Positions 1-64,000 of a stretch of 64,000 nucleotides of DNA are shown piece by piece. Under the pieces are notes generated by a model that worked only from the letters and a program-made list of their open reading frames with translations, was not told the DNA's origin and searched no databases. The stretch is taken from assembly GCA_030407315.1 (NCBI GenBank), contig JALQPE010000158.1, positions 1 through 64,000 on the forward strand. The letters run 5' to 3'. The position numbers and the translations under genes are program-made. Positions within the stretch are counted from its first letter, which is position 1. Each line of letters starts with the position of its first letter. This DNA comes from Asparagopsis taxiformis (Eukaryota > Rhodophyta > Florideophyceae > Bonnemaisoniales > Bonnemaisoniaceae).

Positions 1-416
1 GTTCGCGCAGAATTGGCACGGTTTGCGTCGTCACGATCGGATTTCTGTTGCGCCTGCGCTTATTCGTCATAATGGAATGAGTGGAAATTCGGTACAGGAT
101 GGCGACCGCTCGGCGAGACAGTCAAATTTGACGACGTATCTCGTGACGTTTGCACTCTTTCGTGAGGAACACTGGTTGATTCGAACGGAACAGAGTATAC
201 GGGTACACAGCACTGGAAAGGTCTTGAAACCCGTAACCGGTGTAGGTAATAAGTTGTGACGGATACGTGGTAGAGAAAAATTTTAAAAGATTGTGATTCC
301 CTGCCTTTGAGTGTTGTACTGCAAGGCCGCCATTCACATAGGTTGACACAGGTGCCTCACGCTTACCAGGTGAGCGACATCCGGACGGCCACTGGACGTG
401 GGGATGTCCGACTCAG
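1..416. other. no recognisable gene
   Basis: Only short, unconvincing open frames on both strands; I see no motif, repeat or RNA structure that I can support. Confidence 0.5.
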
Positions 417-578
417 ATGCATTGCTGGCCAGCCAGAAATTCTACAATTTCGGGCAGAAAAATATTGCCAAAAAACATCGTTTCGGCGGTCGATTGTGCC
501 GTACGGCACACCCCATCTCAAAAACATGTTCACATGTGCATGTTTTTGAGAATACCCAACTTTTAATCTCAAGCAGGA
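417..578. repeat. 160-bp palindrome-rich repeat, copy A
   Basis: First of three similar units (others near 1679 and 2057). Each holds, in order, an inverted repeat around AATTTCGGGC, the perfect 16-bp palindrome TGTGCCGTACGGCACA, and a hairpin whose arms are CTCAAAAACATG and CATGTTTTTGAG. The order and spacing of the three palindromes are kept while the surrounding bases drift, as in a small non-autonomous transposon or its terminal region. Confidence 0.75.
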
Positions 579-872
579 TGCAGATATTCGTCTTCTACCA
601 TTGTCAGAACACATTCGTATAACCACATTTGGAGAACCTGAGCCCAGAGCTATCGGTTTTGGCGGGAGCTAGCCATATCTCATATAATCAGTAACTACTT
701 CCCGCCAGCTGAGTGGTGGAACCCTGCTATTTCTACCAACGAGACATACGGGGTGTCAACTCGGCAATCGTATATGATTTGGGTGCTAAATTTATTCAAG
801 AGACGAATGGGCTTCGAAAAGGAGCCCAACTACGTCTACTTGTGATCCAATGGGGTATAGGATTCTATTCTT

Positions 873-1212
873 CTCCAGGCTTCCACCGTAGCCGCCTCCT
901 CCGCCTCCGTTAATGGAAAGAATATCCGAACCGCACCTCAACATGTTCTTCATGTGATCCATGGGTACTGACATCTCACATGCTCTCCAGGCTTCCACCG
1001 TAGCCGCCTCCTCGCCTCCGTTAATGGCAACAATATAAACCAAACTGGACCTCTACATGTTTTTCTTGTGATCCATGGGTACTGACATCATCCACATGTT
1101 CTCCAGGCTTCCTCCAAAGCCGTCAACCCCTCCACCTCCGTTAATGGAAAGAATACCCGAACCGCAGGCTTCCTCCATAGCCGCCTCCACCTCCGTTAAT
1201 GGCAAAAACATC
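873..1212. repeat. tandem repeat, about 4 units
   Basis: Units begin near 873, 984, 1101 and 1164, each with a CCAGGCTTCC-like start and CTCCGTTAATGG core; the first units are 111 and 117 bp and the last two are shortened. The first and second units include the phrase CATGTGATCCATGGGTACTG or a close variant. No coding function is apparent. Confidence 0.7.
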
Positions 1213-1678
1213 TCACCGGGCTGAAAACGGACGGACGACATTGGGTTCGTTTCCGCTGCGTAGACGTTTAGAATCTTGTTAGAAAAAGTAAACGAAAGAG
1301 AATGACATCTCATCTCTGTCGCAATATGTTCCATTTTCAAGTTCTCGGGTTCCCACCCACCCCCCAAGGCCTGGATCGAACCCTCTTCGATGGATAGGAC
1401 AATAGTGGAAGGCTTTTAAGCCTGTGACCAGCGGCTATTGATTGGTTGGAGGAAGGAAATTACAGAGGAAATTTAGCTGAGTACGGTGCTCGCGATAGCT
1501 GTTAGGTTTAAAGTCAAATATGTGTTTCGATAATTTTTCGTACGAAAATGTCTTGCAAAGACGATGCTTTGTCGTTCTCCTGGAGGGAGTCCGTTGCATT
1601 GCACTCAATTCGAGAGCATCGTCATGAAGGAGAGGATTCTTTCTGCTTGGTTAGAATCGGTTTAGAGCACATAGCTAA
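1213..1678. other. no recognisable gene
   Basis: Nothing supported on either strand in this stretch between repeats. Confidence 0.4.
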
Positions 1679-1838
1679 TGCATTACTGGCCAGCCCAGAA
1701 TTGTAGAATTTCGGGCAGCAAAAATATTGTAAAAAATTGATTTGGGCGGCCGATTGTGCCGTACGGCACACCCCCATTTCAAAAACATGTTCACATGTGC
1801 ATGTTTTTGAGATAGCCCAAATTTTAATTCAAATCAGG
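1679..1838. repeat. 160-bp palindrome-rich repeat, copy B
   Basis: Same series of palindromes as copy A (TGTGCCGTACGGCACA followed by the CATGTTTTTGAG hairpin) with scattered substitutions. Confidence 0.75.
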
Positions 1839-2056
1839 GTGTCTAATTTGGCCACAACGGCCCCAGGAACCGACCGCCGCCCCGAGCGGGGTCATCACTG
1901 GCTTCTGTAAGCACCAACTGTAAGGCTAATGGCGTCTGACGAAGGGTCAATTCAGGCTCAATACGCCAGGGACAGGTCTTGGCCTTGTTCCATCATGGTC
2001 CCGCCCCGCTCTCACGACCCACCTGAAATGGACGTCCGTGTGATGTCCAGCTCGAT

Positions 2057-2228
2057 TGCATTGCTGGCCAGCCCAGAAATTCTAAAATTTCGGGCACAAA
2101 AAAATATTGCAAAAAACATCGATTTGGGCGGTCGATTGTGCCGTACGGCACACCCCCATCTCAAAAACATGTTTCATGTGCATGTTGCATGTTTTTGAGA
2201 ATAGCCCAAATTTTAATTCAAATCAGGA
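2057..2228. repeat. 160-bp palindrome-rich repeat, copy C
   Basis: Third copy. The hairpin loop is lengthened by a repeated CATGTTGCATG, which fits replication slippage or partial gene conversion in the stem. Confidence 0.75.
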
Positions 2229-2460
2229 CGTCTTCCGGACATAGGGGTGCTCGCGGCCTAGCTCGACAGCTGTAATTGTACCTCATTAAATACTGTTGAT
2301 GACTGCCTACCGTATACAATCTGGGCTGTTGGCGTATTATCCGGTACTTGACCTGACCTGAACGTTCATCGCAGACCGTTGTGGTTACCGACACTATACA
2401 GCAATCTTTTTTGTATCTCGTGCAACTCAATCGTTCCATCGCTTCCGGGAAAGCTTCATT

Positions 2461-4488
2461 ATGCCGCCGCGTATTGCGAAGAAAGCTCCAAAGCCTCCGG
2501 GCCTCCAGAAAACCCGGTCAGCAGCTGCTGTATCGAGTGCCCGACAATCCCGTGCGAAGAAGCGGTCTGGGCCTACCGGCAGCATTGAACCGCGGTCCGG
2601 TAGTCGCAAGACGGACCGGCGCAGAACTGGGGATCCGCAGCGAGAAAGTGAGGAAGGAGGAACGGCGCGGAGAGAGATGGGGCTTGACCGAGGCAAGCGT
2701 GCTCGCAGGGACAGTGAACATCATGATGATGACATGATAGTGGCTCAAAACATGTTGGAATTGCGGCAGAGTGCTATGGCAAAGGTAGTTCCTCCCGGGT
2801 TGGCAGATGCGGAGGTGCTGCAGACGGAGTCCAGCCGGGGGTTCCCGAGACACTGGAGGCTGTGACCCCCACTGCGCCAACTATGCCGAGTACATCAGCC
2901 CCAGCAGGTAATGCAGTCAGGGACCCGAGGATAGCGGCAAGGGATGTTGTTTCTGAGCAACGTTCACAGGATGCCAACTATCATCGGCGGTCAGGTGGTA
3001 CTGAGGGGAGAGAGCAGCCGGAGTGCGGGCCTCGTCACAACAGACTGTCATTGGTGCCAAATATGCGCGTAACGCCCCCGCGACGTCAGGCTATTGGCGA
3101 TGGAGGACATCATATTCCCGATAGCGTGGGAGATGGGGGGACGGTGAGGGCAGAGAGGTTGCATCCGCCGGAATCCATCGATTTAATGGCGAGTCGCATC
3201 AATGCGCAGAAGAAGAAGATCGCGGAGCTGGAAAAAAAAGTGTTTAGCCAGGACATAGCAAACAAGGCGCTCACCACGGAGATTGTTGCGTTGGAGGCTA
3301 AGGTGAAGACTCTGCAGGCGGAAAATGCCAGCCTTACTGCAATTGCGAGAACAGGTAGAATCAGTGATCACGGTGGCGGTAAGTCGAAAATACAGAAAGC
3401 CATTCCTGTGAAATACCTTGGAGTTCTTAGGGCGGTTGAGGAAAACCTGACAAAGTGGTGCAAGAACGAGACTATGGAGCTGGACCCTATAGCGAACAAG
3501 AACAACGAGAGACGTTGGACTGGACGTACCATCGAGGTAGAGCCGGTAGAAGGGGCACTTTGGAGCGAAAACGGTGTAGGATATATTGCTACCCCTCCGG
3601 GCTATATCATCAAGAATCTGCAGTGGTATACACCTTCGTACAGGGACGAGAGTGATCTGCTGAATGACTTGGTGCGACACGTACTGCGTCAAAGTCCGTG
3701 GTGTGATGTGTTTTCCGATGAGGAGCAGCGTGTGTGCTGTCAAGAGGCTGTGGCGGGGAGCAAGGAATTGAAAGTGAAGTGACGCAGAAACTGTCCGACG
3801 TGATGAGTGCACGGAAGCGTAATGCGAGGGACAGATTGTTCGGTTCGCTGGGGTACACGAAATTAATGTCTAGATGCACGATGCTGACGACGCGAGCTGA
3901 GATGGACGAGCGAGAGGAACAAAAGCGCGAAGCGTCTGAGAAGCTTTTGAAACGGGAAAGTAACGGTGATTTGGATATGGGAGGTGGCGAACGGCACCGT
4001 TCTCAGAGCTGCGATACAGCAAAGGCTTGGTTCCTGACAGCTTCGAAATGGAAGTGAATGGTGATGCATGGTTTAACACCGAGTAGCTGTGAATGTGCTG
4101 GACATCTTCAGGGGTTATTCGATACGACCAGAACAAGTAATGGACATAGAGACGAGCATACTAACGCTGGCGCGCCTGGATGCTTGGCTAGTGACTACTG
4201 TGGAGTGTTTGGATGAACCGAAGGGGAAAGGAGGTGCACGGCAGAAGGAGTTTACAAGGCGGTACAGTCAATATGTGGGGGTAGCTTTTCAGCAATTAGT
4301 TGGTATGGTGGGTGTACTGCATGTCTTGTCTCCAAGGCTCGCAAGCAAGGGAAGAAACGGACGTTGTCGAGAGCGAACAGCGGACTAGTGCACAGTCACG
4401 GCATGTGTTTGCAAGCCGTACTGTGACGAGAGAGGCTGTTGAAGTGTGGCAAAGCGGAGAGGGGTCTGGAATTGTTCATGTCGTTTGA
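2461..4488 (+). pseudogene. coiled-coil accessory protein of a Plavaka-like transposon, frame broken
   Basis: One protein can be followed from ATG 2461 through successive frames: a basic, low-complexity N-terminus (2461-2860), a clear heptad coiled coil near 3190-3350 (KKKIAELEKKVFSQ region, then VALEAKVKTLQAEN), then a globular part to about 4390. The downstream end near 4488 is uncertain. The frame slips by one base near 2840 (a G5 run), 3757 (a G4 run), about 3980 and about 4083, always as if one base were missing. I do not recognise the family. It is convergent with the transposase at 4826-7858 and probably belongs to the same element, like the second protein of CACTA transposons; that role is inferred from position. 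Either a dying gene or one disturbed by homopolymer sequencing errors. Confidence 0.55.
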
Positions 4489-4825
4489 TGATTAAACCGC
4501 TGCTCATCACTTGTTCTAGTGTCCGAGGATTGGATTCAATCGCATATTACGTCAAACCTCGGTGCTGTAATGGATTGTGTGATTGCGCAAGGACTAATTG
4601 GCGCAGAACTTTTCGTCGTTGACCCATATGCTGGACACCTGACTGCAAACCTGAATGTCGAAATCAATGCCCCACAGTATGGGGGCATGGAGCGGCGCCA
4701 TGCAGCCACTGCTGATAACGGTTTTTGTGGCGTAATGGAGGATGGTTGAAATTAGTGCAGTAAATGTGACGTTGACTAGAAGGTTTATCATGTAGTACAT
4801 TATCAATAGAGTGCTGCGATTAGAT

Positions 4826-7800
4826 TTATTCTTCTTCATTATCATCTGTGAATTGGTAATCAGTGTTGGTGTAGAAGCGGTTGAGATAGAAACGGTGGTC
4901 CGACCAGTGCATTTGTTTCGTAAATGGCTTGACTGGAAAGTTACTTCGTACGATGTGCACGGTGCCAGATATAGTAGATGCAGGAATGAGGTCAAACCAA
5001 GGACCACCTGCACTGTGGATGCAGTGTCATTGCTGTCAACGGATCCGTTGTCCGGGTCCCATGTGGACCACTTTAAACAAATGCACCCAAGTGATTTTTC
5101 CACAGCGGTTTTTGGGGCAAAGCAGGTCATATACTGAACGAAAGCGAGTTCTACAGGTTGAAACAGGTTTGGAGACTGCAGGCGTACCAGTGCCAGGACG
5201 CGCCCTACCCATATGGTTCTGTAGTCATCGGCAGTTCCGGAGATGACGACAAAGGAGTACTGCGATCTCTTTGCGGGGCCGAACGATGAAGTTGCAAAGA
5301 CGGCGCTGCTGCTTGTGCCTCGACACGTTTGTGGGGCGAAGCATGCCACTGTGCGGGTCAAAGTCGTCGGCATCTGGGACGTACCCTCCCATGACGTAGG
5401 CGGACTTTACCACGGTGACGGAAATGTCCATGTCATGTATTGGAGGGCCTTCTGCCGTGGCGCGCAGTCTAGCGAGGGTGAGGAACGCTTGTGCAGCTGT
5501 GTCACCGAGTTGCTGGAATAGCGTTATGGTGCCAGACGGGAACGAGGAGTTGTGCAGCGGCAAAAGTGGCAGGATCGGGCTGTCCGTCGATATCTGCAAC
5601 GAGGAGGGTTGCATCGGGCAGCAGGGAGGCAAAGTCGTGCAGTGCAACGGTGAATCCGTCGCGAACGAGTACTGCACCGTCTGTGGGCGATATCATGCGT
5701 GCGTTTCCCAATGTGTTCGATGGGGTATGACCAGTTGGAGTGGCCAAGGAGAATTCCATGTGGCGAATAGTCTCTTCCATGGCTGTGGAGCGCCTTCGAG
5801 AGTTTTCCTATAACTCTGTTTGAACAGAAGATGCGAGTGTTCGTAGGGGCCTGCATCAATGTGTTCCAGGGCGCCATATCTCTGCAAGTCACCGGGAAGA
5901 TGGTCTAGAAGATGGAACTTGAAAGTTTTGAGACCTGTGGTGTGGAATGGGCCGAGGGTGGAGAGCATTGATTGTTTGAAATAGGAAATGGAGTTCTGGA
6001 GGCTTTCTAGTTCGGCGGCAGTCCAGTGCTTGATGCGACCGCGTTTCATGACCCATGCGACGAGGTCAGAGTATTGCGTGCAGATGGAAGTGAGGGGGGC
6101 TGTATCTACTTCGTCACAGCATGTGTCAATGAATGCTGCGATGAAAGGGAACACCATGTCGACATGGTGATAGTCTTTGGCTGCGAGCATGCCGCGTATG
6201 CCGTCCTCCGTGAAGAGGCCGTTCAAATTGGTGCCCTTCTCACCCTTGGAGAAGTCGACATGAAGACCGGTGATGTAGTAGTCGCGTTCGATAGCGGACA
6301 GAATGCTGTTTGAGCCGGCGAGGATGGATTTTTTCACCTTCTTGAAGGTGCGAGGTGTCCCGGAATGGGAGGCAGTGGTGGTGAGGTCTGGGAGCTGAGG
6401 CGGTGGACAATGCACTGTTTGATGAGCTTTGAGATGCCGAGGTGGAGATTGTGCAGAGGCTCGAAGGAGAAATGTTGTAGGGGTCTAGGGGACTGTTGGT
6501 GGGTAAAAGAGCGGTCGATTCGAGGACAGAGTGTTTGTTCGAGGAGGGAGAGAGCTTCGAGCGGAGCAGTTGTATGCTCCTGAGCGCTCTCTTGGCGTGC
6601 GCAGAGCGTGTATCATCGAGGGAGCGGGGCTGGTGTGGCGCGCTGGATTCAAGTTGAGTGGCGGGGATGTAGCAGCGGTGGCAGGGATGTGTGGTGGTAG
6701 TGCTGTTGCGAGTGCATGACAGCTCTTTGGCCTCTGGAAAGTCGCAGCAATAATTGGCTAGGATGGGAAAGCATTGCGGGCAGTTGCAGTGGAGTCTGTG
6801 CAGGGGAACCCGGAAGAGAACGCGGTGGATAGGGACGAAAACACTTTTTCGAGTGCTTTATGAAGAATATCAATTTTGCGAGCGCGACTAGCAGAACTAG
6901 AGGTTGTCGGCATTTCATCACCGAACAAGGCGTTGGACGAAGGGTTAACAATGTACGGAAGATACCCGACGATGGTGAGGCCGGTACGGATGCAGTGGCG
7001 ACGGAGGGGGGCGGAGAAGTTGAGCAGTGTGACGTGTATGGGGTATGCGACGATTGCGGAGCTCTTGAGGCTTGTGCTGCTCTTGTCGGAGTACACTTGG
7101 AGGAGGCCGGCAAAGGAGGAAGCGGTGGGATCATTTTCCTCTGCCCATACGACCTGTGGATCTTCCGAGAGCTGCACGCGCTGTCTAGTAACCTGGTGCA
7201 GCGTTTTCGCGAATTCTGTGTGTAGGGGATGAGAAAATATTGCGGTGCCGTCTGGGCGGTCTGTGGGGAGGGGTGGAAGAGAGTATTTTGGTCGTTAGCC
7301 AGTGCTAACTGCCTGCGGAGCATGTCGACTGGGTCGCGGAGGTACAGCTGTGCCGAGTACTTACCAGTTTTGTCTGGAATGATGTGGCTCTTGTAACCTT
7401 CGGTGCGGAAATGTGTTTCGACCATGGAAGCGGTAACGTGGCGACATTCTTCTACGGTGCGAACGGCGCTGTTGAACTTTTCTAGGGAGAATGCGGGGTC
7501 TTGTAGGATGGTGATGACTTCGCTCACGCGGCCAGCGCCGGCCTTGTACTCGAGGGTTGTGAGACTGGCGGCGAGGGATTGCACGAGGAGGTCTGCGCGG
7601 GAGGGGGTTGAGGTTGGTGGCAGTGAAGCGTCACAGGGTGAGTCGCTGGAGGAAGCACGACCAGATTCTGGGTCTGGGGAGCTGGGTTGCGGGGAATCAT
7701 GGTCGCCGTTTCGAGCAGGCTCATGGGTGACGGCAGGGACACGAGCGTTGTTGAAATTGGGGAGAGGGGTTGAAACGGTAGCGACACGTTCGCTCATGCA

Positions 7801-7858
7801 GCGCGAGCGCATAAGCATCTACGCAGTAGTAGAAGCACCCTTCATACTTGCATTCCAT
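4826..7858 (-). pseudogene. CACTA/Plavaka-like transposase, frame broken
   Basis: Cut-and-paste transposase with an RNase H-like core, split over several frames. It starts at ATG 7858 with a zinc-finger-like segment (MECKYEGCFYYC...HERTC). The first catalytic Asp lies in VYSDKSSTSL near 7080, followed by IVGYLPY; the second in CDFPEAKELSC near 6735 with a following HPCHRC pair; a LHNLHLGISKLIKQ-like segment lies near 6470; the late HLPGDLQRYGALEH...PYEHSHLLFKQSYRK block lies near 5800-5900. The C-terminus reads PWFDLIPASTISGTVHIV and ends at a stop at 4826-4828. Order and motifs match Plavaka-type CACTA transposases of fungi and algae. At least four single-base frame changes (for example near 7820 and 7200) break it. 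Length about 1000 aa is normal for the family. Confidence 0.7.
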
Positions 7859-8450
7859 GTCGAGTTTTGACGCAAAAGGGAGGATTGCGAGCTGAACAGG
7901 GAGACTGTGCCGTCCAGATGCGACCAATTTATTTTTTGGTGCTTTCGAGACTTGGAATGTAACGTGTTCGTAGTTTTTTTGGTAGTAGTTTTGTGCTCAC
8001 TCCAGCTGACATCCAACGGTGGAATTTAACCGAGAGTTCAATCATTTCCAACTGTTACATCACATTGCGTGCTGGCAACGTGTGCATGGAAGGACGAACG
8101 ACTGCCCTGGGAGATGAATTTTCAATTAATTCATTTGTAATAATAAACTTTTTTATTTCCAACTTCGTGGAATCTGAATGTGCTTTACAGCGGATATGCC
8201 ACAGATCATGTAAGGAAAGCAAATGGATTCTCATATATATGATTATATGTTTATATTCGTTGTTCTCGATCCGGATCTCTTTGTTCGGGGAATCAGAGAC
8301 CATGGCTTGGGCCATACTCAATCTCACTGCCGGCGATGATTTCGAGTATGCACAGCAAGACTTAAGCGGACGCAGAAAGCTGTCCGGTCGACGCCGCAGG
8401 CTCCACTCCGCCCTCATCACCCGACTGATCTTCTTTGACGACTTTGCTTT
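7859..8450. other. upstream region of the transposase; no firm gene
   Basis: An open frame of 158 codons on the + strand (7993-8469) runs into the palindrome at 8451, but its composition and unrelated halves do not persuade me that it is a gene. This is probably the terminal or promoter region of the Plavaka-like element. Confidence 0.3.
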
Positions 8451-8488
8451 GTACGTGCGCGAATCTTGATCAAGATTCGCGCACGTAC
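8451..8488. repeat. 38-bp perfect palindrome
   Basis: The left arm is GTACGTGCGCGAATCTTGA and the right arm is its exact reverse complement with no spacer. It contains a central TTGATCAA. No base mismatches, unlike the surrounding decayed sequence. Confidence 0.95.
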
Positions 8489-8540
8489 CTTCGTTCCATC
8501 CTCTACCCTCGAGGGTATGCGTTGAGGGAAGCGTGGGTTT

Positions 8541-9415
8541 GAGTCTGACTATTTCCGTTGATGCGATATTTTCATGGGAAGCCTGTTGACTGATGGTGTG
8601 TATTGAGCGGAGGATGGAGAGAGGTACGTGAAGTTTTGAAAGTATGCTGTGAGGGAAGGTTGATTTTGAGTCTGACTGTTGTGGTTGATTCCGATGTTGT
8701 GTAGATGATGCAGGAATGTTGATGACGGAAGGTAAGTTTCATTGAGTGCCAAGATGTGCTTTGCGAAGATATGGACTGCTGACTATGATTATTGTTATTG
8801 CAAGGTTTTTGGATCATGGTTTGTATTGTGTGTAGGATGGATGAAGGTACATTTGCGAGTTCTCAGGGTATGTAGCGAGGGAAACGTTGGTTTTCAATCT
8901 GACTGTTGCGATTGAATCCGATGTTGCGTAGGTGATGGAGGAATAGTGATGACGGAAGGTAAGTCACATTGGGCGCCCAGACCGGTTGTGCGAAGATGCG
9001 GAATGCTGACTACTTTTCTTGGCTACACGATTACGTGAATTTATGGTTTTATTGTGTGCAGGATGGAACAGGTAAAGTAAGTGTGCGAGTTTTGAAAGTA
9101 AGCAGCGAGGGAAGGTTGGTTTTGAGTCTGACTATTTCCGTTGATGCGATATTTTTCATTGGAAGCCTATTGAGTCATGGTGTGTATTGTGTGGAGCGAA
9201 GGTAAGTGTGCGAGTTTTGAAAGTATGCTGTGATGGGAGGTTGGTTTTGAGTCTGACTGTTGTGGTTGATTCCGATGTTGTGTAGATGATGCAGGAATGT
9301 TGATGACAGAAGGTAAGTTTTACTGAGCACCAAGACTTGTTTTGCGAAGATATGGACTGCTGACTTTGATTATTCATTGCAAGGTTTTTGGATCATGGTT
9401 TGTATTTTGTGTAGG
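8541..9415. repeat. duplicated repeat region, period about 580 bp
   Basis: About 290 bp from 8541 (TTGAGTCTGACTATTTCCG...) recurs from about 9125 with small differences. A shorter phrase, GAGTCTGACTGTTGTGGTTG followed by a GATGATGCAGGAATGTTGATGAC-like stretch and AGGTAAG, recurs near 8660, 8890, 9245 and 9490. Several copies end in AGGTAAG, which looks like a splice donor, but no reading frame is conserved. Confidence 0.6.
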
Positions 9416-9909
9416 ATGGATGATTCAGTCATCCTCTCGGAGAGGTAAGTAAGGGAGTTTCTAGGATATCTGTCGTGGTAAGCGTTGCTTTTGAGTCTGA
9501 CTGTTGTGGGTTGATTCTGATGTTGTGTATGTGATGCAGGAGTGGTGAAGCAGGAACGGCAGGACTGAAGGAGAGTGAAGAAGGGATGTAGGAAGATGGG
9601 GATGAAGCTGTGAGGTGTTTCTGGTATGTGTATATTTTGGGGCATACGATAGAAGTGAGAGTGCGTTTCAAGTGGTGTAAGATTTTGCTGACCATGTTCG
9701 TGTTTGATGTCTTGATGATTTAATGGGCTGGGGTGGTGTCGAGGAAAGCGGGATGTATTGGGAAGGAGCGTATTTTTTGTAATCTAGGTCGTGAGGGTTC
9801 TTGCAGTATGTGCGGATGGTGGTGCATGGCGTTCGGATGGTAGGGAGAACGCGATAGTGAGGGAGATGGGTGATCGACGATATGCTGACAGTATTTTGTA
9901 TTCTGGCTG

Positions 9910-10003
9910 GATACGTATTTCCTATTCTAACCGGGTATTTATTTCCTATTCTAACCGGGTATTTATTTCCTATTCTGACCAGATATGTATTCCCTATTCT
10001 AGA
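9910..10003. repeat. 24-bp tandem repeat, about 4 units
   Basis: Unit GGGTATTTATTTCCTATTCT plus AACC, with the first and last copies diverged. Confidence 0.8.
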
Positions 10004-10122
10004 GAGACGTATTGTATACGAGCAGTTTCTAAATGAGAGAATAAAATACGGTCCGATATGGGCCCTGAATTTACCATCCGCTGTAATTTCTTCCCTCCCG
10101 GTTTCGCTGATATATTGTATAC

Positions 10123-10640
10123 TGGATGTCGGGTCCTAGTATTCCGCCATATGTACTAGAGAAAGTGGATGTCGGGTCCTAGTATCCGCCATATGTACTA
10201 GAGAAAGTGGATGTCGGGTCCTAGTATTCCGCCATATGTACTAGAGAAAGTGGATGTCGGGTCCTAGTATTCCGCCCAAACGTACTAGAGAAAGTGGATG
10301 TCGGGTCCTAGTATTCCGCCATATGTACTAGAGAAAGTGGATGTCGGGTCCTAGTATTCCGCCATATGTACTAGAGAAGTGGATGTCGGGTCCTAGTATT
10401 CGCCCATATGTACTAGAGAAAGTGGATGTCGGGTCCTAGTATTCCGCCAACGTACTAGAGAAAGTGGATGGTCGGGTCCTAGTATTCCGCCAAACGTACT
10501 AGAGAAAGTGGATGTCGGGTCCTAGTATTCCGCCAAACGTACTAGAGAAAGTGGATGTCGGTCCTAGTATTCCGCCATATGTACTAGAGAAAGTGGATGT
10601 CGGGCCTAGTATTCCGCCATATGTACTAGAGAAAGTGGAC
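10123..10640. repeat. 43-bp minisatellite, about 12 units
   Basis: Units of about 43 bp, containing GTGGATGTCGGGTCCTAGTA followed by TTCCGCCATATGTACTAGAGA, run head to tail. Copies vary between ATATGTAC and AAACGTAC and by loss of single bases. The array is followed by GTGGACGTCCGC and its inverted form near 10670 and 10730, so it probably lies in the end region of a DNA transposon. Confidence 0.9.
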
Positions 10641-10785
10641 GTCCGCATCCAAAAATTTTATTTTTTTTGGACGCGGACGTTTCATTTGTTCTAGTAAAAT
10701 CTCGGGGCCGAACTAGGACCCGTTAGAAGACTGGACGTCCGCGTCCACTTCCGAAACACGACGTGCCGTATAGTGACATACGCTG

Positions 10786-11478
10786 CCTGGGACAATAGAT
10801 TGGAACCACACGGTGCACTGTCCTGGGCAGTACCTGGAGACAGTATTTTCACTGTCCTGGCAATACTGAAGACAGTGATTTTCACTGTCCTGGGCAATAC
10901 CTGGAGACAAGTGATTTTCACCTGTCCTGGTCAGTACCTGGAGACAGTGATTTTCATTGTCCCTGGGCAGTACCGTGTAAGGACAGTACTGTTGTGCTGC
11001 CCTGTGCAGTACCTGTAGACAGTACTTTGTGCTGCCCTGGGCAGCACCTGTAGATAGTATTTCTGCTGCCACTGGGCAGCACCTGTAGACAGTAATTTCG
11101 TGCTGCCCTGGGCAAGCACCTGGAGACTTATTTCGTGCTGCCCTGGGCAGCACCTGGAGACAGTATTTCGTGCTGCCCTGGGCAGCACCTGGAGTACAGT
11201 AAAGTAGTGTCCCTGATATAGTAAAATTCGGTGGTCTGGGAGTGGTGGATGAGATGGAGCGTCACGCTGTCGTGGGCATCTTTCTGGGTAGAGGAAGGCA
11301 GTTCTAGCGCTATGAGGATGGGGCATGGACGGTATTCATATGGGAATGGACAGAATAGTACGGCTAGGAATTTTTATTTCGTAGTGACTATGAGCTAGCG
11401 AGAGGTATACGCGGTAGGATAGGTGCATCTAAGAGGGTGCGATATGGAAGCTTCACTCTGGATTTGTTTATTTGCGCA
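10786..11478. repeat. hairpin array plus unique flank; inverted copy at 47594-48110
   Basis: About ten units of 35-40 bp pair CTGTCCTGGGCAGTACCTGG or CTGCCCTGGGCAGCACCTGG with GAGACAGTATTT-like spacers; CTGCCCTGGGCAG is itself palindromic. The array grades into about 280 bp of unique sequence ending TTATTTGCGCAGGCTACA at 11478. All of it recurs in reverse orientation from 47594, so both are end regions of the same transposon family. Subterminal repeat arrays of this kind are usual transposase-binding regions. Confidence 0.85.
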
Positions 11479-11893
11479 GGCTACATTGAGAATAAACAAT
11501 CCCTATGTTAAAAATGCTACTACAAAACTAACACTATTCCGACGAGTAAACTAAACTACTAGAAAAGTCTAGATCTATCAACTGATTGAGCTGCATGAAT
11601 AGCTAGGAAATGAAGAGAAGAAGAAAAAATGATGTAGAGAAAGGAAACAAGTTAGTGACGTTGAATTGGAGAGGGAAATTGATGGTGATTAGGAGACTAA
11701 CGTACCTTAACAAATACCATTGCATCCCAAATTGAGATATGTACCCACAGGCAGAAAAGAAAAGTATGGGAAGTGGTAAGAGAGAAAGATAAATGAAAGT
11801 AGAAGTGGAACACTCACCGACTGGAAACCTGAGAAAGAGAAAACGATAGAAAACTGGGTTAGTGGCGTGAGTTGTGGAAACGTACCATCATGG

Positions 11894-12033
11894 TTCATAT
11901 CCGTCGGAGACAAAGCAACAACTTCGCCTTGGAAGCAGTATTGATGATCTACAACTTACGCTTTGAAGCAGTTTAGATGATCTATACTGCTTTCCACGGC
12001 CAAGGTTGTTGCTTTGTTTCCGACGGATATGAA
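11894..12033. repeat. long imperfect hairpin
   Basis: The arm TTCATATCCGTCGGAGACAA at 11894 pairs with TTGTTTCCGACGGATATGAA ending at 12033, and the inner parts (GCAACAACTT.CGCC and GGCCAAGGTTGTTGC; TGATGATCTA and TAGATGATCT) also pair. The whole could fold into a stem of about 60 bp. This may be a small foldback element. Confidence 0.8.
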
Positions 12034-12988
12034 GATGAAACAGGGATTTCCAGAATCTGTTGTTTAAGTAGCACTCTGCGGGCGGAAATGACGTGTAGGA
12101 GAACAATAGAGGGATGAATTTGAAACGGAGCGGTGCGATGGGAGGCCCAGAAAAACGATACCTAGGGTGCGAATTACGCTTTGAAGCACATGACCTGGCA
12201 GAACAGGCGCAAATTATTGTATCTTCTACCGCCTTCTCTAGTCTATAATGACGTCATCACTACAGAAATATAGGAAAACACTAGCATATGGGGCCTACTG
12301 GAAGGGGGAGGCGAGGAGTAGGAAAAATGGCGCACTTTCCTGGACGAGGAGTCCGCGCTTCCAGTGATGATTTGGACGGTATATATCGATGACGTCATTG
12401 CATGCTCTGAGCACACTTGGCAGGCAGTCAAAGCGGGCCACGTGGATGTGGGCGGCTAGGAAACAGCAGTGTGGGAGAAATTTTATAATTTTCATGTTGC
12501 AAGCGAGCAGTGAATCTGCATTGCAATATATAAATTTATGCTAATTTAAGATATCACACCGAGTACGATTCAACGAGAGATTGTGCTTTCAACTTGTAAA
12601 TAGGGCCGAAAATGGTAGAGTATACGAGTAGGAAGTACGTGTATGAGAAAATCAGATTCAGTATTAGTGCCTAGAGCATCACTGCGAAATAAACGGCCGT
12701 TTTCCGGAAATGGATACATCTTGGCTGGGTTTGTGGTTAGGGAATGCGATACAAGATAGCAAAACGATGTTGAGTCCGGATGAAATAGCAATCAATGTGC
12801 ATAAAGCAATGAGCATAGGGCAAAGCATTGTGGTGAACCAGTTCATTGGATCGAATGAAAGCCTGGAAAGGTTTCGTAACGGTTAAAAGTAGTAGTACTG
12901 TATTGAGATAGTAGTCATGTCATAGAAGTTTAGAGTTGTATTCTATGCAACAAAACTGAGCGAAGAAGAAAAGAACAAAAACATCAAG
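12034..12988. other. upstream region of the 1267-aa gene; two TGACGTCA sites
   Basis: No gene seen. Two perfect TGACGTCA palindromes lie at 12249-12256 and 12390-12397. The sequence matches the CRE site bound by bZIP factors; whether that matters here is unknown. Short minus-strand frames are not convincing. Confidence 0.4.
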
Positions 12989-15900
12989 ATGGCTCCGAGA
13001 CGGACTCCTATTCGAAAGAAAACCACAAGTCGTAGGACAAAGGCGAGATTCGATTCACTCAATGTGGCCAGTCCCAGTAAACAGCTTCCTGGGAAACTGC
13101 AGGGAGAAATCCGCAGCAGTGATGCAGCCTGCATGAACAAAGAAATCCCGAGAGGTAATGAGCTACGACGTGAGTGTACCACAGATGACCTATTGGAGTC
13201 CCCAATCCCTATGGGTGACACAATAGAAGGTTGTATTGATGTGTACAGCAACAACGATGAAGCTGGAAGTGACATCTACGTAGCATCGAGCACGCTAATG
13301 GAATCGGAAGAAGCAACCGGACGAGGTTCTGATTCCATTTCAACTGGAGGCCCGATAGACCGAAATGCTGGGGATGAAGCATGTGGTGATTTCAAGGCAT
13401 TACTACAATGGCCTGCGATGTATGGGGCTCTTCAGCTGAGTGGAACTCAAAGAATGACAAGAGCCCACTATGAAGGTACCCTGTTCGGAATGAATTTCCG
13501 CAGAGATCCAAGTGAGCACGTCCCGTCGGACTCTGTGATGCGACAGAAGATACTACCATTCTTGAGGAAACACTGCTATGCAAAGAGCTGTGACATCGAG
13601 TTTCCGATAGACCTTCGAAAGAGCGGAGCAAGAGCTGCACAGCATCGAGGTGCAGTAGGAACCCGTGGAACAACAGATGACAGAGACAATTGTGGAGGAA
13701 TGGCGAAAGTTCGTATTGTACTCCCAAGCACATGGGCTCTGAAAGATGTCCAGACTCGACCAATCTTTGAAGCATTCCGCAGTGATGCGAACAATCGAAG
13801 CTCGGAAGGAGAAAAATCAACCGCAGAGTGCAGCATTGAAGATTCGTTCATTGCAAAGTGCAGGAGGGGTGTTTTGAGCGACCCATTCGTTCGCACAGCA
13901 GTTGTTCCCATTGACAGCGATGGGAAAAAGGGTTTGAAGCACATTTATGTACCTGATGGAACAGCAATTCGAATCCGATGTCATCCAGGAGCTCGTCAGG
14001 TTGCCGTCATCGAAAGAGCAAAAGGGTTCAGGAAGAATGACAGAGATGGTGGGAAACCGAAGAGGAGAAGAGTGGCGGTTACGTCGTTGTGGGAACTTCA
14101 TGCTAGGACCATAGTTACCTATGAGGCTCGACACGACGGTGAGCATGATGTGCATGTCGAAAAATATCTGCAGCCGCGAATGTCACATCTATTGGAATGG
14201 GAGAGGCAGCATGCTCTGCGAGCGATATCGCAATGTGTAATCGGAGCAGGAGCCAAGGGAAAAGGAACACGAGCTGGGGACGTGATAACCGTTCTATTAC
14301 CAATTGGAATGGAAGAGGGTGATATTGTTCCACACGTCGTATTGGTGAACAGGTATTTGAAAGAGCAGGTCGGAGAAGCATCCACCATGTTACTTTGCTT
14401 TTCACCGGGCGCGAGCTTTGCTGAAGCCAGAAACCCGCCCGATAGACTAGGAAGCCCCAACTATGAAGAAATTCGTGTTTCAGGGGTGTTCTCGGATGGT
14501 TTCGGAGACCACAGGTCGCAATGGCACCCAGCGTCTCCGCGAGAAGATGCACCATGTTGGGGAAAGCTGGAGGATGGTCGAAACTACTTTGTTTACCGAT
14601 TTCTCCTTTACACGGATGACTTTGAACCATTCACAAGCAGGAAGGGAAGTTTTGGTGGATGCTATATGTTACCTCTCAATCTACCGCCTCGGAAAAGGGG
14701 AAGCTACCAAGCGGTTCGAGTGATTGGTTTGCCACCTCCGGGAGTGTCCACAAATTGTGTATTGCGATATATCGTTCAAGATATAGTGCGAGGAAGCACA
14801 GAGGGTTTCCCAACGAAAAATGCAGAGGGAGAAGATGTTGTGGTATTTCTAGACCCAGTGGGGAGCATTGGAGACTATCCTGCAGTTTCACATACCCTGG
14901 ATGTTCTTGGACACACATCAAACTCTCCGTGCCACATCTGCAGTTTCCGCAAATATGACCTGAGCAGTACTGGTGGCACGAAGAATGCATACACTTCGGT
15001 AGTGAACGGGCAAACATCGACGCATGCCAGGAGCAAGTATCGGAATGCATCGACACGTAAGGATGCCACAGAAACCCAGCTTCGCACTCTCGGACTGGCT
15101 GCAGAAGAAGGGGAAGATTTACCATTTCATGTCCTGAGCACTTCCTTGGAAGCAGTGCAGGAAGAAGTACCGAAGACGGAAAACGGAGTTTCAGTTGTCC
15201 CAGCAATTTTTGACCCGTACCGTTCCGCAGTGATAGCACCTGACCATCTATTGTCTGGACTGGCACAAGATGTACTGAACGCTTGTATTTCAGCTGCCAG
15301 CCCACGAATTCGAGAGGTAGCTGAATTGCAAATTCTGGGCGCTCTGAAGAAGTTCAGGATGGGAAGGCAGAACCGTTTATTTGGAACCAACAATCTGCTT
15401 TCCATGAACATGAGTGACATATTCAGTGTGCTGCTGATAGCACCTATGGCATTCGAAAACGCAGCTCGAATGATGGATGGGAAAGGGGAAGGTCATCGTG
15501 AAAAATTTGATGGGGCCGTCAAACTAGTAGTGATGTTTCAGAAGCTGGTTTCGTGTATTAGTTTCATGCCCGTATGGTGGAAAGACGGTCCACATGAAGT
15601 AGAGACGGCTGACGGAGAAGGTGGCAGGAATGAATACATTCTGGGAAGAACTGTAGACTACGTGGAGACGTTGAATGAGTATTGTCGGAAAGTGAAGGGA
15701 GCAGGAGCACATTTGGACAAGCCTAATGTTCATCGTCTTGTCGAGTTTTGTGTTCATACGCTTCCTGCCTACGGCTCTGTGAAGCACGTGCAGGAGCTTA
15801 TATTCGAACGGATGCATCAGCCGCTGAAGAAAGGTGTGAGAATGTCCAATCACCAAAGCGAACAGCTTTCAGCGCTGGAATTAGTTCTTGCGGATGACTG

Positions 15901-16792
15901 GCAGACGAGAGTGGCCATTGTTTTGCGCGAAATCGGCATGGAGCCACAACATTGGTCCTCGTCCGAATGCTCTCAAATGGTCAACGTTCTTTCACAGGAG
16001 CTAGGGAGAGAAATAGATGTGGAAGACGAGGTAGTGAAAAACTGCTTCCAGGAACCGGTTCTCCAGCTTCTCTCCCAGCGTCGAGGAAAGATATTGTCGG
16101 CGGATGGTGAAATTGTGACGTGGAGAGGGCATGGAGGTATATCTATTGACGAGGTCAAGGAGTACATGAATGGAAAATGTGATATGGCAGAGGGTGCTGT
16201 AGGTGTTTTCAAACGGTTCTTTACCGAAAGGTACGGAAGCGGAACAAGCGGGTGTGGAAAGTATGCCGAATGGGTGAGAAGAGTTTCTAGAAGCACTACG
16301 ACAGAGTGGGGAAGGAAAACAGTGCAGAGGTCTGGCTCTCTAGAATCAGGAGCTATCATCCATGCTGTTTGCCCTGAACAGAGGAAATGTGAGGATGGTG
16401 CAACTTCACAAGCGATTCTGTACCCGGCGTCTCGTCTCACATCAGAGATAATGCGGGGAAGAATTAATTATGAACCGCGGTTTTTTATTGTTCTAGCGTT
16501 CTTTATCCTGAGGAACGAGAGTGCGAGAGATGAGCAAGGTACAGCTTATGGAGTTTGCCTGGGTTTGCAAAAAACTGATGAAGGAGTGTTCAAGGTCGAA
16601 GAGAGGCGACGAACAGTAATTGTGGAGATGAGTGAGGGAGTCACTGAGGTGCTTGGTATGCACTATTGCAATGGGAGTGTATGCGAATATGATGAGAACA
16701 TTAGGGAGGTAAGGCACGGACCCGGACTGCTGGAGGGTGGAGAGATATATGCACTATGTAGGCGAGACGGATTTCCACCGAGGACTGCATGA
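12989..16792 (+). CDS. putative large DDE transposase (CACTA/KDZ/Plavaka-like)
   Basis: Single intact frame of 1267 codons, the longest uninterrupted DNA-transposon gene here. Residues 1-130 are basic or low complexity. A candidate catalytic core follows: SDGFGDHR near residue 500, FTSRKGSFGGCYMLPLNLP and IGLPPPGVSTN near 550-590, LDPVGSIGDYPAVSHTLD near 625 followed by SPCHIC (paired cysteines), DPYRSAVIAPDHLLSGL near 755, and HVQELIFERMHQPLKKGV near 935. The arrangement (Asp, then DYPA plus a CxxC pair, then a PDHLL helix and a late Glu) parallels the cores of CACTA tnp2 and Plavaka transposases; the family call is inferred from motif order only. It lies upstream of the ParB-dioxygenase genes in the same orientation, and a 39-bp palindrome follows its stop by 120 bp. 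It may mobilise that cassette. An unrelated host protein cannot be excluded. Confidence 0.65.
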   Translation: MAPRRTPIRKKTTSRRTKARFDSLNVASPSKQLPGKLQGEIRSSDAACMNKEIPRGNELRRECTTDDLLESPIPMGDTIEGCIDVYSNNDEAGSDIYVASSTLMESEEATGRGSDSISTGGPIDRNAGDEACGDFKALLQWPAMYGALQLSGTQRMTRAHYEGTLFGMNFRRDPSEHVPSDSVMRQKILPFLRKHCYAKSCDIEFPIDLRKSGARAAQHRGAVGTRGTTDDRDNCGGMAKVRIVLPSTWALKDVQTRPIFEAFRSDANNRSSEGEKSTAECSIEDSFIAKCRRGVLSDPFVRTAVVPIDSDGKKGLKHIYVPDGTAIRIRCHPGARQVAVIERAKGFRKNDRDGGKPKRRRVAVTSLWELHARTIVTYEARHDGEHDVHVEKYLQPRMSHLLEWERQHALRAISQCVIGAGAKGKGTRAGDVITVLLPIGMEEGDIVPHVVLVNRYLKEQVGEASTMLLCFSPGASFAEARNPPDRLGSPNYEEIRVSGVFSDGFGDHRSQWHPASPREDAPCWGKLEDGRNYFVYRFLLYTDDFEPFTSRKGSFGGCYMLPLNLPPRKRGSYQAVRVIGLPPPGVSTNCVLRYIVQDIVRGSTEGFPTKNAEGEDVVVFLDPVGSIGDYPAVSHTLDVLGHTSNSPCHICSFRKYDLSSTGGTKNAYTSVVNGQTSTHARSKYRNASTRKDATETQLRTLGLAAEEGEDLPFHVLSTSLEAVQEEVPKTENGVSVVPAIFDPYRSAVIAPDHLLSGLAQDVLNACISAASPRIREVAELQILGALKKFRMGRQNRLFGTNNLLSMNMSDIFSVLLIAPMAFENAARMMDGKGEGHREKFDGAVKLVVMFQKLVSCISFMPVWWKDGPHEVETADGEGGRNEYILGRTVDYVETLNEYCRKVKGAGAHLDKPNVHRLVEFCVHTLPAYGSVKHVQELIFERMHQPLKKGVRMSNHQSEQLSALELVLADDWQTRVAIVLREIGMEPQHWSSSECSQMVNVLSQELGREIDVEDEVVKNCFQEPVLQLLSQRRGKILSADGEIVTWRGHGGISIDEVKEYMNGKCDMAEGAVGVFKRFFTERYGSGTSGCGKYAEWVRRVSRSTTTEWGRKTVQRSGSLESGAIIHAVCPEQRKCEDGATSQAILYPASRLTSEIMRGRINYEPRFFIVLAFFILRNESARDEQGTAYGVCLGLQKTDEGVFKVEERRRTVIVEMSEGVTEVLGMHYCNGSVCEYDENIREVRHGPGLLEGGEIYALCRRDGFPPRTA

Positions 16793-16912
16793 TTTTTAGG
16801 GAAGAATAAAATGAATAACCAGATGCATCACATATGAATTGTACACTCTAGGGCGGTGGTGGATTGGTGCAAAGTAGTGGGGAGAGGATCTGAGAGGATG
16901 GAGGGAGGTATG

Positions 16913-16951
16913 CTTACAGCAAAGTCATCGTAACGATGACTTTGCTGTAAG
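16913..16951. repeat. 39-bp palindrome, copy 1
   Basis: Arm CTTACAGCAAAGTCATCGT, one central base, then the exact reverse complement. A partial second arm (ATTACAGCAAATTCATCGAT) follows at 16963. Confidence 0.95.
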
Positions 16952-17650
16952 AAAACGTTTCATTACAGCAAATTCATCGATAGTTAAGGTTAAGTAACCA
17001 ACTTTAGGATGTCCAGAGGACCTGCTCGTTGTAAGGAATAAGGAATATTGATCAACTGACGAAGAGGAAGCATTTTGAATCGACTAGGGTAGGAACGCAA
17101 TGAGATTTGGTATGCAAGAAAACTGAATCGCAGTAGTGAATAGGTAGTTGAAATGAATTCATATTGATGTTCTTTGGTGTATTGTCCATTGGAGCACATT
17201 GAAAACCATTTATTTGATCACCGTTTAAATAGTCTATGAATCCTTTGCAGCCGAGTACGCCAATAGGAAGAAATTCAAGCAGTGGCCTGCACGGGAAGCG
17301 TTTATTTGTGAGTAGCAAAAGTTAGTGTAGAAATGAATTTTTCAGACTTGTAGGAGAGGTGGATCGTAGTAAATGTATAAAACTCACGTAGAATCGATTG
17401 ATAGGAATCAATGGTACGGAAGAAGAAGCGAGGTGGAGAGTGTGGATGAAATAGGTTGTTGGAATATGAATGATAATTGACGTGGTGAGGTAAACGGGTT
17501 CGATTGCATTATATGCGCTAGAGGTACATACTATTAGGTGTAGATTGATGGAAAGGGCTAAACGCTTTGTGGAGGTATCAGGATCAGGTAGAGTCAGAGG
17601 TGCTGAGCGGGTGCAGCGTAAGGTTCATCAGGACTGAAGGTAGGTAGGGA
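16952..17650. other. intergenic, upstream of first ParB-dioxygenase gene
   Basis: AT-rich; no gene or clear repeat beyond the palindrome remnant at its left edge. Confidence 0.4.
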
Positions 17651-20600
17651 ATGTCTTGTCCGGACAGTATAAGAGAGGAAGCTGAGAGACGGGAAGCGCA
17701 CTCGGAGGTACCACAATTGTGGATTTCATCGTCTACACAACATTTGAACAGAGAACCGATTGAACGAACTGAGATTGCAGGGATTACAATGGGAGACAAT
17801 AGTATCATGAATACTACAGCGGAGAAGAGCAATTCTCCTTCTGCTGAAGAGAAAAGCATCACTATTGCTCAGTACAGCTCTTCTAAAGTGCAAGTTGATC
17901 CTCGCAAAGTGAAATTTCCGACAGTGACCTCCCGTTTGGTGCGACCGGGTCGTGTAAACGAACTGGCCAGCATTTTCATGGATAGAGGTTTCTCTACCAC
18001 TGGAACTATGATTACAGTCTGCAAAATGGAAGATAACGAAGGAGACGAGTTTTACTGCATCGATGGCTCTCATCGCATAGCTGCTCTGCAACTATGCCTG
18101 GAGAAGTACTCAGGAAAGAACAGGGATTCCTTGGAATTGGTTTGGGTACAACAGTTGATTGCGCCGAACGGGCGTCTAATTTTCGATGCGCTGGAGGTTC
18201 TGAAACTGTCTCTCGAAGCCAATATACAAACTCACGATGTCGCTTCTGTGAGCATTGCCGACAATGTGTGTGCGGTCATAGAGTTTCTCAGGTTTTCCAA
18301 CCAGATGGATCTTCCTGTTGTCCGGCTTATTCCTATTCTGAAAGAAGTGAGCTATATTCTGCCGTCCGACAGGAACCGTTCGGAGAACTCGTATAGGCAG
18401 TACATCAACATTGCGAAGGGGTTCAATCGCACAGACAGCGTTGCTTTCGTGTACTGGAGCTCTATCCCTAGCGTTTACAATGCTTTGGATAGGAACAGAG
18501 AAATCGAGGATGCAAGAACCGAGGGAAGAGATCCGGACTTTTCTCGAATTGACTCTGCCGATATGTACGGGTGCGTGCTCGATCTTGTCAATAACGCAAT
18601 ATTCCGCAATGGCACGGACGGACGCGGGACGCGCGATAAGGAGTGGTTCCAGTGGTTTGTGCTCGAGATGACAGCGTCGTGGACAAGGATGAGGAGGAAG
18701 AGAGGACTTGTCAGAAATATCGGAAGCGGAAGTCCGTTCACGATGCGCACTTGGCTACTGGCTCTGTTGGCCATCTATGATATGGCAGAGGTCGTCCGCA
18801 AGTGGTTGAACTCTGCAACGATGGAGGAATTCGTGCGAACGGATTTGGCAGCAGAAAACGCGAAGGAGGTCGGGGATAATGATCATCGCATTGGAGAGCG
18901 CATTGTATTCGTCCTTGTCGACTTTCATGACGACGTGGTAGACAGTAGCAGTCTGAGAACCAAGAACGGGATGTTTACAAACAGTTTTTACGACAAACTG
19001 GAATATGCTACCGGGACAAAGGCAATGCAGGAGACGAAAGCGGAGGAGGAGAGGGAACGGAATCGCATGACCCCCGGAGAAATAGAAAAAGCACTTGTTG
19101 ATGGCGCCAAAGCAGAAGACGAAGAAGCACCTACTGCCGCAGAACAGGGAAATAATTCTACAGAGAAGGAAACTGTGGAAACTTCTGGTCCTGTTCAAGC
19201 AGAAGAAGGAGTATCTGCCGAAGCCCAAGCAGAGCAGGAAGTTTCTGCTGTTGTGGAGGAAGAACAGGAAATTACTCCAAATGTGGTGGCTGAAGAAGTG
19301 ATTCCTGCTGTCGCGACGAAAGCAATAGAAGAGGCACCTCTGAGCACCCCGAAAGAAGCAGAAGACCGTCCTGCCGCAGCAAAAGAGGGAGGACAGGAAC
19401 GTCCTGCCACGCGTCTTGCAGCAGCTGAGAAGAGGGAAGCAGAACGTCTTGCTGTTCTCCAAAAAGAACAGGAACGTCTTTCAGCTTCAAGGGCAGAGCG
19501 GGAAAGTCGTGCCAGGGATAATTCGCCGGGAAGGATTGTCAGAGAAGATCTTCCTCAGGGAAGGAAACAAAGCGGCGATACGCAAAGTCTGGATATCAAC
19601 TTGGACAATAGTGGTCGCATGGACATAGACACGCCTGGACAACAAGCTGGAGATGCGCAGAACCGCTCTGTGATATTGAAACTTCGAATCAGGACACCAG
19701 AAACTTACAGCACTAGCCCGGCCGAAGTGGACAAGGAGAATTCGGGAAGAAGCAGGAGTTCTGGTGGAAGCGGCGATGAAAACGAGTCCAGGTTTAAGAA
19801 GCGAAGAAGGGAAGATACTAGCGCGAAGTTTTCTGAGCCCAATACGCCGGATGACAACATTGAGATTGGGCCTCCCCGGGAAAAGAAGAGTAGAGTCAAT
19901 GCAAGAAACGAACGACTGGAGAAGAAGCACCACTCTTCACTGACGAGCAAGAAAACTCCCTTCCAGACCGCACATTCGCAGAGGACATACCTGAGAAGCT
20001 GCCTTTATGCGTTCCTTCCAACTCGAGAATGAAGTATTATATCACAGAAGAAGACATTGATACAATCCGGACGGAGATAATGGAAGCAGCTGCAGGCTAC
20101 TCTACTTTGGTATGTCCCCTCGGTTCTTGTGAAAGCCAACAATACTTCAGCTACCAGAGAAGAATGATCGACGAGCTTGGTTACGTGGTGTTGCAAGACA
20201 TTTTCTCTTCTACTACAGTGGGAGCAGCTACGCACGAGTTATTCACACAGATGGCCAGCACATTCCAAGGTACTACAAGTGGCTCAAGTGCAAGTCAGAA
20301 GAACCCGTGGAAACCACTTCGACCGAAAGACAGCACTGGTGTATTCAAGACGGACCGGAAAAGCATCTGCGATGACCTTGAGCAAGAAAGCGCGCGGCAG
20401 TACAGGAACAAGCTGATTCTGGAGCTAGGTAAGGCGATTTGTGCGGAGAACCTGAAGCTCGGGTTTGGAAGAGAAGAAGCGGTGGTCTTTCCAGAAACGG
20501 GTCTTCGTCTGATTTTGACCGCAGAAGGTAGTCAGGAGCAACTTATGCATACCGATGTTCCCGTCCGTGAGGGAACTGGAACTGGTCCTCTCAACTCGCC

Positions 20601-20907
20601 ATCATATTTCATGATGGCTGCTGGTGCGGATGGGTTCATCATTCGTATCGCCAAGTTCAGCCATGTGTGCCTAAGTCATCCAGCGAAAGACAAGTACCGC
20701 GTGCCAGTGACGAACGTGCGCATCCCACCGTATTCCCTGCTTGTATGCCGAACGGACGTGTATCACGGAGGAATGGGATTCGCGGAGGGTCGTTCTTCGG
20801 TGAGGTACCAGCATCCTATCCGGTCCCATCTATCACTGCGAACTTCCAGGGAGAAGTTGCTACAGCCTCCCTTCAATGTCAACTACTGGGAGCGTTTAGA
20901 TATCTGA
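17651..20907 (+). CDS. ParB-like domain fused to predicted 2OG-Fe(II) dioxygenase, copy 1 (one frameshift)
   Basis: Read here as one gene. The first 793 codons (17651-20032) hold a ParB/sulfiredoxin-like domain: VTSRLVRPGRVNELASIF, then the nucleotide-site motif IDGSHRIAAL near residue 137, and a helical region with SIADNVCAVIEFL. A long acidic linker follows (19040-19900) with a basic KKRRRED stretch, a possible nuclear signal. The second frame opens at ATG 20029, but the reading extends upstream in that frame to about 19900 and aligns there with copy 2 (FTDEQENSLPD against FEDAQENPIPD), so the apparent 4-base overlap of two genes is really a one-base frameshift near 19920. The dioxygenase part has the HxD of LMHTDVP, a distal His in DVYHGG and an Arg/His-rich strand (RYQHPIRSH), as expected for iron and 2-oxoglutarate ligands. 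Predicted nuclear DNA-targeted oxidation; substrate unknown. Confidence 0.7.
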
Positions 20908-21156
20908 TGAAATTAGTTCTTAATAGCATTCTATGGCAGGCATCAAGGCCGCCTTCAAGTAAACGATGAAAGTTAGGCTAGTACATGACGTTTGCGTATG
21001 TAGACGGGTCAGGAGAATACAATACTCAATTTAATATGAGAAGGGGAGGAAACTATGGTGGGCACTACTAGAATAGAACAAGGTAATATCGCAGTCGTCT
21101 TTGGTTGCAACATTGAGGTGAGGAAGGCTTACAGATGATGCAGTTTCGCTGGGGTG

Positions 21157-21195
21157 CTGACAGCAAAGTCATCGTTACGATGACTTTGCTGTAAG
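21157..21195. repeat. 39-bp palindrome, copy 2
   Basis: Same arms with T instead of A at the centre; the outermost arm has G for T (CTGACAGC). Confidence 0.95.
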
Positions 21196-21295
21196 AAATC
21201 AAATCATTACAGCGGCCACAATTTTTTACCGGGTAAAAAATTCTTGCTGATTTTTTACCCGGTAAAATTTTCTCACCACTGTAATCAAACCTTTC

Positions 21296-21334
21296 CTTAC
21301 AGCAAAGTCATCGTAACGATGACTTTGCTGTAAG
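21296..21334. repeat. 39-bp palindrome, copy 3
   Basis: Perfect arms, central A. It lies 100 bp from copy 2, with the TTTTACCGGGTAAAA palindromes between them. Confidence 0.95.
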
Positions 21335-21480
21335 CATCCCGGGTAAACGGCTTCGGCTGTAAGCGTTTGGGAGTTTCGTCCGTCTCCCACCCTGGGAAGG
21401 GTGAGAAGGGAAGTGTGGAGCCGGGAACATCGTACAACGATGGTTTGGACGGCTGTTGACGGCTCTGGGGAGCACTCTGC

Positions 21481-21900
21481 GTCGTGCAAGCCTGGTTTGC
21501 GCTGGCTGCACTACCTGGAATTGAACGGTTCTGTGCGCAAAGTTTACTCATGAAGGAGGTAGGGTGTTGTGTACCACACCAACCATAGTTACTAACTAAC
21601 ATTTGCAGTGTACTCTAGTGATGTAATTATTATTCTAGTTTCTAACTATACAATGATATTAAGTAAGTCAGATGTGCACAGAGCATGGTCTAAGCCTAGC
21701 ACGGTAGAGAAAGATGGAAGAAAGATTGAAGGGTAGGCATGCAGAGGTATGAAGGCAGCAGTATGTGTAGACTATGGCAGTGGTAAGAAAATATTTCATG
21801 CACCAAAGGGTGGGCAGAGTGACATTAGAGAGGTGGTGTGTAGGGGGAAGGTAGGTGGAGATGATGAAGGAGGACAACAGAAATGAGAGCGAGGGTTGAG
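21481..21900. other. spacer, no gene seen
   Basis: No supported gene; low-complexity AG-rich stretches. Confidence 0.4.
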
Positions 21901-21937
21901 ACCAACGGCTTACAGATGGAGCAGTTTACCAGGGATG

Positions 21938-21976
21938 CTTACAGCAAAGTCATCGTAACGATGGCTTTGCTGTAAG
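21938..21976. repeat. 39-bp palindrome, copy 4
   Basis: One mismatch (GGCTTTGC). The symmetry continues outward: GCAGTTTACCAGGGATG on the left pairs with GATCCTTGGTAAACTGC on the right, giving a near-palindrome of roughly 100 bp that ends about 200 bp before the second ParB-dioxygenase gene. Confidence 0.95.
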
Positions 21977-22209
21977 GATCCTTGGTAAACTGCCTGAGCT
22001 GTAATTGTCGTACAACGAAAAGTGATGTGGAAGGTTCGGATTGGTCAACCGCTGAATATCATTACCAGGGTGTATACTAATAGGAATATGTCAGTTCTCT
22101 AAGTTTCGCCTATCTTACTCAGCTTACGCAGCAAAACAGCTTGTCGTTCAGATCTTCTTCTCTCTTTCTCAATCTTTCACTCTTCTTTCCTCATTTCTTC
22201 ACCAAAGCA

Positions 22210-25200
22210 ATGGCTCAACAATCCCCCAACGCTTTCGACCGCCAGGTGCGCTCTGCCAGCCGCCGTGACAATGATTCTCCTTCTCCCTCTCCTTCTCCTT
22301 CTCTGGCCCCCCTGTCCCCATGGACGTTTGCGAAGCTGCTGCAGCGCTGACCCAGCTCAGCCCAGCACCTAAGCCCGTCCCCTCCCCCCCTTCCGCTTCC
22401 GATCCCGCGGTTGTCCCGACAATCGACGCTGGCGTTCCCGCAACTCCGCTTCCGGCTCAATCTGCCGAAGCGGCGCCAGCCGTCGAGGGATCTGGTGCTC
22501 CTCTGCCTAGCTCGCCTGCTCCGGACATGATCATCGCGTCCGGCAGCGACTTGGCAGAGGATGCGGAGAAGGTCGATGATCACAACGCTCGTGACATCGT
22601 ACCGAACAAGCCTCTCCGCAGCACCAGGCTGGCCTACCCTGGCACAGTGCCCATCCCGGTGGATGTGGACTACGACATAAGTCCGGAGAGCTGCCGAAAC
22701 ATTCCAGTCTTCATTTCCCCCTGGATGTTTCTCCTCCGGCAGTCGTGTCCAGGGTGGTCAGGCCGCATCGCGTTGATGAGTTGAAGAAAACGTTTCTCAC
22801 TCAGGGATTTTCCGTGATTGCTTCACGCGTGTCCGTCTGCGAGGTGATTGATTCCAATGCCAAAGTCCGACTGCAATACGTCGATGGATCTCACCGAGTG
22901 ACCGCGTTGAAGGCCATTCTCGAGTCGGCTGGACCTGCTCCTGCGAAGGACAGTCCAGAGTGGGAGGAGTTTGTCAAGTCTGACATCTACCGTCGCTTTG
23001 GAACTATTCCAGTCGACTTTCTCCTCCCACCGACTCGGCTTGGCCGGGATGTCTTCTGCTCCGAAGAAGTACTCCCGCTTTCACGGCTGATGAACTTCCA
23101 CACCCACAATGTCAGCGAGGTAACAGTTGCTGACAATGTGTGCTCTGTGATGGAGTTCATCAATATCCACCGCCTGGGAAAGAAGAAGATCGAGCCGACC
23201 GTTCAATACATAAAAGAACGGAAAGCGCTGAGCTGGATTCGTCCGAGACAGCTCATGCGCTACGTCTCGATCGCGCGAGGGTTCAAGACCATTGAAAGCC
23301 CTGCTTTCAAATACTGGTCGAGCATCCCGAACAGGCCGGAGTTCGTGCAGTTTTCTTCGACGGAGGATCTGGCTGGTTGTACGGTGAACTTGTTGTTCAA
23401 TGGGTCGTTCAGGAGTGCTCCGGATGTGCAGAAGTGTTTCATCCTGGAGATGACGGCGCGCTACACTTGTAGCCGTCGGTCGGCCGGGCTGAAACCGTAC
23501 TCGGTTGGCACCATTGGGCAGGAATGGATTGCTGGTTTGTTGGAAATCTTCGGGTACGTGAAGGAGGTGGCCGAGTACTGGAACGTGTCGGATGTGTTGC
23601 GGATGCTGGATGGGTCAATTCCCAGCGTGGGTGACCCGAGCAAGAGCTTCGACATTCGCTCGCGCGTTGTCGAAGTTCTTGCTCAGATGGTCCCCAAGAA
23701 GGGGTGTTGGGCAGACTTCCGTCCCAAGGAAGGCCCCCCCCCGATGGTTACAAGTCCGAGAACATTTTTCCCCGTAAGAAGTCTGTCTTCGGGAAGGACG
23801 CCAGGAAAATGCTCCTGCGCGTCACTGGGTACCGCGACATGCAAATGCGGAAACGCTTTCACGCGATGTACCCAGACATCCCACATGCTGCGCTCCCAGC
23901 CACATGTGGTGATGATGCCCCCATCCCTTCCTCTTCCAATTCCTTGCCCATCCCTTCATCCTCCATCCCTTTGCCCCCACCCCCTCAACTGGAATCTTCC
24001 AGCAATTCCGAGGTTGCCCCTGTTCCTCTCACTACCCCTGCCGTGTCTGCATCCTCCCCTGCGGTGACCCCGGTCAAGCCGACTGCGCGTGGTCCCCAGG
24101 CTGGCAGTGAACAGTCTGGTCCAGTTTCCCACGCCGGGACTGGTACCCCCAACCGTCCTGTCCAAGCCACGCAGGAGCAGGTCTCACCGGCTTCGCAGCC
24201 TGAGCCGGCGACTCCGGCTGCCGAGCAGCACCCTGCTGCTCCGGCCCCCGCTGTCGAAGCTTCCCGTTCTGCATCTGCTAGCAGTTCGGGAAGCTCCAGC
24301 GATGACAGTTTCGTCCCTTCACCATCCGGTGGGGTTGGACAGAAGACGGTTGCGAGGATTTCGACGGAGGGCCCTACTCCCGAGAATGTGGTCGAGGGCA
24401 GCAGTGCGAAGGGCGGTGCAGATCCTGACGAAGATGTCATTGAAGTCAGTGATTCTGCACCGCCCGGAGTGGAAACTTCTGGGAGGAAAGTGATGCCCAG
24501 AAGGAGTACCCGCCTGCAAGCGAGTCGTTCCGGTCGTGGTGGAACGGCGGGTGGTGCTGTGGAGGTCGTCGAGCTGGAGAGCGCCCCCGAGGATGCGGGT
24601 GAAAACTCCATCCTCAGGAAGCGTAACTTGGATGCGCCTTCTGCGACGCCCGAGCCTTCTACCAAAAAGAGAAGGCTCGGTGAGACTTCATCAAAGTCGT
24701 CGTCAAAGAAATCCAAGTCGGCTTCCCGAGGTCGCTCTCGGGAGCCGGTTCTCCAGTTCGAAGACGCCCAGGAGAATCCCATTCCCGACAGCATCGTCGA
24801 TGAGAATGTGGCCGCCGTTCTCCCCAGCGCAATTGCGTCTGGCAGCCGGATGAAGTACTATATGGAAAGTACGACGGTGGAGACGGTTCGGGCGGAAATG
24901 AGGGCGGCAGCATTCCAGGCAGCTGCATCGCCGGGTGCTGAGGATACGGTGGTGGACAGGTACTTTGCGGTGAAGAAGGCATTGTTGGAAAACTTGGGGG
25001 TTATTGTTATGGAAGGCCTGTTGGCATCGTCCACGGCTGGTAATGCGACGCATGAGTTGTTCGGTCACTTCGCTAGGCAGTTCCCGCTGGTTGAGGAGGT
25101 TGAAAAACCCTCCCAGCAGTCTGATTCTAACGATGACGACAGGGAGCCACAGGACGAGCCGCCAGCTTTCGCAAAGCCCGGCTTCGATCCTTCGCCGTGG

Positions 25201-25839
25201 CAGTTCATCCACAACTTGGGTGATGCGAAGGACCGCATCGATGGTGGTCGTGGGCGCCTCTCTCTGCCGCGGCGTGAGTTGTGCGACAAGTTGGAGGAGG
25301 GGAATTTGGAGATGTACAAGAACAAGTTGGTGGCAGAGCTTGCTCTTGGTGTTTGTGCGGAGTTCTTGAAGTTGGGAATGGAGGGTGATGATCCTGTCTT
25401 CTTCCCGAAGACAGGATTGCGGCTGCTTCTTACAGCAGATGGGGCTGCGGACCAGGATGGGCACACGGACTTCAAGGTATCAACGAGTCGTGTTGCAGGA
25501 CCTACCGAGTCTCCATCATATTTCATGATGTCGAGCGGAGCAGATGGATTCTCTATAGTAGCTGCCCCTTATAGTCATGTATGCCTGGCCAATCCGGACG
25601 CCGATATGTGGAAGGTTCCCATTCATAGGCTGTATGTGCCACCCTATTCCGTATTGGTTGGTCGCGGTGACCTTTATCATTACGGGGTCGGCTTCAAGCG
25701 CGGAGATATTCCTACGGGCGAAAAGCTAGTCTATGGCCTGCCCACGCGCGGCCACATCTACTTGAAGACGGAGAAGGACGTCCTCACGGACCACATCCAC
25801 ACCGTCGAATATTACAAGTACGATAGGAGCAATAGATAG
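22210..25839 (+). CDS. ParB-like domain fused to predicted 2OG-Fe(II) dioxygenase, copy 2
   Basis: Begins at ATG 22210 and ends at 25839, about 1210 codons, GC-richer than copy 1. It is broken by three one-base losses, each in a run of C: a C6 run near 22305, a C5 run near 22718 and a C9 run near 23733. One extra C at each place gives a continuous protein matching copy 1. ParB-like part: VSRVVRPHRVDELKKTF, then VDGSHRVTALKAIL near 22875, then TVADNVCSVMEFI. A long Pro/Ser/Ala-rich linker follows with a KKRRLGET basic stretch. The C-terminal domain starts at MKYYMESTTVETVRAEM (24850), carries HTD at 25456-25464, PPYSVLVGRGDLYHYGVGF near 25640-25695 and a final LPTRGHIYL. A GTATAC element near 22070 could be a core promoter. 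The fusion is the same as in copy 1, so the two domains must work on the same target. Reaction and substrate are unproven; DNA or chromatin is likely. Confidence 0.75.
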
Positions 25840-26269
25840 CATATCAGAAGTACTAAAACCTATACTACTGTTCCCTGCTATAAAGTTCTGTCTTTCTCAT
25901 CTCAACATTGTTACCTTAGCCCATTTTTCAGTTCTCATCTATACATCTGTCCTTCATCTCATAGTTTAGTGCTACTCAGCAGATTGCTTGCTACTTTTTA
26001 ATATTAGTCTACAACGTTATATGATTTTACTAGCTAGGCCGTAGGGGGAGACTAGTTTCAACCCTTGACAACGCGCAGATTTCGACTACGAGAGCCGTCA
26101 CTGTGATAAATTATTTGTAGAATTTTCGTCTATCTTCCCACCTACACTAGGCTACCTATATATATACAGGGTATAACCTGAACAGAGACCACGTGAGGTA
26201 AAATACTCCTGAGAGCTGCTCACAGCCGTACAGACCTTTGCTGAGCAATTTACCCGACTTCAAACTTCG
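25840..26269. other. 3' flank of second ParB-dioxygenase gene
   Basis: AT-rich, no gene. It presumably holds the transcript end; no firm signal. Confidence 0.4.
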
Positions 26270-26520
26270 CTTCTTACCTTTACCAAGATGAGAGAAGGAC
26301 GAAACTCCCTGCTGCTTACAGCCGAAGCCGTTTACCAGGGTTCCTTACAGCAAAGTCATCGTAACGATGACTTTGCTATAAGGAACCGTTTCCTTGCAGT
26401 GGCCAAAGAATTTTTTACCGGGTAAAAAATCAGCAAGAAATTTTACCGGGTAAAAAATTGTGGCCGCTGTAATGATCTGCTGTCAGCACCCCGCCCGAAC
26501 TGCCAAAGCTGTAAGCAGTC
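26270..26520. repeat. inverted repeat, right copy 1
   Basis: Reverse-complement partner of 21120-21420. Where the left copy has the palindrome next to GGTGCTGACAGC, this copy reads GCTGACAGCAGATCATTACA, lacking that palindrome, as expected from deletion of an extruded hairpin. Confidence 0.85.
26344..26382. repeat. 39-bp palindrome, copy 5
   Basis: One mismatch (GCTATAAG in the right arm). Confidence 0.95.
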
Positions 26521-26795
26521 TGGCTTCACCCTCTCCCCCATTTCTCTACTCCGCCTTCATCATCCCAGTCTCTCTGGTGACGACTGACGCCTTTCGGTTC
26601 CCCCCTCACGCCCCCTCTCGCAATGAAATACTCGTCTATTACCACGATAGGCTACTCGTACTGCCGCCTTAATTTTCCTCTACACACACCCTCCCATCCG
26701 TCTCTTCCGTACTACGATCCTAGGCTATCCTACCTTACGATTATAGTTGTATAGTGAGTAGCTAGAGTCCTACTTACTGACGACTATAGTGCACC

Positions 26796-26825
26796 GGAAC
26801 CGGCGCCGGTTCCCGCCCGGGCGGG
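26796..26825. repeat. adjacent GC-rich palindromes
   Basis: GGAACCGGCGCCGGTTCC followed directly by an overlapping CCCGCCCGGGCGGG, then a CCGTGAG/CTCACGG inverted pair (26843-26885). Confidence 0.9.
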
Positions 26826-27076
26826 TTAAATATATATTTTATGCCGTGAGGCACAGGTACCATATGGTCGCTGTGGCTCACGGCACAAGGAGTAGATTTT
26901 GCCACCAACAGCCGTCCAAACCATCCTCTCGTGATGTTCCCTACTTCAAACTTCGCTTCTCACGTGAGACAGCAGGGAGTTTCTTCCTTCTCCGATCTTG
27001 GTAAAGGTACCTTTACCAAGATGGGAGAAGGACGAGACACACTGCTGCTTACAGCCGAAGCCGTTTTCCAGGGTTC

Positions 27077-27115
27077 CTTACAGCAAAGTCATCGTAACGA
27101 TGACTTTGCTGTAAG
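27077..27115. repeat. 39-bp palindrome, copy 6
   Basis: Perfect arms, central A. Confidence 0.95.
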
Positions 27116-27189
27116 GAACCGTTTCCTTGCAGTGGCCGAAGAATTTTTTACCCGGTAAAGAAATCATGGCTGCTGTAATGATTTGTTTT

Positions 27190-27228
27190 CTTACAGCAAA
27201 GTCATCGTAACGATGACTTTGCTGTCAG
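27190..27228. repeat. 39-bp palindrome, copy 7
   Basis: Arms perfect except the last bases (CTGTCAG). Confidence 0.95.
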
Positions 27229-27532
27229 CATCCCCGGTAAACGGCCCGCACTGTAATGGGGTGACTGCTTCTCCTACATCGCTCTGTTATTGGTGTTCTA
27301 CATGCTGCGTTGCTACACAATTTCGCACTCACATCTTTCTAGTTTCTCTCCTTTTCGTATCCATAGGTATAGCAGAAGAAAAGTGGATAGTTTGCACTCC
27401 AGGCCGCAGATGCCTTCCTGCAGTCATGTCACGATTGTTGTAGTGTAGTCTATAATATCTAGCGCTCTTGGAAGATGATGCACAGTCTATTGTCTCTGTC
27501 AATGCGTGTTTAATCAAATCTATCAAAGTAGC

Positions 27533-30500
27533 TCAGTTAGCTGGCCAATATTTTCTACCATAGTCAGCAAATATCTCCTCATCAGCTTCAACGTCTCTGG
27601 TCAGAACGACCTTGACAGCATGGGGATTCTTGATATTTGAAGCAAAGTCCGGTTTGTCTATGGCATCGCCTTGTCGAAACTCGGCTGACTGTGTTCGACT
27701 CACCTCGGTCGCTTTCTCCGTTCCGTCAATGACCCGACAATCATTGAGGTAGCTGGTACAATTATAGACCGCTGGAACGAGCCAGACCTTCCGAACAGGT
27801 GCACCCCTCCCTATGTACGTGGTTTCCAATTCCATGTTGTAGTCCTGGAACCTCTCTCCTGTGCACCCAAATCCTTCCGGGCCGTACATCACTGATCTCT
27901 GCGGTTCTGAGTCTCGAATCTTCGCATAGAAAATCGTCCCGTTGTACCAGCCAATGACCGTCCCCTTCTTCAGTTTCTTCGCCGCGAATACGCCAAACCC
28001 ACCACCTCTTACCTCCGATTGCGAAACATAGACACCGTAGAATGCGGCATCAGCAGCCAGAATCGCGTCCGGGTCTATGCTCCAAAACGAGTGCATGTCC
28101 TCGGCCGGCCACTGGTCCATAGGCACCCCGCTCAATCTGTGAAGCATAGACCCGTCCTTCTTCATTGACGCAACGAACACAAGCAGATGGTTCGGCAATG
28201 CTGTCACAGCAGGTAAACCTTCTGGTGCATCTGAGATGTGCTTCTGACGAAGCCTTGGAGCTTTTCCTGTGACCGGTACCGACTCGTCCCCAAGAATACT
28301 CTCCACCTCACGCTGCAAGATCCCCCCATATCGCCCGGCTTTCACCTCACTGACGAACGCATGCAGTATCCACTCCTGCGATGCATCGTGGCACCTTTTT
28401 TCCTTCTCACACCCAATGAACCGACGATACGTACCATCCCTCAACGTCATACACGCTATGGCTGTGCTGTATGTTCCCGAGAAGAAATCCATCACGATAT
28501 CGTTCTGCTTCGAAAATCGTTCCAGAAGCTCACGAAGAGTGGTCAACGCCTTCTGCTCATGGCGCAGTCGGTTGTTCTGCCCATCGTATTGAGCTTCACC
28601 AGCCGACAACCTCGGAACGTTGTCAATCGCGTTGGTGAACCCAGGTTGCCTCGATATGTCCGGATTGTGCAACCTGTAATCCACCATATCGTATGCAGCC
28701 ATACCCTTCCCCCGCTTATACGCATGGATAACGAAATCGTGCATATTATGCAGTGTGCACGTTTTCGTCGATGGATTGGACGTAAAGCTGTGTGGTCGGC
28801 GAGATAGCACGACTGGAACACTGTCCACAATCATCTTGCCAGGCTCGGCATTTCTGATTGCATCCATCCATGCCACGAGTTGGCGCACGCTGGAATAGAT
28901 TAGAGCATGACCGCCAGGCCGAAGAACTCGAACTATTTCACACGCAACACTCGCCAACTCTTCCGGCTCCAGAATATCGTACTCCGAGTTTTCTCTGCCG
29001 CCTTCCCGCCTCGTGTTGAATGGAGGATCAGTGAGCACAAGCTGAACACTGTCCTCCAACACGCCATCTTCCAGGAAACTAATTTTGTCCTCCACCTCTT
29101 TGGCTACATCAGTGGCGTCACAATTCACAGTGTGAATGTAACGCCCCATCACAGCTTCCAGCTTGGTGACATATTCCGGCTTGGATTCCTTTCCGACGTC
29201 AACGAGCGGTGCTTCTGTAGGCGATACAGTGTCAACCTCCATAGCGTCATCCTCGGCCGTACCTTCTCTTGTTGCTGTTTCGCTAGCAACCGCCGCATTA
29301 TCGTCCTCTCCACCACCGCGCTCCAGCCTAGCCTTCTTCCTCTGTGGCTCCAGACTATCCTCTTCTATATCCTCGCTGCCATTGTTTGGCACTGCTGCGG
29401 ATATTTCCATCTGCGCAGGTGCACCTTCGAGGATGCCAGGCTCGGGCGTATCCTCAAGACTGTGCAACTCATCCATGGTCAGAGGAAGCTTTCGTTGCTC
29501 TCGGGTTCGCAATAACCAAGCCTTCAGCCTCCTCTGACCATCCAGGGCATGAGACGTGTTCAACTTGGCTCGCATGAACGAGTTCAAGCCGAACTTGTCA
29601 GGAGTGTCGAAAAGCAAGGCTCGAAGTCTCTGCATCAGCTGACCACGCTCGGCGAACACATTCACCTCAGTGACACATTGGCGTATCGACAGCAGAAAGG
29701 CACTTGTCAATGATCGCAGCCTTGCATCCACAGCCACTGGAAGGTCGGCACAGAACCCGTTTTCACTGTCTACAGTTTTCGGGACAATGGTCAGGTTTTT
29801 CCGATGCTCCTCGACCGCGCAGCCATCAGACCGATTCGGGAGTGACCTGAAGCAAAGGCTCGCAGGATCGAATACCATGAACGGCCGGCACATCGATTCA
29901 ACATCCTCATACCCCAACACTCTTGCCCCGGTATCCCACGCAGCTAACACACGGTCGACAACAAATCCAAGCTGGTTGGCTTGCGCACTGGATGTTGCAA
30001 TTCCAACCATTCCACCACCACCAATGGCCCCGGATGTGGCTCTGGCCCGCCTGAATGGCGCACTGCCCATCTCCTTACTGCGAATAGCCAAGATACACTG
30101 GCACATCATAACCATCAGCCTCCTGAACCGCTTCTGGCTAGCCTGCAAAGAATCTTGCATGTCGGATGTAGCGCCGTCTAGAAAGTACCTGCTCGAAAGC
30201 AGTTCGCGGTTCAGTGGAGAGGACAATTCTCCGCGGGGTGTCTTGCCAAACATTTCGACGGCACGAGAACTAGTCACCCCCACCTGTTTCGGAAACTCAA
30301 CCATCCTCGGAGAATCACCCATCTCTGCATTGAGTCCCCATGCATGACAAAACATTTGCCACAGACGCAAATCAATCGAACTCGAATCTTCTGCTCGGTG
30401 ATACGGCCGAAGCACAGCCAGGATAGACATGCATGAGCTGTACTGCGGTTTACCACTCAGGCTTGAAGCAATTTGGCCGCTTGGATCGCAGGATTTGATC

Positions 30501-31009
30501 CAGCCCAACACATCAGCCATCCTCACAGACGAAATATGAGCGTACTTGTCCTTTCCGTTTTGGACCCAGTACTCGTCTCTGAGATCAACGGCGATCATCA
30601 GATACTCAACAAACATCATGCGCCTTTGCAGGCCTGCAATGTCGTTGGATGTCGTCGCTCTCACACGGTCCAGCACAACAGCAGTACTGCTGTTGGTGTC
30701 CGCCACGATAGACTCTTCTCGCATAGGAATCGTAACGCCAGGAGGAAAGACGCCCTTCTCCATTCCACGTACAATTGCCATGCAGCGGTGCGCTCCATCC
30801 AATATCTCCAGAACGCCTTCTCGAAACCTGCCAGTCACGGGATGAGCTGTGTCATAACCGCTGTTGCGAATGCTCTCCATGAGCGCTTCCACATGACTTG
30901 CATCAACATCGCGAATCGATACGAATTTGCTGACTTGATTGGGGTCGATGAACACCCATCCGTCGTGCTTTTCACCGTGATTGTGGAACGTTCCTTCCAT
31001 GGCGAACAA
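27533..31009 (-). CDS. ParB-like - DNA amino-methyltransferase - SET domain fusion protein
   Basis: Intact frame of 1158 codons; ATG 31009, with a second in-frame ATG 9 bases on. Residues 20-140: ParB-like domain (DASHVEALMESIRNSGY, then LDGAHRCMAIV, the nucleotide-site motif). Residues 140-540: helical, unassigned. Residues 540-610: acidic linker with a basic QRKKARLER stretch. Residues 620-900: S-adenosylmethionine-dependent methyltransferase of the beta class, because catalytic motif TDPPFNT (about 660) comes before the cofactor motif MDFFSGTYSTAIAC (about 840); DPPF favours N6-adenine, but N4-cytosine is possible. Residues 990-1158: SET domain, with GGGFGVFAAKKLKKGTVIG, NCTSYLNDCR (a variant of the NHSCxPN site) and IFADYGRKYW. 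Such a protein could mark DNA bases and histone lysines at the same site. A frame this long without decay implies recent selection. It is convergent with the dioxygenase gene at 22210 and divergent from the truncated gene at 31514. Confidence 0.85.
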   Translation of the reverse strand: MFAMEGTFHNHGEKHDGWVFIDPNQVSKFVSIRDVDASHVEALMESIRNSGYDTAHPVTGRFREGVLEILDGAHRCMAIVRGMEKGVFPPGVTIPMREESIVADTNSSTAVVLDRVRATTSNDIAGLQRRMMFVEYLMIAVDLRDEYWVQNGKDKYAHISSVRMADVLGWIKSCDPSGQIASSLSGKPQYSSCMSILAVLRPYHRAEDSSSIDLRLWQMFCHAWGLNAEMGDSPRMVEFPKQVGVTSSRAVEMFGKTPRGELSSPLNRELLSSRYFLDGATSDMQDSLQASQKRFRRLMVMMCQCILAIRSKEMGSAPFRRARATSGAIGGGGMVGIATSSAQANQLGFVVDRVLAAWDTGARVLGYEDVESMCRPFMVFDPASLCFRSLPNRSDGCAVEEHRKNLTIVPKTVDSENGFCADLPVAVDARLRSLTSAFLLSIRQCVTEVNVFAERGQLMQRLRALLFDTPDKFGLNSFMRAKLNTSHALDGQRRLKAWLLRTREQRKLPLTMDELHSLEDTPEPGILEGAPAQMEISAAVPNNGSEDIEEDSLEPQRKKARLERGGGEDDNAAVASETATREGTAEDDAMEVDTVSPTEAPLVDVGKESKPEYVTKLEAVMGRYIHTVNCDATDVAKEVEDKISFLEDGVLEDSVQLVLTDPPFNTRREGGRENSEYDILEPEELASVACEIVRVLRPGGHALIYSSVRQLVAWMDAIRNAEPGKMIVDSVPVVLSRRPHSFTSNPSTKTCTLHNMHDFVIHAYKRGKGMAAYDMVDYRLHNPDISRQPGFTNAIDNVPRLSAGEAQYDGQNNRLRHEQKALTTLRELLERFSKQNDIVMDFFSGTYSTAIACMTLRDGTYRRFIGCEKEKRCHDASQEWILHAFVSEVKAGRYGGILQREVESILGDESVPVTGKAPRLRQKHISDAPEGLPAVTALPNHLLVFVASMKKDGSMLHRLSGVPMDQWPAEDMHSFWSIDPDAILAADAAFYGVYVSQSEVRGGGFGVFAAKKLKKGTVIGWYNGTIFYAKIRDSEPQRSVMYGPEGFGCTGERFQDYNMELETTYIGRGAPVRKVWLVPAVYNCTSYLNDCRVIDGTEKATEVSRTQSAEFRQGDAIDKPDFASNIKNPHAVKVVLTRDVEADEEIFADYGRKYWPAN

Positions 31010-31437
31010 AGGTAGAGTTTTTAAGAAAGGGATAGTTGGTTGCTGCTTGACCAGGGTGGCGCAAAGCAGAAGTTGGTTGTTTAAAACAAAGTGTCAGCGA
31101 GTGGTAGCACTTCGGTGGCTATTTCCTTTCCACCCCTGTCCGAACCTTTACAAGATAACTACATCGACTGTTAGCTCAATAATCAATGTAATACTAAAGT
31201 AATACTCAAAATATTTTTCCATGCAATTTATTGGGCCGCGTAACATCTCTAAGCGTATCTTTGTAGTCCAATCGTATGCATCCGACATTCACTTCTAGAA
31301 CGATTATTCACATCAAATTTTATGCTGCAATCAGTTCATGGCAGACATCATCCACACTGACGTGTCAATTTTGTCAATTGTCCATTCTATTTCTACACCA
31401 CCTAAACATCTCTTCTCGACCTTTCCAATCCTCCTAG

Positions 31438-31443
31438 TATATA
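31438..31443 (+). promoter_or_regulatory. candidate TATA box
   Basis: TATATA about 75 bp before the ATG at 31514, a sensible core-promoter distance. The assignment rests on position alone. Confidence 0.35.
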
Positions 31444-31513
31444 CTACTCTTTAGCAGAAGGTAACGGTTAGGCTTTCACTAATACAACAATTCTATCCCA
31501 TAGCTATCCCAAC

Positions 31514-31789
31514 ATGCTTCCTCTCGCTCCAAACGACGTTATAGAAGTTCAATGGGAACTTCGGCCGTTTGGGAGGAAACGAAAAATTGTGTGGTGGTCT
31601 GCAATCGTCAAGGAAATTACTCAGGTCAAGACTGAAACAGACCCATTCCTCCATGCATTGCTCGAATACAAAGCTGAATATGGTTTCGACTCTACCCTTT
31701 CTCAAGTCAAGATTTCAGATCGTAACGAGCTCGTCGACAAGGATTCCGGAAGGGTTCTCCCGTGGCGAAGTGGTGAGCTTCGCAGTATG
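31514..31789 (+). pseudogene. unknown protein, cut off by an LTR insertion
   Basis: The first 92 codons (MLPLAPNDVIEVQWELRPFG onward) look like a real N-terminus with a compact strand-rich region (KIVWWSAIVKEIT, then FLHALLEYKAEYGF). The frame is then replaced by LTR sequence at 31790. Family not recognised. It is divergent from the ParB-methyltransferase-SET gene 504 bp away, so the two may have shared a control region. The remainder of the gene is not found at the other LTR. Confidence 0.5.
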
Positions 31790-32626
31790 TGTGAGACAAA
31801 TACTCGAGACAGGCGGGGCATTTGCGACTATCCGAAAAGCCGATCGGCTACTTGGCTGTAGGAGCAAAAGAAGCTACCGAGACGCGATGACGTGGCGACA
31901 CACACGTGTCGCCTCATGCGAGCGTGATATGCGCCACGTGTAGAACGACTGATACCTGTACACGTAGTATAGGACCACCGCGGCCGCCGGCGCGGCCCGC
32001 CCCACTGGGCCCTCGGAACGGACCACTCGGCCCGGTGCGCAATTACAAGTAGTGACCCTTCTCCAATGAGTAAAAGGTAACAAACCCCCTCTAAGGTACC
32101 GATCCAAGTTAACCCTGGAGGTGACGCACCGTTTACGACACTCGTATCAATCGTTTCCGTCTTAGGGATTGTTCCGTTCCGCATCACGGCGTGGGTGCGT
32201 AACGTACCGTGGTCCCCGGGTTACCACGGAACGCCAACACGACGTCTACGCGTGTGAGGCTGATCAAGGTCAACGGTTTCGTCTAAGCGTGAGTGCCCGG
32301 AACCGACATACACTGTGTGTCGCGCCGTCCGTTCTGAGTTGACTAACCGCTAAAACGCCCGCCTGTTTCCGTGATCCGACCTAGCCACCGTTGGCTCGTG
32401 TGTCGCCCTGGTGGATTTTCCTCTAAGGGTGATCAAGATCCTTCCGATTCAAACCGCTCTACCACCTACCGAGTCGAGGCCAGTGGACGGTCGTCGGCAG
32501 TGCGACTACGCTTTACCGCTTCGGGTTAACAAAAGCCAGGAGTGCGAAGCCGCCTCTCCGGCGACTACTCGAGACGTTTGGACGACTACCTAAGTCATTA
32601 CGTCTAAGCGCCAGTTAAGTCCTACA
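31790..32626 (+). mobile_element. 5' LTR (837 bp)
   Basis: Starts TGTGAGACAAATACTCGAG and ends AAGTCCTACA, the usual TG...CA ends. Nearly identical to 46757-47593; the differences seen are A/G in GGGTTACCACGG, G/A in CCTAGCCACC and A/G in CAAAAGCC. Confidence 0.95.
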
Positions 32627-32629
32627 TTC

Positions 32630-32647
32630 TGGTCTCTCGACCTAGAA
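32630..32647 (+). promoter_or_regulatory. tRNA primer-binding site
   Basis: TGGTCTCTCGACCTAGAA begins three bases after the LTR. Its complement ends in CCA and fits a tRNA 3' end (T-stem CTAGG, acceptor strand TCGAGAG, discriminator A). The tRNA identity is not determined. Confidence 0.75.
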
Positions 32648-32911
32648 TCCGGAAAGATCAAGTTACACAAGTTGCAAGAACATTTCGCCGAGTGGGCTTG
32701 ATACACCGCTTATCAGCGTGAAGATCGCGTATCAGCGTGAAGATACAAATTCCTTACCAATTAGGAAAATTGTGAGTAAGCCGATCCACTGAGGTTGGAT
32801 CGCAGGTCACCGTAAATCGACCACGCGTCGTAGTGATAACCGTCGACAGACGTAAAACCCTTGGAGAAGAATAACCTCAACAAGTCAATTGCGTTCTAAC
32901 ACAAAGCAGTT

Positions 32912-35137
32912 ATGTCACCGAACGTGAATCGCCCTACGGCCAGCTCGTTGGCCAAGGCGAAGGAAGCGTCGTCATCAAAGACGGCGCAAACTAGCGGAAA
33001 ACCGAGAAGGGGACCCGCAAGCATTCCGCCCATGCGCTCGCCACGAACGCGCTCGCAGCGAAGGGCAGCATCGGCCGCGTCGTCGAAAAATTCGCCGGAA
33101 TCCGGTAACGGCAACCCGGTGCAACGATTGGAGTTCTCATCTCCGAAGCAGACGGAGGTGAAGTCCGATCTTCCGGTCAGGGTGGACCTGACCACGGACC
33201 CTCGCTCCACTGTCGGTCAGCCGAGCGCATCGGCGGGACCAGAAACGGGGGTGCCAGTAGCCATGGAACCCGCCGTCACGGCCGGATCATTACCAAATTT
33301 GGAGATAGAATCGCTGCCGTCGATTTTTGCCTTTCCGGATAAGCCTCCGAAAAAGCCGTCTTCCGTAACGGGAAGGGGCAGGGAAAGAAGTTCGGAATCC
33401 GTCAACGTCAAACAAGCGCGAGCAATCGCCAGAGAAATCGCTCGCGAGGAGATAGATCAAGAGGCCCGGGTCAACCCCCGGCAGTCCTACGAAGACATGA
33501 AGGCATCACTCGTAGCGGAGATACTACCTATCCTCTTAAGGCAACTGGAGCCCGCGGTCATGCGGTGGGCACGCAGGGAAATGGAATCAACCCTACCGGA
33601 GGAGGTCGCGCGCCTCGTGCAAGAGACGCTAGCAATTACTCGGGTTGAGGAATCAGTGCAAGCGTCACCACAGGAGGTGACGAAGGAACCGCAGCAGGAG
33701 TGCATTGCCGCGCCAACCGAATTACCCAAAGTGGTGATGGACCAAGAGCACGAAGACACCCGCCGTTGGTTGAATCTCATGCGAGAAGCCTCGGGTGTCA
33801 CCCAAGAAGTACCCTCGCCGCATGGGGGTACCCTTGGCGACGACGTGTATCCGGGCCTGATCGAACTGAAGCCGCTAAACGAACGCTTCACCAAGGTTTT
33901 ATCGTACCGTACTTACCGCTTACGCAAGCGCGATAGTCGATATGATGACGAAGTGGCACAGGGCTTGTCCAAGACAGCTCGCCAACTCAAGCATGTCATG
34001 ACGGTACCCATATTTACCGGTGAGGACCCGATCGCCGTACTAGCTTTCCTCAAAAACTTTAAATTCGCATGTGACGAAACGGGCGTGGCCGAGGGTGCTG
34101 CCCTGCCCCTAATGAAATACTTCATGGGAGGCGAAGCCCGGGAGACAATGCTATCATATGTGGGCCGTGGCACTGGCTTCGAAGACGCCCGCCCCGGGGT
34201 GGATGTGATCTACTCTTACCCCGAGGCAGTTAACTGGCTACTTCTCGCTTATGCGAAGGAATCGGTCCTGCAGGCATCTTTCCGAGAAGTCACGCAAATG
34301 CGTCAGGTCGTCGGTGAAAGCGAAGACCAATTTGCTTTCCGCCTCAGGAAAGCGGCACTCCGTTGCGGGGACGCATTCCAAGAACGTTCACTGATGGCCG
34401 CATATATCGACGGGCTTTCGTCATATTCGCAGCACGTGGTCCGCGACGATGTCGCGAGGAACCCCCGCATGTCATTTCAAGATGTAAGAATGAGAGCCCA
34501 GAGTCTCGGCGACACCGCTCGGGAAACTCACCGCATTCATAACCGTTTTCGGACGAACTTGCCGCCAGTCAAAAGCGCAAGGCGAGTTAACACCATTTCG
34601 CTGGACTCCGAAGACTATCCCATGGGTAACGAAAATGCGATACTAACAGTAGGCATGGGTACCGGCACTCCGGCATCGTCGGAGTCACCGCCGACAACGG
34701 CACCGAGAAACCCGGGAGACAACGGGTTACGCCAAGACGAGATACCCGCAAGACAGCCGAAGCCCGTGAATTTCGCCGAACAGGGCGGGGCTTATAATGG
34801 CGTGAATTTCGCGCGTCGCCCAAGCCAGCAAAAGGAACACGCTCGCCCGGGCTACCCGCCGAAACCGCAAGGGGGTGCAACCAGGCCGCCGTTAAAGTGT
34901 CTCATTTGCCGTAAGATGGGCCACGTGATGACCCAATGTCGGATGTTGCCACAAGAGTTACGCATGGCAATAAGAGATGCCCAGGCGAAGGAACCGTACA
35001 ACCGACAAGAGCTCGCGTTTTTGCGCGCTCTCACTATCCAAGAGGAGGAAGGGGGAGCCGAACAGGAGAACTTCGGTAGCGGGTCCTCCTCCGACTCTCT
35101 CGAGTTGACGGAAAACGACCAGCCGGAGAACCAGTAG
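32912..35137 (+). CDS. Ty3-type gag
   Basis: 741 codons encoding the retrotransposon capsid/nucleocapsid protein. The first 230 residues are basic and Pro/Ser-rich. A capsid-like helical region follows (residues about 360-560: FTGEDPIAVLAFLKNFKFAC, then ESEDQFAFRLRKAALRCG). A single zinc knuckle of CCHC type, CLICRKMGHVMTQC, lies near residue 665. The frame is intact. Pol follows 17 bases after the stop but is in the -1 frame, and that frame is already open from about 35083, so a -1 ribosomal shift within the last 55 bases of gag is a possible route to a Gag-Pol protein; I see no textbook slippery heptamer there. Confidence 0.9.
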   Translation: MSPNVNRPTASSLAKAKEASSSKTAQTSGKPRRGPASIPPMRSPRTRSQRRAASAASSKNSPESGNGNPVQRLEFSSPKQTEVKSDLPVRVDLTTDPRSTVGQPSASAGPETGVPVAMEPAVTAGSLPNLEIESLPSIFAFPDKPPKKPSSVTGRGRERSSESVNVKQARAIAREIAREEIDQEARVNPRQSYEDMKASLVAEILPILLRQLEPAVMRWARREMESTLPEEVARLVQETLAITRVEESVQASPQEVTKEPQQECIAAPTELPKVVMDQEHEDTRRWLNLMREASGVTQEVPSPHGGTLGDDVYPGLIELKPLNERFTKVLSYRTYRLRKRDSRYDDEVAQGLSKTARQLKHVMTVPIFTGEDPIAVLAFLKNFKFACDETGVAEGAALPLMKYFMGGEARETMLSYVGRGTGFEDARPGVDVIYSYPEAVNWLLLAYAKESVLQASFREVTQMRQVVGESEDQFAFRLRKAALRCGDAFQERSLMAAYIDGLSSYSQHVVRDDVARNPRMSFQDVRMRAQSLGDTARETHRIHNRFRTNLPPVKSARRVNTISLDSEDYPMGNENAILTVGMGTGTPASSESPPTTAPRNPGDNGLRQDEIPARQPKPVNFAEQGGAYNGVNFARRPSQQKEHARPGYPPKPQGGATRPPLKCLICRKMGHVMTQCRMLPQELRMAIRDAQAKEPYNRQELAFLRALTIQEEEGGAEQENFGSGSSSDSLELTENDQPENQ

Positions 35138-35154
35138 GGGAGGGGGCTCCGGCT

Positions 35155-38100
35155 ATGGTGACTCAGGAAGAGATAGGGGTCACCGAGGGGGACGAGGATT
35201 CGCCGGCGACTCGTCCTCCTATCCCCACCACACAGGACCAAGAGGTTGCCATCTCACCCGATGCATCGCCTCGGACCGATGTTCCTGTCCTAGCCGTCGG
35301 AACAAAGAACTACCGCGTGGACGTCCTTTTCGCTCTCAAGAGTGAAAAATACGCACACGTACCAGCAATTCTGGACACTGGTGCTAGCTTGAGCGTGTTC
35401 AAGGAGTCATGCCTACCGGCAGACTGGAAAGAACGCTATCCGTTGGATTTATTACCCGCAGGGGTGCACGTCCTGGACGCTAATGGGAAGCGCATGCCGC
35501 CAATTGCGTTAGCAACAATACCAATCCAAGTCGGAAGATCGTCTCTGCGTCAACGGTTTATTGTAGTGGAGCAGCTATCAGTGTCCTGTATCCTGGGCTG
35601 CGACTTCATCAACGCAGCCGTCGAAGCCATACTACCAAAACAGAAGGTAATGGTACTGCAGCGGACTCAAGAACGGGTGCCGATAGGGTGGACGAAGCGC
35701 CCAGAACGGCTAAGACCCAATACTGCAAGGACGAGAAACGACGGTGTTGACAGGACAATACGAATCGCCAAGAGGACTCTCCTGCGCCCTGGAACCGCCA
35801 CAAGAGTACCAGTCGTTGCCCGCACGGAGGGACTCCAAGTCATGGTGCCCTATAAGGAATTATCGGATAACCGCCAAGTCCAAATGCTCAATGGCATCGC
35901 AACCATCCGGCCATTGGTGCCCTTTGGAGTGCAGGTTATGAACTTCGGCGGCCGCGACGTATGGCTACCGAAAGGGATGGTCATGGGACATACTGATGGT
36001 CCACCACCTGCCATACTCACCCTACAGGGCCAGAAACCCAAAGGAAATCCAGCTCCAGACGAGCAGCCGAAGGAAACCTCTAGGCTAGGAAAGCCGAATG
36101 ATGCAGATGACTGGGAACAGAACCTACTCACCGACATGGAACTGAAGGACAAATCATTGAAGAACCGTATCCTCCAAATGCTGCGGCGGCACTCTACCAT
36201 GTGGAGCGGCCACCTGGGAGAAATAGCCGCCACGGAGCACCGCATTCAGCTCCACGCCGGTGTCCGCCCAATTCGCCAGGCACCTTACCGAGCCGGTCAC
36301 AAAAACCGGGAGGTGATTTCCGCCCAGATACAAGAAATGCTCGATGCCGGAGTCATCGAACCGGCGCAATCAGAATGGGCTAGCCCGGTGGTGGTGGTGC
36401 CCAAAAAGGATGGATCCTCCCGCTTTTGCGTCGATTACCGGAAACTAAACTCCGTTACGGTGAAAGATGCATACCCCATACCCCGGATGGATGACTGCAT
36501 CGATTCGCTTGGAGAAGCATGCATTTTCACAACCTTGGATTGCAATAGCGGCTATTGGCAAATCCCTGTCGCGCCGGAAGACCGTGAGAAGACTACCTTC
36601 ACGGCCCACGTTGGGTCCTACCAGTTCCTCCGAATGCCTTTCGGACTAACTAACGCACCTGCGACCTTCCAAAGAGCGCTGGATATACTGCTCTCGGCGG
36701 TAAAATGGCGCTTTTGTTTGGTCTATCTGGATGATGTTATCATCTTCTCCCGCTCAGAGGAAGAGCACCTGACTCATGTAGACGAGATACTAACGATATT
36801 ACGAAAAGCGGGAGTGACCTTGAAGTTCAAGAAGAGCGAATTCTTCAGGCGCAAGGTCGACTACCTAGGCCATCGCATCCGACCCGGACGCCTAGAAGTC
36901 TTGTCACAGGGCTTGAATGCGATACAAGGGGCAGAGTACCCCACCACGCAGACTCAACTGAGAAGTTTCCTGGGTTCTTGTAATGTATATCGCAGATTCG
37001 TGAAGTCTTTCGCTAAACTCGCCGCCCCGCTGACAGAATTGCTGAAGAAGGGAGCTCCAACTAGCCTAGGGGTCCCATCGGTCGAACAGCAATGTGCGTT
37101 CAACGCACTGAAGGAAGCGCTAATATCCCCGCCGATACTATGTTTACCGAAACCGGGAATGCATTACACCCTCGACGTGGATGCTTCGGATTACCAGTTG
37201 GGTTGCGCGCTACTCCAGGAGCAAGAAGACAAGGTTCTCCACCCGGTTGGTTACTGGAGTAAAACCATGAATGACGCGCAAAGAAGATACTCTACAACGG
37301 AGAAGGAGTGTCTGGCGGTATTCTGGGCCATATCACTACTGCGCCCGTACCTCGAGGGGACAAGGTTCACCGTCAGAACGGATCACAACGCCCTGACGTG
37401 GATCCTATCTATCACCCCCTCAGAGGGGAGGCTCGCTCGATGGAGGTTACGCCTAGCCGAATTCGACTTTGACATCGAATACCGTCCAGGCGTCAAGAAT
37501 GTAGTCCCCGACTCACTCTCGCGCTTACGGACAACCGGAACGGATAAGTACCCCATCGAAGAGGAGATTCCAACCTTCCTGATCGACGAGCAGTTGGACG
37601 CAGGTGCGTCCAACAGCGAAGAATGGGGAGAAGAGATGTATCCCGCACTGTTGCGTGAATCCGTTCCGTGTTTTGTAAATCTCACAGAGGCCCTACCAAT
37701 CGCTATTTCACGCGACGAATGGGTAGTCGAGCAAAGCAGAGACGACCTATGCCAGACCATCCAGGGAAGGATGGAACGGGGAGAACGAACCGAATACGCT
37801 TTGACGACAGAAGGGGTGCTGGTTCGCACCCACCCGAGGACCCGAAGCGTTCAAGTCGTGGTCCCAGAAACACTTCGCCCTCGCTTACTCAAGGCATACC
37901 ATTTTTCGGCCATTGCAGGACACCCTGGGATACGGCGAACGTACGAAACCCTTAAGCAAAACCTCTATTGGCCGTCAATGATCGTTGACGTGTATGCGAC
38001 AGTGAGGGGTTGCAAGACCTGCGCAAAAGACCGTGTCCAATTGTCGCGTCATACCAATCCGCTGCAGTTATTTCCAGCGACGTATCCCTTAGAGGAGATC

Positions 38101-39726
38101 GCAATTGACATACTAGGACCGCTCCCTAGGACTACAAAGGGAAGATTACACGTCCTTGTCATAATGGACCGATTCTCGAAATTGTGTCGCCTGGTACCGA
38201 TGGCGTCCATCAAGTCTCATCTAGTGGCGAAAGCCTTTGTGGAGGAATGGGTGTTTGTATACGGAGCGCCGAAATCCATTTTATCCGATAACGGCCCGCA
38301 GTTCACGTCTAAACTATTTTTAGACATGTGTCGCATGCTGAACATCAAGCCGATAACCACGACTACCTACCACCCGCAGACAAACGGGCAGGTAGAGCGG
38401 TTTAACCGCACGCTCGCATCAATGTTACGACATTACGTTTCAGAAGATCAGAAAAACTGGGACGAGTATCTCGCTATGCTCGCATATGCGTACAACCGAT
38501 GCGTTCATCGGGCAACAAATACTACTCCCTTCGAGTTGACGCTAACACGAGCCCCACCGAGTCTGGGTGTGGAGGACCTCCAATTGGAGGAGGACCGCAA
38601 CGCTTGGACGAGAGAAACCTGGAGGGGGCGTTTCGGAACGATGCTGGCAAAAGCAAATCGCTCTCTGAACAAGGCTCAGGAGCGCTACAAGAAGGACTTC
38701 GACAAAAAGGTCCGCTCACCCAATCGAAATTTACGCGCAGGGGATCAAGTGTATCTAGACCTGAAAGGAACCTCGCAGGAGATAACTATTCTGGGACGTG
38801 CTCGCAACAAACTGGACTTCCAGTCATTCGGGCCATATCCGGTAATAACCAACAACGGTCATACGTTGGACATTCTCATAGACGATATCCCGGAACGGGT
38901 CAGTTCCGACCGCGTGAGGCCAGCCCCGAATCCCCTTACAGACGCAATGGTTACGAAGCCTGAAAGGGACGAGGTAACGAATCCCACAAGGAATGAGGCG
39001 GACAAGAAACCGAAGAGCGCTGTGGATATCTACCATGGCCCAAATGGCATTACTCACGAAGAACTGAGCCCAAAAGGCTTGAACAAAGCGGAGGGCCCAA
39101 ATGACTTTTCTATGGGCTCGGGAGATCACCAGCATTTTACCACCTTGGGAGCGTCGCGGGTGAACAGCCGAGCCGAACGAGACACCATAATGGATAAGGA
39201 GATTGCGGAAGTACCTATCCCTACATGTCCATCTTTGACCACAATGGGGGAAGAATTGTCCAAAACCTCGAAGGGTAACTTGAGCTCCGAACTCGAGCGT
39301 TCGCAGGCCAACAAACACGAAGAAGGCAGCGCACGGCGAAGCCCTCGGAATATTGTGCGACAGAACACACCGTTGCGCCGGAGCGCTCGCACAGGCAAGT
39401 CGCAAAAGAGGACTTCGCGGCCCACAAAAGGTGTTAGTAAGGCCCCTACGGGACGCAGCGGAAGCCGTCGCTCAGAAACTGAATATCCGATAGAGAGGCT
39501 CTTGGAAGAGAGAAAGGGGGAACAAGGTGAAACCCTGTTCAAGGTGCGGTGGTACGGTTACACGAAAGCTGATGATACCTGGGAACCCGCAGCTAGCATC
39601 CCGCCGGCATTTGTGGCTCGCTTTCGCCGCAAAAAGCGTAATCAAGAAAAGTCGCGCCAAAAATTGCGAGGCGAGAATAAGCGAAAAGTTGGGTTTTCTC
39701 TCGTTTCGACGATGACAGAGGCGTAA
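35155..39726 (+). CDS. Ty3-type pol with chromodomain (protease, RT, RNase H, integrase)
   Basis: 1523 codons, intact. Order: aspartic protease AILDTGASLSVF (residue about 70); reverse transcriptase with FCVDYRKLNSVT, a MPFGLTNAPATFQ strand and catalytic YLDDVIIFS (about 525); RNase H with DVDASDYQLG and TDHNALTW (about 670-745); integrase with an HHCC finger (HPGIRRTYETLKQNLYW...CKTCAKD) and DDE residues in IAIDILGPLP, LSDNGPQF and NGQVERFN (about 980-1085); C-terminal chromodomain YPIERLLEER...LFKVRWYGYTKADDTWEP (about 1442-1490). The chromodomain places it among chromoviruses, whose integrases are steered to marked chromatin. This protease-RT-RNase H-integrase order defines Ty3 rather than copia elements. 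An intact frame and near-identical LTRs suggest recent activity. Confidence 0.95.
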   Translation: MVTQEEIGVTEGDEDSPATRPPIPTTQDQEVAISPDASPRTDVPVLAVGTKNYRVDVLFALKSEKYAHVPAILDTGASLSVFKESCLPADWKERYPLDLLPAGVHVLDANGKRMPPIALATIPIQVGRSSLRQRFIVVEQLSVSCILGCDFINAAVEAILPKQKVMVLQRTQERVPIGWTKRPERLRPNTARTRNDGVDRTIRIAKRTLLRPGTATRVPVVARTEGLQVMVPYKELSDNRQVQMLNGIATIRPLVPFGVQVMNFGGRDVWLPKGMVMGHTDGPPPAILTLQGQKPKGNPAPDEQPKETSRLGKPNDADDWEQNLLTDMELKDKSLKNRILQMLRRHSTMWSGHLGEIAATEHRIQLHAGVRPIRQAPYRAGHKNREVISAQIQEMLDAGVIEPAQSEWASPVVVVPKKDGSSRFCVDYRKLNSVTVKDAYPIPRMDDCIDSLGEACIFTTLDCNSGYWQIPVAPEDREKTTFTAHVGSYQFLRMPFGLTNAPATFQRALDILLSAVKWRFCLVYLDDVIIFSRSEEEHLTHVDEILTILRKAGVTLKFKKSEFFRRKVDYLGHRIRPGRLEVLSQGLNAIQGAEYPTTQTQLRSFLGSCNVYRRFVKSFAKLAAPLTELLKKGAPTSLGVPSVEQQCAFNALKEALISPPILCLPKPGMHYTLDVDASDYQLGCALLQEQEDKVLHPVGYWSKTMNDAQRRYSTTEKECLAVFWAISLLRPYLEGTRFTVRTDHNALTWILSITPSEGRLARWRLRLAEFDFDIEYRPGVKNVVPDSLSRLRTTGTDKYPIEEEIPTFLIDEQLDAGASNSEEWGEEMYPALLRESVPCFVNLTEALPIAISRDEWVVEQSRDDLCQTIQGRMERGERTEYALTTEGVLVRTHPRTRSVQVVVPETLRPRLLKAYHFSAIAGHPGIRRTYETLKQNLYWPSMIVDVYATVRGCKTCAKDRVQLSRHTNPLQLFPATYPLEEIAIDILGPLPRTTKGRLHVLVIMDRFSKLCRLVPMASIKSHLVAKAFVEEWVFVYGAPKSILSDNGPQFTSKLFLDMCRMLNIKPITTTTYHPQTNGQVERFNRTLASMLRHYVSEDQKNWDEYLAMLAYAYNRCVHRATNTTPFELTLTRAPPSLGVEDLQLEEDRNAWTRETWRGRFGTMLAKANRSLNKAQERYKKDFDKKVRSPNRNLRAGDQVYLDLKGTSQEITILGRARNKLDFQSFGPYPVITNNGHTLDILIDDIPERVSSDRVRPAPNPLTDAMVTKPERDEVTNPTRNEADKKPKSAVDIYHGPNGITHEELSPKGLNKAEGPNDFSMGSGDHQHFTTLGASRVNSRAERDTIMDKEIAEVPIPTCPSLTTMGEELSKTSKGNLSSELERSQANKHEEGSARRSPRNIVRQNTPLRRSARTGKSQKRTSRPTKGVSKAPTGRSGSRRSETEYPIERLLEERKGEQGETLFKVRWYGYTKADDTWEPAASIPPAFVARFRRKKRNQEKSRQKLRGENKRKVGFSLVSTMTEA

Positions 39727-40255
39727 TAGGCAGAGTCACCTGCCAAGGAAGAAACCGCTGGTGCCCCACTTTTAAGTCATTCTTATGACCGTCGGGTAAG
39801 TCGCCGCTTTTGCTTCCCCGATGCCGAGAAGTGAAGAAACATTCAAACGAAGTTTGATCTGCTCCATTCTGGTGGTCGACGCCAGAAAACTGCTGTCAGA
39901 TGCTCCGTTTAATGTCTCTGTAATTGATTTCTTCCTCTCTCTCCAGATCCGTCTCGTGTCACGCGCTCCGCATCGCCTATTTGATACCGCACTGCCCTAG
40001 TGTTTTGATCCTCAGACTGGAGCACTTTAGAGCTGGTCGGTGATTGGATAGACTCCGCATTTTTGTTTTTGTTTTATTTTGGTCGTTTTGCGTTCGCAAC
40101 TGTAACGCCCGTATCGCTTGTCGACCGCATCACGTCATCCAACTCGTGTGAATCCATAACCCGTCATCTCCAAGCTACGTTTTACCTTCACAGCCACTCG
40201 CGCACATGCACTCACCGCGCGGCTGGCGCTCTCGATCGTCTGCATCATCGCAATC
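39727..40255. other. junction between pol and host-gene pieces
   Basis: No gene seen. Ordinary Ty3 elements would reach a polypurine tract and LTR soon after pol; here no LTR follows for 7 kb. Confidence 0.4.
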
Positions 40256-42642
40256 ATGGTCGCCAAACGAGACACCTTTCTGGAAAGCGATTTGTTCCCT
40301 CGCGGTGCGGGAAAGGGCTCGACGCCTCGCGTACGAAAGCGCGATGGTGAAATCCTATTCGGACCCGAAAAGAAGCGACAACGTCGACCAGACGATACTG
40401 ATGATGTGCGTCTGTCTGATACATCAAAAGTTACTCAGAATGGCGCATCCCTTATTATATCGCGAGTCTCGCTCGGTATGACATTGATAGCTCTCGTTAC
40501 GAGCGCGAACAGTTCCTCGATCGATTTGGCACTACCATCCGGACTGCGCGCTGTAGCAGACCCCGACGAACTTCTCGTTGACGTTCCAAACACTAATACG
40601 CATCGCGACGCTGTTGCCAGAGCGATTGAACGTGACGTCAGTGATTCTGACTCTGACAATGACAGCACCACTGCAGACGAAAATGACGACGATGATAACC
40701 GCATCTCTCCGTTGTGGCGGGTTCTCTCTATCGGTCAAATGGTTCGCGCAACTGTAATGGATATAGAGCAGAATGAAAATGGCAGGAAGATACTTCGCGT
40801 CTCGCTCAAACCAGAATTGGTAAACATAAGTATGACCAATGGCAGCGTGCTTCAGAAAGGTTTCCCAGTGTATGCTGCTGTGAAATCGGTGGAAGATCAC
40901 GGTTATGTTCTTTCTTTCGGTCCAAGTATTGTCCATTCGGGCTTTCTTCCGTTTGAAAACTTTCACCGAGCTTCCGACGACTTGTCAGACGACGATGACG
41001 ATCACAAATTGCGCCCAGGTCATCCGATTGAGGTGGTCGTCGAACGCGATCTATCTCTTCCATAGAAGCGGAGGAGTAACTATTCAGCAGCAGTCCGTGT
41101 GACTGCACATCCCAAATCAGTACTTGCAGCGCGAGTGGAACTCACTGAAGGTCTCAGCTACCAGCAGCTCCGTGCAGGTGTGCTTGTAAAGGCAAGAGTC
41201 ATGGATGAAGGGCCGGGAGGTGTGGCCCTGAAAGCTTTCGGTTTATTTTCAATCGCAGTAGACGCGGCGCATGTACCTCGTTCAAAAGATGGTTCTTGGG
41301 AGGTCACAGTCGGCAAGTCAATTCTAACGCGATTCCTCAGTGTTTACCCTGTGCAGAAACGCATCATTGCAACTCTGCTTCCTGGCCTTGTGCACAGGAA
41401 TATCCTGCGATCTATGCCGAATGGATGGAGAATCGGTACTATCATGAAGTCTTTGAAGGTTGACAACGTGAAACCAGGCTTTGGGCTCACTCTAAGTTAT
41501 TTGCCATACAGCGATGCCGACGAAAATGATAAGGAAGCAGCAGATGAAGACCAGATTATGGAGGACGTCGCTCAACCAACTGATGGTGACTTGGAGCTAA
41601 ATGTCCCCTTCTTTGCACATATCAGCCGAGTTTCCGACTCAGCTGGAATCCAGATCAAGTCCAAATATCACAAAGACATGATTATTACAACTGGTGCGCG
41701 CATCGTTTCAATTTCTCGTTTCGATGGTATCATCAATGTCGATTTGCGTTCAAGTGTCTTAGCTCGAAAGGCGCTTACCCTCGATGAAGTGGAGATTGGT
41801 GCCCTCTACGATTGTAAGATAACGACGCACAGCTCCATTGGCTCTCTAGTTCTTGCCATCGATGGTGATCCGCATATGGTTGGAATGATAGGATCCATTC
41901 ACATTTCAGATGTTCCTATTCCTATGAAGCGCTTGTCGAAACACGCATCGTTTTCCATAGGTGCTATAATTCGCTGTCGGGTATTATCGCTCAACCCATC
42001 ACGAGGCAAAGCTTATCTTTCGGCTAAGAAATCATTAGTGTCCCCAAAGTTCCTTTGCTCACATCATACGAGGATGCTGAAATAGCGTCTAAACCAACTG
42101 AAGGACCGCAAAGCGAGAACCAGAAAGAACTGGTGTTTGCGGGTTCTGTCTGTGCAGTTACAGGAAAGGGCAATGTGCTCGTAGAGTTTTGCAACAGAGT
42201 GGTTGGGCTTGTTCCAACTGCTGAACTATGCATGGACTTGAAGAAATCGTCCTCAGAATATACTCGCGCAGACATTGAATCGGTTTATCCCTTTGGTCAA
42301 ACTGTGAATGTCAAAGTTCTGAGTGTCGACTCGAAGCACCGTCGCATTGTGCTTTCAATGCGCCTTTCTTCCATCAAGACGTCTCTGAATCTGTTAGAAT
42401 CGGATACGCGTTTCAAACTTGCCAATCTTGTGCAAGGCAAGTTGACGGGAGTGACTCTTCTTGCAAGCATTTCATTGTTTCAGTTTCATCCAGTAGGTCC
42501 TCTGCTGAGATCGTGGATCCCGTAGATGAAGACACAGAAATTTCTGATGCTAATGACTCAACAGGCCCTGAAGATGGTAAGGGTGATGTCGTTGAATGCC
42601 ATCTACCCTTTGGTCACCTTTCTGATGTTAGTGGAATGACTT
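40256..42642 (+). pseudogene. 5' part of an RRP5-like rRNA-processing factor
   Basis: S1-domain protein of ribosome biogenesis. ATG 40256 opens with DTFLESDLFPRGAGK. S1-like modules follow (GMTLIALVTSANSSSIDLAL; GQMVRATVMDIEQNENGRKI; GALYDCKITTHSSIGSLVLAI; VNVKVLSVDSKHRRIVLSM), and the typical KKSLVSPK, VPLLTSYEDA, VVGLVPTAEL and LPFGHLSDVSG phrases are recognisable. An in-frame TAG at 41063, a one-base loss at a C4 run near 42042 and another near 42490 break it, and it stops near 42642, giving about 790 codons where the family has 1700 or more. It is in the same orientation as the retrotransposon, consistent with capture of part of a cellular transcript. Confidence 0.85.
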
Positions 42643-42876
42643 GAACGGATCTGGTAGGTGTGAGAACTTTGAAACGATTTTTTCGTAATGAGCACACCTG
42701 CGAGCAGAACTTGGCCACGAGTTTGTAAACGCAGTTTCGGTCATCGGCGACATTTCGAAAATGACGAGAAAATGCTTGGCTGATAGAAGGTCTACCAGGT
42801 CGATAAGCAGGGTTTCGTGCTGCTCCCCCGACGCGTACATTTGTTCAAAATGTGGAAACCAGCGTGGGAAGGTGCG

Positions 42877-43060
42877 CTAGACTAGTGCACGGAATCGACG
42901 GAGAAGAGATTGTACGGTGGCGCCCTGTCCGAGCTGAATGAACCAGATGCCGTGTTGAAACTGAGAGCAGATTTGAGGCAGACGAGCAAGCTGTTTGAGA
43001 CATGTTGTTTGCCACAACCGCCCATGCCGACCAATGCGACTATGTGGTGATGCCCCGCTT
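42877..43060 (-). pseudogene. NB-ARC NTPase fragment
   Basis: The reverse strand reads IVALVGMGGCGK (P-loop), then, one base out of frame at an AAA run, TTCLKQLARLPQICSQF and GIWFIQLGQGATV. This is the start of the NB-ARC nucleotide-binding domain of STAND-type immune or signalling ATPases. Only about 60 residues remain. It is antisense to the neighbouring fragments. Confidence 0.75.
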
Positions 43061-43157
43061 GGGATTGTAGATAACAATTAGCCTGCGATAATGGAAGACA
43101 ATTATGTGAGCTGTGTATAGGAAAGGGTAATTTGGATCTCGAGACCGCCGGGGTGGA

Positions 43158-43428
43158 ATAAGATCTCAAAAGTGGGCTCAAGGTCAACGACATGCTTCAA
43201 ACTAGCAACACGCGAATCTATTGCGTTGGAAACTGCGGCAGCATGTTCAAGTTTACACATGCTGCCGATTTCATGGCGAGAATGGTGATTCGCAACGCTC
43301 TGTTCCTCGGAAAGGACAAGATGTCAAATCTGTTGATTCCATACGCCGCGTTTACGTCACCGGAAATTGCGCATACGGGCCGGTACGAAGAGGATATGAA
43401 GGAGGAGAGCCCTTGTGCCAGGTGTTAA
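43158..43428 (+). pseudogene. pyridine nucleotide-disulfide oxidoreductase fragment (mercuric-reductase-like)
   Basis: Reads LKVNDMLQTSNTRIYCVGN followed by FTHAADFMARMVIRNALF and LLIPYAAFTSPEIAHTG. These are the FAD-binding and interface phrases of the FAD/NAD-linked disulfide reductase family, closest to mercuric-reductase-like members. The active-site cysteine region and the C-terminus are absent. Confidence 0.8.
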
Positions 43429-43431
43429 TAG

Positions 43432-43986
43432 GACGAAATTCCGGAGAATTCGAAGGAAAAAGATGTTGAGTATCGTGAACAGCTTGTAGAACTTGCTGTC
43501 GAACACGACGATGACATTCTCAATGCCTATCCGGAGGGTGAAGAAATCACTACAGATATGGTGAAGGCGAGTATCCGAAAGGGGACGATGAACTGCGCAT
43601 TTGTTCCAGTGGTGTGCGGAACGGCATTCAAGAATAAGGGTGTGCAGCCACTTTTGGACGCCACCGTCGATTTCATGCCCAGTCAGCTTGATGTTGTCGC
43701 TATCCAGGGTATGGATGCTGGATCTGGTGAGGAAATTGTTCGCAAATCATCTGATGATGAGCCGATCTCTGCGTTGGCTTTCAAGATTGCAACCGATCCA
43801 TTGGTCAGTGCACTCACGTTCACTCGGACCTACGTTGGTGTGCTGAATACGGGTGACTTTTTCCCAAATACTGTGAAAGGTAAGAAGGATCGTGTTGGTC
43901 ACTTGCTATTGATGCATGCCAACGATCGTAAAGTTATCAAAGAAGCTCGAACCAGAGAAGCACGTAAAAATGGAAGACATTCCTGA
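43432..43986 (+). pseudogene. EF-G (organellar-type elongation factor) fragment
   Basis: Open frame directly after TAATAG, without its own start: [20 protein letters not shown], then [53 protein letters not shown] and [18 protein letters not shown]. These match the end of the GTPase domain and domain II of bacterial or organellar EF-G. Both the N-terminal GTP-binding loops and domains III-V are missing. It abuts the previous oxidoreductase fragment within a few bases, so unrelated gene pieces have been joined. Confidence 0.9.
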
Positions 43987-44170
43987 TGACGATGATCTCA
44001 TTATGCTGGCAGAAGCAGAGCACGAAATGAATGTGAAGAACCGCAGACAGAACCAGAAATGCCCGACCTAAACCAGACCTAATCGCCGCGCCACTACCCG
44101 ATAAAGACGGTTGACATCGTCCGCACTGCCCTGCGCGAGATTCGCACACAGATCCTCTCGTAGTCAGGCA

Positions 44171-44700
44171 AATGGATTCCTCCGTTTCTAGTGCCGTCGA
44201 CGCTAACGGTGCTGCTATCATTCACTTGTTCGGCGTTACAGAACGTGGAAACAGCGTCTTGTGGCGTTTTCATTATCTCTAGCACTACTTTTACCGTCCA
44301 GGGTTACCGGGCGTCACACCGCGCGCCCTCAAATCTGCCCTGGAGCGACAGCTAAGGAAGAAGTCGAGAAAAGGTGCAAAGCAGTAACTGTGATTTATGG
44401 AGATACGGATTCTGTAACGATCAAGTTTGGCGCCGGCAAGTCACTCAAGGAATGCATACAACTCGGCGAAGAAGCAGCGAAAGCCAATTTAGACTCGGAA
44501 CTTGAGTTTACACGCTTCATGGAACCGTTGCGACGAAAACTGGAAATATTTGTAGGATTCCCGAACAAAGACGCATTCCGCAGCGACCCGCCAGTTACAA
44601 GTGCTGTCATAGGCGTATTGCGAGGTTTGAGAGGTGTTGTTCCCACTATATTGAGCAGGAAAACGTACTCGCTGTTTTTCGACTGGCTGTAATCCGCGCA
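44171..44700 (+). pseudogene. DNA polymerase delta catalytic subunit, two joined fragments
   Basis: A piece with AAIIHLFGVTERGNSVLWRF resembles the N-terminal domain of POLD1. It is followed after a gap by KAVTVIYGDTDSVTIKFGAG, the family-B polymerase motif C with its two catalytic aspartates, and ELEFTRFMEPLRRKLE. Regions that are hundreds of residues apart in the real enzyme are about 60 codons apart here, so a large internal deletion or template switch has occurred. Non-functional. Confidence 0.75.
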
Positions 44701-45359
44701 CTCACATGTTCTTTTGAAGACTTGTGAAGTGTTTTCAGAAGCTGGTGTACCTGAGATCACCAACGTTCTACTCAAGTTTTATGCGGAATTCGTGTTCAAG
44801 AAACCTCAAAGGATTGTGTTTGATAATTCGTCGCCAATTGCAATTTACTGTTACGCGAGACTTCAAAAATCCTGGTCACTGAGGGCAACTATACCCTGCA
44901 AAATTGGGAAAGGGTTGGAGGGGCGGCAGTGGTCGAAAAGAACGCTTCCTCATCTGACACAGATACACAGCGAGTTGCACATTGGCCTGAATCTGCGAAG
45001 TTCCATAGGCGATTTTGTGCGCCAACACAGCCGTTGATAGTAAATACTCTCAGCGAACGCTGGCGGTTCGTTCACACAGACGCATCACACACGCGGCGTC
45101 TCTCGCGACACCGAGCGCCGCTCAGAAGGATTTCCGCAAGTGGTATTATTGCATCGCAGTCGTCCCATCGTTCCGCGCATGTCTGTACCAAGCACGCAGC
45201 TAGTGCCGCGTCTCGTGGGAGATTGGACGATCCGTACATCAACTCGTTGCATATTTCGATAATCGGCGTCGGCTCCTCACATCACTCGACATACATGGTG
45301 CACAGACGCTTTTCGCGCGACACATCGCGTTTCGGCCGCATGACATCAGAGATGAGTAA
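44701..45359. other. no confident gene
   Basis: Short fragments only; a possible further polymerase piece near 44760 cannot be supported. Confidence 0.3.
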
Positions 45360-45960
45360 TCAAGCGAGCCAGAACATTGCCTCCAGACGTTGGCCAACGT
45401 CAATGCTCATTTGATAGTAGTTCATCGCGCGCAAGGCGTCCATTGGAACCTCTTTCTCGCCGACGTCGTAGATCATTGCCAGCTAGACAATCGCGCACGC
45501 GTCATTGCCTAGTTGTATGGCGCGTTGATACAGATCGACGGCTCGTACGAAATCCTGCTCGCAGAACTTACCGTCGGAATACATGCGTGCCAGATCGAAC
45601 ATGACGCCGGGATGGTTGCCTTCGACGACGCAGCATTGGAACAGTTGCATGGCGCGTCTGCCGTCGTGCATGTTATCGGAGACGCGTAGAATGGTTGCGA
45701 GACGATACATGGCTCCGATATGGTTCTAGGAGCAGAAGCTCCTCGACACAGCGCTCGTACAATTGCTCGGCGGCGTACATGTCGGTTGCGACGCGCAGAT
45801 TGTCGCCGGGACAACGGTACGGCTGCAGTCTTTCCGCGATGGAAAACATGGTGCTTGCACGCTGGCCAACGATTGCACGGCGTTGCTTTCGTCGGTTTGG
45901 CATCGTTTTAACATGATACTTGTGCAGTTGATATGGTCGGGATCGATGCAAAATGTATTT
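45360..45960 (-). pseudogene. Sel1-like repeat protein fragment
   Basis: The reverse strand shows several Sel1-type repeats: GRRAMQLFQCCVVEGNHPGV, MFDLARMYSDGKFCEQDFVR with AVDLYQRAIQLGNDA, a more distant YAAEQLYERCVEEL and, beyond a stop, YYQMSIDVGQRLEAMFWLA. Frames change several times. Such repeats form scaffolds for protein binding; the parent protein cannot be named. Confidence 0.65.
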
Positions 45961-46295
45961 CGACGATGCAGATCCAGAAACGGGTACGATGGTTGCCAAA
46001 GCACGCGAGGTGACTGGAGATGAAATCATTACCGCTGATAAAATAGCCAATGCGCATACGTTCACCACCCGACTACTTGAGGGCTATGACTATATGCTTG
46101 GAGAGCGCGGCCGCGCGTTGCACCCGTGCAATGCTCAGTGAGGGACGAAGGCAACGTATTTGTATTTCCCGTGCACTTGTTTGCAACCCCAAAATCCTGT
46201 TATTGGACGCATCCACCGCCAGCGGGAAAATCAAACAAGATGCTCTCGAAAAAGCATCCGAGAACCGAACTACAATAACCATCGCTTCAGTATAG
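45953..46295 (+). pseudogene. ABC transporter nucleotide-binding-domain fragment
   Basis: [24 protein letters not shown] is followed, in another frame, by [20 protein letters not shown] and ILLLDAST, then RTTITIA. This is the signature region and a damaged Walker B/D-loop of a subfamily-B-like exporter (normally LSGGQxQR and LLLDEATSALD). The transmembrane part and Walker A are missing. Confidence 0.8.
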
Positions 46296-46745
46296 TGAGG
46301 AACCCTGACAGAATCTCCTGCACTCAACGAGGAAGGTCATTGAGAGAGGTCCACACGACGATCTCGTCAAGCGAGAGAGAGGCTTCTACTGTGGACGCGA
46401 GCGAAAACGGACAAAGGGGTCTGAACGCCATTATCCTTTGTGGATAGGAAGTGAGAAACTGATTACCCCCATTCGTAATCGAAAAAATCGTACTGCCAGC
46501 TCCACGCAGTATAACGCATTGGCGCCCGCCACATCGAGTAGCTCTACCAGGACTCTCCCGGACCACATCCTGGGAAAGTCATCCGAGCTCCCGAAACGAC
46601 AAATTAGGGAATCTGCCAAGGTTTCCCCATACCGTGGGGTTTTTATCCGGCCAGATGCAGGGAAGCTTGGTAGCCAGGAACCTGCTAAGAGAAGCAGACA
46701 GTGTACGGGCAAGAGATGGCAAGCACTCGCAGGGGCTCGAAGACT
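46296..46745. other. 3' internal region of the retrotransposon, no gene recognised
   Basis: A continuous open frame can be followed in places, but no family is recognisable. It could be the remnant of the true 3' region. Confidence 0.3.
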
Positions 46746-46756
46746 GGAAAGGGGAA
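46746..46756 (+). promoter_or_regulatory. polypurine tract
   Basis: GGAAAGGGGAA directly before the 3' LTR: the plus-strand primer site expected for an LTR retrotransposon. Confidence 0.85.
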
Positions 46757-47593
46757 TGTGAGACAAATACTCGAGACAGGCGGGGCATTTGCGACTATCC
46801 GAAAAGCCGATCGGCTACTTGGCTGTAGGAGCAAAAGAAGCTACCGAGACGCGATGACGTGGCGACACACACGTGTCGCCTCATGCGAGCGTGATATGCG
46901 CCACGTGTAGAACGACTGATACCTGTACACGTAGTATAGGACCACCGCGGCCGCCGGCGCGGCCCGCCCCACTGGGCCCTCGGAACGGACCACTCGGCCC
47001 GGTGCGCAATTACAAGTAGTGACCCTTCTCCAATGAGTAAAAGGTAACAAACCCCCTCTAAGGTACCGATCCAAGTTAACCCTGGAGGTGACGCACCGTT
47101 TACGACACTCGTATCAATCGTTTCCGTCTTAGGGATTGTTCCGTTCCGCATCACGGCGTGGGTGCGTAACGTACCGTGGTCCCCGGGTTGCCACGGAACG
47201 CCAACACGACGTCTACGCGTGTGAGGCTGATCAAGGTCAACGGTTTCGTCTAAGCGTGAGTGCCCGGAACCGACATACACTGTGTGTCGCGCCGTCCGTT
47301 CTGAGTTGACTAACCGCTAAAACGCCCGCCTGTTTCCGTGATCCGACCTAACCACCGTTGGCTCGTGTGTCGCCCTGGTGGATTTTCCTCTAAGGGTGAT
47401 CAAGATCCTTCCGATTCAAACCGCTCTACCACCTACCGAGTCGAGGCCAGTGGACGGTCGTCGGCAGTGCGACTACGCTTTACCGCTTCGGGTTAACAAA
47501 GGCCAGGAGTGCGAAGCCGCCTCTCCGGCGACTACTCGAGACGTTTGGACGACTACCTAAGTCATTACGTCTAAGCGCCAGTTAAGTCCTACA
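46757..47593 (+). mobile_element. 3' LTR (837 bp)
   Basis: Same length and almost the same sequence as the left LTR. It is inserted into the transposon-end repeat that continues at 47594; the unbroken form of that repeat is at 11478. The base group right of the LTR is TGTAG. Confidence 0.95.
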
Positions 47594-48427
47594 TGTAGCC
47601 TGCGCAAATAAACAAATCCAGAGTGAAGCTTCCCATTTCGCACCCTCTTAGATTGCTACCTATCCTACCGCGTATACCTCTCGCTAGCTCATAGTCACTA
47701 CGAAATAAAAATTCCTAGCCGTACTATTCTGTCCATTCCATATGAATACCGTCCATGCCCCATCCTCATAGCGCTAGAACTGCCTTCCTCTACCCCAAAA
47801 AGATGCCCACGACAGCGTGACGCTCCATCTCATCCACCACTCTCAGACACCGAATTTTACTATATCAGGACACTACTTTTACTGTCTCCAGGTGCTGCCC
47901 AGGGCAGCACGAAATACTGTCTCCAGGTGCTGCCCAGGGCAGCACGAAATACTGTCTACAGGTACTGCCCAGGGCAGCACAAAGTACTGTCTACAGGTGC
48001 TGCCCAGGGCAGCACAAAGTACTGTCTACAGGTACTGCCCAGGACAGTGAAAATCACTGTCTCCAGGTACTGCCCAGGACAGTGCACCGTGTTGGTTCCA
48101 TCTATTGTCCCAGGCAGCGTATTTCACTATCCGGCCATGTTGCCTTGGCCAATACAAAACACTATCCGCCAACACTGCCCAGTACAGTAAATTACATCAT
48201 ATCCAACTATTGAATAAATCATTAATTTTTACTGTCTCCATTCACTGCCTCAGACAGTACGGTGAGACAGTGTTTTTTACTGTCTGCAGACAGTGTTCCG
48301 TACTGTCTGCCAGACAGTGCAAATCACTGTCTCCAAGTGTGGCATTAATTTTCATTTGCCGCATAGTGATTTTTACTGTCTCAGACAGTAAAAATCACTG
48401 TCTCACCGTACTGTCTGAGGCCCCCTT
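47594..48427. repeat. transposon-end repeat with hairpin arrays (inverted copy of 10786-11478)
   Basis: It starts TGTAGCCTGCGCAAATAAAC, the reverse complement of the end of the left array. CTGCCCAGGGCAGCAC units run at about 47885-48110. A second array at 48225-48427 contains a 33-bp palindrome (arms GTGATTTTTACTGTCT) near 48366-48398 and ends CTGTCTGAGGCCCCC, a possible terminus. Confidence 0.85.
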
Positions 48428-48429
48428 TT

Positions 48430-48508
48430 CAACACCGTAGTGCAATAAATGAGTGTGGAAGACGGTTTTTGACATATACGACGTGATCGAGTGCCCATTC
48501 CCAGCAGT
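48430..48508 (-). pseudogene. copia integrase/pol segment, left of the inserted transposon
   Basis: The reverse strand reads WEWALDHVVYVKNRLPHSFIA, the conserved end of the copia integrase core. It joins in frame to the segment ending at 58611 once the 10.1-kb insert and one copy of the 4-bp duplication are removed. The rest of pol is missing to the left. Confidence 0.9.
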
Positions 48509-49733
48509 AACACTGATTTGGTGTATTTCGGGTGAAAATTATTTTAATCGGGGAAATTCTAAAATTGGTCAAGCATGTTGAGCATCATATCGCCGGAAAG
48601 TTGCATTGCCGCATATTGCAGTGGTAGTCATCTTATGTGTCCCGGACAAAATATTTGTCAAGGTATCACTGTTTCCGTTATATGTGCTTGACTGGCAGTG
48701 ATTTCCAATATTTTTGTATTAATTTGGATTGTAAATTATTTATTTGATGCAAGAAGTTTTGTAAAAATTTGATGCAAGAATGACATATCATATCCTGTGC
48801 AATCATGCTAGCCGCTGGATTTGAGCAGTTACTCTTGCATTTGAATCATCGAACGACGGTTGAGCTGGTGTCAATAAGTCGAATTGCTGCTGAAGGTATC
48901 GATTCTGGCTTGTTCCGTCCCTCCCACTTCATGTGCTCTGTGCTCTCCATGTTGAAAACGTATACACACATTCATGCATTGTTTGCCTCTGTCTACTTGC
49001 AACGCCAACACGACTTGGTCCAACGATGCGATGCGATTCAATGTCGCAGTAGCCCAAGTTGTCGCTTGCAACACGCCAACCAGCAACGACGTCTCGTTCC
49101 ATCGCAGCTCTTCGACACAATGGAGACCAACGAATTGACAGAAATTGCTCTTCTGCTCGCGCTCATCTTCCTTCTCTACCTCGCCAATTTCCTCGCCGAC
49201 ATCGGCACCTTTGACGAAATCCAGGTTCTACGTGGCCTATTGCAACCCATCCTCGTCGCAGTATCCCAACAGCGCGCCGCGCAACCGAGTCTGTCGCCCG
49301 TCATGCTGCAAATCGCGCAGCAGGTGTGCGGCCACGGCGTGGAGGAAGGCGCCGACAGCATATTGGGCACCGATCGTCACGAGATTCAACGCGTGCGTTG
49401 CGTCGCGTCGCGTTCGCCGCGGCGAAATGATAGGCATCTACTACGCGTCCGTGCATCCATTAATGAAGAACTGCGCCGCATTACAGGGCGTCGTGATCGA
49501 CGTCGGGGAGCGTCGCGTTTCAGAGGCGTCACGGGCAGAGTGGGCGAAGCGACTCGCCAGAAAGAACGCTGATTTATCAGTCCAAATCGTATCAATACCG
49601 GACATGCTGCAGATTGCGTCGAGATTTCACGGCCCTATGTCCGAGGAAATCGCCCACTGGAGGGTGTATAGAAAGTTGATCTGGAGATTACGCACGACAG
49701 GCGAGCGGTATACGCCGCATCCCATGCAGATCA
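48509..49733. repeat. left terminal inverted repeat
   Basis: Reverse complement of 57387-58610. The few differences I found are lengths of base runs (TGTCCC against TGTCC, AAAATA against AAATA). Confidence 0.95.
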
Positions 49734-49909
49734 AGCGGGACTTTATCGATGGCTGCTGCTGTCGCGTCCATGTTGTGTTTGTTTATAGGTGCTTCGGATG
49801 CAATGCCAGTGCCCGTGTCAGGATATCGGTGTCACAGCTTGGGACATGCGGAGCGCGATTTGCTCGTTCTACTGGGAGAGGACCAATAAAAAAACTCGTT
49901 ACCGAATGA
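48805..49909 (+). CDS. unknown protein encoded in the left inverted repeat
   Basis: The first frame (48805-49572) has a possible membrane helix (IALLLALIFLLYLANFLADI) near residue 110. The second frame (49145-49909) becomes the more protein-like one after about 49400 (GEMIGIYYASVHPLMKN, then VQIVSIPDMLQIASRFHGP). A natural reading is one protein with a frame change near 49380-49430. Because the other repeat has the same arrangement, this is not a random error in one copy. The last 60 codons lie outside the repeat and differ between copies. Function unknown. Confidence 0.4.
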
Positions 49910-50486
49910 TATGTGAATACATCGAGAGATTTCCATCAGGATTTACGGCCGTATATCTGAAATGGTAGAGATACCACCGCACAGTTTTCTGCCTTTTCTG
50001 TTTGTAATCATTTTTAGGAGTCAGCAGATCTATCTACATCTGCAGGAAAACTCCAGGAAGAGAAGCTAGGCATTCATCCTAGTTTCAAAGAAGTAATTGA
50101 TGTGCCCAATCTCCTATCCAGACTTTCAGTGTATGCAGCCTTATTGAAAATTTGGAACCTGGTGATTACTGCCGAGCTAGTCAGTCTTCGATTTTTCTTG
50201 AGAACATACGGCGCAGATTCTTTGATCAGTCTCTCCCGGCTGCATAGATCGTGGACTTTTTTGGAGCACTTCGTACAGACTGAAAGGAGACGCTCCGGTC
50301 GTTGTGCATCAGCATTATCTGCGAGAATGCAGAACTCTCTTGATGCACAAACTACGGATTCTCGTGGTATGGAAGGAGAACATTGGCGTGTTTTGGGTAC
50401 TTCGAATTGTTCCCTATTATCGAGACTTTCAATGACACTTTTTGGATCCGAATCCTTCGCTCGTAGTCGTGATAAATTTCGTGAGT
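49910..50486. other. no gene recognised
   Basis: Spacer between the left repeat ORF and the end of the methyltransferase gene. Confidence 0.4.
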
Positions 50487-53115
50487 CTAATCGGTCCGTA
50501 CGAATACCCTTCGTAGTCTCCATTCTGTATTATCGTTTTCCTCGCTGTGCTCTTCGTCAAGTGCATCGGTATCTGGGCTGCATGAGCTGGATCCAAACCT
50601 AGACAGAAAACTTTTAGTTTCGGACTGTAACTCCCCAATTTCCATTGATCTAGACCTTGTGTTTCGTGAGGTTTGTGAAGTGTTCTTCATGTCCTTCGCG
50701 CACCTCATTAATCGATCTCTTGCTAGAATAAAACAATCCCTACTCTGTTCCACAAGCGTACATGATCGTCTTGTCGCCAGACAGGCAATACCAGTACTCA
50801 TTGTACCTGCATAGGTGTCCAGGACATTCCCCCCTTCGGGAGCAAATGTAGTCATGATCTCAGCCAAAAAGAAAGGGTTTTTCTCCTCCACTCGCACGCG
50901 AGCTCTACTGCTCGGGTAGGTCAGCTTGTTCCTAACAATCGGAATATTATCAATAACGTTGAACTTGCGTTTGTGGGAACTTCTGAGAAGACAGTACTGC
51001 GACTGGAGGTTTGCTTTAAACCCAGAAGGGTGCTGCCCGGAACATCTGCCCACAAGTGCAAAGTCTACAGCATTTTGGGGGAATGTGTTATTTCTTGTCC
51101 GTTGCAATCCAGAGCTCTCTTTGACAAAGGTCAGGGGATGTTGCATTACACACATATCAGTTGTACGGAAAGCATTAAACCACCTGGTAGCAAATGAAAT
51201 GAAGAGAAAATGACAACATATCCACCTGGCTTAACCATTCTTCTCGTGAACTGTACAAAAGCTTCCATCTCTGCATCATCGATATAGTCCGTATAATTGG
51301 CACCTGTGTTGGAAGAGTTCGGTTTTAACATGTAGGGGGGGTCAGTAAGTACCAAGTCGAACTTGTGTTCCTCTGATACAACTGTATTGCGGTAGTGTTG
51401 CCAGGACATTTGATAGCAACTTATGTTCTGGGATCGAAAAACGGAAATCCCATCATTCTTTTCTGCTGCACCACCAGTATCGAGTCTCTCTGATGTTTGA
51501 GTGAGAGGCCGAGAAGTAGGATCTGCAGTGGACAGTTCACGCAAAATTTTCTCCCCGTCATCCTCATTTTCGATTGGTTCATTAGAGGAATACTTCTTTA
51601 GGCCGTCGTTTTGGCCATCTCTATGAGCACATTGAGTTTCCGGATCCTTATTAGATTGTTCTAAGCCATTTGATTCATGCGATAGTGGTCCCGCATCGCA
51701 ATCTTGATTCACAACTGACTGCTTTTCACAACTAGTTTCTTTCTCTTCTGAATTCTCTGAAGCATACGGTTGTGTTGTAGATTCAGAGGAGCTGGGTAAA
51801 TTTCCAGATTTGAATGTTTGTTGAGGCTCAGCATGTCTTTGTTGATCTCTCCCGCACTTGTCCCTGTATTTCTTCATTTTCCACTTGAATTGGGATGGGA
51901 AAGAGTTCTGATATACTTTGAGTAGAGAAGGAAGTATGTCAACATCATTTCCAGAATTGATCAAGACCTCTTCATCCAAAACTGACGTACGAAGTAGATT
52001 CTTCTTGACGACTTCCATATCTTTCGGCCATGAGTCTGATTCCAGGAAGCCTTGAAACTTCTCTGCCTCATGCCGAGCAGCCTTTGCTGCAACGGCAAGC
52101 TTTTGCATGACTGCGGCTGGAATGGTACGGAAATTGTTCTGCTTGCAGTACATTTGCGCACGGTACAGGGAATTAATTTGATCTTCCTCAGAAGAATTCA
52201 TGAATGCAGACGCCCCTTTGAGAGTATTGGTGGATATCATATCCCTGTATATTCTGCAGTCAAGAGAAGGAAATGGATTTAGTGAACGACCCTGTGTGGA
52301 AGCCTTTTGCTTCTCATACGACCTTGTTAGCTCAGGATGCTCTCCGTTTACCAACTCGCCAATCTTCTCAATGACATCCATTGAGAGTTTCAGGACACAC
52401 CCTGCGAGCTGTCTCTGAGTGCTAGTTGACCTTCCTGGCCCCCTGCGTAGAAATCAGCTACTGCAGAAACGAAACCCTTGGGAAGCTTATCACCTTCTAG
52501 ACATTTGTCCCGCTTCAAAGTATTAGAATCTTCATAGAGAGAATTCATAATGTCAAAGACGGTAGTTTTTATAATGTAGGACTCTTCCTGTAGAGCATTC
52601 CTAGCTCGGGCATAAGCGCGAAGCTGATCCAAGGGTGATGCTCTTATACAGAGAACTGTCCAGCTGAAGCCTGCCCATTGTTCAGGAATTTTTTTCATCA
52701 GTCTTTGGATGACTAGAAGCCGATGGAGCCCATCAACAATTCCAAACCACACAGGAAACTTTGCAAGTTCCTTCTTTGACTCCTCGATACTCATCCCACG
52801 CTCCTCAATGAGATATGATCTCGGGTAGCTGCAGAAAGCACCTTCAAGCTTAACTACAACAGCCTTGTTCCCTGCTGCACTTAAACCTCCTTCGACGATA
52901 GCATTGTTAGCACCACCGGTGAAACTATGCTCGAGACGATCAAGGCCTGATGGAGAGACATGTCGAATTTTCGTTAGCGGAACGCAGGATCTTGGATCCA
53001 CTCGAATTATTGAAGCACCTTCCTCCATTTCGCCAAATAAAGGTTGTATCTGCTTGATTTGCATCGCGGTAGTCTCCTTTGTAGGCTTTCTTCTTCCCTC
53101 AGCCTTTCGGACCAT
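50487..53115 (-). pseudogene. ParB-like domain - DNA amino-methyltransferase, frame broken twice
   Basis: One gene of about 875 codons starting at ATG 53115. The ParB-like domain spans about residues 10-200 (HVSPSGLDRLEHSF, then FGIVDGLHRLLVIQRL with the GxHR-type motif). A one-base loss near 52395 moves into the next frame (LSMDVIEKIGELV). A polar Ser/Glu/Gln-rich linker leads to LVLTDPPYMLKPN (motif IV, near 51350) and VKPGGYVVIFSSFHLLPGG. A second one-base loss in a T3 run near 51170 leads to FNAFRTTD and then VLDTYAGTMSTGIACLA (cofactor motif I, near 50810). Motif IV before I again means a beta-class enzyme. Unlike the 27533-31009 protein there is no SET domain and DPPY replaces DPPF. It is transcribed away from the transposase across a 1.4-kb gap. 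Confidence 0.8.
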
Positions 53116-54547
53116 GTTAGGAGTCGTTGAACGTTCTATGATTGTGATCGTCTTGAACGTTTCCGGGTATTATGAAAATAAACGCCTTATTCCTGAAGAT
53201 GCTGTTAAATCAATCAATCAATGTGCTGGTCGAGCTCGATGTTTTGTGCTTAAGATTGCAGCGCATGAGCGGTCTCCTTATCATCGAAATTATTTACCGA
53301 GATAATAGCTCTCGAATGCCCCCGGCAGGAGTATCAAAGAAGTCTAGAAGCCAGTCCAGATGAAACAATCTCAGCTGGATCCACATATGATCAAGGATTC
53401 AGAAGAGAGCTAATCTGTTGCAGAAACTTTGTGGGCACAACATGGCATGTTCAATTGTTGATGTGTGACACCATGAAGGTCTCAAACTACCGTCAGTAAC
53501 AGGATTTCGGTTCTCTTTTACTGTAATTTTCGTATGACATAACTCTTGATACGTAATCATTAGACTGTTCAACTCGCGAGTTGACACGTGACTCTGAATA
53601 CATGTATTTTCAGCTTCGAGAACGGATCTATCAACCAATATTGAAAATGTGCCATCTGTGACGTGTCTGTTCTGAAGCGAATACCTTTCACGTCACATGT
53701 TGCAATCACAGGTATGATTTCGTGTTCGAAGATAGAATGTGGACACAATAACATAATGGTCTCGTATAGGTCCAAAATCGTAATTCAGTCCAGACCTTAC
53801 ACCAAATACGGTACCATGCTGAAATGGCCTCTTTCCATTGGCAAAAGAAACTGTCAATTTCCAGACCCATGTGACAATATTGAAAATGCTTGAAAGATGA
53901 CATCACCAGGTCTCGAGTTAATATGACATGAAGAAATCAGTACCAATCTAGTATGTGTACACGGTATTCCCGCCGAAGATGTACTATTTCTGACCGTAGA
54001 GATAAAGCTTCGCTCCACTGTCGTTTACATGTATAACTTCTAAACAGTCTACTTGGCGCCATTGAATGCAAACTCACCCATATTTTTTGTCCCGTTCATG
54101 TAGCAAATTTCTCCGGAGAGGGAGCTTGCATGAAAAGTCATCATTCAGACACCAAACGTGTCCAACTTCTACATTCAGTTTCAGTGCATCGCTTTTGTGG
54201 AGAGAAAAATTCTGATAAAGTTGCTTCATGACATCCAGATAAACAACTAAGTGATGGCTGACCTAGATCGTAACGATTATTACGTGACGTAATCGTATGA
54301 TCATGGGGAAAGGAGCTCGAGCTCAGATTTGATCAATCGAGCGATATGTACCGTGAATACGGAGACGAAATGCACGGACCAATGAATCCATATGCTGAAT
54401 TTATTCATCTCTTTCAAGCTCATGTATTGAGCAATTACATTACATCCAGACTAAGTTTAGATCGATCATGGTGACCATGGGATTTGTTAGTGTGAACAGT
54501 TAAGCAAGACATCTGAGCCTGGATGAATATAAAGGGAGAGATTCTCT
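53116..54547. other. divergent intergenic region
   Basis: No gene seen in 1.4 kb. It should hold the promoters of both the methyltransferase and the transposase genes. Confidence 0.5.
54528..54534 (+). promoter_or_regulatory. candidate TATA box
   Basis: TATAAAG 14 bp before the first ATG (54548). Since transcription usually starts about 30 bp beyond a TATA box, the true start codon may be the in-frame ATG at 54656. Confidence 0.45.
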
Positions 54548-57070
54548 ATGACTCTTCAGCTCTCCTTGTCTAAATATCCAGATCGTCAGCGTGAAAGACA
54601 GAAATTACTACGGGTACATCTGTTGATTTCCGAACCATCCTTATCTTCACTCTCTATGTCGATCGCCATCGTCAATGATCCTCCAGGATTAGACACCCAG
54701 TCTTCTGCGCGGCTTCGCTTGTGTTATAGCTTCTCCAATGTAGAAAGTTCGGAAGATTCCTCTATTTCCACTGACAGTGAAGATCGGAGTACCCTGAGAG
54801 GTCAACTACGTAACCTTCCTCAATACAATTCGAATTCAAGCACTACCAGGAACGAGGAATTTATTTCTCTTGTATGCAAGCCGAAAAGTGCGTTGCTGCC
54901 AAAACGCCGATACAGCATGAAAACAAGGAGTCCTCGTATAGCCCCCATTAGCTCTCTCAAAAAGTGGAGACTTGAGCAGTCTCGATCAACTGTCAATCCG
55001 TTCAAAGAGGCGAGACAATGCTGTGTAAAGCTGAAGTGCTTCAGGATGATTACCGATAATGACGCAAGCGGCTTTGTATTTGAACAATACAAGAGAATTA
55101 TGGGAATGGACCGAGAGGAACGAAAAAGAACTTTAATTTCCATGTTCATGATCGAAGAAGGGACATTTCGCTTCAACAATGAGCGTGTTTGCGGAGAATT
55201 CCTTCGTATCGGTCTCGGATTCTCTAGGACACTACAGAGTTGCGTAAAAGGTACCTCATTTGCTCCTGCATCACGGTCTGTAGTAGCTCTCCCGAGGGCT
55301 CCCAGTAACACTCTCTCACACAAGGCATCTATAATACTTTTCTTGGAATCTCTTGCTGACACGACCGCACAAATGATGCCTGACAAAGACGAGAGGCACT
55401 TACCAGCATTCAGAAAGACAGCAGTTTATCAGCAATTCCTCGAATCCTATGAGGAATATGATTGTGATGGATCCTTGAGAAGTCCTCCATCTCAGAGTTA
55501 CTTCTTGACTATTTGGAAGCGGTACTCTTCCAATATCAAAGTTCGCAAGCATCATCGCTTCACAAAGTGCTCGGAGTGCGAAATTCTGAGATCTGAGTTA
55601 GACAAGTGTGGTTTAAATGAAAGCCGTGCCAGGCCACTGAGAGAACGGCTTAAGTTGCACTACGATTATATCACACGTGAACGTGTAGCATATTCCATGA
55701 AGGCAAAAATGGCGGCCCGAAACTCTACAGCTTACTGTTCTATAGTTATTGACGGTGCAGACCAATCCGCCTTTGGGTTGCCTCATTTCGTCTGCGACAC
55801 AAAGTCATCTCGAGGAGAGAAAATGAAGGTGAAGTTAGTTGGCTCACTCGAGCATGGTTCAGTGAACAATTTAACTTTGCTGCTTCTAACTGAACAATTC
55901 GAAACTGGAGGTAACCACATAATCGAAACACTCCATAGAGTCCTTCAAATGAAACACGATGCTTGAGGACTACCAAAAACACTATTCTTACAGCTTGACA
56001 ACTGTACGAGGGAAAATAAGAATAGATATGTGATGGCATATATTGAAACGTTAGTGAGCAGAGGAATTTTTGATGAAGCACAAGTTTCGTTCCTTCCAAT
56101 CGGTCATACTCACTCCGATATAGACCAATGTTTCAGTCGAACTTCTCAGAGGTTGCGAACAAACGAGGCTCTTGATATGGAACAGATGATAGAGCAACTG
56201 AAATTCTGTTACAATCCTACACCGGTGGTTCTACGTATGAGACACGTCGCAAACTTCTCCGCCCTGTGCAGTTTGGAAAACTGCCTACTTAAGGTTCCAC
56301 CATTCAGCCATTACCGTTTTTTCAGGTTTACCAGAACAGCTCGGGTTGTTCAGAGAATCTCTGTTGATGGAGCCCCTGCGTATGGTACAAAATGTGCAGT
56401 GCGAGTAGCTTGCAAGGATGACTGGGTTCCTCTCGATGAAACTTCTCCAGAGTGCGGGTTCCTCAAATTCCCGCCAAACTTCAAGAATACCCCTTCCAAT
56501 AGACTTCGATCCCCCGATAACGTGATCAATGTGAACAAATGTCTGGAGTCGAGCGAGGAAAGAATTTCTGATGCATCTGTGATGCGTTCTTTACGAGAGA
56601 TGAGAGATGAGATTTATAATGACCGAGACGATCCGTTCCATTGGGACCTGAACACATCATTCGAGATGAACTGTATCAAAGATGCTGGAGATATCGAGGA
56701 GGAAGATCAGTTTGTCAATATTCTACCGAGTATCGGATTTGAGTATTGTCCAGGAGAAATGCTTGCGATAAAGACTTCTACTCCATCATGTCCCTTCTGG
56801 GTAGCTGAGGTTCTTTCTATATCCGAACGAGCAGAAGATGATGCAGCAACGAAACTCAGAATCAAATGGTACGAACCGAACACGAACGACAAAGATATCT
56901 TCACAGCAAGGTATTCTCCCAGTATGACAACAATGGGGAAAAGAACAGTCCCTTACATACAAGAAGTTGGTGTTCAGACTGTTTTGGTAAAGTTTGGACG
57001 ATTGAAGAGAGATCGTAGGATCAGTGTGAAAGATGCCAAGAGCATCCGAAGCTCTCTGGGCATAGCGTAA
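54548..57070 (+). pseudogene. DDE-type transposase (DUF7869-like), one in-frame stop
   Basis: 841 codons in a single frame interrupted only by TGA at 55964-55966. The N-terminal half has a Cys-containing segment (HRFTKCSECEILRSELDKC) and IVIDGADQSAFGLPHF, a candidate first catalytic Asp (about residue 400). After the stop come LFLQLDNCTRENKNRYV (second Asp, about 484) and FLPIGHTHSDIDQCFSR (about 515). The C-terminus has a strand-rich GEMLAIKTSTPSCPFWVAEV...LRIKWYEP module. The D...LDN...GHTHxDID pattern is that of a eukaryotic transposase-like domain often annotated DUF7869. The stop follows GATGCT and could come from one C-to-T change at a CpG (CGA to TGA). Probably inactive, unless the stop is read through. 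Confidence 0.75.
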
Positions 57071-57386
57071 GTGCAAGACAGACATTGAAATAAAATAGTT
57101 TAACGCAATAAGAGACTGAAGTTTTGCTCCACACGGAAGTTGTATATGTAGATCCTTGCCGTAACTTCATGTGCTCCTTCCATTTCATTTCGCTCCCGTA
57201 CATATGTTCCAATTTGCCCAGTTTATCACCGATGACATGTCTTTCGGACAGCTTATCACGTGCAAATGGCAGCAAGTATCACGAAGATGATACGTATGTA
57301 CGACGGTCGCAAAGTCGTCACCAGACTCTCGCCTGCGACAGATATCAAGGAAACGACACGCTTTTTGCGAACGGATGTGGACTCCA
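57071..57386. other. 3' flank of the transposase gene
   Basis: No gene; AT-rich, ending at the right inverted repeat. Confidence 0.4.
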
Positions 57387-58315
57387 TGATCTGCATGGGA
57401 TGCGGCGTATACCGCTCGCCTGTCGTGCGTAATCTCCAGATCAACTTTCTATACACCCTCCAGTGGGCGATTTCCTCGGACATAGGGCCGTGAAATCTCG
57501 ACGCAATCTGCAGCATGTCCGGTATTGATACGATTTGGACTGATAAATCAGCGTTCTTTCTGGCGAGTCGCTTCGCCCACTCTGCCCGTGACGCCTCTGA
57601 AACGCGACGCTCCCCGACGTCGATCACGACGCCCTGTAATGCGGCGCAGTTCTTCATTAATGGATGCACGGACGCGTAGTAGATGCCTATCATTTCGCCG
57701 CGGCGAACGCGACGCGACGCAACGCACGCGTTGAATCTCGTGACGATCGGTGCCCAATATGCTGTCGGCGCCTTCCTCCACGCCGTGGCCGCACACCTGC
57801 TGCGCGATTTGCAGCATGACGGGCGACAGACTCGGTTGCGCGGCGCGCTGTTGGGATACTGCGACGAGGATGGGTTGCAATAGGCCACGTAGAACCTGGA
57901 TTTCGTCAAAGGTGCCGATGTCGGCGAGGAAATTGGCGAGGTAGAGAAGGAAGATGAGCGCGAGCAGAAGAGCAATTTCTGTCAATTCGTTGGTCTCCAT
58001 TGTGTCGAAGAGCTGCGATGGAACGAGACGTCGTTGCTGGTTGGCGTGTTGCAAGCGACAACTTGGGCTACTGCGACATTGAATCGCATCGCATCGTTGG
58101 ACCAAGTCGTGTTGGCGTTGCAAGTAGACAGAGGCAAACAATGCATGAATGTGTGTATACGTTTTCAACATGGAGAGCACAGAGCACATGAAGTGGGAGG
58201 GACGGAACAAGCCAGAATCGATACCTTCAGCAGCAATTCGACTTATTGACACCAGCTCAACCGTCGTTCGATGATTCAAATGCAAGAGTAACTGCTCAAA
58301 TCCAGCGGCTAGCAT
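57256..58315 (-). CDS. unknown protein encoded in the right inverted repeat
   Basis: Mirror copy of the left-repeat ORF, identical in sequence inside the repeat, including the two overlapping frames and their change point. Its last about 40 codons, beyond the repeat (STSVRKKRVVSLISVAGES), differ from the left copy. Confidence 0.4.
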
Positions 58316-58610
58316 GATTGCACCAGGATATGATATGTCATTCTTGCATCAAATTTTTACAAAACTTCTTGCATCAAATAAATAATTTACAATCCAAATT
58401 AATACAAAAATATTGGAAATCACTGCCAGTCAAGCACATATAACGGAAACAGTGATACCTTGACAAATATTTGTCCGGACACATAAGATGACTACCACTG
58501 CAATATGCGGCAATGCAACTTTCCGGCGATATGATGCTCAACATGCTTGACCAATTTTAGAATTTCCCCGATTAAAATAATTTTCACCCGAAATACACCA
58601 AATCAGTGTT
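57387..58610. repeat. right terminal inverted repeat
   Basis: 1224 bp, reverse complement of 48509-49733. The inner boundary is at TGATC/GATCA. Confidence 0.95.
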
Positions 58611-60487
58611 CAGTTAGCATCCATGCAAGACTCCTCTAATATTATTCTGGTGGGATCCAGAAGGGTTCGATTGATGCGCTCGGAAAAGGGATTATGTTGT
58701 GGCGTATGCGGTGTTGTCGTTGTATGTTCGGTAGATTCAATGCAGCTATACTCCGTGCCTCCATCCGTATGCAACCTTTCGATCCCGTTTGGGAAGTATT
58801 TGAGAACGTGTGAGCTTTTGGAATACATTCTGAAAGCATCTGCAGTTTCACCCTTGCTGTTCAATGCAATTACATGGGTGTACCTTGTGAATTGATCTGT
58901 AAATGTGACAAAATACTTTCGTCCGCAGTGACTTTTCGGGAGTGGCCCTACTAGATCTGGATGCACAATCTCTCCAGCGTGATTTGCAATTTTAAATTGT
59001 GACTTGAAGGCCTTTTTGGTTGCTCTCCCAAGTCCTACATGGATGGCAGACATCTAGTTCTCCGCGCATTTCAGGAACTCCATTGGCATGTATCGACAGT
59101 TGTCTCAAAATGTGTTCATTTGCATGAACTCATCGTCGGTGCCATAATGCCAAGCTGCCTTTCTTTGTGATGACAAAATTTGCGTATGCTTGTCTGTCAC
59201 CTGCCGACAGCATAGTGTACAAGCCTTTATTCTTGTCTCGACTTGCAATGGAAATAATATCGGACTCGTAGACAGTGAAGTTTCGTACGAACAGACATCT
59301 GTTGAGTACAATTGCCTCTTTAGAAGTGAATATCACGATGTTCCCTTGGTCGCATAACTGACCAACTGATATCAATGTGTTATTAAGCCCATGGACATGT
59401 TGAGCGTTTGGCATGTAATTCTTCCACAATGTATCGTTCCTTCCCCGATACAGTGTGACTCTCTGTTTCCAACTGCTAATCTTACAGTGTTCTGTGATCC
59501 TCGCTTGTATGAATCATCATGCACTTCGTATCGGTCCCTGAACAATGTAATAGAAGCTCCAGTGTCAAGGATTTGTGTAGAGTGATTTTGTACAGTGTCT
59601 TTCTTTGATGATGTCGCCGCAGTGAATTTGTTTTCTATCACTGCAGTGCCTCCAAAAGTGATTCTGTGCCTTTTCTGTTTGTCAGAGCTCTTTTCTTTCA
59701 CCGAGTCAGTCACATTGAGTCCTTTTATGTTCCTGATTGCATCCGGAGATATTCTGAATTTGGCAGATTCTGGATTGTAGTAACAGGTATCTGACGTGTG
59801 TCCTGTTTTCGAGCAGAAGGAACATCGGGCACTTTTCATGGAGTGTGATGCACGCAGTGAGCGGAATTTCAGTTGCTCTGTTTTGTGTCTGTCGTGCTTT
59901 TCTCGTTTGGAACAGCTACTAGACTCCTTGATTCGCTTCCATTCTTGTAATAGATCCGCAGTAACTGCGTCCCATGTAAGTTCGTCTACCTCCTTGAGTC
60001 GCAGAGCGGCTACAGTTGGCTCTAGGGGGGACTGCTGCCCCATGCTGGCCAGGAGAAGAGGTCCTTTGTGCGTATCGGGAATGGATACGTCGCTTCCCAT
60101 TCGGTCAAGCTGTGAGAATAGAGATTCAAATTCATCAATATATGTTCTCATATTGTCATTTGATGAGAACCGCTTAGAGTATACTGTTGTCAATGTAGAT
60201 ATGCGTGTAGCTGCACGGTCTGAAGCATATCTCTTGTCCAATAGGCTGAGCATTGCCATTGGATCATTAGATTTGGCACTGCACACTCTAAAGGGTGCAT
60301 CTCCGAGTGACGCAGTGAGCAGTGCAGTGGCTTTGTCTTTGATGTCATCGGGGCATTCTTCCTTATTCAGTTTCCCCCAATAGCCTTTCCCTTTCAGTGT
60401 GATTTCTGCACGTAGACGCCATAGATTGTAATCATCCGTGCTGCGTCCTTGAAATCGTTGTATTCTTTCATCATCGTCTTTTGTCAT
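58611..60487 (-). pseudogene. copia-type gag-pol (gag, protease, integrase start)
   Basis: ATG 60487 opens gag (YNLWRLRAEITLKGKGYW; RMGSDVSIPDTHKG), a zinc knuckle CSFCSKTGHTSDTC and the protease site ILDTGASITLF near 59550. After a frame change near 59420 come a VHGLNNTLISVGQL strand and the ALWH pre-integrase motif, then, after another change, the integrase: GEIVHPDLVGPLPKSH, ERLHTDGGTEYS and PHTPQHNPFSERINR. Protease followed at once by integrase is the copia order. The gene is cut at 58611 by the 10.1-kb transposon and continues at 48508. Confidence 0.9.
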
Positions 60488-60636
60488 TTTTGTTCTGTAG
60501 ACGATTGCGTAGATTATTCGGTGTGCCTTGTGTGCACAACAGTGATCGAGACAGCTCTTCTGATTGCAACTCCGAACAATGCTTCAGTGGTGTCTTGTTT
60601 CGGAAGTCAAGTTGGATGTAGAGGTCGTTTGCCACT

Positions 60637-60647
60637 GGCCCATAACC
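60637..60647 (-). promoter_or_regulatory. copia primer-binding site (internal initiator-tRNA type)
   Basis: Reads GGTTATGGGCC on the minus strand, directly after the LTR end. It is complementary to the anticodon stem-loop of initiator tRNA-Met (GGCCCATAACC), the half-tRNA priming used by copia and Ty5. Confidence 0.8.
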
Positions 60648-60914
60648 TGATGTATCTTTATTTCTCGATGCTCTTTTCTCTCTACTGAGGCTATCTATTC
60701 ATCTATTTGTAGTCATGGTTTCTGTGCTAATCACAAGGAATGGCGGTGATAGCACAGGCACATTAGGAGCCACAAATGCAGAGCCATCCGTTACGATGCT
60801 GTGTCAATCACCAGTTGCGGAATTACAAGCCAATATTAGCAAGATAATGTTCTGCAAGCCGCAATCTAATTATCAAGCTTGAAATCCTGCTTGTAGCTAG
60901 TATTATATCCAACA
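60648..60914 (-). mobile_element. copia 5' LTR (267 bp)
   Basis: On the minus strand it begins TGTTGGATATAATACTAGC and ends TACATCA, with typical TG...CA ends; the TGTTGGA start is common in copia LTRs. Confidence 0.8.
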
Positions 60915-63900
60915 AAAGCTCACGGCCGCGAAGGCCAACTCGAGTCACACTACACCCGACGTGGGGGAAGAACCGCAGTCCGACGGGACGAACGAACCTC
61001 ACACGCAGAGGAAGTCTCGCAGACGAGCGAGACGCGCTACCCGGAAGCACGACGCTTCCGAACGCGAGAAAGCCAAGCACGCGGCTTATACGAAGCGTGT
61101 CGACGCAAAAAAGCCATACGGGCTCATGCGGTGAAGCGACGAACCGCCAACGAAGACGTAGACCGCGCGCCGGTCAGGACTGAACCGTTGGTTCTCGACG
61201 GGCACACGTGCCTACTTGCTTCGAAGCACTATATCGTGTCCGGAACGATAGGACTAGACCTCAACGTGATGAGGGCGATTACCATCGCGATGGATACGTG
61301 CAGCGGATACAACTTGATACGAACAAGTTTACTACCCTACGACTGGGTTGACCGCTGTCTACGTGACGAAGAGCTACCGAAGCTCGGAGACGCCAATGGG
61401 CGACGTTTGCCTATCGAAGGCGCCATCCTGCTTCGCGTCAGGCTGGGGAACTCGCTGTTCCGCGTAAAATTCTTCGTAGCCAATACGCTGGCTGTTCCCG
61501 TTATAATGGGCACATCGTTCATGACGAAGCATGTCGATGCTATACGCTGTCGAGCGCAGACAATCGAACTCCATCGGGGAGATACGATACCCATTATCGC
61601 GGAGGGTGATACGACGACTCCGTACGAGGAGGGGGAAGAGACGAATCCAAACGTGGAACACCCGAAACGCCGCGAGCGTAACGCGGCCGCGAATCGGCCG
61701 AGCCGAACGTTCTCGGTTCGTCTGACGAAGTACACGCGTGTACCGGCGATGTCGCAACGGACCGTCAACGTGACGACGGATGCGACCGGACTCGTGTTCC
61801 TCGAACCGAAAGCGTCGGTGCAATTCCGGCATGGGCAGCGCATAGCCAACGGAGTGGTCGACGTAGGACCGAGAGAGACGTTCTCTATTATCGTGTCGAA
61901 CTTCACGAAGAAGGACCGCGAATTGCCGAAAGGCGCAACGATTGCGTACGCGATACGCTCCCCGTTGGGAATCGTCCCACTCAAGCGTGAGGGCGGCGAA
62001 GCCCTCGCGAAGGTTTTGAACCTACCGCTAGTCGACGCGACGACGCGGGCAAATACGAACGGGTTGGGCGACGAAACGCCAGACCCGTTGGTCAACGAAA
62101 AGGGGAACGACCCCGCCACGAATTGGCAGTCGACAATCGATTTGTCGCACCTCGACGACGAGGATTTACGAAAGCGCATCCACGAGATGCTAGTGACACA
62201 TTCGTCAATGTGGACGAGCGGACGCCTCGGCGAAATCAATGCTACGGAGCATCGAATCGAACTCGAACCGGGCACGCGGCCCATACGTTCAATGCCCTAT
62301 CGTCAGGGTCCGGCTCTACGTACGATAGCCGAGGAGCAGATCACGAAGATGCTCAACGAAGGGGTTATCGAACCCGCGTCCAGCGAATGGGCGTCACCAA
62401 TCGTGTTGGTGCCGAAGAAGGACGGATCCTTACGCTTCTGTGTCGACTACAGGCGTTTGAACGCGGAAACGATCGCCGATTCGTACCCACTTCCTCGTAT
62501 GGAAGACTGCCTTGATTCGTTGGGCGACGCCGCCATCTTCACGACACTCGATTGTAACGCCGGTTACTGGCAAGTGCCCGTCTCCGCCGAGGACCGTGAT
62601 AAGACAACGTTTACGTCTTTCATGGGAACGTATCGCTACGTGCGAATGCCATTCGGGCTACGAAATGCCCCCGCTACGTTTCAGCGGACGTTGGACATAA
62701 TCCTCTCCGGAGTACGTTGGCAATCGTGCCTTGTTTACTTAGACGACGTAATCGTCTTTTCGAAAGACCTCGAGTCTCACCTGGGTCACGTTGACCAGGT
62801 GCTTTCCCTGCTACGCGCAGCGGGAGTCACGTTAAAGCTCACGAAGTGCTCGTTCTTTCAACCACGAGTTGACTACCTGGGGCACGTGATCACCCCAGGG
62901 AAGCTGCACGTCGCAGCTCGGAACAAGGAAGCCTTTCGTACGGCTACGTTCCCACGAGACAAGACGCAATGTCGATCGTTTTTGGGCGCGGCCAACGTTT
63001 ACCGCCGTTTCGTAAAGGCGTATGCCGAGATCGCTCGGCCACTCAACACGATGTTGAAGAAGGACGCTTCCCCCGATTGGACGAACCCAACGGACGCGCA
63101 AACGAATGCGTTCGAAACGTTGAAGACAATACTGGTGTCGCCACCAGTATTGCACCTTCCAAAGGCGGGACGTCCGTTCATGATCGATACCGACGCGTCG
63201 GCGTATCAGCTGGGAGCTACGTTGCTCCAGCAGCAAAACGAAGATAAGCCCAACGAATGGGTTCCGGTTGGGTACTGGTCGAAGACCCTTAACGAAACCG
63301 AACGTGGTTACTCGGCGACCGAGCGCGAGTGTTACTCCGTCGTCTGGGCGATAACGTCGCTCCGACCCTACGTAGAGGGTCAGCGGTTCACCGTACGTAC
63401 GGACCACGAAGCCTTACGTTGGCTGATGACGTTGACGGACGCGTCCGGACGACTACTACGATGGAGGCTACGCGTTGCCGAATTCGATTTCGAAGTTACG
63501 TACAGGCCTGGGCGCGTGCACCAGGTACCTGACGCTTTATCACGTGTGATATCTACGTATGACGACGGTCGACCCGTCGACGATGACGTACCATCGTACG
63601 GGGACGCGGTCCTCGTGACGACTCGCAGTCGTCGACAACCCACACGAAGTGGGCGAGGACGAACGACGTCCGTACGTAAAAAGGCGACGAATGCCGGGGG
63701 TCACGACGACCCGTCGAACGAGACTCGTGATGAACGAACATCAGCCACGACGGCTGGCCACGATGGCCTCGAGTTCAACCGCGACGCGTCGCTCGATGAC
63801 GTTCTTGACGAGGAACCGGATTTCCTCGACGAGCAGCGCGCTGCTGAAGACGATTCGGCACGCGTGCCACCAGCTGACGTTCAGCTTCCCATTACGAGGG

Positions 63901-64000
63901 ACGAGCTTATCGAAGCTCAACGCGAGGACGCGTTCTGTCAAACGATACTGACACGACAGTCCGAGACGCAGGACGCTGCATTCTTCGAAGGCCACGATGG
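60915..64000 (+). CDS. second Ty3-type pol, 5' cut by copia, 3' off the window
   Basis: Open from about 60897 to the end of the window. Early residues are charged (RRRARRATRKHDASEREK) and shift frame at an A6 run near 61110. A degenerate protease follows with MDTCSGYNLI in place of DTGA (near 61293). Reverse transcriptase: SPIVLVPKKDGSLRFCVDYR, MPFGLRNAPATFQ and catalytic YLDDVIVFS near 62740. RNase H: MIDTDASAYQLGATLL and TDHEALRWLM, then YRPGRVHQVPDALSR near 63500. The integrase lies beyond the edge. It differs clearly from the pol at 35155 (for example IDTDASAYQ against DVDASDYQ), so it is a separate lineage. The 5' side stops at the copia LTR, which must have inserted into it. Confidence 0.9.

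Follow-up and report, generated by a model that had tools for sequence, protein, structure and literature searches.

A ParB-like, DNA methyltransferase and SET domain protein carried by a CACTA-like transposon in a red alga

What is a single protein that joins a ParB-like head, a DNA N6/N4 amino-methyltransferase and a SET domain doing in the genome of the red alga Asparagopsis taxiformis? The window, the whole stretch of 64,000 nucleotides that was analysed, encodes such a protein on its minus strand. As the initial annotation had claimed, the frame at 27533–31009 runs for 1158 codons without interruption. One record of this protein in the database (P0001) begins with an ATG three codons inside the ORF, at position 31000, so a product of 1155 residues is most likely. 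The ORF and its domains are arranged as follows:

27533–31000, minus strand: three-domain ORF (ParB-like head, DNA N6/N4 amino-methyltransferase, SET), 1155 aa; from the frame, Pfam, PHROG and copies
30590–30952, minus strand: ParB-like domain, residues ~20–140, motif LDGAHRCMA; from PHROG profiles and motif
28376–29047, minus strand: amino-methyltransferase domain, residues 655–878, with DPPF (661–664) before FSGT (843–846); from Pfam
27557–28000, minus strand: SET domain, residues 1004–1151, with GGGFGVFAA, YLNDCR and EIFADYG; from Pfam

All of the motifs first quoted for the protein (LDGAHRC, TDPPF before FSGT, GGGFGVFAA and ADYGRKYW) were found in it, and both enzymatic assignments held. 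Pfam placed N6_N4_Mtase at residues 655–878 (E 3e-16, 60.5 bits, cut-off 26.7) and SET at residues 1004–1151 (E 4e-6, 27.6 bits, cut-off 22.4), and both matches were repeated in P0002 and P0003 (SET in three of three proteins). Searched against the PDB, a three-sequence profile reached DpnA chains (E 3e-8) and EZH2 chains (E 3e-4). The DPP[YF]-before-FxGT order of beta-type DNA amino-methyltransferases is present, and the motif also occurs in the relative L062; a DPPF or DPPY motif suggests N6-methyladenine (6mA). The methyltransferase shares ~25% identity with enzymes of phages (13 records), and six distant bacterial or archaeal methyltransferase loci were matched among the genome contigs searched. 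No relatives were found in viral contigs, and a protein-database search with the A1 profile retrieved no cluster other than that of the window. In the SET domain, the tyrosine of the C-terminal DYG motif is present in all four aligned proteins (L062 reads EYG). The same four read ND at the canonical NH position, so the asparagine is retained and the NHS motif is absent. That this domain methylates histones, as in the early description, is an assumption: the tyrosine and the asparagine are kept, but ND stands in place of NH.

The ParB identity of the head is weaker than that of the methyltransferase and SET domains, and comes from the motif and weak profiles. In PHROG profile searches the head of the window protein matched phrog_4272 (E 1.7e-5) and phrog_1033, a 'ParB-like partition protein' (E 3e-3); the P0002 head matched the same two at E 1.6e-6 and 6.2e-5. 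These profiles and the LDGAHRC motif agree with the ParB-like head originally proposed, but neither Pfam nor the PDB gave a ParB match for it (the top PDB rows were adenylate kinases, E 0.06).

The genome comprises 141 Mb, and phycobiliprotein genes are present in it. We found at least 40 near-identical open copies of the three-domain gene (family 1) in this genome, with 40/40 scored copies open at 99–100% identity (3828 first-look candidates). Among 11 gene copies there were 27 synonymous and 8 non-synonymous changes, a count biased toward synonymous changes by the choice of these copies by protein score; a single copy chosen without regard to score showed 17 synonymous and 4 non-synonymous changes. 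Because there are at least 40 open copies, and because the differences among them are mostly synonymous, a chance frame is excluded. The differences carry a signature of purifying selection on the frame, and selection had already been suggested from its intactness.

Comparison of these copies placed the gene inside a larger unit, of which the window holds one copy and the end of another:

10765–31789, unstranded: the window's copy of the element, both ends lost; from copy comparison
12989–16792, plus strand: CACTA-like transposase, 1267 aa; from conserved D and C residues and copies
17651–20907, plus strand: protein A, ParB-like plus dioxygenase-like, in two frames (793 + 292 aa); from frames and motif
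22320–25839, plus strand: protein B, ParB-like plus dioxygenase-like, in several broken frames; from frames and motif
31514–31789, plus strand: divergently read gene, 5′ part retained, 453 aa in other copies; from copy comparison
47658–48442, minus strand: transposase-side end of a second, partial copy, whose CACTACGGTGTTG terminus at 48442 is intact; from copy comparison

The full element is ~25 kb long, with 13-bp inverted CACTACGGTGTTG ends and subterminal repeats. Its inverted ends enclose 24.8 kb in copy C390 and 19.4 kb in copy C436, and copy C101 (~14.5 kb) is a derivative with eroded genes. Shared sequence stops at one terminus in four of the five copies inspected. The terminus pattern has 846 + 873 matches in the genome and the reversed pattern has none. 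Six of the 12 end pairs are flanked by a 2-bp target duplication (p=4e-5), and the remaining six are not. Both ends show the inverted 5′-CA..TG-3′ feature of the CMCT clade, and 2 bp falls within that clade's 2–5 bp range. The three-domain gene travels with this element: a CACTA-like transposon carries it as cargo in many copies, a context that the initial annotation missed.

A lone host gene is ruled out by the copy number and the element boundaries. The open frame and mostly synonymous changes would also suit a host chromatin gene merely lying among repeats, but with at least 40 copies inside a terminus-bounded element we find that reading scarcely credible. Nor is a virus favoured: the ends are transposon-like, and no capsid or DNA polymerase gene was seen among the element frames scanned (small frames in part). 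A 508-aa frame weakly matched phrog_11209 (phage head-scaffolding; E 0.0012 over 52 residues), which we took for a coiled-coil chance match.

Within the transposase, D543 (YTDDFEP), D629 (GDYPA) and C648-x2-C651 are conserved in 21/21 proteins, and H915 and E940 in 20/21. We infer the catalytic roles of the two aspartates and the CxxC by aligning the family with a PF02992 protein, and that of E940 from order alone. The clade's H(3-4)H ahead of the final E is absent; the next conserved histidine after H915 is 923 (16/21), which gives H(7)H. At E<=10 with filters on, none of the 21 proteins matched PF02992 (Transposase_21), and the family's other Pfam matches, seven in all, involved one member each, with E values of 0.09 or worse. 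Aligned with one PF02992 protein of the same genome, the family shared the D-D-CxxC order with an hhalign score of 37.3 and a probability of 22%. Given this low probability and the missing Pfam match, we call the transposase CACTA-like and not a CACTA member.

The transposase is open in all 37 scored copies. It and the three-domain gene are convergent and 10.5–10.7 kb apart on four of the five contigs that carry both among the scored copies, and GACAGTA/TACTGTC repeats are located at both element ends. Hemimethylation gates some bacterial elements, and Spm TnpA binds subterminal repeats. The end repeats and the fixed arrangement would accordingly be expected if the protein were a transposition factor whose methylation the transposase recognises, with chromatin secondary; such a model has no role for the SET domain, and we consider it unlikely.

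Proteins A and B have C-termini that look like dioxygenases at the level of motif. The HxD...H...R of 2-oxoglutarate/Fe(II) dioxygenases (H174, D176, H246, R265) is invariant in 3/3; no dioxygenase match for these C-termini was found in Pfam, PHROG or the PDB, and no TET/JBP match for the proteins in Pfam or PHROGs. More generally, the A4, A5, A6 and A7 profiles had no credible match in the PDB. The break in protein A in the window is bridged by one open frame in C390, the sole other copy read. Protein B is complete as a single open 1211-aa frame in C436; of the five other copies read, it is broken in three, full-length and open in that one, and open with a 5′ truncation in one (C1833). Because protein B is broken in three of these five, a copy seldom has the complete kit intact, and no copy among those read had every gene open. 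The neighbours had been called decayed, which is right for proteins A and B in the window and wrong for the transposase. A DGxHR box with a conserved arginine is present in families 1 and 2 and in both dioxygenase-like proteins. Aligned to the ParB heads of the latter, the head of the three-domain protein gave an hhalign score of 30.1 at a probability of 30%; the highest score among 50 shuffles was 17.9.

The gene has relatives. A second family, 43% identical to the first, is present in at least 40 copies in the genome, and in all four copies checked it is flanked by the divergent gene and, on the opposite side, by a dioxygenase-like gene. Its downstream flanks contain tandem repeats that vary in length. 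A third family (L062) has the methyltransferase and SET domains and lacks the ParB motif, which is therefore not essential for the methyltransferase–SET core. For a further relative, P0003, the 141-Mb assembly contains no close match. Families 2 and 3 and P0003 rule out an oddity of the window only. An unrelated transposon (48509–58610) in the window carries a further combination:

50487–53115, minus strand: broken ParB-like and DPPY methyltransferase frames

Could the methyltransferase alone matter, the SET and ParB-like parts being degenerate carry-overs? The ND for NH and the family without a ParB motif would fit this, but SET is present in 4/4 aligned proteins, and families 1 and 2 are 55% identical in SET and 42% in ParB against 36% in the middle; we strongly doubt it. 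The coexistence of several related families and an unrelated ParB-methyltransferase transposon in one genome would favour competition, and SET marks are often repressive. Both points are consistent with a self-limiting or competitor-silencing kit, in which the three-domain protein would control copy number by repressing the element that encodes it or its rivals, with the dioxygenases as relief valves. The recent amplification apparent in family 2, where 21 of 40 scored copies share an identical top score, weighs against such a kit and is not decisive either way; we give this reading a low probability.

Judged by its sequence, the cargo may best be seen as a kit for marking chromatin, carried by the transposon and probably serving to escape or control silencing. 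More specifically, we put at even chances that the three-domain protein is the chromatin 'writer' of a large CACTA-like transposon and that the kit marks chromatin against silencing. The related ParB-like heads would bring the writer and the dioxygenase proteins to the element's own DNA, with the subterminal or gene-end repeats perhaps the target sites. There the methyltransferase would deposit N6-methyladenine through DPPF/DPPY chemistry, the SET domain would methylate a lysine of a histone or other protein at the same site, and the dioxygenases would oxidise or remove a competing mark. The element could in this way resist host silencing, time its own transposition, or both.

How does this compare with known systems? 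En/Spm (CACTA) has 13-bp CACTA ends, subterminal repeats and a 3-bp duplication. The algal element is like it in its 13-bp ends, subterminal repeats and D-D-CxxC order, and unlike it in duplicating 2 bp, in its far larger gene cargo and in the lack of a Transposase_21 match. In bdelloids, N4CMT and SETDB1 are reportedly separate host proteins and the mark is 4mC, whereas the alga has a single transposon-encoded polypeptide that contains DPPF. According to the available part of the bdelloid study, what the two cases have in common is a eukaryote that pairs a bacterial-type amino-methyltransferase and a known or putative histone methyltransferase (PMC8885841). The available text of PMC5512222 describes a B. 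cereus protein that joins a ParB/Srx-like domain and an adenine methylase, a fusion comparable to the one proposed for the algal protein, and DdrB-like ParB domains in mobile-element proteins; the term 'SET domain' is absent from that text, and these prokaryotic systems are not eukaryotic transposons.

From the portion of PMC12730594 available, TET/JBP genes are carried by fungal transposons and SET genes by oomycete transposons. The TET+ fungal DNA transposons include EnSpm, Plavaka and KDZ, mostly with CA..TG ends and, in the CMCT clade, duplications of 2–5 bp (PMC12730594). They share with the algal element a dioxygenase or dioxygenase-like gene beside the transposase (PMC12730594). The element of the red alga differs from what that portion describes: its dioxygenase-like domain shares a polypeptide with a ParB-like head, and it also carries a DNA-methyltransferase–SET protein. 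HarbingerS and MuDR of oomycetes likewise encode SET, with a different transposase class, and no fused DNA methyltransferase is mentioned for them in the same portion (cited in PMC12730594). At the level of search results, the literature searched held no description of a protein with ParB-like, amino-methyltransferase and SET domains, and so no counterexample to the claim that none had been described. Nor did we find there a transposon with a DNA amino-methyltransferase–SET polypeptide beside dioxygenase-like proteins with a related head.

Transposons that carry either SET or TET/JBP genes were already known; the combination of DNA methyltransferase and SET in one transposon polypeptide, beside such dioxygenase-like proteins, did not turn up in the literature searched, and bacterial-type ParB-methylase parts are present within eukaryotic transposons. 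It is possible, and we suggest it tentatively, that algal transposons have an autonomous epigenetic system, in which a ParB-like head common to all three would direct a writer (a joint DNA-adenine and lysine methyltransferase) and two dioxygenase erasers to the element, to set and clear coupled DNA and chromatin marks there, and that the ParB-methyltransferase part has passed between unrelated transposon classes. If true, this would be a natural targeted writer–eraser system; it would allow the use of 6mA by transposons to escape silencing to be tested directly and would be a source of tools for co-marking DNA and chromatin.

The writer, a gene joining a ParB-like head to a DNA amino-methyltransferase (MTase) and a SET domain, occupies an ORF that runs stop-free for 1158 codons on the minus strand (27533–31009), as the initial annotation had claimed; its database record, P0001, starts at an ATG three codons further in and gives 1155 aa. 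Residues 655–878 matched N6_N4_Mtase (E 3e-16) and residues 1004–1151 matched SET (E 4e-6) in Pfam, both over the curated cut-offs, which places the two segments in these domain families by sequence profile. Both domains were likewise found by Pfam in two relatives, P0002 and P0003. The amino-methyltransferase domain is highly probable, and the predicted SET fold very probable. Residues 26–107 were ParB-like in PHROG (best E 1.7e-5; 'ParB-like partition protein' profile, E 3e-3), and the P0002 head matched the same profiles more strongly (E 1.6e-6 and 6.2e-5). Of the three segments originally proposed, the MTase and SET were thus recovered in Pfam and the ParB-like head in PHROG, but no ParB match to the head was found in Pfam or the PDB; we regard the head as probably ParB-like. 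The view that no protein with all three domains had been described agrees with our searches of open-licence literature listings, which turned up no report of one.

The assembly holding the window comprises 141.5 Mb in 3156 contigs, with 13 phycobilisome-domain matches (11 on contig C469) and 10 chlorophyll-a/b-binding-type matches. This gene content suggests that the assembly is that of a red alga. Among its 3828 first-look writer candidates, all 40 loci scored were full length, stop-free and 99–100% identical. Single changes across 11 copies, leaving out one multiple change, were 27 synonymous against 8 non-synonymous (pN/pS 0.09, p = 1.5e-11), a ratio biased because the copies had been ranked on protein score before they were taken. 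For a truncated copy located solely by its position, the counts were 17 synonymous and 4 non-synonymous. Change in the writer is mostly synonymous in both samples, and the selection first suggested for this gene is upheld.

The writer shares its element, a CACTA-like DNA transposon, with the following features:

12989–16792, transposase, 1267-aa frame, open in 37 of 37 full-length copies scored
17651–20032 and 20029–20907, protein A, split in the window
22320–25839, protein B, split in the window
within 16883–27256, repeat around TTACAGCAAAGTCATCGTAACGATGACTTTGCTGTAAG, at 16.9, 21.1, 21.3, 21.9, 26.3, 27.0 and 27.2 kb

The last of these is a diverged palindromic repeat near the 3' ends of element genes, a possible terminator or binding site.

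Element boundaries were read from stretches around five fetched copies, in which window-shared sequence spans the writer and its neighbours to differing extents. Past 31789, where the window copy stops, it runs on upstream in all five, reaching a common endpoint ~4.6 kb out in four; contig C1567 diverges after ~3.1 kb. The endpoint sequence is CACTACGGTGTTG, and the same 13 bases lie inverted at the opposite end, spanning 24.8 kb on C390 and, with an internal deletion, 19.4 kb on C436. The terminus pattern had 846 + 873 genome matches versus 0 for a reversed control. Flanks of 2 bp were identical in 6 of 12 end pairs (p = 4e-5), some of which may not be one element because ends were paired by position. 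GACAGTA/TACTGTC repeats are present at both ends. The window copy lacks both ends; at 31789 it is cut off by 15 kb of sequence that has 300-bp direct repeats on either side. The writer moves with the element, and it is almost certainly a transposon gene.

Just beyond the truncated element end, a 43-nt unit is repeated in tandem about 12 times (10104–10643). Terminus pairs ~14.5 kb apart are frequent among the matches listed (contigs C4, C19, C21, C101, C104, C116 and C117); the one read, on C101, is a derived copy whose dioxygenase-like genes have eroded.

The transposase had 20 relatives besides its own record (22–43% identity). A Pfam search of these 21 members at E ≤ 10 hit seven families, every one in a single member with E no better than 0.09; the window's transposase itself had no hit. 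Conserved residues are arranged as in CACTA: D543 (YTDDFEP), D629 (GDYPA), C648-x2-C651, then H915 and E940. Aligned by hhalign with a PF02992 protein of the same genome, the transposase scored 37.3 at a probability of only 22%, its first D, second D and CxxC motifs falling on SSDGFELF and TADFPAASK...GHNAKFFCRHC. The clade's H(3-4)H was sought, and the spacing is instead H(7)H. We say 'CACTA-like' because the residue order is that of CACTA but the PF02992 alignment is weak and H(3-4)H is absent. Conventional CACTA transposases coexist with this family in the assembly, where 34 of the 36 PF02992 matches listed reach the cut-off.

Transposase and writer are convergent, 10.5–10.7 kb apart, on four of the five contigs in both copy lists, and proteins A and B are encoded between them; all are carried together on the element. 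Protein B is a single open 1211-aa frame in C436; C1833 has a 5'-truncated but open version, and the copies in C1567, C92 and C390 are broken. For protein A the sole other copy read, in C390, stays open across the position of the window's break, for 906 aa up to where the sequence examined ends. Since B is broken in C390 and most of A is missing from C436, no copy read has every gene open. Both proteins carry a DGSHR box, and their heads aligned with that of the writer (hhalign 30.1, probability 30%; maximum of 50 column shuffles, 17.9). H174-x-D176, H246 and R265 recur in the C-termini of A, B and a homologue from family 2 (3/3); H-x-D...H...R is the signature of 2-oxoglutarate dioxygenases. 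Profiles in Pfam, PHROG and the PDB gave no dioxygenase match, and from these residues the C-termini are rather likely dioxygenases. Other copies carry upstream a divergent 453-aa gene, with no match in Pfam or PHROG and nothing credible in the PDB, and a 508-aa frame with coiled-coil-type matches only (best, a phage head-scaffolding profile, E 0.0012, 52 residues).

P0002, 43% identical to the window protein over 99%, represents a second family in this genome, with all 40 scored copies (of 3780 candidates) open and 21 of the 40 tied at an identical top score. Between families, MTase (54%) and SET (55%) are more alike than the middle (36%). In four of four fetched family-2 copies the writer is flanked by a divergent gene and, on the opposite side, a dioxygenase-like gene, 34% and 47% identical to their family-1 counterparts over the parts compared; the cassette is therefore conserved. 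Variable-length tandem repeats lie between the convergent MTase-SET and dioxygenase-like genes of family 2. P0003 is probably from another organism, since the assembly held no close match (best ~33%). The 48 candidates scored in that search have frames between 896 and 1255 aa long, and the frames known from families 1 and 2 (1186 or 1174 aa) are not among them; stops fell inside 3 of 91 matched stretches. One locus read from it, L062, shares 28% identity with the window protein across 916 residues (E 3e-99) and has DPPY and SET; no DGxHR box was found, so MTase and SET form the core, with the ParB head as a variable part. A fragment of a further MTase-SET gene (L019, 3178–3960, minus strand), similar to this third family represented by L062, lies just outside the C436 element copy.

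Elsewhere the window contains:

35155–39726, chromodomain-bearing pol of a Ty3-type retroelement
40256–42085, RRP5/S1-like frames
56030–57070, DUF7869 frame (E 7e-24)

The first two are enclosed by a pair of identical 300-bp direct repeats (31790–47056); the RRP5-like frames could be a capture or belong to a gene of their own. The third belongs to a different transposon (48509–58610), whose bounding inverted arms comprise three perfectly complementary blocks (100% each; 1220 nt in all). Its minus strand holds a ParB-like frame with the motif IVDGLHR, scoring 31.5 in hhalign (probability 33%; maximum of 50 shuffles, 19.2) and without a PHROG match, and a DPPY methyltransferase in two halves in different frames (phrog_67, E 5e-7 and 3e-11). 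This ParB-like and DNA-methyltransferase gene is broken; with it, at least two unrelated transposons of the window carry ParB-methyltransferase genes.

A DPPF/DPPY motif goes, as a rule, with 6mA, the mark that the MTase would make. The SET domain would methylate protein lysine, the ParB-like head would recruit the writer, and the putative dioxygenases would remove marks. The sections of PMC12730594 drawn on here describe TET+ transposons of fungi, cite SET-bearing oomycete transposons and name the CMCT clade; those of PMC5512222 describe prokaryotic ParB-methylase fusions. The purpose of the kit would be silencing escape or control, and we rate an anti-silencing purpose a shade below even.
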